From NCBI GenBank assembly GCA_015680905.1, contig CM027379.1, forward strand, positions 97,453,001 through 97,517,000: 64,000 nt of DNA, in the 5' to 3' direction. How positions within the stretch are numbered: the first letter of the stretch is position 1; each line of letters opens with the position of its first letter. This document shows positions 1-64,000 of the stretch, piece by piece. The notes beneath the pieces are model-generated. The model was not told the origin of the DNA. It did no database searches and saw only the letters and a list, made by a program, of their open reading frames with translations. Made by a program: the position numbers and the translations under genes. The DNA is from Coptis chinensis. Lineage: Eukaryota; Streptophyta; Magnoliopsida; Ranunculales; Ranunculaceae.

Positions 1-215
1 GAGACTATGATGCATTTATCATGCACGTACAGTTGTATACATGTGGAGATTATTGGTCGCAAAACTTTTCTAAGAGGAGCAAGCGAATATCAGAAACACA
101 CTATATTTTAATGTCAACATAGAAACATATTTTAAAATATGGGGTTTTTAATAGTTAATTACACACAAAGGAAATCTGGAAGTAAGACTTTAAGGCAATT
201 TAAGATAGTGATATT

Positions 216-384
216 TTGGTACCTCTCATGCCAAACATGAGCATGTCTAGCTTCAAGAGGTGTATAGGGTGCACCATTTGTGCGCCCACTTATCAGCTTG
301 GACAGAGGCATCGTAATGTTCCCACCACTTCTCATGCCACTCATCACCCATTCCATTCTTCCCTCACTTGTCTGCAATTTTCTC
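216..384 (-). pseudogene. Relic of a LESV/ESV1-like starch-granule protein (Trp-rich region)
   Basis: Read on the minus strand, one frame gives DEWHEKWWEHYDAS followed by QADKWAHKW, and after a frame change near 259-273 a second frame gives TPLEARHAHVWHERYQ. Both blocks resemble adjacent parts of the Trp-rich repeat region of plant EARLY STARVATION 1 / LIKE EARLY STARVATION 1 proteins, which act in chloroplasts on starch glucans. The first block also has an in-frame stop just upstream (EKIADK, stop, GKNG). Only about 55 residues of a protein that is normally several hundred long are present, and no transit peptide or other exon is seen. The frame change and stop make this a non-coding gene relic. 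Family assignment is from memory of the motif and is moderately sure. Confidence 0.6.
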
Positions 385-1980
385 CATATATAGTAGGCGA
401 CTTCCAAGATCCTATGCAGATAGAAGAGTTTCTGAAAGTAGCTCCTAGCCTAACCATACCAGGAATTCCAAGGGTAGACCAATCACAACTTAGTGCATCA
501 CCATGGCACACATATCAAGTTAAGCAATGTGTCTCTAGAATATAGTCAAGCTGCAAATAATATTTCCAAGCTTTGCAAGCAAGTAGATAAAAGTCTACTT
601 GCTAGAGGTTCTCTTCTCTCCCTTCCTCCTCATCTTCTTTCCTCACTCACTCTAGATGAGAGTTTGACAGTGTTAGCCATACTCCTTGATAATGAAATAG
701 GAAGGAAAATATATAGACTCTGTTTTTTATGCAGACTGGGCTGCAATTTTTTATGAGCCAACAGTACTTCGTTTGAATGGTTGGGAACTTTCGCACATGA
801 AGAGGGGTTGATAGCTAGGGCTCTAACGTAGTGGGAGTGTCAACTATCTTTCTGATCCAAAGCACTCCCCCCTACCTTGTTGGTCATGGTTATCAGCTCA
901 TATTCTCATGTACTATCTTCAAAAAAATTGAATAAGTTCACACTTCCCTAGTAACATTCTTATTTTTTCTGGGCTTACTATGTTAAAAAAATAGGGGCAT
1001 GTCAACTCTTCTATACCAGTTGATTCGATGGGATCATTATATTATAGTAAACCCCCTTTAGACATCAACAAAATTTGTTATTTAACCCATGCTTGCAATA
1101 GTGGGGAACTTATCATGAAGCAACTTAAGCAATGCCACATCTAAAGAAACACAATTACACATTCCCTCTCACAAAATGTTGATATAGTCCAGGAAAATAA
1201 TTACACTACCAAAATCACTAAAACAAATGAAAATATGGAGAAAAGGAAAACTGTCAGCATATTCAAATGAAGGCAGTATGAATGCATAACAAAAAACTTG
1301 AATGAAAGTCTCATGTGTGTCTTTTCCTTGAGCATATACATAGAAATAGGGATGATAAAATAATTCATAAACCAAATCAAACAATTAGGTAACATATATA
1401 TAATTAAAATAGCATCTTGATTTCATGAATGTGAATGAGTGAGAGATTGGAATATTTGACATAGCATAATTTGAAGTAATAACAGTTCAGCAAAGCAAAT
1501 TTAGTTCATATATACGTAAGGAAAATGTAAGCTGGCGCATAAAAAAGACCATCCTCACTCATACCTCCAAGTATAAGATTTGTTAAACCCTTGATTATAG
1601 GAATCCATTGAAGCTTTGATAGCCTTTAGAGATACCCCGTTGATAGAAAGTTCAAAACAACTTTTACCTAGAGTAAGGGCTCCTCTTCAAATGAAGAATG
1701 CATGTCGCCTCTGATTTTGTTTCATTTGTTGCCTTTCAATTTCCAGAATCTGACAAAAATTTACTGATTTCATCATCTTTTTCTATATTGACGTTGGGTA
1801 AAGAAGCACCTTCATGTGGTGCACCGGTGACTTGCTTCGAATAACCCTTTGTGCACTTTCACTCTTCTTCCTTTGCTCTGCATATGAAATCCAGTAAATA
1901 AACCTAATTACAAAACATATCTTAATACCAGTCAATTACAAGTAGGGTTTTTTTTTTTCATAATACCTGCAAATTCAAGT
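385..1980. other. No recognisable gene
   Basis: AT-rich DNA without a supported gene. A plus-strand open frame at 493-756 contains a Leu-rich stretch (LLSLPPHLLSSL) that I cannot assign to a family. It could be a further gene relic or chance. Confidence 0.4.
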
Positions 1981-2834
1981 ACTTCAGGAGAAGTCGATTA
2001 CACATGTTGAGTCTCTGGGAAGCATTAACAATTCCTTTGTAACCTCAAATTGCTTCTTTGGGTTTGCGGATAGTGTTGAAGAACATATGATAGTAACTTT
2101 CTGTAAGGCTATTGCATTTTTCAGTAAAAACTCAACCAAACCAAGGTCGTTCTCATTTCCATCAAAACTCCTAAGCTCAACTGACTTCAAGTGTGACAGA
2201 AAAGATTGAGGAATTACTTCAAGTGTCCAACACCCATTACCTTCAAAGAAAATTATATCAACTTCCTACATGAAAATCCAAAATCAAAACTTTAGCATTA
2301 GCACAAAAATTAATTACAACAATTTACTTTATATTTATTTCTTATATTTACTTCACTATAGGGAACTTAGAACATTATAGGGAGCTTACTTTGGTAAAGA
2401 GAAGAGATTCAACATTAGGCAAGTAACTAAATAATTATGTCAAAATTTCACCATATAGGTATCCCCCTTTTATATGGACTCTCAAACTTTTCAAGTTGGG
2501 AAAGGCAAGAAGTTCCACTGTGAGATTCGCAACGGAGAGAGTCTTGAAATAACAAATCACAATTTATCAATAGACAGTAATAAGGTAAACCACAAACTAA
2601 GCCAAGGAGATATCTCTCATGCTTCAGAAGCTTCTAATATGGATTGGGTAAGTAAAAAAACTAAAAAGAACATAACACACTTAACTAACCTCAACAGCTT
2701 CAGAAGATAACATAAGATCTTTTACATTACCAATGCCTTCGATAAGCTTACTCACGTACACAATCCTCAATTCCATGCTCACTATGAAAGTCAACAGATG
2801 GTTTTGATAGAGATGATAGGTTGTGTAGAGAGAA
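1981..2834 (-). pseudogene. F-box/FBD/LRR protein gene, C-terminal exons (disrupted)
   Basis: Three exon pieces are visible on the minus strand. The last (2265 to 1981, stop TGA) reads GCWTLEVIPQSFLSHLKSVE, then LRSFDGNENDLGLVEFLLKN and MLPRDSTCVIDFS, a classic FBD domain end. The middle exon (about 2560 to 2394, donor GTAAGC) carries the LRR block LTVELLAFPNLKSLRVHI and YLPNVESLLFTK. The third (2834 to 2690, donor GTTAGT) reads SLHNLSSLSKPSVDFH and KLIEGIGNVKDLMLSSEAVE. Such proteins are substrate receptors of SCF ubiquitin ligases. Damage: a TAA in frame at 2435-2437, a one-base frame change near 2751-2765, and a 6-kb insertion splitting the third exon. The F-box itself is not found. Family call is firm; loss of function is very likely. 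Confidence 0.82.
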
Positions 2835-3337
2835 TGTCACACCCCGAATTTTGACAGAATTCGGAAAAAAAACCACATTTGTTCTCGACTCTTCGATCTT
2901 CGAGGTATGACGCACTCTCAACTCCCAAAAACCCATAAACAGTTTAAATATGCGGATAATTAAAAACCAATAAAAATTTTAACTTAAACAAAAGTCATCT
3001 TCATTACCAAAAATTTACAAATAAGATTAGGTTACAAATATCTTTTCAATAACTCTTTATTTAAATTTACAAATGAAAATACAAATAATCTTGTCTCAAC
3101 TGAAACTCTATATCACCTCAAGGGAAAACAAAACATATCCTGAAATGCAATGCTAATGCAAACCACAAGCAGCAACCAACCTTCTTCAACATGAAACATG
3201 TCAAGACTTATCAACTATGTTCATTTAATGAACACACCCGATAAGCAAACATGCAAATCGGGTCAGCATTATAAAAATGCTGGTGTGAGTAGCCCTACAA
3301 TACAAATCATACTAATACATATATGTACCCAATAAAT

Positions 3338-3600
3338 AAGGCAGTTAGTTCCTCCACCGAGGCGCCTTAACTTCCAACGACTAATACAACATCCTTAAGT
3401 ATCATAATTAAGGCAGGTAGTTCCTCCACTGAGGCGCCTTAGCTTCCAATAATAAAACAATCATATCGATATGTACATACCACATGTAAGGCAGTTAGTT
3501 CCTCCACTGAGGCGCTTTAACTTCCCACTAACCACACAACAAACCATACGCATAATAAATAAGGCATGTAGTAGTTCTTCCATCGAGGCGCCTTAGGTTC
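3338..3600. repeat. Short direct repeats, about 72 bp apart, four copies
   Basis: The motif AGTTAGTTCCTCCACYGAGG followed by CGCCTTA recurs at about 3346, 3417, 3489 and 3565 with AT-rich spacers. It lies inside the LTR-type insertion and upstream of its larger duplication. Confidence 0.75.
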
Positions 3601-3741
3601 TAACTAAACTAATATCTAGCCAAGCATATTCTATACTTACCGCATTTCATTCTCAATTACAGAGTGGGTCGTCTCTGCCCAACTAATTAGTTTGACCCAC
3701 CCTTCAGCAAAACTCTATCCAATCATATATTTCAAGATATA

Positions 3742-6048
3742 TTATTAACCAACACATTATCCTAACTATATTATTTAAGGCTTTCATCATGGTGTCTTAA
3801 AAAATCCGCGTCCGTATCTATGTCTTACCTAGTTTCCTGGCTACCACAATCGCTTCCCCCAACGCCGAACATGTACATCCACATGCCTCCCCCTTACATA
3901 ATGAACCACTCCGTGCGTACTCGAGGCGGGATGCCGCGACACCGTAACCCTCACATGAAAGTCATTATGTAAGTAATCGCCATTATTCGCATAAAATATC
4001 GGCAGATCTCGCTCTAATTTTGCTAATGGAATAATCAAGCCACTATTCGGCTACGCCAGAAGGGCCATTCAGCTTTACTGAAATGCCAGAAGGGCCAATC
4101 ACATTACTTACGCCAGAAGGGCCATTCAGATTCACTGAAACGCCCGAAGGGCCAAATCACATGAGTTGTGGTAGCTAGGTTCTAGGATTTTCGTTACGTA
4201 ATTTATTCAAGTGTCATACATCTATGACTCATAATAATTCTATTGTATCACATGCAGGTCAAATACCTTATTGCACTAAGCCACAATATTTAGAAATATC
4301 TCAATTATATCTCATAACCACTTTCATTCTTTCACGTGCCAATATATTATTGCACTATGCCACCCTCCCGTGGGAAATATCCACAAATACTCTACTACCT
4401 CCTAGTAGCATCTCACAGATAAAATAATGGAGCGTTTATACATTTATTTCTCCAAAACTATTGCATTTAATATATATATCCCAACGTATTATATAATATC
4501 ACAATTGCTTCCAACGTATCGCATACATTTTTCATAGCGTTTTAGGAATATTATATCTCCTAAAGTTTCTATCTCATCACATGTCAAAATATACACAATA
4601 TCAACGTCAAATCATTCTTAGATAATGACAACCAAATTATACAAGCTTCCACAACATTTTAGCATTTGATTTGTCCATACAATTTAATATATAAAAACGT
4701 AACACAATTAAATAGTCAACAGTCCACAATCAAAGTCCATGAATCTAAGTCCGTATATAATTTAATTATCGTAAAAACGTATATATCTAAGTCTTATAAA
4801 AATTCCTACTTGTTACGTGCTAATATATTATATGTTTTACACACTACTCACGTCAAATCTTAATTAGATAAAGACAAACAAAATTATACAATTTCCGACC
4901 ATATTTTATTACTACATTTGTCCATATTCTTAAATATGTGAAAATATGGAAAAAGTCAACATTCCACAGTCAACGGTCAATAGTTAACGGTCAACAGTCA
5001 AAATCAACACGTCATTGTCAAAGTCAACACATCATTGTCAAAGTCAAACTGTCGTTTCCATGTTCAACAGGTTCATGGTTATAGCCATGGTTCGTGGCTA
5101 AGGTCAAAGGTGCATGGCTCCTGGGCTCATGACTAAGGTAAATGGTTCGGACCCAACTAGCCAAGCCCAAACCTAAACCTTAGAACCCAAAAGTCTAAAT
5201 GTTGAAAGACCCATTTGGATCTCTATTAAGTCCTATGGACTGGCCCCAACCAATATTAGAAAATGGCCCGAAAACTTTAAACTGAATTGGCCCAAAACTA
5301 AAACAAAACCGGGCCCAAACAAAACAAATGAAACTGGCCCATAGAACTTAAAACTAAAACTGGTCCAAAACTTAATTAACCTAGTCCGGCCCAACAACTA
5401 ATATCAAAACCGGCCCAAAACTAAAATGAAAATGGCCCAAACCAACTAAAATAGAATTCGGCCCAGCAACCATCTAAGGCCCAAGCCCCAGGCCCAAACC
5501 GGTCATCTCCTTCCTCCAGCAGCCTCCACCACCAGCTCAAATTTCCGGCCACCACCCCCCACTTCATCAACCCATCGGTTTCACTCCTTGCGAAAACCCC
5601 TACAACTTTGTCAAACACAAAAACCTCACATCATTTAATCCCTCATCTTCATCAAAACTAGATCTAAAACTTCTTGCTGCCATTAACGACTTCCACAAGC
5701 TTCGACAGCACTACTGCCAAGCCCCCACTCAACCCTCAACAACCCATAACCACCCCATAACCAACATCACAACAATACCTTAAACAATTCAATAGGATTT
5801 CATTCATGGCTGGGCGATTCTCTGGCCGCCATTAATGCACTTACAAGCTCCAACTACCCACCCAATCATTAAATCAACAATCCACATTCAATACAACAAG
5901 AGAAATTTAAAACCACATCAAAAGTAAAACTATGCGGGACGATTTTCTGCGGGATCTATCTTCTGCCTAGGCTCATGCCACCATTAACAAAGCTCCCGAA
6001 GTTTTGGAACCGTTCCAACAATTCAATAAAGTGTATCGACACCCCCAC
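3742..6048. repeat. Large direct repeat, copy 1 (about 2.3 kb)
   Basis: Runs from TTATTAACCAACACATTATC to the block GTGTATCGACACCCCC. The whole stretch recurs at 6061-8368. It includes repeated CAGAAGGGCC units (about 4064-4160), a GTCAA-rich block (4960-5050) and a block dense in GGCCCA motifs (5150-5500). The 65-residue open frame on the minus strand at 5421-5618 is not a known protein. Confidence 0.92.
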
Positions 6049-6060
6049 AAGATATCGGAT

Positions 6061-8368
6061 TTATTAACCAACACATTATCCTAACTATATTATTTAAGGC
6101 TTTCATTGCGTGTCCTTAAAATCACGTCGTATCTATGTCTTACCTAGTTTCCCTGGCTACCACAATCGCTTCCCAACGCCGAACATGTACATCCACATGC
6201 CTCCCCTTACATAATGAACCACTCCGTGCGTTCTCGAAAGGCGGGATGCCGCGACACCGTAACCCTCACATGAAAGTCATTATGTATAATCGCCATTATT
6301 CGGCATAAAATATCGCGATCTCGCTCTAATTTTGCGAATGGAATAATCAAGCCATTATTCGCTCTTTTAAGAAGGCCATTCAAACTTTTATCGAAATGCC
6401 GGAAGGGCCAATCACATTACTTACGCCCGGAAGGGCCATTCAGATTCATCAACTGAAGCGAAGCGGCCAAATCACATGAGTTGTGGTAGCTAGGTTCTAG
6501 GATTTTCGTTACGTAATTTATTCAAGTGTCATACATCTATGACTCATAATAATTCTATTGTATCACATGCAGGTCAAATACCTTATTGCACTAAGCCACA
6601 ATATTTAGAAATATCTCAATTATATCTCATAACCACTTTCATCTTTCACGTACAATATATTATTGCACTATGCCACCCTCCCGTGGGAAATATCCACAAA
6701 TACTCTACTACCTCCTAGTAGCATCTCACGATAAAATAATGGAGCGTTTATACATTTATTTCTCCAAAACTATTGCATTTAATATATATATCCCAACGTA
6801 TTATATAATATCACAATTGCTTCCAACGATCGCGATACATTTTTCATAGCGTTTTAGGAATATTATATCTCCTAAAGTTTCTATCTCATCACATGTCAAA
6901 ATATACACAATATCAACGTCAAATCATTCTTAGATAATGACAACCAAATTATACAAGCTTCCACAACATTTTAGCATTTGATTTGTCCATACAATTTAAT
7001 ATATAAAACGTAACACAATTAAATAGTCAACAGTCCACAATCAAAGTCCATGAATCTAAGTCCCAGTATATAATTTAATTATCGTGAAAACGATATATCT
7101 AAGTCTTATAAAAATTCCCTGCTTGTTACGTGCTAATATATTATATGTTTTACACACTACTCACGCGTCAAATCTTAATTAGATAAAGACAAACAAAATT
7201 ATACAATTTCGACCATATTTTATTACTACATTTGTCCATATTCTTAAATATGTGAAAATATGGAAAAAGTCAACATTCCATATCAACGGTCAATAGTTAA
7301 CGGTCAACAGTCAAAATCAACACGTCATTGTCAAAGTCAACACATCATTGTCAAAGTCAAACTGTCGTTTCCATGTTCAACAGGTTCATGGTTATAGCCA
7401 TGGTTCGTGGCTAAGGTCAAAGGTGCATGGCTCCTGGGCTCATGACTAAGGTAAATGGTTCGGACCCAACTAGCCAAGCCCAAACCTAAACCTTAGAACC
7501 CAAAAGTCTAAATGTTGAAAGACCCATTTGGATCTCTATTAAGTCCTATGGACTGGCCCCAACCAATATTAGAAAATGGCCCGAAAACTTTAAACTGAAT
7601 TGGCCCAAAACTAAAACAAAACCGGGCCCAAACAAAACAAATGAAACCGCCCATAGAACTTAAAACTAAACCGGTTCAAAACTTAATTAACCTAGTCCGG
7701 CCCAACAACTAATATCAAAACCGGCCCAAAACTAAAATGAAAATGGCCCAAACCAACTAAAATAGAATTCGGCCCAGCAACCATCTAAGGCCCAAGCCCC
7801 AGGCCCAAACCGGTCATCTCCTTCCTCCAGCAGCCTCCACCACCAGCTCAAATTTCCGGCCACCACCCCCCACTTCATCAACCCATCGGTTTCACTCCTT
7901 GCGAAAACCCCTACAACTTTGTCAAACACAAAAACCTCACATCATTTAATCCCTCATCTTCATCAAAACTAGATCTAAAACTTCTTGCTGCCATTAACGA
8001 CTTCCACAAGCTTCGACAGCACTACTGCCAAGCCCCCACTCAACCCTCAACAACCCATAACCACCCCATAACCAACATCACAACAATACCTTAAACAATT
8101 CAATAGGATTTCATTCATGGCTGGGCGATTCTCTGGCCGCCATTAACGCACTTACAAGCTCCAACTACCCACCCAATCATTAAATCAACAATCCACATTC
8201 AATACAACAAGAGAAATTTAAAACCACATCAAAAAGTAAAAACTATGCAGGACGATTTCTGCAGGACGATCTCTGTCTAGGCTTGCGCCACCATTAACAA
8301 AGCTCCCGAGTTTTGGAACCGTTCCAACAATTCAATAAAGTGTATCGACACCCCCCCCCCCCCCCCAC
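6061..8368. repeat. Large direct repeat, copy 2 (about 2.3 kb)
   Basis: Near-identical to 3742-6048 in direct orientation, spacing about 2.31 kb. Differences are mostly one- to few-base indels concentrated in the first third; the 7300-8200 part is almost letter-perfect. The copy ends in a run of C (about 8350-8366), where copy 1 has five C. The pattern could be a true tandem duplication or an assembly error from noisy long reads. Confidence 0.92.
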
Positions 8369-8895
8369 AGTATCACAGTATTTCCATACCCAGGAAAGAG
8401 GAGGAAGTTCGCGCCTCCATTGACGCTCTTTCGAGCTTCGCCAGCACAATAACTTTTTGTTTTCAATACTCTAATAACAACTAACCATATATACAGAAGT
8501 CAGTTTCACACTAACGACACACAACGAGGAAGAACGAACAGTAAAAATGAGTGAAAAACATTAGACCGTAGAACTGTTTTGGTATATCGGTGAAGTAGAA
8601 AAACTAACTACTCACCAGATAATTAGCTCTCCTACTTAATTCTCCTAGTCCGAATCGTCGCGCTCCAACACTCGAGCAAACAAGCCGCCTCCATTTTTAT
8701 TATTTTTTTATTATCTAAGAACCATATTCTCTAGAACAATGTGATTATATACTTAGGTTTGAAACCCAAGCCCAATATAGACTCGAGACCAGAAATCAGG
8801 CCCGCGTATCCCAAATCCAATCCAGCGAATTTTAAATAAATAATTTAAATTAATTAATTAATAAATAATTATGTATTTTAAATACGGGAGTTACA

Positions 8896-9055
8896 GAGAA
8901 CTTATATGCGAACTTGCTTACCAAATCCAAGGTTATGAGACTTTTTGCATAAATCTTTATCTCAAAATAATAAATATTATTAGCTGCATATGAAGCATCG
9001 TTAATAAGATTCTCTAGTGCGGAGAGTTTATGAATGGAGAGTTTTGAGGGTTTTT
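8896..9055 (-). pseudogene. F-box/FBD/LRR gene, exon part upstream of the insertion
   Basis: On the minus strand this reads KLSIHKLSALENLINDA and then YAKSLITLDLVSKFAYKF, in the same frame as SLHNLSSLSK at 2830 and below once the insertion and one copy of GAGAA are set aside. This shows that the exon was continuous before the insertion. The 5' limit is unclear: a run of C/A-rich sequence follows near 9045-9060 and I cannot identify the splice site or the F-box exon further upstream. Confidence 0.7.
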
Positions 9056-9173
9056 TTTTGGTAAAGGTCGGGCTGGGGTTTTGAGTTTTGACGAAAGGTT
9101 TTTTAATCTTTTTTTCTTTTGTTTCGTTTGTTATTTTCGGTTTTTATGCGAAGAGTTCCCAAAACTGGGCGTG

Positions 9174-9222
<49 letters not shown>

Positions 9223-9863
9223 TTTTTTTTTCGCAGAATCATTATAAAAGCTGAGGTGTCCACCCTCAGAGAAAAAGGGGGTTGAGGTGGCTTCCTGGGA
9301 GCATTCTCGACTGTTCAATATTAATGGTCTTTGAAGACGAAGGATGTGTATTGAGATTACAAACCGGTTTGTAGATAATGCAGATCTAGGGACTAGATTA
9401 ATTAATGGTATCAGAATTTATGATTACTACTTTTGTTTTAATACACTAGTAAACTCCACCGCAAATGAGATGTTTTGAATAGGAGACTAATGATTTTTTA
9501 GTTGGATAGATTGTACAAGTCGGTGGCTCCTAATGATCAATAAGAAAGTAAGGGACGTTGTAAAAAATTGAGACTCTTGGGTATTAGTGAGTGTTTGTAA
9601 TTTGAAATTAATTTTTCTTTTATTAGTGGACGTAGGCATTGCCGAACCACATTAAAACTTTTGGTCTCTTCAAATTGTATATGTTATGGTTCACTTTTCC
9701 AATTCCTGCTGAGAAACACCCCAAAACCAAAATTGTATAGAGGGGGCTTTCCACAAATAGGTGCATCGTCCAAATTCCAAAAATTATATATGCACCTTTA
9801 AATTGATTACAATGTTATATGTAAATGGTTTTGTAGGAAGGATTCACCTGTGGGGAGAAGCAC
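9056..9863. other. Flank without a clear gene
   Basis: Should contain the 5' part of the F-box gene, but no F-box motif is recognisable. A GT dinucleotide run (about 9178-9205) directly followed by a run of about 26 T (9206-9231) lies here. The last five bases (9859-9863, AGCAC) are the target duplication of the next element. Confidence 0.45.
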
Positions 9864-10200
9864 TGTTACAACCTCTTTACTGCGAATCTCGCCAATCTCT
9901 AACTTTACTCACATTCACTCTATATTTTGGATCGGCTGCACCAATTTGGTTGCCTACGTACCCATCTCGGGATCAAGCCGCCGTAGTTCACCTCTCTCTC
10001 CTCACCCTTCTATGCCTCCATTCATTGCCCCCCCCTTTTTTCTTCCTCCTTCCTTCCCTTTTTATATCCCTCTCTTAGGTATTACTCATGGGACATAGTA
10101 TGGTCCTGGGCCTATTCTCTGGGCCCAATACATACTATGGTATGGGCCTTATCTCTTGGGCCAGTACTTATGTGATGCATTCCTGAATATGGCTACTACA
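9864..10200 (-). repeat. LTR (3' LTR in element orientation)
   Basis: Starts TGTTACAACCTCTTTACT and ends GAATATGGCTACTACA in plus-strand reading; matches 16082-16412 over its length with small differences. Confidence 0.9.
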
Positions 10201-10399
10201 TTTGCCCCCTCTCGGGTTCGGCGACGATGACGACGGTGGACCCGAGAAGTCTTCAAACTTCCTTGTCTCTCTCTTTGAACTCTAGATATCCACGATTATC
10301 CGTGGATCAGTACATAGTCTTTCTCCTCCTCGGGACATTTTATATCCCATGTACTCTTTGGACCGACCTGTATGTGTGAAGTACTCAATCCATCGGGTT

Positions 10400-11760
10400 C
10401 TTGTTCATATATACCCCATTAACGTATCCCCAAAGGATCTCTCATCCCTTCCCATTTCTCTCCCCTTCAACTCGACATAATGCCCACAATGTGTCTCAAC
10501 CCAGCCATAAGCTCTCCTTCATAGAACTCACTACTATGTCCACGGAGTGTCTCACCTCGACCAACATCTCTTTTCCTAAAAACTTGCCACTATGTCTATG
10601 TCAGTGAAGTGTCTCACCCTTGTCATAATCTCTCCTTCACATAACTCACTTCTATATCCCAGAGTGTCTCACCCTTTCATTTCCTTTTCGTGGGACTCAA
10701 CTATCTCATCCCTTCTTCTCTCTCTCTTCAACTCAATACAATGCCTACGATGTGTCTCAACCCAACCATCACCTCTCACATAGAACTCCCTACCATATCG
10801 GGCGGTATGCCTCCCCCAACCTGCTCTCTTTCTTGGAACTCACTACCTGCGTCATGGAGTGTATCACCCTAGCCACCATCTCTCCTTCAGAGAACTCACT
10901 GCCTGTCTGCGGAGTGTATCTCGACCACCATCTCTCCTTGAGGAGAACTCACCACTATGTCCGAGGGAGTGTCTCAAATTTGTCATAAGCTCTCTTTCAC
11001 ATAACTCACTACTATATATCAAGTAGAGTGTCTCACCCTTTTTATTTCCCTTTCAGAACTCCACTCATCCCCCTTCGCTCTCTCTCTTCAACTCAATACC
11101 ATGCCCACAATATGTCTCAAACCCAGCCTAACACCTCTCACATAGAACTCACTACCATATCGGTGGTATGCCTCCCCACCCACTGCTTCTCCTTCCGGAA
11201 CTCATCGCCTGCCCTCATGGAGTGTATCACCTCAGCCACCATCTCTCCTTGGAGAACTCACCACTATGTCCATGAGTGTCTCAAATTACTGTCATAAGCT
11301 CTCCTTCACATAACTCACTACTATATCGTAGAGTGTCTCACCCTTTCATTTCCCTTTTCGTAGAACTCAACCTATCTCATCCCCTTCGCTTCTCTCTTCA
11401 ACTCAATACCATGCCCCGATGTGTCTCAACCCAGCCAAGACCACCTCTCACATAGAACTCACTACCATATCAGCTGATGCCTCCCCCCACCTGCTCTCCC
11501 TTCCGGAACTCATCGCCTGTCTGCGAGTGTATCACCTCAAACCACCATCTCTTCTTCGGAGGACTCACCACTATGTCCATGGATTGTCTCGCCCCCGGCA
11601 TTTCTCCTTCTCATAACTCACTTCCATAATGTCAGCGGAGGGTCTCGCCAAGCCATAAGCTCTCCTTCATAGAAATCTCTATCATGTCCGCAGAGTGTCT
11701 CACCCTTTCATTTCCCTTTCGTTGGGACTCAACATTGTATTCGCCAAGGGTCTCATCCCC
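10400..11760. repeat. Degenerate tandem array, unit about 310-360 bp with 55-70 bp sub-units
   Basis: The block CTCTTCAACTCAATAC followed by ATGCC recurs at about 10727, 11087 and 11398. Inside each unit shorter blocks such as AACTCACTACTAT and GAGTGTCTCACC alternate every 55-70 bp. The array sits between the callose synthase piece and the 3' LTR (minus orientation), which is where Tat-group elements are known to carry hypervariable tandem repeats. Open frames through it are by-products of the repetition. Confidence 0.8.
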
Positions 11761-13200
11761 TTGCACTTACTCATGGAATTCGATATACCCGTCATGAAAG
11801 GGCCTCCTCCCCTATTTTTCTTTTGTAGAATTCAATAGTATTGTTCATTCCGGAACTCCCAAGACGCTGGAGGGCTCATCCCCCTCCCCCCACTGTCTCT
11901 ACTCCCGAAGTGGAGTCTATTGAGGGGCCACTCGCTTTGCCCCAAGTCTGATTGGGATCTCATGTCCCGGAGGGCTCATCCCGTTGTCTCTCGCTTCTCC
12001 GAGTGGAGAGTCGGATGAGGGGCAACTCAACTTGCTCCGGGTTTGCTTCGGATCTCATGTCCAGAGGGCTCATCCCCCGCTATCTACGCTGCCTGGAGTG
12101 GAGTCGATGAGGGGTAACTCTCGCTTTCCCCCAGGTTTGACTTCGGATCTCATGTCGCGGAGGGCTCATCCCGTTGTTCGGATCTCATGTCCAGATATCT
12201 CTTGCATCTCCGACTGGCGGCTCCACTAGCTCACGGGGCTACTCTATTTGACTGCCTGTCTCTTTGCCTTTTCGTCCGAAGGGCTCATCCCCTCAGCGGG
12301 CTCGCTTCGAGCTCTCGCCTGTTGGGGATCTCTCATTGCCTCATGTATCTCTAGCATCTCTGGTCCGCGGAGGGCTCATCCCACTCCGCGGGCTCGACCG
12401 GGTTGTCGCCGGTTGGGGCTCTCTCATTGCCCCATGTATCTCTAGCATCTCTGATCCGCGGAGGGCTCATCCCACTCCGCGGGCTCGCTCGGGCTCTCGC
12501 CTGTTGGGGCTCTCTCATTGCCCCATGTATCTCTAGCATCTCTGATCTGCGGATGGCTCATCCCACTCCACGGGCTTGCTCGGGCTCTCGCCGGTTGGGG
12601 CTCTCTCATTGCCCCATATATCTCTAGCATCTCTGATCTGCAGAGGGCTCATCCCACTCCGTGGGCTTGCTCGGGATCTTGCCGGTTGGGGCTCTCTCCT
12701 TGCCCCCAGGCTTGACTCGGTTCTCATGTCCGCATATCCTATCTCGCTCGAGGCTTTGGACACGCCGGACCCGGATGCTCGCTTTGCCCCCCACGGTTGT
12801 TATTTGTTTGGACACGAGGGTCCGCGGAGGGCTCATCCCCCCCGCATTCATTCGGATAGTCCCACGACATATCCACGAAGAGTCTTCTCGAACCCCTCCG
12901 CTCTCCTTCGGAATGCTTATCCGGGAACAGCTCAGCCTACCCCATGTTTGATTCGGACAAGAGGGTCCATGACAGCTCTGCCTGCCCCACACGCGCTGTT
13001 TGGACACGAGGGTCTGTATCCTATCCCACTCGAGGCTTCGGACACGCCGGTCCGGGACAGCTCTGCCTGCCCCACACGCGTTGTTCGGATATGAGGGTCA
13101 ACGGATCCTATCATTTCGAGGCTTCGGACTGATGGTCCGGACGAGTCACCTGCCCCATGTTTGATCCGGACACGAGGGTCCGCGGAGGAGGGCTCTCGCC
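11760..13200. repeat. Tandem arrays including an exact 91-bp repeat
   Basis: A GGAGGGCTCATCCC motif recurs throughout. At 12290-12710 the period is exactly 91 bp: AGGGCTCATC (or its one-base variant) starts at 12371, 12462, 12553 and 12644. Flanking blocks have looser periods of about 90-100 bp (11940-12200) and a variant with GGACACGAGGGTCCG (12790-13200). Because 91 is not a multiple of three, several frames on both strands stay open; these are not genes. Confidence 0.88.
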
Positions 13201-13769
13201 CCCCGTGACTCATCCGCTTTAATTGGGCTTCATTGTTCCTCATGGGATATAATATCTCCTTTGCATGTGGGTCTTTCTTAGCTTTCGAGTTCCTCAAATC
13301 TGGCGGCGAAAGCAAATGCGATATGTGTATTTCCTAAGAGCGGTTCGCATTACTCAAGGCCTCTGAAGGCTACACTTGCCTTTCTATTCATTCTGCTCAT
13401 GCCGTGGAAGAACGTGACACATCGAGCCGATGCCCGAGGCTTCATTTCAGTGCCTTGTCTCTTTGAACTAACAGAGCAAGGTCTTCGATCTCTCCCCGAT
13501 GTCCATCTCGGAAGCGAGAATCAAGGAACGCCAAAGATCCCGAGAGCTCTATGGTAATACATCATGCCTCTTACAAGACGAGCAATGTCGGTCTCGTGAT
13601 GATGCCCGAAGCGGAGATCTTTTAGCTTGTTATTCCCTATTTCATTTTCATACACCATGCCCCTCTGCAAGATCCTCTCTAAGAAATTTATCCACTCATC
13701 ATCGTCAATTTTCTGCCGATAGAGCGATTAATTGTAGAGACACCATCTTCACTCTCGGCCAAGTAAATG

Positions 13770-15200
13770 TTCTTTGTTGTACAAAACTTCTTTGTTATAG
13801 TAAGGATTAAGGACACTGAAAGCCATCATTTTTCCAACTTGGGGAGCATGGGGTATATTCACAAACAAGGAGTTGTTAAAGAAAGCAACACGGCGTCTTG
13901 ACTCCAGATTAATTGGGACGTTGACCCTAGAGTCCCTGGATGTTAGACTTATACGCACATGATGAACCTGGCGGTAGAAGGTAGCATTTTCAATGTCGGA
14001 CAACTTGATGGAATTCTCAAAAAGCCAACTGGAGTTAGTAGCTGGACTCAGAGGTGCTAAACCATCTTCTTTTAGTTGTTCTGACGTCCTCTTCACCTTG
14101 GGAAATCTTCGAATCAAAACCTCGAACAAGGCCTGCAGTGTGTTCACCAACTTGTTGAGATATTTCTTAGGCTTATCCAGGAAATCCACAAGGGATATTA
14201 ACTTCGCATGAATCTGTTGCACTGCAATCGTTTTGTAGATTTTCGTGAACTTCTGAATCTGAATTGAGTCATCTATCTCCGCAAAAAGGTTGCCAAAAAC
14301 TGAAACCTTAGCCTCAACTGTTGGATGTTCCGAATCTCACCCAAATGGTCAAATAACCCACCAACGATCCAACCAACGAAGAGAATATTGAGTACCATCT
14401 CTGTATATCCACAAGGCAAATCAAAAGCACTGGAAGCCATAACAGCCCGACCGTCAATCTGTTAGTGATACCAAATAACTCAAGCCAATCATAATCTATT
14501 CTTTTAAGCTTCCATATAGCCTTCGTCGGTTCACCCCTGGGCATAATCTGGAAGTAGAAGCTGAAACTAAACTTCGCGGCAAGAATGAGAATCCAGAAAA
14601 CCTGAGTGCTCCATGTTGTCAACAATCCCTTCATCGAGGCCACGACCAACAAAAATTCGCCTCGGTTACGGCATTAAAGATTCTCCAATTAGTTTCCTCG
14701 AAAGTTCTCGCACCCAAGGTAGAACCAATAGAACCACCGCTAGTACCTCCGGGAGGAGATATACATGTGCTGCAATAAGGAAAACCTTTCGCATGATACG
14801 CGCTTTGCTACCCTCTCCAAACCAATCCATATATAACAACAAAGGTAGTCTATCCATAAGCGGCAACAACACTCTTTAGCACCATCCTCGGCCAAGCCGC
14901 CTTGTCTCGCCTTGAAACCAATCCATACTGAGTGAAAAAATCTAGTAAGGATTGAAACAATCTAAGTCCTGCCCTAGTGATAAACACACTTAGTACCCGA
15001 AACTGGGTGTCACGATTTCTCAAAACTTGCCACGGTATGCCCACTTTGACTCTTCCGCCCCCACAACTATAATTGCAGCTTGAAGAAACAATAAATGCCT
15101 AATCCATAGTCGATCAAAGCTCCTAAACACATTCAAAATGACCTCGCTTTCAACAAAACCTCGCATCTTACCAACACCCTTTCGCTCCCTTTAGTCACCT
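13770..15200 (-). pseudogene. Callose synthase (1,3-beta-glucan synthase, CalS11/12-like) gene fragment inside the LTR element
   Basis: Minus-strand pieces in the right order match plant callose synthases: FRSFDRLWI and LFLQAAIIVV, then RVLSVFITRAGLRLFQSLLD with MVLKSVVAA, HVYLLPEVLAVVLLVLPWVR, FWILILAAKFSFSFYFQI, NRLTVGLLWLPVLLI, and finally FYRQVHHVRISLTSRDSR, SLFVNIPHAPQVGKMMAFSV and LNPYYNKEVLYNKE. Callose synthases are large plasma-membrane glucan synthases. The spacing TQYGLVSR and few or no introns point to the CalS11/CalS12 (GSL1/GSL5) branch, whose genes have few introns in Arabidopsis. The matched part covers the first membrane region up to the start of the catalytic block. It is discontinuous and spread over several frames, so it is a fossil, not a working gene. 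It was presumably picked up by the element. Confidence 0.85.
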
Positions 15201-15478
15201 AAGAACTAGTATATACATAGTCACCCGAAAGGCCCAAGCTCGAGACCAGGCCCAGTTTGCCAAGATCTGAAATAGGTCCAAACCGACCCATTTCCCCATC
15301 TTCTCCACCCATCTCTCCACTCACCACCAGATCTGACCGATTCACCACCAACAACAACGAACATAATCCTTCTGCCACCGTTCACATCGACTATTTAACT
15401 TGTGAATGACATGATACAACAATGGGATGTAACATACTTGCACCAGTATGATCTCTTGGACTAGTGAACCCAACATAG

Positions 15479-15814
15479 TCATCCAAGCTTCACTCTTGAT
15501 TCCCCACCACCGTCTTCTTTAATTACTCGAACTACTACCTCTCCTCTTCTCCGGCCATTAAGTGGTCGGATGTGAGACTCGGTTATTCCTCGCCATTGTG
15601 CTCTTGAGGAAAGTAGTACAAAAGGTGCCGACTTGAGGCAAGGAAACAAGCCGGACCAAAGATCGGCATGCCACAGCTCAAAGTTTATACTCTTCTTAGT
15701 TCTTGACTGATCTTGAAACTCTTTCACAATCTTCATTTCTTCAGCAAGAATAGGTGCCCCTCCATTCATCACCACCCCACCTACTGCTTTGCTCTTCTCC
15801 TCCAAAGTAGACAT
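15479..15814 (-). other. Unidentified open frame inside the LTR element
   Basis: A 111-residue frame starting MSTLEEKSKAVGG with FELWHADLWSGLFPCLKSAP. I do not recognise the family. It lies between the LTR and the callose synthase piece and could be a second captured host fragment or a remnant of element sequence. Confidence 0.3.
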
Positions 15815-16081
15815 GCTTCCTTTCTCTATTACCCCAAACTATATTATATCAAAACAGAGAAACCCATCTTCCTAAGTCTTAAAGCACTCAAACTCAACAC
15901 CCCATATTAAAACCCACTATACTCAACTATAAACACAACCCTCTCTCTCAAAGTAACATTTAAGAAACCAAAATAGAGGAACGAAATAACAGAAAATGGT
16001 CAAAAGCTCGAGTGTTTTTTGTAAGAATGGAGAGAAAACTTATCTGTTTAAAACTTTTCTGTCCCCACAGACGGCGCCATT

Positions 16082-16412
16082 TGTTACAACCTCTTTACTA
16101 CGAATCTCGCCAATCTCTAACTTTACTCACATTCACTCTATATTTTGGATCGGCTGCACCAATTTGGTTGCCACGCATCTATCTCGGGATCGCCAGAAGT
16201 TCACCTCTCTCTCCTCACCCTTCTATGCCTCCATTCATTGCCCCCCCTTTTTTCTTCCTCCTTCCTTTCCTTTTTATATCCCTCTCATAGGTTTTACTCA
16301 TGGGACATAGTATGGTCCTGGGCCTATTCTCTGGGCCCAATACATACTATGGTATGGGCCTTATCTCTTGGGTCAGTACTTATGTGATGCATTCCTGAAT
16401 ATGGCTACTACA
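16082..16412 (-). repeat. LTR (5' LTR in element orientation)
   Basis: Partner of 9864-10200. In plus-strand reading it starts TGTTACAACCTCTTTACT and ends GGCTACTACA, followed by the target duplication AGCAC. Confidence 0.9.
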
Positions 16413-16417
16413 AGCAC

Positions 16418-17630
16418 ACTATCTCATTCATTTTATATGCACCACAGAGTATTTCATTCAGATTGTGGCATGTAGTATTACCATGCAAGGAAGGAAGATG
16501 ATGAAAATGTGAGCCTTAAGTTTAAATATTTTATCAAAATTGTTGTTTTATATTATGTCACTGTGGCAATTAATAACACAGAGAAGTCAAAGAGGCAGTG
16601 TAACGTGGGCAGTCCAGTTGTTTGGATTCTAGATGGGAGCAACGGTCCCTCATTTAAGTACGCAATAACAATGCTCAAAAATATAAAATTTAGATCCCAT
16701 CTATCAAAACCAAATAATGATAAAATTAATAAAATACTAAATGTGAAATTTAGCAAGTTGCCTTGCCGTCTAATAAATTAGGTGTTTAGATTTGTTAGCA
16801 TAATATAGTTTTTAGTTGCAAGAAAAATACTAAAGGGTGTGTTTCTAACATGATCAGTTACGTGCGTGTTTAGTTTAGTTGCGAAAAAAAAATAAGGGTA
16901 AAAAATAATGCATAGGGATGTTTCTAATATTATCGGCGCGGGTTTTCTATTGAGAAATAAAATAGTGAATGAAGTGTTTCTAAATCTTGTTGGGCGTTTT
17001 TTAATTGCAATAAAAATAGTGATGGAGGTACTTATAAATTGTTAGAAAAAATAAAATCAAAATCACTATATTAGGGGGAGGGTTCCGGAAAGTTCGTGCT
17101 ACATTTAGTATAGAGATGTATGGTCGGGGTTACTGGTCCAGTTCCTAATGACTCAAGAACCAAGAACCATTTAATTTTATGGTTTTAGTTTCTTATAGGT
17201 TCTTAAAATTGTGGAACCTTATCCATAACCACTCATTCTTATATAGTGAGTACTTACTGTTCTAGTTCTCTGTTCTTAAAAGATTCACTATTGCACATAC
17301 GTTGTACTGTTCTTATCTTGAAAATATATACTAAAAAAAAATGTGTTGCACGAATGAGTCACTTTTCAAAGATTAATATTATTAATTGTCTCGTTCAAGA
17401 ATATGAGAAGTACGTAAAACCGTATTTTTAAGGCTGTTAGCCACACTTTTAAATTATTTATCCAAACAGTATAAGAACTCTGGGGTGTGAGGAACAGTAG
17501 ATTCTGTTTTTGTCACAGTGGCAGAATCGTAATTTTTTGGTTTTCGCGTGGTAATTTCATAGCTTCGTGATTTGTTTTTTGGTGGGCAAAATGGTGGCAG
17601 TTATGTAGATTTCATCAAATACAATGGCAA

Positions 17631-17632
<2 letters not shown>
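16418..17632. other. AT-rich flank, no gene seen
   Basis: No supported gene, RNA or repeat. Open frames here are short and without family features. Confidence 0.5.
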
Positions 17633-17668
<36 letters not shown>

Positions 17669-20600
17669 GAAATTTTATTGATATCGATAAGGAATTTTAC
17701 AAATAATTAGGACAAAGCGTGCAAACAAGCTGCAAGGCCAAGAAGTCCTTTCGAATAGCAAATCCTATTCTTCTAAAACAAACTCGTTAGAGCCATTTGT
17801 CATAACATTATTGTGCATAATTTTCAAGTCTTGAGAAGCTCAACAGATTTGTTGTTCCAAGAAACCAAAAGTGTCGAAACTAAACGGAATGAAACAATCT
17901 TTGGTTAGCCGTGCAAGCTTCCTCATGCTTCTCCATCTTCCCCGCCGCCGCTCTCTTAGCTGCTCCCCACCTCAAAGACTCCATTCCCAAGCCCTACCAA
18001 CGGAGAGGCTCCATTACATCAACACATGCATGTCTCCCCTCGCACCAACCAGATATCAATATATCTGGCTGGTCGGTGTGGATCTTCCCTCATTCGATCA
18101 TGAGAAAATTCACGTGAGCTTCCTTCTTCACTTGTACCCCAGCCCTCCAAAATGCATCACATAAAATATCTCTGACATGATCATGTCGGTATTTGAAACC
18201 GGAAAATATCTACAGTGTGCTGCATGGTCTCCAAAAGCATCTAGTCTACTCTTTTTGCAAACAGGGCATAGACCACCCTCAGAGTACAAAGGAATCATGA
18301 GACGGTACCGGAGAATAGAACGATACTCCACTGACGACATATGCTGTCCAAGTCCCTCCATCGGAATAGCAAGTAGAAAGTCCTTTGCGTGTTCTGACTG
18401 CAAGCATCCAATGACTGCTTTCTGACGAGCAGATAACACAAACTCCCTCTCAAGACCAGCAGCAATCTTACTATAGAACGCTTCCGCCAAAACTTTTTGT
18501 GGTTTTGAGGGGACGGTAGCATTCCCAGCCATAGAACTGAGGTCAAAATCGGGTAGACAAAGACTCATTGCACTGCTAGCCACATCAAGAATCTCATCCA
18601 AAGGCACTGGCCCACAACTCCTAAGAATGTGGTTCTGAAGCTCAGACGTCTGACAACGGGAGGCCACAAAAGCAAAAGTAGAGACATCAGTGGCACAATA
18701 AATACCTAACCCACCCAAACGTAATGGGAGTGTCGATAAACGCCACTGCAAATCACCGAGGTTAGGACCATCGAAACCACAATGCCCCCGGAGAACACCG
18801 CGGAGTTGCCGATCAAACGCCTTAGTCAGCCTCTAAAAGGGATGGTGGACAAGTACGAATCGCAAATACCAACTTAGAGAGCCCAGCACAAGCACGTAAG
18901 AGAGCTAACTCACACTGTGGATCGTCTAATATAGCTAAACGGTCCATCAAAGTCACAACCTTTTCAACACGCTTGCAAGCAAGGCCCCTGACAAAGGATG
19001 GATCAGTACTGACTGCACCTCCAAGCAACCTGACTCCCTGCTGAGGACGGGACAAATCCGAAGGAAAGAGACCAGGAGTGGAGCGACGTGGATCCAATGA
19101 TGGCCAAAATAGCTCAGTTTTAGCCACATTAAGAACCAGTCCATAAGAAGGTCCTTCTTCCTGAATCATACTCAAAGCTGTCGCCACCTGTTCTGTATCT
19201 CCAATCAGAGTCCCATCATCTAGATACCACGCATGTAGCAACAACTGACAACTGGACTGGATCCGCAGAATCAGGGGATGCAACACCAGTGCAAATAGAA
19301 GGGGACCCAAAGGGTCGCCTTGCTGGACCCCAGTAGCAGACCATATGTAGCTATCCCCCATATATAACCTCGCAGGTTGACAATACAAGTACTCAACCCA
19401 AGGGGAAATAGTGGGCAATAACCTCTCTTAACATAGTAGTCCCGATCAACCATGTTAAAGGCGCTCTGAAAATCTACAAGCAAAGATCGAAAGAGAGGTA
19501 ATCATCATTTGTTAGCATACACTATCGCGGTTGGATAATGCAAAAATCGCTTCGCGCCACCGAAACACCAACCCCATACTGAAAATCCTGCAAGTATCCT
19601 ACCACATCTTGGGAAACTCCTTTCATTGCAATCTTGGAGACCAAACGGCGCCAAACCATCCCCTACGCCTATAGAATAATACTATTATCCGGGGCGAGAA
19701 GTGGAGTAAAAGCGGAGCACTCGCGAATGAATTCCGCTTAACGGCTGTGGACATCGTCCTCAGAACCAAAGATTCACCCATTGGGTCAATGCATCTAGCA
19801 AATCAGACGATATAGCTGCTGCAGCCCCACTCATGGCATCCAACAAATGCTGAGCTCGAAGACCATCACGACCACAAGAAGTACCCTTTGGAAATGACCG
19901 AATACATGACAGTAGGGCATCTCTCTCTACCACTAAAGGAGGCTCAGCAAAAGGAACAGTCGGTCTCACAGGTGGTTGTCGCATCGGGTGTTTCTCCTCT
20001 AATGCACATATAGTCTCTGCAGTATTAGAGGCAACTCCTGCTGATGATAACACTTTGACCGCTGCAGCAAAATGTCCATCGCAAACTTTTCGTAAACAAA
20101 TGACGCATTACGAGTGGAGTGGAGGCAGATTTCCGGTCGGTCGGATGAAGGAGACTCACATTACTGAACTTAAGAGATCGAAACATCCCGCCAGGCTCAT
20201 TCCATGTCGTCAAAGCATGGAGAATCTGTTTTTGCTGAAAGTTTTTCCTCGTGCCAGAACGACGTTCCTGACGATTCTGTGGTCGGAAAACTTGCAGAGT
20301 GCAACGCGGCAAGAGGAGGAGACGAACCCAAGACATAACTGAACTAGGATCAGTTGTAATATCCCAGAGAGCCGATTTCAGTGCACCTGAAAATGCCAAT
20401 CGACAAGCACGTGGTATACTTTTCACGGTTCGGAAAGGTATACGAAATGCATTATCCAGTAATTTCTCATTAAGAGAAGAAGGGACAACAAGCGGATCAG
20501 GGGTATCACCAACACCCCTCTGTGTCGTGGATGCAAGATCTGTAGTGTCGGGCTTAGGAGGCGGCTGTGGTATACCCACAATGAAACATGGGGATTCCCC

Positions 20601-20952
20601 ACTCTCCAACAAAATAGGTGGTGGTATGATAGCATCTGGATGACGGCACGGTATACCAAATGCGTGGATACCCAGACAACGACCACACATCCATTTGTCT
20701 ATAGACTTTAAGGAATTCTCCAATAACAAATACAAATCACAATCATCTTTAAGTTCATCCCGTTCTATCAATACTCAACTGACAACCTACGTGTTGTTTA
20801 TCAAAATGCGTGAGAAAGTAGGGAATAGTAAAGCCATTACTGTTAACCCCATTAGTGCATCCATGACGATCACGGAAAGGGCAATGAACACGTTTCTTAA
20901 GAGGCAGGACAATAGAACCAGAAGAAACAGCTTTCTTCTTTCTCATATCCAA
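17633..20952 (-). mobile_element. Decayed non-LTR retrotransposon (LINE), single-ORF type with N-terminal zinc finger
   Basis: On the minus strand the element ends in a 35-base A run (17667-17633) preceded by AATAAAATTTCC. The coding part begins near 20952 (MDMRKKKAVSSG), with a C2H2-like finger (CPFRDRHGC ... HFDKQH) and a second Cys/His cluster (MCGRCLGIHAFGIPCRHPD), then VRLLLLPRCTLQVFRPQNRQ with RQERRSGTRKN. The reverse transcriptase shows FPKGTSCGRDGLRAQHLL, VDFQSAFNMVDRD, GVQQGDPLGPLLFALVLHPL and the catalytic YLDDGTLIGD. The C-terminal part has LPLRLGGLGIY, a Cys-rich block (LCPVCKKSRLDAFGDHAAHC) and RICYSKGLLGLAA-like sequence at the end. At least four frame changes plus stops interrupt it (notably around 20755-20771, 20040, 19480-19760 and 18750-18822), so it is dead. 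No target duplication was found, and the 5' end is unsure. The clade is not assigned. Confidence 0.8.
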
Positions 20953-22666
20953 ATCCTGTCAACAACTCAACAAAACCCAAATCCAATCAAACAAAACCCA
21001 ACATAAGCTAATCCCCAATCCTGTCAGCAAAACTACAAATTCCACACCTCATCCCATCAACACACAAAACCTAAACCAAAACCTCTCCAACATAAAAGTT
21101 TATCTCTGACAGCCACAAAAACCCAACGAATGAGTTCACCAAGGCAACCCAAACCTAACGAACCTAATACAAGTCCTTTCCTACCCCAAACCACCCCGAA
21201 TCAGTTGCGGGAGGTAGTGGTAGAATCCAACAAAAATGATAAAGCTCCTCGAGTGTTTGGCGGTGGGGATATAGCGGTGTGGCAATAGTGTGGCGCTGAT
21301 GAGGAAGGAGGGTAGTGATTGTACTGGTGGCTGATGGTGTCATGCGTGATGAGGGAGGATTGGTTATGGACCGGAGAAGCGGAGTACAAATCAAAATCGG
21401 TGCTGCTGGTTTTTGGCCTGCTGGAAGGTGGCGGTGGAAGCAACAGGCTGTTGCTGATGGGAGGAGGTGGTCGGGGGTTGTGGTAGTGATTTGGAAGGTG
21501 ATTCGGCGGTGGTGCGGTGGCGGGGCGAGGTGATGGTGATGCAGCAGCAGCAAGGTTTGGTTTAAATCGGTGGAAGAAGAGGGTGGAGGAGTAATGGTGT
21601 TGGTGGCAGCTGGTGCTGGTGGGAGGTGGTTGAGAAGAAGGTTGAGTCGCTGAAGACCAGTTGGGATTAGGGGGCGGTGGTGGTGGCTGTAGGCGGTGGT
21701 CGGGTTTTCAGATCTGGAGTTTAAAGGAGGCGGTTGTGGTGGCAGCAATGAGGTGCCATGTCGGGTGGTCTATGGGGGCGGCGGTGGGAAGTGGTGGCGA
21801 GGGTGTGGGCAGCACAAGCGGTGCTGCAAGTTGCCGGGGAAGAAGAAGGTCGGGGAAGAAGAAGGTCTGAAACAAGCAAAAAAAGTGATTTGGTCAACTC
21901 ATGTGGGCTCTGCTCCACTAAAAATTTGTAATAAAAAATGTGTTGAAAAAACGTGGCTTGCCACGTGCACAAGGCAGTAAATAGTATGAAAATAATATAT
22001 TAACACTAAAACATAAAATTTCATATAACAAAAATGAACGTATGTACACTATAATTATAATTTTTTACGGTGCTAAAAACACAATAACATTCAATTCTGG
22101 TCCCATATTAAATAATGGAACCAGAAGCTTTAGTTTCTGCATGAGAATATACATGGGATTGGTGAGAACTTCTTCGTGAGAAAGGTGTTTTGGGCTTTTC
22201 AGAAAATAAAATGTCACTACCCACTACTAAAATGCATTTCTCACGACATCCTAACCAAACATCGCGAAGATGGGGAAGAAGAAAAACCGGAAGCACAATA
22301 ACACAAAGGCTAAGAAAAAACATCAATGATGTAAGTAATAGAACCGATTAAAGTCATTGGATATTTAATATATTTTAAACATTTGGTTGCAAAAATTTGG
22401 AAGTAAAAAATTTGTGATATTATGTTAGTAAATATTAATAATAGTTGTCATTCTCTAAAACATAACAAGCATATCAAAGCAATTTAGCTACGAAAACATT
22501 GAAACCAATTGAACGGTCCACATAGGTGTCTTTATTTATTTGTTTTTGGATTAAAATTACAATTCAAACTTCAAAATACACACACCATGACATAACAATT
22601 TAAATATTGCCCAAAAAGTATAAAAGCAAAGCTTTTGGATTAATTTATCACTAAGAATGTAAGAGT
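20953..22666. other. Possible LINE 5' leader, then anonymous DNA
   Basis: 21160-21870 is biased DNA rich in GGTGG on the plus strand; the 194-residue minus-strand frame across it is mostly Pro, His, Thr and Ser and has no domain. It may be leader sequence of the adjacent LINE. 21900-22666 is AT-rich with nothing recognisable. 22667-22669 (GGG) is the target duplication of the following CACTA element. Confidence 0.4.
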
Positions 22667-22669
22667 GGG

Positions 22670-23010
22670 CACTACTAAAAAAAAGAGGTTGTTATCTCGG
22701 TTCTAAAATTAGCCTTATCTCGGTTATGCTGATAAGCGAGATAATATGTCCTATAAATGAGATAATATGTCCCATAACTTAGGTACTAACTCTAAGTATA
22801 AATATTTTATCTCGTCTCTTACTTAACCGAGATAAAATATATGGATTTTACCACTGGTGGTGTGAAACTGATATAATAGGAAATCTCGTTTATCTCACCA
22901 TTGTGGAACTGATATAATAGGAAATTTAATTTTATCTCGCATTGAACTGATATAATTGATATTATACCAAATATCTCGGCACTCAAATGATATAATTGCT
23001 ATTATATCAA
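22670..23010. repeat. Left subterminal region of the outer CACTA element
   Basis: Terminal CACTACTAAAAAAAA followed by at least eight copies of TATCTCGG/CCGAGATA-type octamers and GATATAAT blocks over about 340 bp. Confidence 0.8.
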
Positions 23011-23285
23011 ATATCTCGGAATAAATTTGGCAAAGAAAATAGAAAGGGACACACGCGATAGATAAGGAAGTCCCGCTCTACAGGACTCTCTCATGACTAG
23101 CACGAACTCACGATGGCAATCGCCGTTGTATTCCTAACTATCTCGCCTCTCCACTCTCTCTTTGTCTATATTGCCCAACTCCACAGCAGTTCCACTACCC
23201 ATTTCAACTCGCACCAACTTAGAAATGATTTCCACTATCCATTTCAACTCCACAGCAGTTCAACAACTCTTCTCTCTCTAATCTA

Positions 23286-23835
23286 GTAACTACTGACCTG
23301 CGCAATATGAACACATTAGCAAAGGTGTGCATATTTCAGCCTATGTATTTCTCGCCAAGATTGACAGATTGGGACTTTCCGATTTGTCCAAGTATTTTAT
23401 TTTTTCATAGAAATCACGCACACTATATTCATTCAGATTATGAGGCACAGACGTATTGAGAGAGGAGCTTTAACGCTTGCTTCTGTAGAACTCAAATTTC
23501 AGATTGACACAGAAACTCATGATCCTCTTGATATTGGTATGTGACTTCAGTATAGTGATAAACCACTGAGCTGCACGACTTTATTTTCCCAAACAAATGC
23601 TTATGATCTATCACAATATTGAAGGAAGCTTGTTGGGATAACAACAATTTTGCCATCAACATGCTTGGTATTTAGTGAAATATTGTGTTTTTGTCTTTGT
23701 CTTATATGCCGGTGTTTATGCAGGAATGTATCAAATTAGAGAGGCAAACCAAATGATTGAGGAGTTTATGTTAGCTGCTAATGTTTCGGTTGCCGAAAAA
23801 ATCTTAAAGCATTTTCCTTTGTTCTCGATATTAAG
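23286..23835 (+). pseudogene. RRP44A: Captured RRP44A/DIS3 exosome nuclease gene, upstream exons
   Basis: Three exons with intact borders: about 23286-23324 (VTTDLRNMNTLAK, donor GTGTGC), 23437-23536 (IMRHRRIERGALTLAS, then ELKFQIDTETHDPLDI, donor GTATGTG) and 23724-23835 (MYQIREANQMIEEFMLAANV, then SVAEKILKHFP, donor GTATATC). This is the RNB nuclease domain of plant RRP44A, the active 3'-5' RNase of the nuclear exosome. The last exon ends in phase AG, and the next matching exon starts 12.8 kb away at 36642 with ACGCC, which completes Arg in RHPSPTKEMLEPLL. The 5' half of the gene is absent, so this is a captured piece, not the functional locus. Confidence 0.85.
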
Positions 23836-24124
23836 GTATATCTTTGGTTTTGAACCCCATACTCATGGATGTGGTTACTTGTTTGTTCTTATGTTCCTTC
23901 ACATCTCTTTCATTGGAAAGGTTCTCTACCATGATGGCCATATACTTCCATGCTCGTAGAGTGTATGGTTTTCATTTGTTGAAGCCACAAATATGTTGCA
24001 CCTTCAACCGATTATTCTTGCCACGGTGTCATAATTGAGTAGTTTCTTTGTTGTGATAGTTCAAGTTCTATTCTTGACCGGCTACAATGTGTATGGTTAA
24101 TTGGTTACAATTATGAAACACTAA

Positions 24125-24440
24125 CACCCGACACGAGCATATTCTAAAAAAGTAGGACGTGGACATTGCAAGGACACAAATATGAGATAATATTTGAAAA
24201 TTTATTTTATATTGATGTAAGATTAGATTTTAAGTCTTATCATAATAAAGATTCAACATTCATAAACATAGGACCAATAAAAAGGAGTCATAAAGACATC
24301 TCACATAACTATATAAGTCATGTCCGCGTCCACGCCGTGTCCAAACTACCCTAGCACGTGGGACACGCATGTTCCGTGTTGGACATGTGTCCAAGCCGCG
24401 TCCGTGTCCACGTCCGACATTGACACAGTGGAATTCTAGA
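24125..24440. repeat. Anonymous repeat with GTGTCC/GGACAC-rich segment, copy A
   Basis: Contains ACACCCGACACGAGC at its left and a block with several GTGTCC and CCGTGTCC motifs at 24320-24440. A related arrangement (GTGTCGGACACTCC) lies at 53625-53805. Probably an old short transposon, family unknown. Confidence 0.4.
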
Positions 24441-25199
24441 GGTGTCCGTGCTTTGGCATTCATGGTTGATCATCTACACCCAACGTAAAGGTAAAAAAAT
24501 TTAAGTATAATCCACCAAAGAAAATTTGGTAAAGGAATCTTGATGACAAGCTTATGGAGTGCTACTCTTATTTCTTATAACCTTTGTGCCTGCTCTTCTT
24601 TGGGTCGAGAAACACTCATTTCTATCCATCAAATCTGTATTAAACGCCACAAATGGATATAATGGATCATTTCTCCTCGTAATTAGACTCCAAACTGGAG
24701 AGGTCCGGACCTCCCAGTCCATACTTGGTCTTCGTGAAAATGCTTGAGTATGCAAAGACCAATTGCCTATTCCGCTTCTATGAGTGGACTTGAGCTGTTA
24801 TTAAACATATTAATACTTGTATATCCAATTCAAAAGAATGTTAACATATCCTGCTTTTTTCTCTCTGATTGGAGCATCTCACTACACCATTTGGGCTAAT
24901 TTGCAACCAATGAGAATTTTCATTAGTAACACATATACATCCGTTAGGTAATTTAAAACATTTAAAATCCGTTAGCAATACAAGTATCCGTTGGTAATAT
25001 TATGTAACATTTCTTTTTTAATGTTTTGTGACGCGTTTGCTCATGTGTTCTGAGTTAGGAAAGAAAAAGGAAAAATCACTTTGTTAAAAAAGAAAAAATA
25101 AATCACGTTGAAAAAAAAGAAGAAACTTAAGCGGGAGTTTTTTTATGTTCTCGCGCTCATCTAAATGCCAAACCCAACCCAAATTAAAATAGAATTATA

Positions 25200-28100
25200 G
25201 AAGTCAAAGAAAAAAGAAAACAGGTGTGTTGTGGCTAGGGTTTCCATCGATTTCCTCACTAGGTAAGTCGTCCGACTTCTCTTCCCCCCTCCTTTTCTTC
25301 TTGTTCATCTTCTCTTCCTCCCTTTCCAATAAACTGTCTAGGGTTTTGATTTCAGATTTACTAAAGTAAAAATTGATCTATGTTCTTAAGTTATCAAATC
25401 ATCTTAAATATCAAAGGAGCAGTCGTTGATTTTGTCACCAAGGGTAACTCAAAGTTTGGGTAATAAGCTATATAATTTTGTTTTCTTGTTTATGATTCAA
25501 GTGTGTTCTTTTGAGGTTTCTTGCATTTAAACTTGAGTTGTTGAAGAAGAGTCTAGCATTGGTGGAAGGTGTCTATGATTTATTTGATAAAATTCCAGAA
25601 AGAATTTCTGAACATGGAAGTTGCGGTTGAATTGTCTTGATAAGATAACTAACGTTTGAATGAAGTGGCATTGGGGTAGCCACTTGAAGCTCCAATAGAA
25701 CCTGATGCTGATGAACTCGGAGTTGATAATGCTAACTCAGAAATTGGAATAGAAGACTGATGGCCCTCAATCTCTATCTTATTCCCAGGTTTTTATTTTA
25801 GTCTTTCACTTTATCAGTGAAATGTAATAACGTTATGTTATGATATACCTATTTGAATATGACCGTGTGAACATTAATTGCAGGAAGAAATGGAGGCTTC
25901 TCTTTTCAGCTCTACAAAGTTTGGCTAGTCATGTAAGCGTTTAAGTTTCTTTTGTATATATCTCAGACTCAAGTATAAAATAGCGCCTTCTATACCAGGG
26001 AAGTTCCCTGACACTTATAAGCATCATGTACTTAGTTTTAAGTGTACTCTTGAACTGTTGTGCATTCGCCCTTTTCAGCAATTTAATTTGCTAACCATTT
26101 TATCTTGTCTACTCTAAACTATGTATTTCTTTTGTTTCTTATATGCTCCTTTGTTGGATACTTGGATGTAGAGAGGATCAAGCAGATTATGAGTGGAATC
26201 CAGGTATCTTACAAAACAAAGTCAATGTTATTCTTTTTATGGTTTTAGTTAATTCCATGCATTGGCAAACCCAATGCTTTACAAGTGTAAATTAAGAAAA
26301 TGAACTTTCTATGTTGGTACCAGTCTGATGTAATTTTAGTGTTGGTATGCTTGTCTTGATGTAATGGCGTTAACTACTTATTAATAAGGATAAGAAATGG
26401 TCTTCTTTGTTGTTTGAAGTCACATGTGCGTAGATATTAAATTATAATTTAAGATAGAGAACATGGTTTTAATGTGGATTAAGGGACACTAGTACATAAT
26501 AGGCCTTTTGTGACTGTTTTGAAAGAGTTTTTGTCACCTTTGTATCCTAGACCGTCACAAAAGTTTTTGACATACTTTTGTGATGTTTATTTTAAAGAAT
26601 ACATGTGTGGATGACTGGATGGAACATTGTGTGACATTTCCACTGAAACTGTTATGAATACCTTGCGTTTATGTGATTGTTTTGATTATTTCTATCCTTG
26701 CACACACTCAATTAGTTAAAAAAACTAACTCACAAACAAAAAGCCCGCATTCCATATATGTTTCACAGGTAATTGCTCTTGTGTGGCTCTATCTCTCCCA
26801 CAACTCTATCTCCCTCTTCACTTGTGCTGCTAGGGTTTCCAAGTTTAAAAATACCTGTAGGGATTATTTGCTCTTAGCTCTCCCATGAATCTCTCTTCTT
26901 CACTCAAAATTGGCGTTGAAGTAGTACCAGTAGCTCTTTGAAAATAAGATATTGTAATTGGTAAAAGAATCTAAACATACGAGGTTAGTTGATTGTCTTC
27001 TTCCTTTTTGCAATTGAGTGAATTCCTTTTTCAGGAACAAGCGAGATACGCACTCTCTCCCCAATTGCAGGAACAATCGTCTCACGCAAGGTATAGTTTT
27101 TCATTTAATTTGTTGTTTGCATTTATTTCTTCAGTACAATTTAAACTGTTAAACTCAAATTTTGTGCGATTATTTCGTGGCTTGGTATTTTTCATATTAT
27201 CTACTTGTTTTGAGGGTTAAAGTTTTTGTTGATTTTGTTGTTAGAAAGATAGAAAATTTTAATTCACCAACATGAATATTACCGAAATTTTATTGAGTAA
27301 TTGAATTATTATGAACAAGGAGCAAAACTGTTTTTAGGAATATGGTTCCCGTGCATTAATTTCATATAGACGAACACAGAGTATTTGAGGAAGTGTGAAA
27401 CAAAAAACTTTAGGTGTTAGAAACACAATATTTTTTTTAACAATGCCGAACATATAAGGTAATAGGCTAAAAGCTGAACTTGTTGTCAAGCGAATTTGAT
27501 TAATTAGCTGTATTTTAAATATTAAGGACTGCCATGGCTTGTTTAATGCTTAAGCCTGAGGTTAAGGTGCAACATGGTTCCGTCGTGGGTAAACGCTAAT
27601 TGGTAAACACTATTTACTGAGCCGTCGACCGTGTCTATTTTTTACTCTATTCCGTTGATGATTATACTTGAATGTGATAACTGTTTTTGTTGTTCTTGCA
27701 TGAGAGCATTGAGTATTTGAGTGTGTATGATTAATGTGTTTTTACAGTGACCAGTAGATTTCATAGTAGAACAGCAAGTCTGCTTATATAAGTTAATAGA
27801 AGGACAAGGGCAGTGTTGGTGCTAGTTAAGCAAGGGTCATGTCTTGTTTTCCCCTTACATTTCTTTTGGGATGTTCGGACCTTGATATATAGTGGTCTTG
27901 TTTGTTTTTCTTTTGCCTAGCGGATAGTATGGACGATATGGTTGGCGACACGAGTTAAATCTTTTTGATTTTGAACTAACATTTGACTTTTTAATCTTCG
28001 TTTGCTATTTTGTTACTGTTATAGAACTTATTGAATAAGGATATTCTTTTAACAATAATCTAATCAAGGGGGTGAGGCATCAAAGTGGTAGAAGATCCTA

Positions 28101-28820
28101 GAGAACTCTGTTCAAATTGCTTGTGTTGACTTGTTGAAGCTTTATTTTGTTACTTTTGTTTAGTCCTTTGGAATTATTTGATGTTGTTTACTCTGTACAG
28201 TAAAGCTTGCTTTAATTTCTTAAGATTCAAACTAGAATCCTCTAAACACTTAAACTGTAACCTGTTGGTTAATGAATGATTCAATGCTTTTTTAGGACAT
28301 ATAGTCTATAGAATACTTTGATTATTTTCTCTTTAGTAACGACCCTCCTTAGTCTATTGTAACTTTAGTACTTATTCAAACTTCAGTGTTTGTTTTCCTT
28401 CAAGAGCTTCAACATACTTTCTTCCAATTGGTTTCCAAATGACGCTTCTATTCTTTGTGGATGTGGAATAAGTGCAGGTCTCATTTCCAATGTCTTAACT
28501 AATATGCGGAATTTTGTCCAGTGCATTAAATAATATGGTGGATGTTATTCAAACTGATTTCTTAGTGGTAGTCTTAATTCATTGGTTAATAGTTATTATA
28601 GCTGATTCAAATAGGGGGTTGTAAATATGATTGAAGAAGACACACCTACTACTCGTGTTGAAATAGCCTTGAGGGTGTTCCGAGAATGCTAGCTACTTGT
28701 ACAGCAGTCTGCTCAGGGGATGCACTGATTTTGAGCACATTTTTTATCTTAGTTGGAGTTGGATTTGGCCAGGACAACCTACATAGGATAGATAGTACTT
28801 TGTCTGTTTTCTAATTAATG
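25200..28820. other. Interior of the nested CACTA element without named genes
   Basis: Gene-like texture is present (5'-UTR-like GCTAGGGTTTCC at 25230-25330 and 26830, TC-rich leaders, T-rich intron-like stretches, splice-like AG/GT borders near 25890 and 27030), but no protein family can be read. An unassigned block reads PIEPDADELGVDNANSE near 25700. These may be leader exons of further captured genes. Confidence 0.35.
26487..26660. mobile_element. Orphan CACTA-like terminus
   Basis: CACTAGTACATAATAGGCC followed by repeated TTTTGTGAC/GTCACAAAA motifs looks like the start of a third CACTA family. No matching right end was found in the window, so only a fragment may remain. Confidence 0.45.
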
Positions 28821-28821
28821 A

Positions 28822-28990
28822 GCCCAAATTCATTGCATTCAGAGATCTGACCACATCTCGCCAAGGACATGGCTTCTTTGGAGGCATCGAGGCCATTCAC
28901 ACCTTGGGTGGAAATGTTTGTTTTTATGAAAGTGCAAACGCAGGCCGGTCTTTCACATCGCATTCATTTGCCAAAGCTGTATGTTAAGCT
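28822..28990 (+). other. Unidentified exon-like fragment in the nested CACTA element
   Basis: One frame reads RQGHGFFGGIEAIHTLGGN, then VCFYESANAGRSF and TSHSFAKAV, with protein-like composition, and stops after about 50 residues. A second frame stays open from 28869 to 29126. I cannot say which frame was used or name the family. Confidence 0.35.
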
Positions 28991-29186
28991 CCATGGGATC
29001 CCATTTGATGTCGCAAAATTTGCTTCTCGCCTCGGGGAGATATATATATTATCATCCCGATACGGGGTTTTTAAGGAGAACTTCACGGGAATGGAAGGGA
29101 TAGATAAAAGAATTCATTATTGTTAATGTGTATGGTGTGTTGTTTCCTTTGAAATATATTGATGAACAAGCATTTGTTTCCTTTAG

Positions 29187-29647
29187 AGAATCGCAATAGC
29201 ATATCTGTTGGCTGCATTATGTGAGATTTGGCTCAAGCGCATGCGATGTCGTTAAATCAGAAATGTCATTCTTTGAAGAATTACCAATTTTAGTGGTAAG
29301 TTTCACATGTATTGCTTTGGTAAGTTTCACATGTATTGCGTTAACAATATTGTTCTCTTCAGTTATGATTTTGCTTTTTATCGCAAGAAGACTCTCTGCT
29401 TATTTCACTGTTGTGCACATGGCTCTATTGTATGGTTTGTTTGTCCCTGATTGGGAATACCAACTTCCAAGTGAAGGCACTTCTGTTGCAACAAGGACCT
29501 TCACTGTAGGTTCAACACTCTTTGTATAAATATTTAACTTGATTTCCAGAACTTCAGGTCTGGCCTTTGTCTGAAATCTGTAGCTAATGAGTTGTATATA
29601 TTCTTATTTCCATCTGAAGGTGAAATGTGGAGTAAGGGGAGACACTA
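29187..29647 (+). pseudogene. Captured HGSNAT-like acetyltransferase gene piece
   Basis: Exon starting after TTTAG at 29187 reads RIAIAYLLAALCEIWLKR. A second piece ending at 29508 (donor GTAGGT) reads MALLYGLFVPDWEYQLPSEG and ATRTFT, and a third from 29620 reads VKCGVRGDT. These are successive parts of plant proteins annotated as heparan-alpha-glucosaminide N-acetyltransferase-like, multi-pass membrane proteins. Introns are kept, so DNA rather than mRNA was captured. Only about 80 residues of a protein of roughly 400-500 are present; the first piece loses the family match after about 20 residues, so it is not functional. Confidence 0.78.
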
Positions 29648-30720
29648 AACAATTACTTTTAACATCAAGGACTAGAATGATAAAAGTAGAAAGTAGAAAC
29701 TGAGTTGTCAACTGGTGTTAGTTTCATTACCTCTTGGACTCACTAAACGGACAGTAAACGTCGATCCTTCTTCCATCAAATGGCATGTTTGAAAAATAAA
29801 TGCATTCGTCGTATAATTGCACTTGAATTATCATTTCTTACTTAGGCTATGTTTTTAGTCACCGGAGTTGTGTTGTAAACTTCTAGAACAGTGGTGGTCC
29901 TCTACTATATGATAGCCGCTCTCTTTCGTTTCTATTTGAAGGTGCTTTGGTGCTAAAGTTACATATGTTCTAACTTTCATTCTCAATAGGAATGGGAGCA
30001 GTTCATTGGGTTGTAATGTCTAAGGGAGCTCTATTGATGATCATTCCTCACTTTCAACTATATCACGCCTCCACTCCAAATACCTCGTGTCTTCTCTCCA
30101 CTCTCAAGGTACGTTCCTACACTCCTACTTTTTTTCTTTTTCTTCTCCAGCCTCTCTCCACTCTCTTTTTATGTTCTTCACTTCACTTCTCTCCCACTTT
30201 TTTTTTTCTTCTTTTCCTGTCTCTCTCCACTCTCTTCTTCAGTTTTGCTTGGTAAATGAAATAGAGTATGGCCTGCAGTGGCTGGAAATAGAGAAGTCAA
30301 AAAGGAATGGCCTGCAGTTACCTGTCAGGTAGTACAACCTACATAGAATAGATAGTACATACTTTATGTCTGTTTTTTCCTTATGTATCAAACTCTATTT
30401 CTTTTTACCTATCTACCTTAGTTTAGTCTTCTAAGTCCTCTGTTTTTGTAATTTGGATCATTCGTCTTTTTTAGGTCCAAGATGATAGATTATTATGTGC
30501 TAAGATTATGTGTTGAATCTTATTTTTCATCAGGATGTTATAGAGTTCCAAATGAATTTCTTTAAGAGTACAACTAAGCTCAATCTCAAGCATCAAAATA
30601 TGGCTCAATCAAATTTCTCTGCTTCATACAGAATAACAACACTCTATTGGTCCAATACCAATTAGATTCCAAAAGCTCAACAACAAACGCAGAGCCTTCC
30701 AGAGATCTAGCTTAGCTCAT

Positions 30721-30790
30721 CACTACTAAAAAAAGGTATTTTTATATCGGTTATGAAATTGCTGCTCTATCGGTTTTGTGCAAATGTCTT
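30721..30790. mobile_element. Orphan CACTA-like terminus
   Basis: CACTACTAAAAAAAGGTATT followed by ATATCGGTTATG and CTATCGGTTTTG, close to the ends of the outer CACTA element. No partner in inverted orientation was found nearby. It lies upstream of the SnRK1 exons and may mark the former left edge of the piece that brought them. Confidence 0.45.
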
Positions 30791-31550
30791 TTTTTGTTGA
30801 TTTGATAGACTGATTTCTAATGATGCCTTGAATTTGGTTAGGGGTTTATGCTAAGATGCAGCACCGTGTTTCGTGTGAGGTTCACTCACATGTTGAGAGT
30901 TCGTTCTAGGACTAACAGAGATTTAGGCATAGTACATTTATTAATATGAAATTTTGTTAGTAACTTTTTCTTGGTTGATTGGTATGCATCTGAATTTGGC
31001 TTGTTATAGTTTGTTGTAGCTGAAAAAATGAATGGTATGATCATTTGTTTGAATGCAATTAATTGATCTTTGATATGCTAATACTCATCGCTAGTTTTGG
31101 ATGGATATCTGCGAATTCGCTTTTGTTTCCAGGGTGTTGATTTAATGTTTGGAATTTTTGTTTAAGCTTGTCTTATGTTCACTAAGTTCTTCGGTGCGAC
31201 TTGTTATGACACATATAAGTTGTTGTAGAGCATTGTAGCATAAGCTTCCATATATTGTTTTGAAGTTTTATCCTATATATTTTAGAAATGTCAATTGTGA
31301 CTGTAAAGTATGTAATAGTGTACTCTGACGACTATCTGTTAAATTTATCAAATACTGAAATCATTCTTAGTATTTGAAAATCTCATTTGGATTTTGTTTT
31401 ACTCAAACCCAATCACTGAGAAGTTTTCATAAATTTTGCTGGATGGCTTATGTAGTGGTCCACTGATAGATCTGATTGTGTTGTTTACCTTTGTTTGAGT
31501 CAATCACGGTAATCGATGTTATTTTTTTGCCGCAATTTATGTAATTTCAG

Positions 31551-31798
31551 ATTGACGAAGACATTCTCCTCGAAGTGATTAAGATGGGATTTGACAGGAG
31601 TCAATTAACTGAATCTCTTTGCAGCAGAGTACAAAATGAGGTACTATCTGATGTTTCATGGCGATCTTGATATTTTTTCCACTTCATTGGTGTAATTTGT
31701 TGAAACCTTTTCAGGCCACCATTGCATATTATTTGCTTATGGATAACCGTTTCCGAGCTACCAGCGGCTATCTTGGAGCTGAGTTTCAGGAGTCAATG
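31551..31798 (+). pseudogene. Captured SnRK1 alpha (KIN10/KIN11-type) kinase gene piece, UBA region
   Basis: Two exons with good borders. 31551-31640 reads IDEDILLEVIKMGFDRSQLT then ESLCSRVQNE (donor GTACTA). 31715-31798, after TTTTCAG, reads ATIAYYLLMDNRFRATSGYL then GAEFQESM (donor GTGTG). This is the ubiquitin-associated domain and following linker of the catalytic subunit of SnRK1, the plant energy-sensing kinase. The kinase domain and the KA1 end are absent. The two exons themselves are open and show no damage, so the capture may be fairly recent, but the piece cannot encode a kinase. Confidence 0.85.
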
Positions 31799-32929
31799 GT
31801 GTGTTTTTTTCTCAATGTATAGTTTTCTTTTATCATTTTGTAGTCCTTTGCTTATTTTATATACTAGTGGGTGGGGATAATTCGCCAATAAGCATTAGCC
31901 ATGGTATAGATTTCAATGGCACAATAGTAATATAAGAGCAGATAGTAGTAGTATTAGAATATCAGCAAATAGTAGTAGTAATTAAATCACTAATCCCTAA
32001 GCTCAAAGTCTCACTATTGCCCAAACCCCTTAAGTTCCAGAGGGTTAACTTAAATAACACTAGAAAATAGTTTGTTAGTTTATTGTTAAAGTAATCTACT
32101 GAATAGACATATTGTTCATGTGTTCCATTTTTTTTTTCCTTCCAGGTGGTATTCAAGCTTTTCCATGGTGGAACGAATATGCAAAGCTTTCATGCAGCGG
32201 AGTCATTTATGCAGCTCTGTTATTGTTTCTTTGCTTTAGTTTTAACTTTTTGTCGATGAAAATTGATAAACACTTTAACTAGAAACTTGGTTTTTGCTTA
32301 TTTGTTTAGTGTTGATAGATTAGGTGTAATGAGTTGTTCTGGTTGGCGTGGGCATTTAGAACATTTTGTTTTTCATTATGTTTCGTTGTGTGGATGAATG
32401 GAAGGAAGGAATTTAATTACTAGAGTTTGTTAAAGTTATAGATGAATAGAAAAACTTAAATGATACATTATGGAATAAAAAAAGGTGCAGGAACAGGTAC
32501 GTGCACCAATACTTTGCTGTTCATGGATTTTATTCGAAGGTTAACTATTTTGCTGTCAAACTTTTCATGGTTTCATTTGGGTGGTGTCTAGTCTTTGGAT
32601 TTTCTGTAGGTTTTTATGAAGTCTTTAGAGGTCAGTACAGGGTTTGACTCTTTGCTTGGCTCAAGTGTTGATCGATGTTGGCAACTTATTTAATATATTA
32701 TTGTTATGATAGTTGTATATTTTGGAATTTGCATTTGTGTATGTATGGATGTGGCGAAACAGATAAAGGTATATTACTTCTCAATAGAAATTGGATCTTG
32801 GTATATTACTTATTTGTGAATGAGCTATGTTAGAAATGCTGTGGTAGAGATTGTGATTGAGCAAATGCAGGTACGTGCAACATTACAGGTGGCCCCACAT
32901 AAAAGGGCTGAACAAACTAATTTTTTTTT

Positions 32930-33275
32930 ATACAATGAAAATTCATTAGTAACGGATAGAAAACCGTTAGCAATTGAAAATTAGTAACGGTTTTCAAATG
33001 TTAGAAAGGGGATATTACTAACACTTTATCAGTTGCAAACAAATTATGTACAAAATTAATAACCGTTACTAATAAATTGTAACGGTTTTTATGCGTTGTT
33101 GAAATTAATTTAAGTAACACTTGTTAACCGTTAGTAAAATTTCTAACGGATATTAAGCGTGACTAATATCTGTTACTATTATTTGTCACGCTTTTGTGTC
33201 AACGCAAGATAACCGTTACTAATATTTTTTGTAACGGATGTGTATCCGTTACTAATAGACTGTTTTGGTGTAGTG
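32930..33275. repeat. Right subterminal region of the nested CACTA element
   Basis: About ten copies of GTAACGG/CCGTTAC-type motifs in both orientations, ending in TGGTGTAGTG, the inverted copy of the left terminus CACTACACCA. Confidence 0.85.
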
Positions 33276-33305
33276 TCTTCAATAAGTTATTCTTGGTTAA
33301 GTAGT

Positions 33306-33652
33306 TGTTACAACCCAATCCCTGTTACTGTCACTATTCACTAGTTCTTAAAGCACTATTCCCCCTCTCCTCTCTGTTGGTCGCTCTCCTCTCTATTCTT
33401 AGGTTTTCCCTCGTATCTTAATGAATCCTCCCCCCTTTTTCCTCTCTTCCTCTTTCTCTTTATATATGTTTCTTCCTCCATCCAGGCCCTCCACCTGTCC
33501 CTCCATCTCGCGGTCTCCTTCTCTCCGTGTGTAGGGTTTCCGTACTGCAGCCATGTGCCTTAGCTCTGATCCTATACGCCGCGGCTAAATACCTTTCGTC
33601 GACTCAGGCGCATCCTCCCTTTGATATTTCGGGCCCCCATACTACCACTACA
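33306..33652 (-). repeat. LTR of the Tat-type Gypsy element
   Basis: In plus-strand reading starts TGTTACAACCCAATCCC and ends ATACTACCACTACA. Length is close to the 331-337 bp LTRs of the element at 9864-16412. Confidence 0.8.
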
Positions 33653-36625
33653 GATGCCCCCTCTCGAGTCCGCGACCATTTGGTGATCGGGTAGTCGAGA
33701 GTCCACCATGTCACGTGTTCTATCCGCGGCCCCAAAAATTCTCTTTCACCGCTGGACTCACGAGTCCCCTCGCAATTATAACTTGTGCCCCTCGATTTCC
33801 TTGTGCATCCACGCGACACGCGATGGATCGATCCTTTTGGTGTCACCTCGATTTCAGCCCCCCTCCGATTACTCTTTTGCCCCTTCCTCTTATAAAAAGC
33901 CCACTCAATTCTTTCTCTCCTCCATTCAGTCTTTCATTTTCTTCCCAGTTGCTCTCTCCCTCTCTCTCTACTCTTCCTCTTGGTTAACTACTCGGTCCGC
34001 CTGGCCTGTCCTTCCCTGTTTTCTTTTGTCGAGGTTTTGTTCATTTGCTTCCCCCTTCCCTCAGGTTGGTTACCACAATCACTGCATGGGCTTCGAAATA
34101 GGGCTTCAGCTTCAGGGCAGAGAACACCAAGGCAAAGGCGTACTTCTCTACTCGGCTGTACCTAGTCTCCGCATCTAACAAGGTCTTGCTCTGGAAGTAC
34201 ACTGGTCTTTCTACTTTATCCACTACCCGGACGAGGACCGAGCTGATAGCATAATCTGTGACACCCAGGTACAAAAATAACTTTTCTCCCACTTTGGGCC
34301 GCGACAACAGCAGTGTTTCCTCTAGATACCTTTTAAGCCCCTGGAATGCCTCTTCGCGACTACATTTGTCCATTTGAAACGTGGTGTTCCTCAACAGCCG
34401 CATATGCTGCCTACATTTGTCGGATGACTTTGAGATGAATCTGTTGAGAGCCGCGACTCTACCCGCCAACCCATTTGCACCTCCTTTCATGCGTGGTGAC
34501 GGCATCTCCACCAGTGATCTTATCTGTTCGGGGTTCGCCTCTATTCCCCGCTGTGTCACAATGTACCCCAGAAATTTCCCCGTGGTGACTCCAAATGTGC
34601 ATTTCTCTGGGTTGAGTTTCAAATTATGGACCCGCAGTATCTGGAACGTCTCCTTCAACCCCTCTAGGTGCTCTGGTTCTGACATGCTTTTCTCCACCAT
34701 ATCATCGATGTATATCTCAATGCCCCTTCGGATTTTGCCCTCAAACATTTTCTCCCCCAATCGCTGGAAAGTAGCCCCTGCATTCTTCAACCCAAATGGC
34801 ATCCTCGTATAGCAGTATGTGCCTCCTTCCACAACGAATGAGGTCTTCTCCTGATCAGGTCCATACATCGCAACCTGGTTGTACCCCATGGACGCATCCA
34901 TAAATGAGAATATACTGAATCCCGCCGTCCTGTCTACCAATTCGTCCACTTGCGGCATAGGATAACTGTCCTTCGGACACTCCGTGTTTACGCCCCCGGA
35001 AGTCAACACACATTCGCACCTTCCCATTTTTTTCTTTGGAACCGCTGACTATATTGGGATGACCATTCCGTGAACTCCACCTCTCTTATGATCCCTACAC
35101 TCTTTAGCCTGGCAACCTCTTCCCGGATTCCTTCTGCGTATTTAGTTCTCATTCCCCTCATCTTCTGTCTCACTGGCTTCGCGTCCTCCCTCATATGTAA
35201 GCGATGACATGTGAATTCCGGATCTAAACCTGTGACATCCTCTATCCCCCAAGCAAATACGTCCTTGTTCTCCACCAAACATTGCACCAACTTATCTTTC
35301 CATTCACCCATCAGCCTTGACCCAATCGACGTCAACTTCTCCTCTCCGCCCTCTCCCAGGTTCACTATTTCTGTTTCATCTAAAGTCTTCGGAACCATCG
35401 CGGCCTCTTCCGCCCCTTCCACGGCCCCGCACTGTAATTGCTATGCCGGCCTCTTCCTAGGGTTCACCGGTCCACATCCCGGCCCGTGGGACATCCTCTT
35501 AATTGTGTTCTGGTGACTGTTCTTGGAGGCCACCTGATCTCCGCGGACCTCGTATGTTCCCGTAGGGGTAGGGAAGCGTATGACTTGATAATAGGTCGAG
35601 GGTACCGCTCTCATCTCATGTATCCATCTCCTCCCCAGGATCGCGTTGTATTGGGAATGGGAGTCGACCACCATAAATCTTGAGAACACCGTCACCGGAC
35701 CCATTGTTACCGGCAGCAGAAGTTCACCCATAGGCTCCGTGACGCTCCCATTGAATCCATACAAACTGGTCCGCGGGGGTCTCAGTTGCCCCGGGTCGAT
35801 CCCCATCTCCTCAAGAGCTCCTTGAACAAAGAAATCCACGGGTACGCCACAGTCAATCAGGACTCTTTTGACCACATAATTACCCATTGCTACCGTAATG
35901 ACTAGCGCATCCTCATGTGGAGTATCCACGGTTCGGAGATCTGCACTGGAGAATGCAATCCTCTCTTCCCCGCTCGTTAGCTCCGTGCCGTATCTCTGCC
36001 CTCGGTGGGACTCATTGACTTGCTGAATGCTCGCTGTCCTCCTGACCTTATCCCGGTGGGCATTGTGACTCAGTGCTTCCCCACTGAAGATAACATTTAT
36101 GGTTCCCAATATTCTTCCTGCAGTGGGCACCGACTCCCTATTTTGTGGTTCCGTTACAAATTCCCTCATCACTCCCTTCTCTACTAATCTCTGAACCAAC
36201 CATTTTAAGGCATAGCAATCGTTTGTTTCATGATTGTGCACCTGATGATACTCGCAGTATGGCTTGTTAGGCATTTCGGCAGGAAAGGTTCGCGACCCTT
36301 CATATCCCGGCACGTTTTTTATCAACGGCAGTATCTCACTCAACGGTCTCGCCAAGGGCACCTGTTCCACCTCGCGGTATGGCTTTTTCTCCCTCTGCTC
36401 CCTGCGCACCATTTCTCTTCCCCTCCCCGGCCGTGATGACTAACCGCGGTACCTCTCCCCACCTCTGTCTTCTCCCTCTGTCTTTCTGCGCTCCCTTCCT
36501 TTTTCTACCTTTGTAACTGCCTTGGCTCCCCTCTTTGAGTCCTTCTGCATAGTGTCCTCATATCTAATATACTTCTCTACCCGCGGATATAGCTCATGCA
36601 GTGTTGCAATCTCATTCATCAATGA
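33306..36625 (-). mobile_element. Broken Ty3/Gypsy element, Tat-type
   Basis: On the minus strand: gag C-terminal part and aspartic protease region (about 36600-35441; gag block HELYPRVEKYIRYEDTMQK, protease-type VLIDCGVPVDFF) and reverse transcriptase (about 35422-34041; GLDPEFTCHRLHMREDAKPV, RMPFGLKNAGATFQRL, IYIDDMVEKS, start of the RNase H region SKTLLDAETRYSRVEKYAF). One LTR is seen (33306-33652, preceded in element sense by the purine tract GAGAGGGGGCATC). The opposite LTR is not found, and the sequence passes directly into an intron end of the captured RRP44A at about 36630. It is a broken fossil. Its LTR start and purine tract resemble those of the element at 9864-16412. Confidence 0.88.
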
Positions 36626-36641
36626 CTGCTTACTAGTGCAG

Positions 36642-38407
36642 ACGCCATCCCAGTCCAACGAAAGAGATGCTTGAACCTTTACTGGACGGATTTCTTTGCG
36701 GTTGGTGCGGATTTGGATGTTTCATCTTCAAAAGCTCGGCTGATTCACTTGATCGTGCGGTGGTAAGATCCATTGTTCTATTGCCTGCTGATAGCATTCA
36801 CATGCTTAAGGGTGGCTTCATGTTTGGTCATGCTATACTTCTTTTATAACATCTGAACTTTGTATATTAAATGAAATAGGTTTTCAATTAACTGGGGAAA
36901 GTGTGGTAAATTATAATATTTAGGTTTTGTTCATTTCTAGATATATATTTTTTAATTAAAAGGATTTACTTGAGAAGTAAAAATCTATGGTAGGGTGATG
37001 ATCCATACTTTAATAAGCTGATTCGTATATTGGCGACTAGGTGCATGACACAGTTATTACTGGCTTATGAACTACTGTGTGTATTATATGTATAATTCTA
37101 CATGACTAAGCTGATATTTTATACTTCCAGGCAGTTTACTTCTGTAGTGGAGATCTCACGCCTCCAGAATTTCACAATTATGGTCTTGCATCACCTCTCT
37201 ATACCCATTTTACTTCCCCTCCCTTTTAACACATGTGTCTTACTTTACTTAAATTTAACAAGTAATCTTGGTACTCTATATTCCTACAGATGTCATTGTG
37301 CACAGGCTGCTTGCCGCAACTTTGGGAATTTACAAGCTTCCACCAATATTTCAAGACAGACCCCAACTTACCAGTATTTCTAACAGTAAGAATCTTTTAT
37401 GCTATGCTACTTACATAAATGGACAAAAGAAAATTAGAGCTGGTTGGAACATTACTGTAATTCCATTTCTTTTATAGTATTAAGATGAAGATAGCTGCAC
37501 ACTTTGATGAGATGTGTTAATTTCGATGAAATTTCGTTCTTTGACTACGACTCTTGAATGTTCTTTCTTACTGATCAAAGAGATATTATGTTTCCTTAGT
37601 TTTACAGCTCATCTCTCGCAGGGTCCATTCTTTGTATTTTCATAAAGAAGCTAGTTTATCTTCTTCTTGCAAATTTTATTTTGTGGTTCAATTTGGTGTG
37701 GTTATCTATTTTCAGATTTGAATTATAGGCATAGAAATGCCCAAATGGCTAGTCGGGCCTCAGTTGAGCTGCATACACTCATTTACTTTAGGAAAAGGTA
37801 CCCCCCTCCCCAACATGCACACACACACCACCTCTCTCTCTCGTTTATAGCAACTATTTTCTCATGCAGGCCAACAGACACTGAAACAAGAATAGTAAAG
37901 ATAAGAGCCAATGGTTTTATTGTCTTTGTGCCCAAGTAAGCTATCTAATTTTTGCCTCTCTTGGTTTTCTTTTTCTCATTGAATTGTTGTCTGTGAACTA
38001 CGGCACATAATAAGTCCATACCACAATCATTTTATTTCACAATTCACATCATCATTTATGGATACTTTGTATTATTGGGTGTAATTGTTTTTCCAGAATC
38101 ATCTGTAAACCTACTTTTAAAAAATGAAATAAAAATGAGAATAGTTAAAGTTATAGCTCCCAACTAGTTTTCTCTAGTTTGCGTCTCTTTGCAGAAACCA
38201 AAAGTGGTGTCTGGATTCTTTTGCCATTTTTTCAGGTATGGTATTGAAGGCCCTGTGTACTTAACACCTAGAGGAGAAAAAGGAGGGGACTGGTTCGTAG
38301 ACGAGGAGCATTAGAAGGTCAAGAAGATGGATGGAAGCATCAGTTACAATGTTCTACAGATGGTTAGAATTCACATGGAGGTTGTGGAACCCCATCCGGC
38401 AATCGAG
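36642..38407 (+). pseudogene. RRP44A: Captured RRP44A/DIS3 exosome nuclease gene, downstream exons
   Basis: Exons in order: 36642-36762 (RHPSPTKEMLEPLL ... ADLDVSSSKA ... ADSLDRAV), 36994-37053 (GDDPYFNKLIRILATRCMTQ), 37131-about 37220 ([30 protein letters not shown]), 37290-37385 (VIVHRLLAATLGIYKLPPIF, QDRPQLTSIS), 37716-37797 (LNYRHRNAQMASRASVELHT), 37870-37935 (PTDTETRIVKIRANGFIVFV) and 38236-38407 (YGIEGPVYLTPRGEKGGDWF, MDGSISYNVLQMVRIHMEVV). These are the end of the RNB domain and the S1-like end of RRP44A. Damage: two compensating frame changes in the first exon (the second a lost base near 36738), a donor reading TT at 37054, a missing RRY segment and lost donor at about 37220, and an in-frame TAG in the last exon (EEH, stop, KVKKMDG). 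The piece stops just short of the family's C-terminus. Not functional. Confidence 0.9.
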
Positions 38408-39305
38408 GTACTCTCCTCTCTCTAATAATTCACTTATACTTCACTTAACAACTAACAAGTAACCTCTATTGATATATATCCAAAAAGAAAAAAGGTCTGG
38501 TCTCTTCATGGGATAACGTTCTGTTTCTTCTAATCACTCATTGAAACATTTTCATTACATCTTTTGAATTATACTGAAAATGCAAGTATTAGCTTGCAAC
38601 TCTTTTTTACATATCTAGCAGCTCCCTAGACAGTTGAGTCGGAGAGAAGTGTTCTTGGATGGAGTTTCTTCATTTTTTCTCACAAAGACACTAATGTTTG
38701 CCATCAACCCATCTATGTTCAAAGGTTAGTTTCTTTCTAGTTTCTTCAATATTCTATGTTCTTTTCCAACTATCTTGGTATTAAGCTATATTCACCAATG
38801 TTTCACTGGTACTTTTAATGTAGTGGTTGTTTTTATTTTGTTATTAGGAAGACTTATTTGGACTTGATGCCCTGCTGATTTTTGTAAAAATGTGAATTAA
38901 CTTCCCACAAGTCTATTGATCATACGTTATGTACATAAGTATGTATGTTTAGTGCCTGTATATCGGCACGAGATTTGTCTACAAGGTTTTTAGTTTTTAC
39001 CAAGTGAATGTATAGTTCGTATGTCCTTTCCACTTTGCTGTAGATCGACAATTAACTGTCCTTAAGAATTAATTTATGCCTATAATGACTTCTAGGCCGG
39101 TCAGGGAACATAGTAAAGATGTACATGCGTGGGGTTTTAGCACAAACCTCACTTATGTTGTACCATATTATATATATGTCCTTTCCTTAAATGTTGATAA
39201 AAACTATTCAAATCAAAAAATTGTTGGCTTTTTATTGGATTGGATTATGATATGTCATCTTTAGTGCCATTAATTTATGTGTTCTATTTATCGGGTTGCT
39301 TCTAG
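38408..39305. other. Junction between two captured genes
   Basis: Intron-like T-rich DNA. A piece at about 38620-38725 reads LSRREVFLDGVSSFFLTKTL then MFAINPSMFKG and is followed by a GT, so it may be an exon of an unrecognised gene. The rest holds nothing I can name. Confidence 0.35.
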
Positions 39306-39598
39306 GGGATGTCACTTGTTTGGCCACTGTTCCAATTGATATGAAAGTAGAAGCACATTTCTTCATCAAGGAGGACAACATCATTGCTAGAATTTCTCTT
39401 GCAGAGATGGTATTTAACGAGGTCGATCCTTCATTGGAGGTGTGTAGGGAGTCTTTTCTGCAATTCCTATCTCTATTATATTTATTTTAAATGCACAAAA
39501 GTGTCTATTTATTAACAACATTTTTCGCTCTTAGGTTGAGTGCTTTAAGAAAGATGGAGATTTTGTAAGTAAAGGGACACAGTTTGCCAAAGTATCTG
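39306..39598 (+). pseudogene. Captured quinolinate phosphoribosyltransferase (QPT) gene piece
   Basis: Exon 39306-39439 reads [40 protein letters not shown] and DPSLE (donor GTGTGT). Exon 39535-39598 reads VECFKKDGDFVSKGTQFAKV SG (donor GTAAGG). This is the N-terminal domain of nicotinate-nucleotide pyrophosphorylase, the plastid enzyme that feeds quinolinate into NAD synthesis. The catalytic barrel and the rest of the gene are missing. The two exons are open and the splice sites are intact. It follows the RRP44A piece on the same strand within the outer CACTA element. Confidence 0.85.
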
Positions 39599-39714
39599 GT
39601 AAGGTCACTGTTGCAACATTTTTATACTTGTTCAACCCTTCCTTTTTTTGCCCTTCTTCTTTTGTTTATATTCTCTCTTATTGTGTGGTTATATTGCTTA
39701 GAAGTAACTTCTAA

Positions 39715-40215
39715 GCAATGTGAGGACCCTACATCTATCCTACCAGAGCTTTATTAGGGTGAGATAGCTTCCAGTGACACACATAGTAATTATGTCCTTG
39801 AGCAATCAAATAATTCTGTTCAAGTAGGGGCCTCCACTAAAGATGCACCTTAAGTTGAGTCCTCGGTTGCCAAGCATGGAGATATTCTTATTGACATCAA
39901 TGACCGATTCCCTCGGGATTTCTTGTCAGATATATTTTCAAAGGAAAGATTGACTGAAGAGTCCTCTAGTATAAGTCTGTTGTACAGTGATGGAACTGGA
40001 TTGAGCATAAACATTGGTCATTCTTTCAGAAGTTAGCATTGGATGAGTTAGTTAGAAATGATGTTTCTCTTATGGATTAGGATCATCTTGGATATTCGTC
40101 TCCACTTACAAGTTGACGAAGAGAGTCTTGGAGCCTATAATTTTTCACAGCTGACAACCGACGTGAATACTTTGGGACCTGTGGATTCTCAAATTTTTTT
40201 TGAGTAGGAAATTCA
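39715..40215 (+). pseudogene. Captured PB1-domain Raf-like protein kinase gene piece
   Basis: Reads SNYVLEQSNNSVQVGAST, then HGDILIDINDRFPRDFLSDI, FSKERLTEESSSISLLYSDG, TGLSINIGHSF, and in other frames LALDELVRNDVSLMDQDHLG and LTTDVNTLGPVDSQIFF. This is the linker just before the kinase domain of plant PB1-containing Raf-like MAPKKK-type kinases. No PB1 or kinase domain is included. In-frame stops and at least two frame changes are present. No intron is seen in this part, which is one exon in the family as far as I recall. Confidence 0.72.
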
Positions 40216-40619
40216 ACAGGAACCATCTGTAAGGAGGAAATTTAGCAGGAACCATCTGTCTCCTTTCATGAATATATAGAGAAAGGTTAAAAAAAAATGT
40301 CTTATTATAGTTCGAAGAATAGTAGTTAATACAATATTTGAGTTTCTATATATAATTGATTGATCACTAATACTCTTTGAAAGTTAAGTTCATGTTCGAC
40401 ATTGTTCTTTCTTAATTATCTTAATGAAATAAGTTCTTCAAAGAATGTATTTATGTTGGGTTTCTTTTGTTAATTGGTGTTGATATTTATGAATATGAGA
40501 GGGAATGTGGTGGTTTGGGATAGGTTTTTATTTGTTGGTTAATTAATTGTCATGAGCAATACCAGCAAAAAATGACAAGGGTGAGATAAAAGGTTGTCCA
40601 ACAATCTCCATTTCCAAAA

Positions 40620-40941
40620 GAATTTATCACAGTTATTTTTTGATATTATCTCGGTTTCAATAAAAAAAAACATCTCAGTTTTCTTCTATACTAATTGGTT
40701 TCAATCAACAATTCATCTCGGTTTTATTCTAAATAATATTAGTTTTATTTAGAAAATCGAGATAATATATTTAGATAAGATCTCAGACTTCTGAGATAAT
40801 TTAGTAGCTTATTATCTCGGTTTTATAGAACTCTATTATCTCAGTGGATATTACCTCGGTTTGTTTTTCATAGAAAACCGAGGTAAAAACTCTAACATCT
40901 CACTTTTTAGTTGAGCTTATAAGCCTTTTTTTTTAGTAGTG
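40620..40941. repeat. Right subterminal region of the outer CACTA element
   Basis: Many TATCTCGG/CCGAGGTA-type motifs in both orientations, ending with CCTTTTTTTTTAGTAGTG, the inverted partner of the left terminus at 22670. Confidence 0.85.
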
Positions 40942-40944
40942 GGG

Positions 40945-41340
40945 GGACTTAAAGTAAGAGTGAAGACATAAAGTACGAGCTTCCCAGCCTTCCTTTACAG
41001 GAATCTGATAGCAAGAACTTACTGTGAATTTGACTGTCTTTGTTCCATTCCAGCATAACGTGTCCTCCATGTTGCCTGGTTGTACATGAATGCTAGTAAT
41101 AGTTGCAACTATTGGGGTGGGGTAGAGTGTGATAAAATGTTCTTGAAGGTAGTCTTTCATTATGAAGAATCCATGGATCCAGATAGACTCCAACACTTTC
41201 ACCATCTCCTATTCACCAATAGCTCCCTTTTTGCATTAAACATCTACTCTTGCATATGCTCCTCCAATAATAAGAAGCATCTGAGCATTGTCAATCCCAA
41301 TTCCCATCTGGCCACCATTTGTTGTATGTTGCCCTGAAGA
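40945..41340 (-). mobile_element. Fragment of a LINE-type open frame (zf-RVT-like region)
   Basis: Minus-strand reading gives VLESIWIHGFFIMKDYLQEH followed by EDTLCWNGTKTVKFTVSSCY Q. The pattern of a 'W-G' block followed by 'FTV-S-Y' is that of the region after the reverse transcriptase in plant LINEs (zf-RVT). Only about 100 residues remain. The outer CACTA element inserted at its edge. Confidence 0.5.
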
Positions 41341-41572
41341 TCTGCATAGTTAGTGTAATTGTGGTGTGTCTAGTGTAGCATTGGCTTTATCTGTTCAAAC
41401 TTTAATACTAAAAGAACTTCATCTTCTCATTGTTTTCTCTCAACTAAAGTGTTATCTTCATGAATCATGATTGACGCGGTTGAGATAACTTACCATCTTT
41501 GTATCTATTCCTAAATAATAAATGATTGACGGATATGATTGTTTCCTTGTTTGTTTAACAGATGAAATAGTG

Positions 41573-41640
<68 letters not shown>

Positions 41641-42231
41641 AAAAAAAAAATTAAAGAGAGACGGAGAGAGAGATGAGCGGCTAACCTTCTAACCTTGAGA
41701 GAGAGTGAGTGAGAGAAGCGAAATAGTTGCAACTAGGGTTAGGGTTGAATAAAATTATTTGCCGAATTTGCCGATGGCAAATTTTTTGTGATATCAAGCA
41801 CTGGTAAACCTGGCAAATGACATTTGCCAACACTTGCCTGTTCACGAAACAAGCAGCGGCAAAACTCGATTTTCTTGCTAGGTAGTTTGTCCGTAAATTT
41901 TTAAGTAGGAAAATGTTTTCCCATTACATATTTGCCCCTCAAGTGGAAAATTTTAACAAGCCCTTATAGTTATAGCTTGAAGGGACATAAGGGCAAAATC
42001 CATGGCCCAATGTCCATGTAAAATGAGTTGTTAAGACAGAATAAGGAAGAGAATGTAAGAAAATATCAATACAAACCTAACAAACCTCCAAAAATAAAAA
42101 CTAATGTATTATCAATGTCATAACTTCATAACTCACCGTCAAACAACACACCCAACACTCAAAATCGAACTATAAGTAATAGCTACACTCATTCCTTATT
42201 GTTCGTCCTATCAGTTTTCAGTTCTCTTACA
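41341..42231. other. Intergenic DNA with a TA microsatellite
   Basis: AT-rich with a TA run at about 41572-41635 followed by about 15 A. A TATAAGTA box-like sequence at about 42171-42178 lies 54 bp before the start codon of the next gene, which is close for a TATA box but possible. Confidence 0.5.
41572..41635. repeat. TA dinucleotide microsatellite
   Basis: About 30 uninterrupted TA units followed by an A run. Confidence 0.97.
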
Positions 42232-42576
42232 ATGGCTTGCAAACTGAAGTCTTCTCTCATTTCTTTCTTTCTTGTCCTTACCATTTTTCTTTCCATGACT
42301 CAGTTTATTTCTACAGCCCGCGAAATTCAATCCACCATGAATAAAAATGATAAGAGCAATCCTAATAAAGATGCCGCCTTAACCACTCAAACCCTTCCAG
42401 GTATTGGAGGACAATTTCCTACACCACACTTGGGAGGTGGGGAACATAGCATCAACCTACCTGGAAGTCATTACCATCAATACATTCCAGGTTTAGACGA
42501 TACTTTTGTCCAAAACCCAGGAACTGAAATCCCAAGTCCTCATGGCGGCCGCATTCCTGCTGCTACTCATCCTTGA
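42232..42576 (+). CDS. Small secreted cell-wall-type protein
   Basis: 114 residues if translation starts at the ATG in TTACAATGGCT, which fits the plant consensus better than the in-frame ATG 33 bases upstream (42199). Residues 1-30 form a signal peptide with the hydrophobic core LISFFLVLTIFLSMTQFI, probably cut near ISTA-RE. The mature part is rich in Pro, Gly and His: TLPGIGGQFPTPHLGGG, SHYHQYIPGLDDTFVQNPG and TEIPSPHGG. The 'PG-DDTFV-NPG-E-P' pattern resembles plant proteins labelled 'putative cell wall protein'; their biochemical role is not known to me. No intron, no damage. A TATA-like box lies at 42171-42178. It is probably an exported wall or apoplast protein. Family call is moderate; the reading frame is firm. 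Confidence 0.7.
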   Translation: MACKLKSSLISFFLVLTIFLSMTQFISTAREIQSTMNKNDKSNPNKDAALTTQTLPGIGGQFPTPHLGGGEHSINLPGSHYHQYIPGLDDTFVQNPGTEIPSPHGGRIPAATHP

Positions 42577-43115
42577 ACTCCAACGTCATTAGTATGTAGG
42601 ATAGTTTAGAAGTAATTTTTTCCAGAACACTGATGGAGTCTAGATAGAGAAGCTGCTCCCACTTTCTCTCCCCAGAAATCACATAGCTTTTTATGTTAGC
42701 GTCCATCAATTTATCTACAAATTTAATAATAGCAAAAAAAAAGAGTTAAAGTTAGAGATTCGTTACCTTGAAAGAGATGGTGAAGATAGCATAGTCGGAT
42801 TGCCAGAGAGGGGACAATTCGTAGGGTTTTTTGTGGGGGTTTTATATCTTGTATATATCTGATTTGAAGAGAGTCTCTCGCTTATTATTTAAATTCGATT
42901 TTGTCTGGGAATAACCGATCATTCAAAACCACTTTTTATTTTTATAGAAGTGACCAAGGTTTTGGACGGGGAAGAAAGGCTTTTTCTGGGCTACGAATTA
43001 TTTTTTCTTTTGGGTTTAAGTGTTCGATTTTTCTCTCATTTTTTTCGTAATCCCCTGTGGAAACCGAGTTTCTATTCCTTGTGGAAACCGAGTTTCTATT
43101 CCTAGTAGGATTAGG
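42577..43115. other. 3' flank and spacer
   Basis: Contains the 3' end of the secreted-protein gene and AT-rich spacer. A 24-bp unit (GTGGAAACCGAGTTTCTATT plus CCTT) is repeated twice in tandem at about 43058-43105. No further gene seen. Confidence 0.45.
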
Positions 43116-43500
43116 GGGTGTTTGGATCCTATTTATTTATTGCTAAAAAGTTGTGAAAAACATTTTTTGAAAAAAAAATAAATGTGTTTGGTTTTTTTCA
43201 TCCAAAAACACTTTTGGTCCCAAAAACTTGTTTTATGATAATTAGGTAAAACTTGTTTTTAAGTTAAAAACTATTTTTCTTTGAAGGAAACACTTTTGGA
43301 GCTAAAGGGAAAATAACTCCCCGGATGTTTTGGAAACCGATTTAGTTTCAAAATATTCGGAAACATTGATTTTGATAAAATAGTTTTTAAGAAAAGTCAC
43401 AACCAAACCGTTTATTGAAAAAGTTTTAGAATAAATACTTTTTCATAAAAGTGTTTTTTAAGAAAAAATACTTTTTTGAAAAAATGAGAACCAAACACCC
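43116..43500. mobile_element. MITE with GGGTGTTTGG terminal inverted repeats
   Basis: Starts GGGTGTTTGG and ends CCAAACACCC, with AT-rich, internally symmetric sequence (AAAACTTGTTTT blocks). About 385 bp. Termini of this type are common in hAT-like MITEs, but I see no 8-bp flanking duplication, so the superfamily is open. It lies just upstream of the TATA box of the DUF295 gene. Confidence 0.65.
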
Positions 43501-43536
43501 ACTTACTTTTTTGTTTTGGGAAACCGACCTTCCCTC

Positions 43537-43544
43537 TATAAATA
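43537..43544 (+). promoter_or_regulatory. TATA box of the DUF295/F-box gene
   Basis: TATAAATA in a CCCTC-TATAAATA-CTAGG context, 203 bp before the start codon. A transcription start around 43570 would give a leader of about 175 bases. It directly follows the MITE that ends at 43500. Confidence 0.6.
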
Positions 43545-43746
43545 CTAGGATGTGAGTCCATAAAATTTACTAAACATATCTCGCACACTTCTAAACCTAG
43601 ACACTTCTTCTTCTCTTCTTACTAACGCCACTGTTCCTTAAGGACAGTCTTATCGACACCTGGGTTGTTCACTGTTGGTCTATTGTTCCTTCTGTTCTAC
43701 TCTAGCTGTTGTTTTCATACAACTATTCTAACAGCCAACACTTACG

Positions 43747-45837
43747 ATGAAGAAAACAGCAAAGCAAAACAAAAGTCTTCTTCCACCTGTTCCTACACCA
43801 GCACCTTGGTTTGTCTTTCCTAGTGGTAATGGTGCCAGGAAATTGAACTTCTTCAATGTATCCGATCCAAACAAAAAGAGTTATATCAGAAGCTGTGAAG
43901 AGAATCTAGAGAAAGATTGTGTAGCATCTATGCATGGATGGTTAGTTATGACGGATTTATGGTTATCAGCAGAAGTTCACTGTTTCTTGTGGAATCCTGA
44001 TACACGAAAAAAGGTTGATCTACCATCCTGGAGTGTCAAGCGCCCTGAAGATGTTGGTATGTGCATCCTATTGTCTCCGCCAACCGACCCAGATTGTATG
44101 GTTTTGTTTGCGGGGGAGAATTTTTTTCTAACATGGCAACTAGGAGATAAAAACTGGACAAAACACAATTATGAACTTGTCGGAAAAGACCCTGATGATA
44201 CGATAGACTTCATTCATAAAGTCATTAGTTGCAAGGATGGAAACATCTATGCCTTAACCATTCATTTGATGGTTGCTGTTATTGATAGGGAAAGTTGTGG
44301 CAACCTGTCTGTAAGGTTGTTAGATTTTGAGAGGCCTCCAAGTTCAAAATCATTCAGTTTCGATACTCATCACTTGGTGGAGTCGTGTGGGGAAATTTTT
44401 CTTGTTGTTATAATGTTTCTAGGCCAGACCACTATTGAGGACGTCCACTATGTTGAGATTTTTAAGATGGATTTATCTAAGGAGGTGTGGGTGAAAGTGG
44501 AATCCCTTGGCGATCGTGTGTTCTTTGTTACAGATGACCGTGGCAATATGTCTCTTCCCGCTACCAAATTTGGATTGAAAGGAAATTGCATTTATTTCTC
44601 CATTCGGGATAAAAACGGTTTCTACATATTTGATCTAGGAGGTGGAAATTTATCAAACTGTATGCCTTGGCGTCCTAACTTGCTAGAACAACCGTTCACA
44701 CCATTTTGGTTTCTACCTAACAATAGACAGACAGGTTGCAATTTTGAAGATGAATATACAGACACTAAGAAGGAACTGACGATGGAGATGGCAGATAATA
44801 AGTATGCAATTTTGAAGGAACATGTGGAGGAATATAATAAACTTCAGTTGAATGACCTCCCCATGGATATTCTGCGGTTAATAGCACTGTATCTCCCATC
44901 GACTGCTGATTACTTGAACTTTGGCCGTGTTTGTAAGTCATTTGCATCGTCTATTCCTCAAATCCCATTGACAACTCAATATCCCCAACTCATGTTTTCA
45001 AAGAGAAGAAATAGTGTATGCAGTTTCTATGATCCAATGTACAATGTTACTTACTGTTTTGATATGCCGGAGCTGTTGGGTGCTAGAGTTCACTTCTCAA
45101 AGGATGGTTGGTTGCTAATCTCTAAAGATAATTATAAGATGTCTTTCTTCAACCCTTTCACTAAGGTCACTGTTGAACTTCCAGATTTACCAGAACATTA
45201 TACAATGAATGGTTTATCGTTTACACAGGCGCCGATTTCTACAGATTGTGTAGTTTTTGGTATTGCTTGGGCTGGTGCTTCCGCAGTTCAGATATTATAT
45301 TTGCATTTGGGAGAAGATGCTTGGACACACGAGGGTCGTCATAATGAAGTTGATTTTTTTCCTTCTAACAACAATCCCGTTTTCCATGATGGTGCATTCT
45401 ACTGCTTGGGTGCAGAGAGATATTTGGGAGTCTTTGATCTAAGGGATTATACATGGACTATTCATCTTACACCCGAACCTTGTTCATCTATTCAACAAAA
45501 CTTTTTGGTTGAGAACGATGGAGAACTTTTATCAGTTTTTGTTGGGCAGGAGGGAGAATATGTTCATCTATACAAGTTGGATCGTTCAAACATGTATTGG
45601 GAGGTTTTGAGTAACTTGGAAGATCAAATGTTGTTCGTGAGTCGCTCAACATCTTTATTAATGAAGGCGACTTCAGAAAAAATGCAGAACAAGATTTATT
45701 TTCCTCTGTCATACGGTAACAGGAACAATTATCTATTCTATTCACTTGAGACTCAAAGATGGCAATCCTCTTTGGGCGGCTACTTAAGCGAGGATATCTA
45801 CAACACAGAAGAGAAACTGCATTGTACTTGGATTTAA
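43747..45837 (+). CDS. F-box protein with two DUF295 (KIB1-4 beta-propeller) domains
   Basis: A single open frame of 696 residues with no intron. Residues about 40-330 form a first DUF295 domain (GWLVMTDLWLSAEVHCFLWN, DPDCMVLF, KGNCIYFSIRDKNGFYIFDL). Residues about 367-405 form an F-box (LNDLPMDILRLIALYLPST then FGRVCKSFAS). Residues about 420-675 form a second DUF295 domain (KDGWLLISKDNYKMSFFNPF, TDCVVFGIAWAG, NNYLFYSLETQRWQ). Family members usually have one F-box followed by one DUF295, so the order here is unusual and suggests fusion of two tandem genes whose first copy lost its F-box. F-box proteins hand substrates to SCF ubiquitin ligases; the target is unknown. The start was chosen as the first ATG of the frame after a TATA box at 43537. 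The frame is undamaged, so it is probably a live gene. Confidence 0.88.
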   Translation: MKKTAKQNKSLLPPVPTPAPWFVFPSGNGARKLNFFNVSDPNKKSYIRSCEENLEKDCVASMHGWLVMTDLWLSAEVHCFLWNPDTRKKVDLPSWSVKRPEDVGMCILLSPPTDPDCMVLFAGENFFLTWQLGDKNWTKHNYELVGKDPDDTIDFIHKVISCKDGNIYALTIHLMVAVIDRESCGNLSVRLLDFERPPSSKSFSFDTHHLVESCGEIFLVVIMFLGQTTIEDVHYVEIFKMDLSKEVWVKVESLGDRVFFVTDDRGNMSLPATKFGLKGNCIYFSIRDKNGFYIFDLGGGNLSNCMPWRPNLLEQPFTPFWFLPNNRQTGCNFEDEYTDTKKELTMEMADNKYAILKEHVEEYNKLQLNDLPMDILRLIALYLPSTADYLNFGRVCKSFASSIPQIPLTTQYPQLMFSKRRNSVCSFYDPMYNVTYCFDMPELLGARVHFSKDGWLLISKDNYKMSFFNPFTKVTVELPDLPEHYTMNGLSFTQAPISTDCVVFGIAWAGASAVQILYLHLGEDAWTHEGRHNEVDFFPSNNNPVFHDGAFYCLGAERYLGVFDLRDYTWTIHLTPEPCSSIQQNFLVENDGELLSVFVGQEGEYVHLYKLDRSNMYWEVLSNLEDQMLFVSRSTSLLMKATSEKMQNKIYFPLSYGNRNNYLFYSLETQRWQSSLGGYLSEDIYNTEEKLHCTWI

Positions 45838-46260
45838 CAATAATAATACTTGTTGTTCCCCTCCCTCTACATGTATGTCTCAATGTCTGGTTATGTTCAT
45901 ATTGTTGTTGAGATATCTATTATATTCCCAATTTTCCATGCATGTTGGTTACAATTATCTCATTATGTAACTCGCCATAAGGACATAAGGTGTCCAAATT
46001 CTTCAGAAAAAGGTTTTCAATAACCACCGAGTGCAAAAGTCTCTGTGAACCTCGTTAAGTTACTGTAATCGCTGGGTACACCTAAAACTCTATTATGTTT
46101 ACCATATATTCATTTGGAAGTTGCATAGTGTGTGCAATTATGTTCACCATTTGGTCTCAACTCTTAAAGGTCGAGAATGGAAACAATGAAGTGAACGCTC
46201 AGTAGTCAGCTGCGTCTTCAGCAGCTCGGCATCCCCAGACCTGTGTTGTACATGACTTGA
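45838..46260. other. 3' flank of the DUF295/F-box gene
   Basis: Presumed 3' UTR and spacer, AT-rich, with no further gene. Ends at the target duplication GTACA (46261-46265) of the Copia element. Confidence 0.5.
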
Positions 46261-46265
46261 GTACA

Positions 46266-47152
46266 TGTTGTAAGCAAATAAAAGAAAACAATAGAAGACA
46301 AGGACAGAATAATAGGTAATAACCAAGGCGCGTATTAGGCTGTCCTTAAGGAAAGATTTCGCCCCTTTCAATGGTGCAGAAAGGCAACAGTGACGTCTTC
46401 CTCACAGGATTCAATGGTTAACAGCAGCCTGACTTTGCACTAGAACAGACTACCCTCTAGAACAGCAATATAACTCTCTCTGGCGGATGACAGGAAGAAG
46501 AGAAGAAGAATAGGGGTAAATCTCTGTTTCTGAGAAGTGGGATGAAGGCTTATTGAGTATTCACGATTTCTGGTTTTCTCTTGAATTGGATTCGCTGGTG
46601 TATAGAGGCAAAGAAGAAGACGACTTCTCTCTCTCAGATAGAGGCAAAGAAGAAAAGACGACTTTTGTCTCTCTCTATACTCGAGTTCTCCTACTTCCTA
46701 TCTCTCTCTGCCTCTGTATTGTAATATAATGTATCCCCTCTATGAACACAGCAGTGTTTATATAGAGGATCATTCGGTTACCAGATGGGATGGGAGAAGG
46801 ACACCTTTCAGAGTCGGTTTCACAAAACCAATTCAAAGTAGAACTCTAGCTAGCCGAAACTTGCTGCAAAAAGCAAAAACAAGTTTAGGCAATTGGTAAT
46901 CCACTACCCACTAGTCAATCAGCCCAAGCCCAAGCCTGAACCCGACACGACGCGGTTCGGTGCGGGGCGGGCGGGCGCGCGTGTGTGTGGCTTTGGGTGA
47001 GTCCTCCCTCCTAACACAAAAGCCTTTGTACCCTAAGGGCACGCCCTTATGTTGGAGGAATTTCTCTTATACCTCACTTGCTAGTGGTGGTTCACCAATG
47101 TGGGACTAAACAACACACAAGTATTTTGAAATACTTATTGGAGATTCCAACA
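46266..47152 (-). repeat. LTR of the Copia element (3' LTR in element sense)
   Basis: In plus-strand reading starts TGTTGTAAGCAAATAAAAG and ends TGGAGATTCCAACA; includes a TC-rich block and GGGCGGGCGGGCGCGCG that is shorter in the partner LTR. Confidence 0.88.
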
Positions 47153-50100
47153 ATCCCCCACTATTTCAAAATACTCATAGTCCCCCACTATTTTGGAATA
47201 GGATATTACAAAAGAAATGGGTTAACGAAATGCCAGAGAGAATCGAAAAAACAATGCATAAGATACTGATGCTTTTCGGGCTTGAACCAGTCATAGGGTA
47301 ACATGTCTTATAATACGTGAAAGTGGTGGATTAAAAAATCTTTGAACCAACATTCCCTTGTAGTAAAATAGAGGACATGCACCCACATTCCTCTTTCATT
47401 ATATGCCCCGTTTCTGCGGTGTTGCTTTTTTGGCCCTTTTGGTACTTTGTGTTATGTGAATGCTCTAGAGTACTTGCCTGAATACTCATAAGAACCGACC
47501 CAGTTCTACATTCACGTAGGTGGATATCCATCAAGTGTACATAGCAGTTAGAATACACTATCTCATAAAAATAATGGACTATGGATTCCATTAAGAGTAA
47601 AATAACTCATCCTTTTCTCATTGCTATTCAAGTTATACAAAGTATACAAAAATGCTATCTAGTCATAGGGTGACGCGCCTCAAAGAAAGACAATAGCATA
47701 CCGGAGCTTAATGACGAGGTGACTTGTTTTTCCCTTTGAACCTACTTCATGGGATCTCCAATCACATAGGTGGGGTTGCGTCGATTGTCGCCCTCTATCA
47801 AAGGAAAAGTCCCATCCCCGACGTGATCAACCACTTGTCTCTCGTAAAGCGGTTTTGTCGGAGGATTGTCCAAATTTAACTCGACCTCACATAATCTAGA
47901 GCCACAACTCCGCATTCCAAAGAAATGCTTTATAGATCGTAGTCTCGCATTTAATATGCCCTTTTCCCATTATACAATTTGTTTTTTGCCTTTGCTATCA
48001 AGCGCCCGACGAAATACAATGCAATGCATAGGTACCGAGGCGGTTTTGTACCAATAGGAAGATCTCGCCAAGAGGTTTCTAAGCCACTCAACCCTCAAGA
48101 CTTGCTTTATCTAAAGCAATAAGCTCGGACTCCATGGTTGAACGAGCTATCAAGGTCCGCTTAGAAGATTTCCAAGCGATCGCACCTCCACCTAGGGTGA
48201 AAATATAACCACTAGTGGACTTGATATCATGAGAATCGGATATCCGGTTTGCATCACAATAACCCTCTATCACGGTGGAGTTTGTCTAAACCTTTATGTC
48301 AGTAATTCATTGTTCCTCTCAAGTACTTGGCTAGTCTCTCTAAGGCACTCCAATGTTCCCGGCTAGACAATGAGTGTATCCGCTTAGCACGCTAACTGCA
48401 TAAGCAATGTCGGTCTAGTGCAATTCATCAAGTACATGAGACTACCAATAATTTGGGCATATCTAGATCGAAGGACACCATGTTGAGCATTTTTCCAAGT
48501 TCACTATTTGCCTCATAAGGTGTCGACACATGTGCTTACTATCATAAAAGTTAAACTTCTTCAAAAACTTCTCAACATAATGCTCTTGTGAAAGCGTGAT
48601 AGCCATCATCAAGCTTTTTCGATGATCTTGATTCCAAGAATCACATCACCTTCTCCCAAATCTTTCATTTCAAATTGGGAGGATAAAAACATCTTGGTGT
48701 TTCTCACAACATCAAGGCTAGGACTCATGATTAACATGTCATCCACATATAGACAGATAATCACATATGTATTCACATCAAAAGATTTAAAGTAAATACA
48801 TTTATCAGCATCATTTATGTGATATCCATTAGACATCATGACACTGTCAAACTTTTCATGCCATTGTCTTGGCGCTTGTTTCAACCCATATAAAGACTTA
48901 ACTAACTTACATACCTTATGCTCATTCCCTAGTACTATCGTACCCTCAGGCTCCATCATATATATTTCTTCATCAAGATCACCATTCAAAAATGCAGTTT
49001 TTACATCCATTTGATGAATAAATAAATTATGAATAGCAGCTAGAGCCATTAGAACTCTTATAGAAGAAATTCTAGTTACAGGAGCATAAGTATCAAAATA
49101 GTCAATGCCTTTTTTCTGGGAGAATCCCTTGACTACAAGTCTAGCCTTGTATTTCTCAATGGAACCATCTAGTTTCAATTTTTTTTTTTGAAGATCCACT
49201 TGTAACGTATAGGTTTCGCCCCAGGAGGTAGATCCACTATCTCCCATGTGTGATTAGCTATAATCGAATCTAGTTCTGAGTGTATAGCATCCTTCCAGAA
49301 AGGTGCATCTCGAGAACTGATTGCCTCATTATATGTCACAGGATCATCATCAAGAAGAAATGTGTAAAAGTCATCACCAAAATTGGTGGATTTTCTGTCT
49401 CTTTTACTCTTCCGAATTTCTTGTTCAGAAATTTCAAGATCTGTTAATTGTTGTTCACTAGGAGCAACCAACCTCTCAATGCCAATTTTCAAAGGAAACA
49501 AATTCTCAAAGAAATCAGCATTTTTACTCTCTATAATAGTGTTAGCATCGACAAGGTTATTATCAGATTTTACTACTAAAAATCTATATGCAGCACTATT
49601 ATGAACATAACCAATGAACATACAATCAATAGTTCTAGGTCCCAATTTTCTCTTTTTAGGTTCATTCACTAGAACCTTTGCAAGACACCCCCACATTTTT
49701 AAGTATGTCAGGTTAGGTACATGACCTTTCCATAACTCATATGGTGTCTTATTCCCTGTTTTCTTGTTGGGTATCCTATTCTGTATATGGCAAGCAGATA
49801 GGATTGCTTCCCCACAAGTTCAGTGGAAGCTCGAACTTACAAGCATAGCATTCATCATCTCTTTAAGTGTTCTATTTTTCCGTTCGGCTACTCCATTAGA
49901 CTCAGGAGAGTATGGTGGAGTAGTCTCATGAATAATGCCACTATTGTCACAAAAGTCCTGGAAGGGGTTAGACTCATACTCTCCACCCCTGTCAGACCGA
50001 AGTCTTTTAATCTTACAGTTAAGCTGGTTTTCAACTTCATCTTTGTACTTGAGAAACATCTCACCTGCCTCATACTTGTTTCTAAGTAAATATACCATGG

Positions 50101-51772
50101 TGTACCTAGAGAAGTCATCTATGAATGTAATATAATAAAACTTCCCCCCTCTAGACATGGTACTTCTGAATTCACCCAAATCCGTATGAATAAGAGTTAG
50201 TAATCCAATTTTATCTCTAGAAAAGCTTAAGATGGTTTCTTCGTGGCTTTAGTCTCAAAGACATATCTCACATTTATCATTAGAAAAATCAGAAATATCG
50301 GACAATAAACCACATGCTTTCATCCTTTTCATATCTTGAACATTCACATGTCCTAGTCGACCATGCCATATATTAAAAGAGTCAAGCAAGTAAGCGTATG
50401 CATTCATTCTTATTAATAATAATGTTGTCAAGTACATTCAACATGAAAAGACCCTTTGTTATTACAATAACCTTTACCAACAAAACCCTCATTCTTTGTC
50501 GCCGGAACAAACTTGTCACTCTCAAAAGTCACCTTGATGCCCAAACTTTTCCCGGTAGGGACATTAAATCGATTCGACCGAATCTCAAGAACATGAAGAA
50601 CATTACTAAGTGAAAGGGTTTTCCCGGTTAACCCGGAAGAACCTTGCTGTTCCTCAACAGAACGGACCTAGAGTCACCCATATAGACCTTTTCATCTTTC
50701 ACTAGTATGTAGTCCGGAGAAGGCTTCAACATCACCACAGACGTGTATGGTGGCACCGAATCTAGTACCCAGTTCCTCTTCCCGGTGGCTATGAACACTT
50801 GTGACACCACATCAGCAACAATATCATCTCCCTCAACTAGATTAGCATTGGGAGGATCATCAGTGTCTTTCTTGTGTCTGCACTGAAAAGCCCTATGTCC
50901 AGGTTTACCACAAACATAACAATTTCCATTGCAAGCACCACTCCTTTTAAAAGAAGTGTCTTTGACCTTGAAATTTTATTTTTTGTTGTATTACTCGCTT
51001 TTTAGAGGTTTTGTTAGATTTGTTGGGATTACCTTCAATGATATTGGCCTTAGAATGGAATTCCTTAGACAACACCTCATCCCAAGTCTTGTTCTTTTCC
51101 TCTATGTGAATGTGAATGATCACATCCTCAAGAGTCATCGCTACGCTTTATGCTTCATACTATTTTTATAGTGTTTCCAAGACTTCGGGAGTTTCTCAAT
51201 CAAACATCCAAGAACAAAGGTTTGGGTAAATTAATACCCTCGGTTTTCAAATCATTAATCAAAGCACATGAAAATCATGGATTTGAGACGTTACATCTCT
51301 ATCCTCTCTCATATGAAACTTTAGAAAAGTCCTAATAGCATATTTCGAAAGTACCAAAGATCCCTCTATTATGTATTTCTTGTTCAAACTCTCCCATATA
51401 TCATGTGCATTCTTATTTGAACAATAAATATAAAAATTTCATTGGACAAGGTACTCAAAATAGCATGACGACATACCTTATTCCCATTGAGCCAAAGCTT
51501 GATTTCTTTCAAATCATTAGAACCTCCATGGGTGTGTATCGATGAGATACCTTGCATAGTTGAGTACATCTAGGGCTGTGAACACCCTTTCTCTCCATCG
51601 CTTGAAGTGTGAACCGTTGAAGGATTCAATCTTTGACATATTGGGTAAGTTCGCGAGCATTCATAGAGGTGCAAAGATCTCTCATAGACTAAGTAACTTC
51701 CCATGACCTGAATTGGTTTCTTTGATCGGGCGTGGTGTCAACGGTGTAGACATCTTGTTCTTTCCTTAAGAT

Positions 51773-52638
51773 TATTGTAGCGGATAAAAGAAAACAATAG
51801 AAGACAAGGACGTAATAATAGGTAATAACCAAGGCGCGGATTAGTCAGTCCTTAAGGAAAGATTTAAGCCCCTTCCAATGGTGCGTAAAGGCAACAAATG
51901 GCGCCTTCCTCACAGGATTCAATGGTTAACAGCCACCGACTTTGCACTAGAGCGGACTACCCTCTAGAACAAAGAATATAACTCTCTCCGGGCGGGCCGA
52001 CGTGAAGAAGAGAAGAAGAATAGGGGTGAATCTCTGTTTCTGAGAAGTGGGATGAAGGCTTATTGAGTATTCACGATTTCTGGTTTTCTCATGAATTGGA
52101 TTCGCTGGTGTATAGAGGCAGCAGCAAGAAGCACGACTTCTATCTGTCTCTCTCTGTATAGAGGCAGCAGCAGCAGACGACTTTTGTCTCTCTCTATACT
52201 CGAGTTCTCCTACTTCCTATCTCTCTCTGCCTCTGTATTGTAATCTAATGTATCCCCTCTATGAACACAACAGTGTTTATATAGAGGATCATTCGGTTAC
52301 CAGATGGGATGGGAGAAGGACACCTTTCAGAGTCGGTTTCACAAAACCAATTCAAAGTAGAACTCTAGCTAGCCGAAACTTGCTGCAAAAAGAAGTTTAG
52401 GCAAATGGTAATCCCACTACCCACTAGTCAATCAGCCTAAACCCGACACGACGCGGTTTGGTGCGGGTGTGTGTGTGGCTTTGGGTGAGTCCTCCTTCCT
52501 AACACAAAAGCCTTTGTACCCTAAGGGCACGCCCTTATATTAGAGGAATTTCTCTTATACCTCACTTGCTAGAGGTGGTTCACCAATGTGGGACTAAACA
52601 ACACACGTATTTTGAAATACTTATTGGAGATTCCAACA
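51773..52638 (-). repeat. LTR of the Copia element (5' LTR in element sense)
   Basis: Matches 46266-47152. Ends TGGAGATTCCAACA and is followed by GTACA. Confidence 0.88.
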
Positions 52639-52643
52639 GTACA

Positions 52644-53110
52644 TTCATCAGGGACGAAGTTCCACACCTCCAACGAGAATGCTGTGGCCTGTGTTGTACA
52701 TAACTGAACAGATATGTTGTACTGTCACCAGCACACAAAAGTTTACTATTTATGGGGAATAGTTGATAAATGATAACGGTGCTAGAGATCCAACTGCTAC
52801 AGCGGAAAATAAAATGACAAAATACCAACAGCCAGCTTCGTACAAAGCCATCATATGAAACCACTAACATTTGGAAATATCAAAGTTGTGAAGTCCTAAA
52901 CATAGTTGGTTGGCTGATAGTCAGATTCAAATATATTTAGAGAAAATAAGTTGTGCGCTTATGTTCACACATCTGAACTTGTTTGTGACCATCTGGTCTA
53001 TACACAAAAAAGTTGTGTGGCTTCACTAGAGAACCAATTCATAATGGCCACAACTTCAAAAGTCATCATTGGATCGCACCTGCTGCCCAACGCTTTAAAA
53101 GGCAGTGAAA
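52644..53110. other. Spacer, no gene seen
   Basis: AT-rich DNA between the Copia element and the last Rab exon. It would contain the 3' UTR of the Rab gene on the minus strand. Confidence 0.45.
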
Positions 53111-53624
53111 TCAAGACGAGCAACAATTGGCCTTCTGCCCAACAGGCTGCCCCCTCATTTGCACAGTTGCAGGTCTATTTGCGTTCATAGCCGGTTGACT
53201 TGCCATCCTACACATAAAAAGGTAGTACTGAATATGATCCAAGACAATAGATAGCCTGAATGTATACATTCCAGTCCTAAAAGCTACTGCAAAATACAAT
53301 TTGTCCTTATTGTTAATATTGATTCAATATTACCCAGCACATGGACAAACTGGCAAGGCAGTAGTCTTCTTGATAGCAATATAGTAACATGGAAATTTCA
53401 TATTCTTAACAAAATCGGTGTTGGAGCATGGACACTTCATATTCTAAATTTTTTTGAAGAAAACACACACAGGCACTCATCTCAGAAACATGCACACGTT
53501 GTGCTGACAATTTCAAACTAGGGTTTCTTCCATACCCTATTAGAGTAAAGACTAAATAACGTAGTTTATTAACATAGTTAGAACTCCCTGATAAACCATT
53601 TTCATAGTATTTATTTCATTATTT

Positions 53625-53805
53625 GTAAGGACACAGTGACACACTATATAAAGTCTAGAACCCAAAAATTAGTTGGGTAACAAAATAATAACAATATTTT
53701 TCTAATTAATTAGTTGTGTCTCCGTGTCCTATTTCATTTAGGTTGTCGGGTGTCGGACACTCCATATCAGTATTGGACACACACGTCTGTGTCAATGTGA
53801 CTTGG
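53625..53805. repeat. Anonymous repeat with GTGTCC/GGACAC-rich segment, copy B
   Basis: Within a Rab intron. GGTTGTCGGGTGTCGGACAC and TATTGGACACACACGTC resemble the block at 24125-24440. Family unknown. Confidence 0.35.
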
Positions 53806-55019
53806 AATTATCTAATAGAGTCCAAACTCTAACAAGAGACAATAGAGACATCTAGAACACCTATAAAATTCTAAGTGCGTGATTTTCAGAAAGAGAACAG
53901 ACAAACTAACCTGTTCTTAATTTCAGCAGCCATAGTCATGAATGCCTGTTCTACATTGGTTGCATTTTTGGCACTAGTTTCCAAGAACGGAATCCCAACC
54001 TCATCCGCAAATGCCTGAAGAAAGAAGTACAATTACTATAAGGTTGAGCCTTGAGGCCTTGCAGGAGGGGGAATAGGAATTATCTTGTATCCAAGAGACA
54101 CAACGAAAACAACCACCCATCTAGTATGTGCCGACTAGCAAAGTCGGTAAAATTTTTGAGTGATGATACCAGAGGTTTGGGACTCAAACCCCGCCAACAT
54201 TAAAGAGTTATTGATCTCATTTAAAACAGGCTTACCAATCCAAGTACATATATATATCAGAAAGTATACGGCCCTCACTACTTACAATTTGGAGTTTGAT
54301 CGTCTTTCCATCTTGCTCAACTGTGCGAATTTTCTAGAGATACAAAGTTGAAATAAAGTGAGATCATAGGTACAGCGAGGTGGCAACCAAAACTTGGATG
54401 GCAGAATTATGTTATCATACTTACAAAATCAACACCAATTGTACTAATGTAGCTCTCTAAATAAGAATCGTCCTATAGTGCAGTCAACAGTTTTAGAATC
54501 AGATTTTTCATAACCCACAATATTAGGTGAGCAAAGCAAAGACTACATGAAGAATCAAATGGAACAAACCAACATGAAATTCCACTAATGAGAATAAACA
54601 GTATAATCTGCAATTGTAGGGATACACTAATTTGATGGATATATTGCATATTCCTGTGATTAATTAACTGAAATGAATTTTTAGTCGATTAAGCGTCAAT
54701 ATCATTCAGCTCGCATACCACATATCTGAGGATAATGTCTGCGAATATATATTGGCAACAATTTGAAGTACAAATCCAATGTTCATCAATACTACAACCT
54801 GAACACACGATATCATTGGTTATGCATATCTTTTAAAACTGAAGTTTCAGATGCTATATTAAGTTTTCTTCTTATTTCAATTATTTTACAAATTCTTGTG
54901 CATATACTGCAAAGCTTATAGACTGGTCAAACATGTATCATTACTCTAACATCAAACACAAATCTAGCGTCCATCAATTCTAAGACTATATGTACACAAG
55001 AAATCACTTATGCACATTC

Positions 55020-57581
55020 TTATAAGCCGGAAGTAGCTGGGCAGAATGGTGAGTCTATAGAAGTTCAAGCTACTGAGTTTGAGTTGTCTGATGCAGCAGA
55101 TGACTGGTTAGATCATGATGAGGTACCAAATCATGGAACTACACAGCAACAGGAAGAAGAGCAAGAGCATCCGCAACTTGTAGTGGTTGACTCTAGGCCA
55201 CAGAGACAAATTAAAGAAGTGCACAAGTATGGGCACGAGAAGCCGGTGAAACACTATGGTCAGGTGGATTTAGTGGCATATACACTGAATATCGAAGATG
55301 ATGAGCCAGATAGTTTCAAGGAAGCTATTAGAGATGCTCATTACAGAGATTGGTTGGTAGCTATGCAAGCAGAGATGGAATCTCTTGATAAAAATCACAC
55401 ATGGGACCTAGTTTTATTGCCAAAGGGCAAAAGGACTATCGGCAGTAAATGGGTGTTCAGAAAGAAAGAGGTCCTTCCTGAGTCCGACAGTACTGGGTAC
55501 AAGGCAAGAGTGGTAGCAAAGGATTTTTCACAGAAAGAAGGAGTCGACTACAATGAGGTATTTTCCACGGTAGTCAAACATACGTCCATTCGTGTGTTAT
55601 TGAGTCTAGTTGCTCATTTCAACTTGGACTTAGAGCAACTTAATGTGAAAACTGCCTTCTTGCATGGGGACTTGGAGGAAGAGATCTATATGAGACAACC
55701 TGAAGGGTTTGTCATTGCCGAGAAAGAAGATCATGTATGAAAATTGAATCGGTCACTGTACGGGTTAAAGCAATCGCCCAGACAATGGTACAAACGCTTT
55801 GACACGTTCATGATGCAACATGAGTACACCCGAAGTAAGTATGATTGTTGTGTTTACTTTCGTAGGCTTCGTGGTAATGACTTCATCTATCTCCTGCTTT
55901 ATGTGGATGACATGCTTATTGCTTCCAAAAGCATGGTGGAGATAGACAAGTTGAAATCTCAACTTAGCTCTGAGTTTGAGATGAAAGACTTAGGTGGAGC
56001 CAAGAAGATACTGGGCATGGAGATTGACAGAGATAGGCAGAATCGACGGATAGTTGTATCTCAGAAGAAATACCTTCATAAAGTACTTTCGCGTTTTGGT
56101 ATGGAGAATGCAAAGTCCGTTTCTACGCCTTTGGCTGGGCATTTTAGGCTTTCAGCTAAGTTCTCTCCTAGTTCGGTGGAGGAACAACAACATATGACAC
56201 ATGTTCCTTATGCTAATGTAGTGGGCAGTTTGATGCATGCTATGGTGTGCACACGCCCCGATATTTCACAGGCAATTAGTGTTGTAATTAGGTATATGGC
56301 TTATCCTGGGAAGCAACATTGGGAGGTAGTGAAATGGGTATTAAGGTACTTAAAGGGTACCTTGGATATAGGATTGGTTTATGGTGGAGACACTTGTTAT
56401 GTCAGTGGATATGTGGATTCAGATTATGCAGGTGATCTAGATAGACGACGATCGACTACTGGTTATGTGTTTATGATGCATGGTGCACCGGTTAGTTGGA
56501 GGTCTATGCTACAGGCTACAGTTGCTCTATTTACTACTGAGGCAGAGTACATAGTAGTGGCAGAGGCAGTGAAAGAGGCATTATGGCTTCGGGGTCTTCT
56601 GGATGATATGGGTATTGAGCAGAACAGTGTTGCTTTGCATTGTGATAGTCAGAGTGTTATTCATTTGGCGAAAAACCAGGTTCATCATGCTTGGACAAAG
56701 CATATTGATGTCCGTTATCATTTTATACGGGATGTCGTTGTGAATGGTGATGTAGCATTTGAGAAAGTGGACACTTATGACAATCCTGCTGATATGCTGA
56801 CTAAGGTTGTCACCGGAGTTAAGTTCCAACACTGTTTGGACTTGCTCCAAATCCTACATGCTTGATAGAGCCCTTTGTGGGCATGGCCCTTCGGGGCATT
56901 TGACTGTGAGTCTTTCTTGCTGGATGTGTTCGGCTCGGTTTTATGTGTTAAAATCTCACCGAGGTGGAGAATGTAGAGAAAACGGGTGATTTTCTGTTTT
57001 TTATATAGGGTGCACCTGCGCTCCCTTTTGCCTTGACAAGGGCGCGGGTCGCGCTCATGCATTGTTTGACTTCCAGGCTCTTCAGCGCACCCTGCGCTCC
57101 ATTTTGCCTTCACATGGGCGCAGGTCGTGCTCCACCGTTTCAGCACGAAATTTCACTGTTTCGGAAGTTTTTCTGAAACAGTATAAATTTAGGTTTTTTA
57201 TGTAGAAACCTAACTTTTCCAAAACCAAGAAAGAGAGAGATTATAAGAAAGCAATTCTTTGTGAGTTGAGTGTTCATTCTTTGTGAGTGAATTGAGAGAC
57301 TTGTAATCTGTTACTCCAGACATTGAGTAAAGCTTGGAACTCGCAGTGTGGAAGTAGGCAAATTGTCGAACCACGATATATCTCGTCTTGTGGTTTGTTC
57401 TTCCTTTACATTAATTGTTTTACTTTATATGCTTGTTATTTGATATTGAGAAGTGTTGGGATATTGTTTGGAGGGTGTTGAAGTCTTGTCTATTGAGAAT
57501 GATCGATCTTTGTATTAGATTGATCCGTTTGTTGTGGGTAACGTTGTTTCCGTAGTTATTTATTCACAAGACACTTCAACA
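55020..57581 (+). mobile_element. 5'-truncated Ty1/Copia element in a Rab intron
   Basis: Plus-strand reverse transcriptase and RNase H (about 55084-56865): GSKWVFRKKEVLPESDS, NVKTAFLHGDLEEEIYMRQP, RSLYGLKQSPRQWYKRFD, LLLYVDDMLIASKS, DSDYAGDLDRRRSTTGYVFM and HIDVRYHFIRDVV. A purine tract (GAGGTGGAGAA) precedes a 3' LTR at 56972-57581. Gag, protease, integrase and the 5' LTR are not seen. It is a broken fossil in the first large intron of the degraded Rab gene, opposite to it in orientation. The left limit is approximate. Confidence 0.88.
56972..57581 (+). repeat. 3' LTR of the truncated Copia element
   Basis: Starts TGTAGAGAAAACGGGTG directly after the purine tract and ends ACACTTCAACA. Contains two GCGCTC/GGGCGC-bearing blocks (57010-57130) that are near-copies of each other, and a TATAAATTTAGG box-like sequence at about 57181. 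Confidence 0.7.
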
Positions 57582-57954
57582 CATTGTCCCTTAAACGGGC
57601 AGTTTGACCATGGGCGTGACAGAAGTCACCCTACTCAAAAAGTGCGCATATGGAGGAAAAGACTACAAAAAACTGCAGTAAAATATACACACAATAAATA
57701 ATTATTGTAAAGGAATAAATTAAGGCTAAATCTATGGTGCGCAGGACGTATTTAATGTGGGCCACTCATCCACAGGGATACATGTGTATTGTATGACAAA
57801 GTACTAATCCAAAGGCCCATACATCCTGCGCACGATACATCTCGCGCACTGAAGACATGCTCATAAATTAAAGACATTTACCGCAAATCTCAGTAACAGA
57901 CGGGATTTGTCAACACCAGAGTCTCCAATTAGCAAAAGCTTGAATAGATAATCA

Positions 57955-58808
57955 CTGTGAAACAGACACAATCATACAAGTCAAATTTCCTTCTTCTCAA
58001 GCTTGAGAAATTACTAGAAAAGATGTCGAAAAGCCTAGCATAAGCTCACAATTCAGTAAACTTACAATAATTACAGCAAAATAGGAAAAGTAACCATGGA
58101 AACAAGCACTAATATCAATTAACAATGGACAAACAGAACAGACAGAGCACTCACTAATGCAAAGTTGCGCTAGCAGGCCTTACACGTGAAGCTCCTAGGG
58201 GCTAGAGCCTTAGGTGATGAGCCTAGGCGAACCTTTGAATACATATAAATCTTATTTATCCAATTTATCCATTGCTAATTTGCTATATAGCGAGAAGCCC
58301 TATGCCTCCATTGACAAGCTAGCGAATTTCTTTTGAGAACCACTGAAATACTAACAAACATATTTGAGTTGATTGAAGCATGTAGACTGGTAAGTGACTG
58401 TTGACCAAGGTGAGATTTGATCAGACAATGTGTTTGACACAGTCACCTTGAGACCACAGCTGGGGGTGGAGGAATTGGGTCTTAGATCATGGAAACGGAT
58501 TATCATATTTTTACATTACATGAGAACCATGTTGCACATAGAAAAAAACACAAGGAAACCCAGATACCATCTCTACTCTGTCTTCTTCCCCTTCCCTTCC
58601 CTCTCCTCCCCGCTCCCCCTCCCCTCTTTTTCTTTCAGAAAATTGGGTATAGGTACACAACCGCAAATTTCTTAAGTTAAGAGGAAATGGCAAAAAAAAA
58701 AATTTGTTTTTCCTCCACAAAAACTGAAATTTGACATCTTTCTCAAATTTCATACTAAATTTTACAATTTTGAACTCTTTTATTAGTCCCAACTAAAGAA
58801 GCAACTAC

Positions 58809-58844
<36 letters not shown>

Positions 58845-59627
58845 ACGAACTAAATCAGTTACCAAAATAGTAGTGGGTTAATCAAAATAACTAAAATTCA
58901 TCCGAAATCTACAAAATTCCAATTAAAAGTGAGATGGATTTCTGGGAGACCAAAACAATATGGAAAACATCAACTTCAAAAATGGAAAAAAGGTATGTTG
59001 ATTACAACTAATTTCAATACAGTTTTAGCAATTTAAAATGCATCTCTGATAATTTTGAATAACATGTTTAAGCTTTGTTTGATGTAATTCAAATTGTGAA
59101 AGGACAAATGATTTTTTTTTATAAAACAATTGTATTATTTGATTGCAGTACATCTTGGAGCAATACACACGCACCCTTGCATGATGAGTGGCCTCGATTG
59201 ACGTACACACCTACAGCCTGCGCACAATAGATTTTCGTATTATTTATTTGTGGAAGAAATTGGTAGTTACAAATGAAAGGGTAAAAAAGAGAAATAAAAA
59301 GTTTTAAAAACAGTTAATACACCCAAAAATTTAAAATTTGAGTAGAATTAAAAGATAATATTGGTCTTTCTCTAAACAAAAAACACGGTAAAAAAAGTGT
59401 CTGGAGCCCAATTTCTCGAGATGATCATCATCTATCAGATTCTAATGTCCATTGTTACAACATAAGGAAACTCCCCAATACCTAAAAACAATCAGCTACT
59501 GTTAAGATGAGATATGTCCCTATAACCCCTCCCATATATATTTGCCCAGTTGCACTACTAATGTGGCTGATTGCATTTCATATATTTTTTGAATGTTAAT
59601 CGAAGAGGACATTGGCTGATCTAAGGG
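57955..59627. other. Region upstream of the Rab exons, no gene seen
   Basis: Should hold the missing first exon of the Rab gene on the minus strand, but no MNPEY-like start is found. Contains an A run at 58810-58842. Open frames at 58430-58792 are TC/AG-rich without family features. Confidence 0.4.
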
Positions 59628-60505
59628 TGTAATACGGGGAGACCCGGGTCAACCGTGGGTCAAATAGTGATGGGGCGGGTCTAGAGGATACAAATCCAGT
59701 GGTCCCCAATGGGGCGGGGCGGGTTAAACTGTCATGTCTTAGTACCATCACCCGGCCTGTTGGGTCAGCTTACGGGGCGGGTCATCCGGGTCGGGTGAAA
59801 ATGATCATTTTAACCCAATTTCACCCAAAAAAAAACTTTCTAATTCTGCAATTAATATATTTTCAATTCACATCTAATTCTGCAATTAATATATTTTCAA
59901 TTCACAACATAGAGAAAAAAATGGAATCAATCAATAAAAAATAAACAAAAATAAAAAAAAATTGAACTTGAACCCAAAACCATATCTGTAAATTTGAATT
60001 TTTCTTCTCGTGATTTACCATTTGTAAATTGATTATTTTCCATAGCATGATAAAATGAATATGAGAGTGAGGATCTATGGTACAAAACAATAAAATATAA
60101 ACTAAAATAATTCGAAGTTAATACAAGAATGAATGATTCATTTTCTCCAAAATTCGAAAGTTGAATTTGAACTTTTGATATTTGCCCAATGTTTAAACTT
60201 GAATATGTGAAATTGATGTTGAACTCATAAGTTTGTATTCATATCTCTCAAATTCCTATAAAAGTTAAAAAAAAATATAAACAAAATACAAAAATATTAG
60301 AGTTAGAGTATTGAAATTGTGCGGGTCAATAGGGTTGGCTCAACGGATTTTGACACAGTGCGGGTCGGGTTTGAGCATAAAACCTATACCCATAGCCTGA
60401 CCGCGTAAAAACGGTGATGGGGCAGGGCGGGTCTATTTTCGGATCGATACGGATTTGGGTTGCGAGTGAAGACCGGATACCTACGGGATGATGGGTCAAC
60501 AATTT
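59628..60505. repeat. Anonymous repeat with GGGGCGGGTC-rich ends
   Basis: Two GC-rich blocks with GTGATGGGGCGGGTCTAGAG (about 59668) and GTGATGGGGCAGGGCGGGTC (about 60413) enclose AT-rich DNA. A 34-bp unit beginning TCTAATTCTGCAATTAATAT is repeated twice in tandem (about 59838-59905). Probably a transposon-derived repeat; the family is not recognised. Confidence 0.4.
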
Positions 60506-61266
60506 TTTTTTTGGGTAATTTCCCAATTAGTAATCCATAATGTCAATGTGTTCCCAAGTAGTAACCCATTTCCAATTTTGACTTTTCAACGCGGCTTTTG
60601 ACAATTTTGCCCTTCAAATAAAAACAAAACATTTTTCTCTCTCCTTTTACAATCTCTCACCTCTTACACTTTTCTCTCTCCTTGTCCCCATGATGTTGAC
60701 GTATTTGAGTTTGTTTTTAACAAAACAGTACTCTCTCTCCTCTTACACTTTTCTCTCTCCTCTTACACTCAATCATTGATTTTTGAGTGTTTTTTTTTAT
60801 TTCTTAACTAATTAAAATGACTAAAAATATAATAGATAAAAATAAATAATAAATAATAAAACAATAAATTTAACACAATCCATCTTCATTCATATAACAA
60901 AATTCATATTCCTTGCAAAATAATAAAAGTTACCTCATAATAAAATTAACAAAATATATATTCCATTAAAATGATAAAATTTATATTCTTTTCAAATTTA
61001 TTACATCAATCCAACAAAATCGAAATTCTAAGTCATGAAGTAGTTTCATCAGTAGATGAGATAATTATTAGTCAATGTACAACGACATCAAGAAAAGTTG
61101 CCGATATACAATGCACATGAGTTTGTCGGTCCCTCACTTATAAGATGAAAATAGGCGGATGAATTTGGCGGAAAACTATTAAGCGGGAATAATTGAGCGG
61201 GAAAACTGTTAGCGAGAAAACAAATAACAGTAGTAAAGTTGCTGATATACAGTGCATGTGAGTTTG
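60506..61266. other. 3' flank of the transposase, no gene
   Basis: AT-rich. Contains CTCTTACACTTTTCTCTCTC three times (60650-60770) and a direct repeat of GATATACA-TGCA-TGAGTTTGTC at about 61103 and 61244. One end of the Mutator element may lie here, but no terminal inverted repeat was recognised. Confidence 0.4.
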
Positions 61267-62406
61267 TCAGTCTCTCACTTGTAGGACAATGATGTCATCA
61301 TAAACCCAAACCCACTGTTCTTTTCCTCTTAATGACGTCCACTTCTTCCTATATGTATCCATCATCGTTTCCTTTGTGTACCAATGCATGCAAAAGTCAT
61401 ATGCACATATCTTACCGTCATCGATTGCCTTCATAGCATGGCTACAAGGAAGACCAAGCTGCTGAAAGAAACTGTAAGTGCAAGTCTTCTCCAAAAGGGC
61501 TACGGTGTCAGTACGATCCACTGATTGCACAGAGTAAACGTGCTCACTTGCCCTTACCACTGTGAAAGGTCTACTCGTATATTTCGACGAGATGAGCACA
61601 TCCTCGGTTGATTTGGTCAGTTTTGTCTTCAACTTTGACACCATCACCCGGTAGTCATAGAAATGTTTCATTATGTTCAACCTGATACCATTGACAAAAT
61701 GAGATGTCACTTGCATAGCTCTCTCTGGAAGTATCATCTTATTCCAGCTCTATGTGATTTGTGTAACAAATGCCATGCCTTCTCCTTTTAGCAAAAGCAC
61801 AACACCACGACTCTTTTGGAATCTTAACAATCTTTGCATAACATTTGTTGTCGCAACAATACATTTGGCTCATTAGTCTTACAAATTTGCCGCTTTGTTA
61901 AGAAGCTTCACCGCTCTTTTCACCTTCCCTTTTGTCTATTGCTTAGTCACACAATTTGAAATGTGTTGTGCACAAAAGCAATGAACCACATTAGGAAGTA
62001 TTTTAGGCACGACCTGAAGAATGCTTGCATGCCTATCAGAGAGAAGAATAAAGTTTAGCTTAGTCCCAACAACAAGGTCTCTTAACTTTTCCAGAAACCA
62101 ATCCCAGTGGTCATAGTTTTCCTTCGGGACTATAGCAAATGCAATTGGAAGCACGTGGCTATCACCATCCGCCGCGATAGCAGTTAGTATGACTGACTTG
62201 TACCTACCTGTCATGAAAGTGCCATCAATCATAATCCATGGACGAAGATATCTTTTGTAAGCTCGGACAGTGACACCGTAGCTAACAAACAAACGTTCAA
62301 ACTTGTGGTCATGGGCGGACGACGTTAATAGCTCGGTGAAATAATCTGAATGCACTCTTTTAAGTTCTTTACAATAATTTGGCAACATTTGGTATTTAAT
62401 CATCAA
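61267..62406 (-). mobile_element. Broken Mutator-like (MULE) transposase
   Basis: The 62406-61936 frame gives the MULE transposase core: PWIMIDGTFMTGRYKSVILT, PIAFAIVPKENYDHWDWFLE and FILLSDRHASILQVV with CFCAQHISNCV, so the first two catalytic Asp (IDGTF and LSDRH) are present. After a stop, 61737-61267 gives ERAMQVTSHFVNGI and a SWIM zinc finger CTYSFFQQLGLPCSHAMKAI. The stretch between (about 61740-61935) has stops and lacks the block that normally carries the third catalytic acid (T-N-I-E-S-like). The N-terminal MuDR-type domain is missing. The element is dead. Terminal inverted repeats were not found; the other end may be outside the window. Confidence 0.85.
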
Positions 62407-62629
62407 GCATTCCCTTTATCGCAAGCAAAAAGGCAAACGAACATAGGTTAGTAGTTGCTATTGTTGCGTTCATCACTTGATGATATAGTAGGGCTGTTAC
62501 CTTTTGTATGTTTCGGAGCCATATCAATATTGTCCCTAAGTTTCGATTTCACAACTTCTGAAACCCATTTTGCAATTGCTTGATGTTGTGAACATATTCC
62601 TTAGTATGTAGCTCGCTTCACGCTTTTAA

Positions 62630-63700
62630 CAAATTACAACGTAGAGAAACTTAAAAATAAAATAAAATAAGAATAATAAGAATAATAAAATTAACTGAGT
62701 TCAGTTCCAAAAACCATAAAAGTTACTGACGTATGTTTTAAAAGTAACTACCAGATACATACAATAGATCCAAGAGATACTTGACCCAAATTGTACTTAA
62801 GAACCACGAGTTCAACATTCAACCAATATCATTGATTACAGGTAAATAAATTACAACTTAGAGAAACTTAATAAAAAATAATAATAACAAAATAATCATA
62901 GATATCACTATTTTAGTACCTAAAATATTAAAAGTTACTGACAGATGCTTTGAAAGTAACTACCTAAATATGTACATTAGATCCAAGAGATACTTAGCAC
63001 AAAATGTACTAAAAGAAACACGAGTTCTGCCTTTAACCAATATCATCGATCACAGGTCAATAAATTACAACTTAGAGAAACTTACTTGAAAAATATAGAT
63101 GTTTCAAAAGTAACTACTAAATATGTGCATTATATCTAAGAGATACTTAGCTCAAAATGTACTAAAAAAAACACAAGTTCAGCATTCAACCAATATCATC
63201 AATCACAAATCAATAAATTAAAATTTGTAGAAACTTAATTGAAAAAAAAATATAAAATAAAATAATCACCACCATTTCAGTATCCAAAATAATAAAAGTT
63301 GTTGAAAGATATTTCGAAAGTAACTACTAAATATGTGCACTAAATCCAAAAGATACATACCCAACCCCAGCCTAAAATGTAGTAAAAAAACACGAGTTCA
63401 ACATTCAACCAGTATCATTTAGAGAAACTTAATAAAGAAAAAATAATATAAAATAAAATAATAATCACCATTTCAGTACCCAAAATCATAAAAGTTGCTG
63501 AGATATGTTTCAAAAGTAACTATCATATATATACATAAGGTCCAAAATATACTTAGCCCAAAATGTACTTAAATAACACGAGTTCAATATTCAACTAGTA
63601 TTTTCTATATGTGACAAATATATTTATCAGTTTATAACTCGATCACAAATCAATAAATTAAAACTCAGAGATATTTATGCTAAAAAAACAAGCATTTTAA
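62630..63700. repeat. Degenerate tandem array, unit about 216 bp
   Basis: The block ACAACTTAGAGAAACTTA or a variant recurs at about 62636, 62852, 63068, 63222, 63418 and 63660, giving spacings of 216, 216, about 155, 196 and 240. Companion blocks recur in register: AAAAGTTACTGACAGATG, GTAACTACCTAAATATGTAC, GAGATACTTAGC and CAACCAATATCATCGATCAC. The array is AT-rich and upstream of the MULE transposase. Remaining DNA on both sides (62407-62630 and 63700-64000) has no gene; 63700-64000 may hold a further decayed unit. Confidence 0.8.
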
Positions 63701-64000
63701 AAAATGTATATATTTGGTATGTAAGAAATAATATTTATAAGTGACAAACAGATTCGTCATTATGTAGCTGATATATTGTTTGAAAGTAACTACCAAATTC
63801 GTACATTATAGGCAAGAAATTTTTTACACAAAATGTATTGAAAAAAAACACAAGTTCGTTTTTCAGGTTCTTCTAAAACACCTGCTCCACAATCAAATAT
63901 CCAACACTCATTGTCAATTCAACTTATCACATTGGAATTTTTTCTCCATTAGATAATTTACCTTTCAATTTTGAACGTCTTCAAACTACTAAATGAAAAA

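What the first reader, a model, noticed from the sequence alone, without database searches (positions are those of the whole stretch)
22670..40941. An 18-kb CACTA transposon that has collected pieces of at least three unrelated host genes
Seen: inverted CACTACTAAAAAAAA ends, GGG target duplication, TATCTCGG subterminal repeats at both ends, and between them RRP44A, quinolinate phosphoribosyltransferase and PB1-Raf kinase pieces, all on the plus strand, the first two with introns and splice sites kept. Known: CACTA elements in soybean, rice and sorghum are reported to carry host gene pieces. Inferred: captured pieces in a row on one strand could be transcribed as chimeric RNA or make small RNAs against the parent genes (exosome, NAD synthesis, kinase signalling). 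No transposase is seen, so a partner element is needed for movement.
Basis: partly seen in the sequence, partly recalled or inferred. Interest (0 to 1): 0.85.

Follow-up and report, generated by a model that had tools for sequence, protein, structure and literature searches.

The report
Nested gene-carrying plant CACTA transposons
A plant jumping gene carries decayed pieces of host genes, and a second, different jumping gene with host-gene cargo of its own plus a broken retrotransposon sit inside one intron of that cargo; gene-carrying elements of this kind are already known in plants.

Summary
The ends are real: 22670-40941 has 13/13 terminal inverted repeats, GGG/GGG flanks and TATCTCGG-type repeats at both ends. 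But it is not one 18-kb element that collected everything between its ends. A second CACTA element of another family (24880-33275: ends CACTACACCA, flanks TCT/TCT, TAACGG/CCGTTA repeats) is nested inside, with a truncated Gypsy fragment (~33306-36630, minus strand) beside it. Both sit in one 12.8-kb intron (23836-36641) of the captured RRP44 piece; the exons on either side join in phase. Without these inserts the outer element is ~6.55 kb and carries RRP44, a QPRT piece and a PB1-Raf-like piece (last name recalled, no Pfam match). The nested element has its own cargo: an SnRK1/AMPK-alpha-type UBA piece (Pfam E ~1e-3, below cut-off) and, by recall only, an HGSNAT-like piece; it also holds two solo CACTA-like ends. 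No CACTA transposase family matched in six frames. RRP44 and PB1-Raf-like pieces are decayed; the QPRT and SnRK1 exon pairs are open. Best reading: a nested pair of non-autonomous, gene-carrying (Pack-type) CACTA elements, a new member of a known kind. Copies, parents, empty site, transcription and small RNA could not be tested.

The parts
22670..40941 (.). outer non-autonomous CACTA element (18,272 bp with inserts, about 6,553 bp without)
   Evidence: TIR 13/13, GGG/GGG, subterminal repeats at both ends; size arithmetic with an approximate Gypsy length
22670..23030 (+). outer left TIR and subterminal TATCTCGG repeats (8 at <=1 mismatch)
40580..40941 (-). outer right subterminal repeats (8 at <=1 mismatch) and TIR
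23437..23835 (+). RRP44 piece, first part: exons 23437-23536 and 23724-23835 (RNB domain)
23836..36641 (+). 12,806-bp intron of the captured RRP44 piece, holding the nested CACTA and the Gypsy fragment
   Evidence: exon e2 ends ...FPLFSILR, e3 goes on RHPSPTKEMLEPL in phase; GT...AG
24880..33275 (.). nested inner CACTA element (8,396 bp), TIR CACTACACCA, TSD TCT (24877-24879 and 33276-33278)
26487..26640 (+). solo CACTA-like left end of a third family (CACTAGTACATAA, five TTTTGTGAC-type repeats in 130 bp)
29187..29643 (+). HGSNAT-like (heparan-alpha-glucosaminide N-acetyltransferase-like) piece, frame broken; name recalled
   Evidence: translation; no match in Pfam or PDB
30721..30783 (+). solo CACTA left end resembling the outer element's left end
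   Evidence: gapped local alignment over about 60 bp
31551..31798 (+). SnRK1/AMPK-alpha-type UBA piece, exons 31551-31640 and 31715-31798, open frame
   Evidence: Pfam UBA_BRSK 7.1e-4, AMPK_alpha_AID 7.8e-4, UBA 3.3e-3, all below curated cut-off; splice sites and joined frame
33306..36630 (-). truncated Ty3/Gypsy fragment (reverse transcriptase, RNase H; a gag-like part and one LTR-like stretch by eye); borders approximate
   Evidence: RVT_1 2.1e-21, RT_RNaseH_2 3.4e-14; ORFs; no exact 12-mer repeat inside, so no second LTR seen
36642..38407 (+). RRP44 piece, second part: seven exons (RNB end, S1), TAG at 38312-38314, two donors not GT (after 37053 and about 37222)
39306..39598 (+). QPRT piece, exons 39306-39439 and 39535-39598, open frame
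39758..40277 (+). PB1-Raf-like kinase piece (by recall the region before the kinase domain), stops and a frame break; name recalled
   Evidence: translation; no Pfam match

Best explanation
The interval is two nested, non-autonomous, gene-carrying CACTA elements. The outer one (about 6.55 kb of its own) took in genomic DNA with introns from RRP44, QPRT and a PB1-Raf-like gene, all on one strand. Inside the long RRP44 intron lie a second CACTA element of another family, which carries host-gene DNA of its own, and a Gypsy fragment. Both CACTA elements would be moved by transposase made elsewhere, through their ends and subterminal repeats. Shown: ends, equal flanks, repeats, RRP44 and QPRT pieces, intron context, no transposase match. 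Inferred: mobility in trans; the order of events (inner CACTA and Gypsy after capture, or already in the parent intron); capture by the neighbouring-insertion route proposed for Pack-CACTA elements. The pieces most likely make no working protein; at most they can be spliced as cassette exons of a read-through RNA or feed small RNAs.
For:: of all CACTA...TAGTG pairs 200-30,000 bp apart in the window with equal 3-bp flanks, only two reach 10/13 or better: 22670-40941 (13/13) and 24880-33275 (10/13, the first 10 exact); 0 of 200 shuffles reach 13/13 with equal flanks; an exact 10-bp TIR plus equal flanks (800-30,000 bp apart) in 7 of 300 shuffles, against 2 pairs in the window; 16 TATCTCGG-type sites at the outer ends (about 0.5 expected), 12 TAACGG/CCGTTA at the inner ends (about 0.07 expected). 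RRP44 exons on either side of the inserts join in phase. RRP44 and QPRT. SnRK1/AMPK-alpha-type UBA, below cut-off; no CACTA transposase family in six frames at E <= 1.
Against: GGG is a weak target duplication beside a run of five G. The inner pair by TIR identity and equal flanks alone is not rare (88 of 200 shuffles hold some pair at 10/13 or better); it rests on the exact 10-bp match plus the repeats. The long-frame Pfam scan is not very sensitive: it missed the SnRK1 piece that the joined exons showed, so a decayed or intron-rich transposase remnant could be missed; it did find the Gypsy reverse transcriptase. No second copy and no empty site could be looked for. The two solo ends inside the inner element show that ends here can be truncated leftovers.
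Confidence: 0.85

Rival explanations
1. The outer ends come from two separate CACTA insertions of one family; the DNA between them never moved as a unit and the GGG match is chance.
For: GGG lies beside a run of G; the two terminal regions share the motif but align only in part; solo ends exist nearby (30721, 26487).
Against: One matched left and right end with 13/13 TIR and equal flanks, 0 of 200 shuffles; pieces of unrelated genes packed between them is the usual look of a gene-carrying CACTA.
Confidence: 0.1
2. The inner CACTA and the Gypsy fragment were already in the intron of the parent RRP44 gene and were captured together with it.
For: Both lie inside one RRP44 intron whose flanking exons join in phase.
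Against: Nothing direct; it needs a capture of about 15 kb in one piece.
Confidence: 0.25
3. The gene pieces are one ordinary segmental duplication and the CACTA ends are incidental.
For: Introns are kept and the pieces are on one strand.
Against: Pieces of unrelated genes lie within about 6.5 kb of outer DNA, and the pieces that I recognised stay inside the ends; the flanks were not searched for further pieces beyond ORFs of 150 codons or more and ten of these in Pfam.
Confidence: 0.03
4. The element is expressed as a chimeric gene whose protein or small RNA acts on the parent genes.
For: 13 of 13 acceptors and 11 of 13 donors are kept; QPRT and SnRK1 exon pairs are open; Tgm-Express1 makes chimeric spliced RNAs (PMC1947982, abstract).
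Against: RRP44 and PB1-Raf-like pieces hold stops and frame breaks, two donors are not GT; about 12 kb of inserts split the RRP44 piece.
Confidence: 0.1

Closest known systems
Tgm-Express1 of soybean (CACTA, wp allele)
   Same: CACTA element with several unrelated host-gene pieces with exons and introns; 5.7 kb, close to the outer element's own 6.55 kb (PMC1947982: outline with abstract, Background section and a term search seen)
   Different: here an intron of the cargo holds a second gene-carrying CACTA and a Gypsy fragment; genes differ; expression unknown
Pack-CACTA / Pack-TYPE elements
   Same: non-autonomous, captured host DNA between the ends; proposed capture by mobilisation of neighbouring insertions (PMC8903248: outline with abstract and that section; review PMC13317346: passages)
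   Different: here two families are nested; the solo ends inside the inner element belong to other families, which that model does not directly predict
CACTA elements with captured gene fragments in Chenopodium
   Same: captured host-gene fragments inside CACTA elements (PMC8978399: outline with abstract and one discussion section)
   Different: there the fragments are described upstream of the element's own coding region; no such coding region is found here
LsC1/LsC2 of lettuce
   Same: non-autonomous CACTA; LsC2 is a truncated copy, like the solo ends seen here (PMC8195511: passages)
   Different: insertions in an anthocyanin gene; sequences not compared with this window

Membership tests
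CACTA (En/Spm) superfamily, outer element | TIRs beginning CACTA | tested here: met
   13/13
CACTA (En/Spm) superfamily, outer element | 3-bp target site duplication | tested here: met
   GGG/GGG; weak because of a run of five G on the right
CACTA (En/Spm) superfamily, outer element | subterminal repeats in direct and inverted orientation | tested here: met
   8 + 8 sites, both orientations at each end
CACTA (En/Spm) superfamily, inner element | CACTA TIRs with 3-bp target site duplication | tested here: met
   first 10 bp exact, TCT/TCT; such a pair in 7 of 300 shuffles, any 10/13 pair with equal flanks in 88 of 200
CACTA (En/Spm) superfamily, inner element | subterminal repeats | tested here: met
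   2 + 10 TAACGG/CCGTTA, about 0.07 expected
autonomous CACTA | tnpD/tnpA-type transposase genes | tested here: not met
   no CACTA transposase family at E <= 1 in six frames of 22670-40941; no separate positive control was run, and short exons can be missed in such frames (against 28)
Pack-TYPE (gene-carrying) CACTA | host gene DNA captured between the ends | tested here: met
   outer: RRP44, QPRT; inner: SnRK1-type UBA below Pfam cut-off
Pack-TYPE (gene-carrying) CACTA | parent copies elsewhere in the genome | not testable with these tools
   no genome held
Pack-TYPE (gene-carrying) CACTA | mobility or several copies | not testable with these tools
   no genome held

The most novel reading that the evidence does not exclude
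Two-generation gene capture: an intron inside the cargo of one gene-carrying CACTA served as the landing place of another gene-carrying CACTA of a different family, so that pieces of four or five unrelated host genes (RRP44, QPRT, PB1-Raf-like, SnRK1-type, perhaps HGSNAT-like), all on one strand, can now move as one 18-kb unit and be spliced into each other.
Probability: 0.15. Interest if true: 0.5.

Novelty: new member of a known kind. Interest (0 to 1): 0.35.

Why it matters
It shows how a captured intron gives room for further insertions, so that a small gene-carrying element can grow into an 18-kb compound. If it moves as a unit, genes captured by two separate families would be shuffled together. 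It is also a caution that element sizes and cargo lists read from the outer ends alone can mix several elements.

Tried and rejected
A search of the window's own genome was impossible. A pairing of the solo end at 26487 with 31869 (12/13, flanks GGA/GGT) was rejected: flanks unequal, no TTTTGTGAC-type repeat near 31869, and that place lies just behind the SnRK1 exons. PDB search of the SnRK1 piece gave nothing at E <= 0.01 and 9 hits at E 0.1 to 1.1 with the limit at 10, 8 of the 9 kinases; Pfam gave 7e-4 to 1.2e-2, below its cut-offs. The HGSNAT-like piece matched nothing of use (where I had mixed frames wrongly). The PB1-Raf-like piece matched nothing in Pfam. Five other translated stretches, four from the inner element (two of them overlapping) and one from between RRP44 and QPRT, gave no Pfam match above cut-off (best DUF3094 at 0.11, proteins 3, 4, 8, 9, 10). 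One-strand orientation is not significant: 3 of 3 in the outer element has chance 1/4, and 5 of 5 with the two inner pieces 1/16 (own arithmetic). Paper searches for these genes with CACTA (2 papers listed) and for nested or chimeric gene-carrying CACTA elements (2 and 3 listed) showed, by title and start of abstract, no description of this arrangement; most subscription papers are not held, so this is no proof of absence. Catoni et al. 2019 is not held and is known here only through PMC8903248 and PMC13317346.

Full report
Observation. The ends at 22670 and 40941 are as described: 13/13 inverted repeats, GGG on both sides, TATCTCGG-type repeats at both ends. In 200 dinucleotide shuffles of the window no CACTA...TAGTG pair reached 13/13 with equal 3-bp flanks. 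TATCTCGG with at most one mismatch occurs 8 times in each terminal region of about 360 bp, against about 0.24 expected from the rest of the window. GGG alone is weak, since five G follow the right end.

A nested second element. The same scan gave one other pair at 10/13 or better with equal flanks: 24880-33275, ends CACTACACCA, flanks TCT/TCT. By TIR identity and flanks alone this is not rare (88 of 200 shuffles hold some pair at 10/13 or better). An exact 10-bp match with equal flanks, 800-30,000 bp apart, occurs in 7 of 300 shuffles, and TAACGG/CCGTTA occurs 2 and 10 times in the two terminal regions against 0.03 and 0.04 expected. I therefore take it as a real CACTA element of another family. 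To its right lies a Gypsy fragment on the minus strand, about 33306-36630, with reverse transcriptase (E 2.1e-21) and RNase H domains and open frames of 335 and 332 codons. Its borders are approximate; the gag-like and LTR-like parts are named by eye; no exact 12-mer repeat was found in it, so no second LTR is seen.

Where the inserts lie. RRP44 exons are found on both sides: 23437-23536 and 23724-23835 on the left, and seven exons from 36642 to 38407 on the right. The exon ending at 23835 and the one starting at 36642 join in phase (...FPLFSILR / RHPSPTKEMLEPL...) with GT and AG at the intron borders. The nested CACTA and the Gypsy fragment thus sit in one intron of 12,806 bp of a single captured RRP44 piece. 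The outer element without both is about 6,553 bp (with the approximate Gypsy length).

Cargo. RRP44/DIS3: 22 distinct PDB sequences at E <= 0.001, best 2.2e-61; Rrp44_S1 3.6e-8. QPRT: QRPTase_N 2.2e-10; PDB best 3e-5. In the inner element, 31551-31798 encodes an SnRK1/AMPK-alpha-type UBA piece (UBA_BRSK 7.1e-4 and AMPK_alpha_AID 7.8e-4, below the curated cut-offs; nothing in PDB at E <= 0.01; 0.1 or weaker with a lax limit); the name SnRK1 rests partly on recall. 29187-29643 resembles a plant HGSNAT-like protein by recall only (negative). The pieces are all on the plus strand, which at this number is not significant.

State of the cargo. Of 13 exons placed in RRP44, QPRT and SnRK1, 13 of 13 acceptors read AG and 11 of 13 donors GT; those after RRP44 exons 4 and 5 do not, and the end of exon 5 is approximate. 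RRP44 has a TAG in its last exon and, against recalled plant RRP44, a double frame break in its third exon. The PB1-Raf-like piece has stops and a frame break. The QPRT and SnRK1 exon pairs are open. A working protein from the whole is unlikely; cassette exons in a read-through RNA remain possible.

Solo ends. Inside the inner element lie two left-type CACTA ends without partners: 30721, alignable over about 60 bp with the outer left end, and 26487, followed by five TTTTGTGAC-type sites in 130 bp, of 25 in the whole window. Truncated CACTA copies are known, for example LsC2 of lettuce (PMC8195511, passages). They suggest that the inner element is itself a mosaic.

Transposase. No CACTA transposase family matched at E <= 1 in six frames of 22670-40941. 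This scan finds uninterrupted domains (the Gypsy reverse transcriptase) but missed the short SnRK1 exons, so a decayed, intron-split remnant is not excluded. Both elements would need a partner for movement; whether they still move is unknown.

Known relatives. Gene-carrying CACTA elements are well known: Tgm-Express1, 5.7 kb with pieces of five genes and chimeric spliced RNAs (PMC1947982, abstract and Background); Pack-TYPE elements with proposed capture by neighbouring insertions (PMC8903248, abstract and one section); Chenopodium CACTA elements with gene fragments (PMC8978399, abstract and one section). CACTA elements above 20 kb are mentioned in PMC4938662 (passages). The present case is a new member, nested. 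Paper searches listed no evident description of a gene-carrying CACTA nested in the cargo intron of another, judged by titles and abstract starts and within the limits of that library.

Limits. No genome is held for the window, so copy number, parents, dates, empty site and species are open.

Noticed in passing
window 43732-45837: Open frame of 701 codons with KIB1-4 beta-propeller (Pfam 8.6e-76, two stretches) and F-box matches below cut-off (8.5e-5); looks like two F-box/DUF295-type units in a row.
   Followed up: partly
window 42124-42576: Small secreted-looking open frame, by recall like a plant cell-wall protein; about 1.2 kb downstream of the outer element, same strand as its cargo (no Pfam match).
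   Followed up: partly
window 13494-13576: snoRNA snoJ33 on the minus strand (Rfam 46.4 bits, cut-off 45), close to a glucan (callose) synthase piece at 13752-14336 (Pfam 8.3e-14).
   Followed up: no
window 61270-62415: MULE transposase piece (Pfam 9.8e-18) and a SWIM zinc finger below cut-off (0.0023) on the minus strand.
   Followed up: no
window 18825-19427: Reverse transcriptase piece (RVT_1 6.2e-11) on the minus strand, by its look of a LINE.
   Followed up: no
window 12280-12706: Tandem array of a 91-bp unit, 4.7 copies, 91% matches.
   Followed up: no
window 41574-41635: (TA)31 microsatellite about 0.6 kb right of the outer element.
   Followed up: no
window 48612-49253 and 54922-55737: Copia-type retrotransposon coding stretches (RVT_2 5.4e-61 on the minus strand and 1e-32 on the plus strand).
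   Followed up: no
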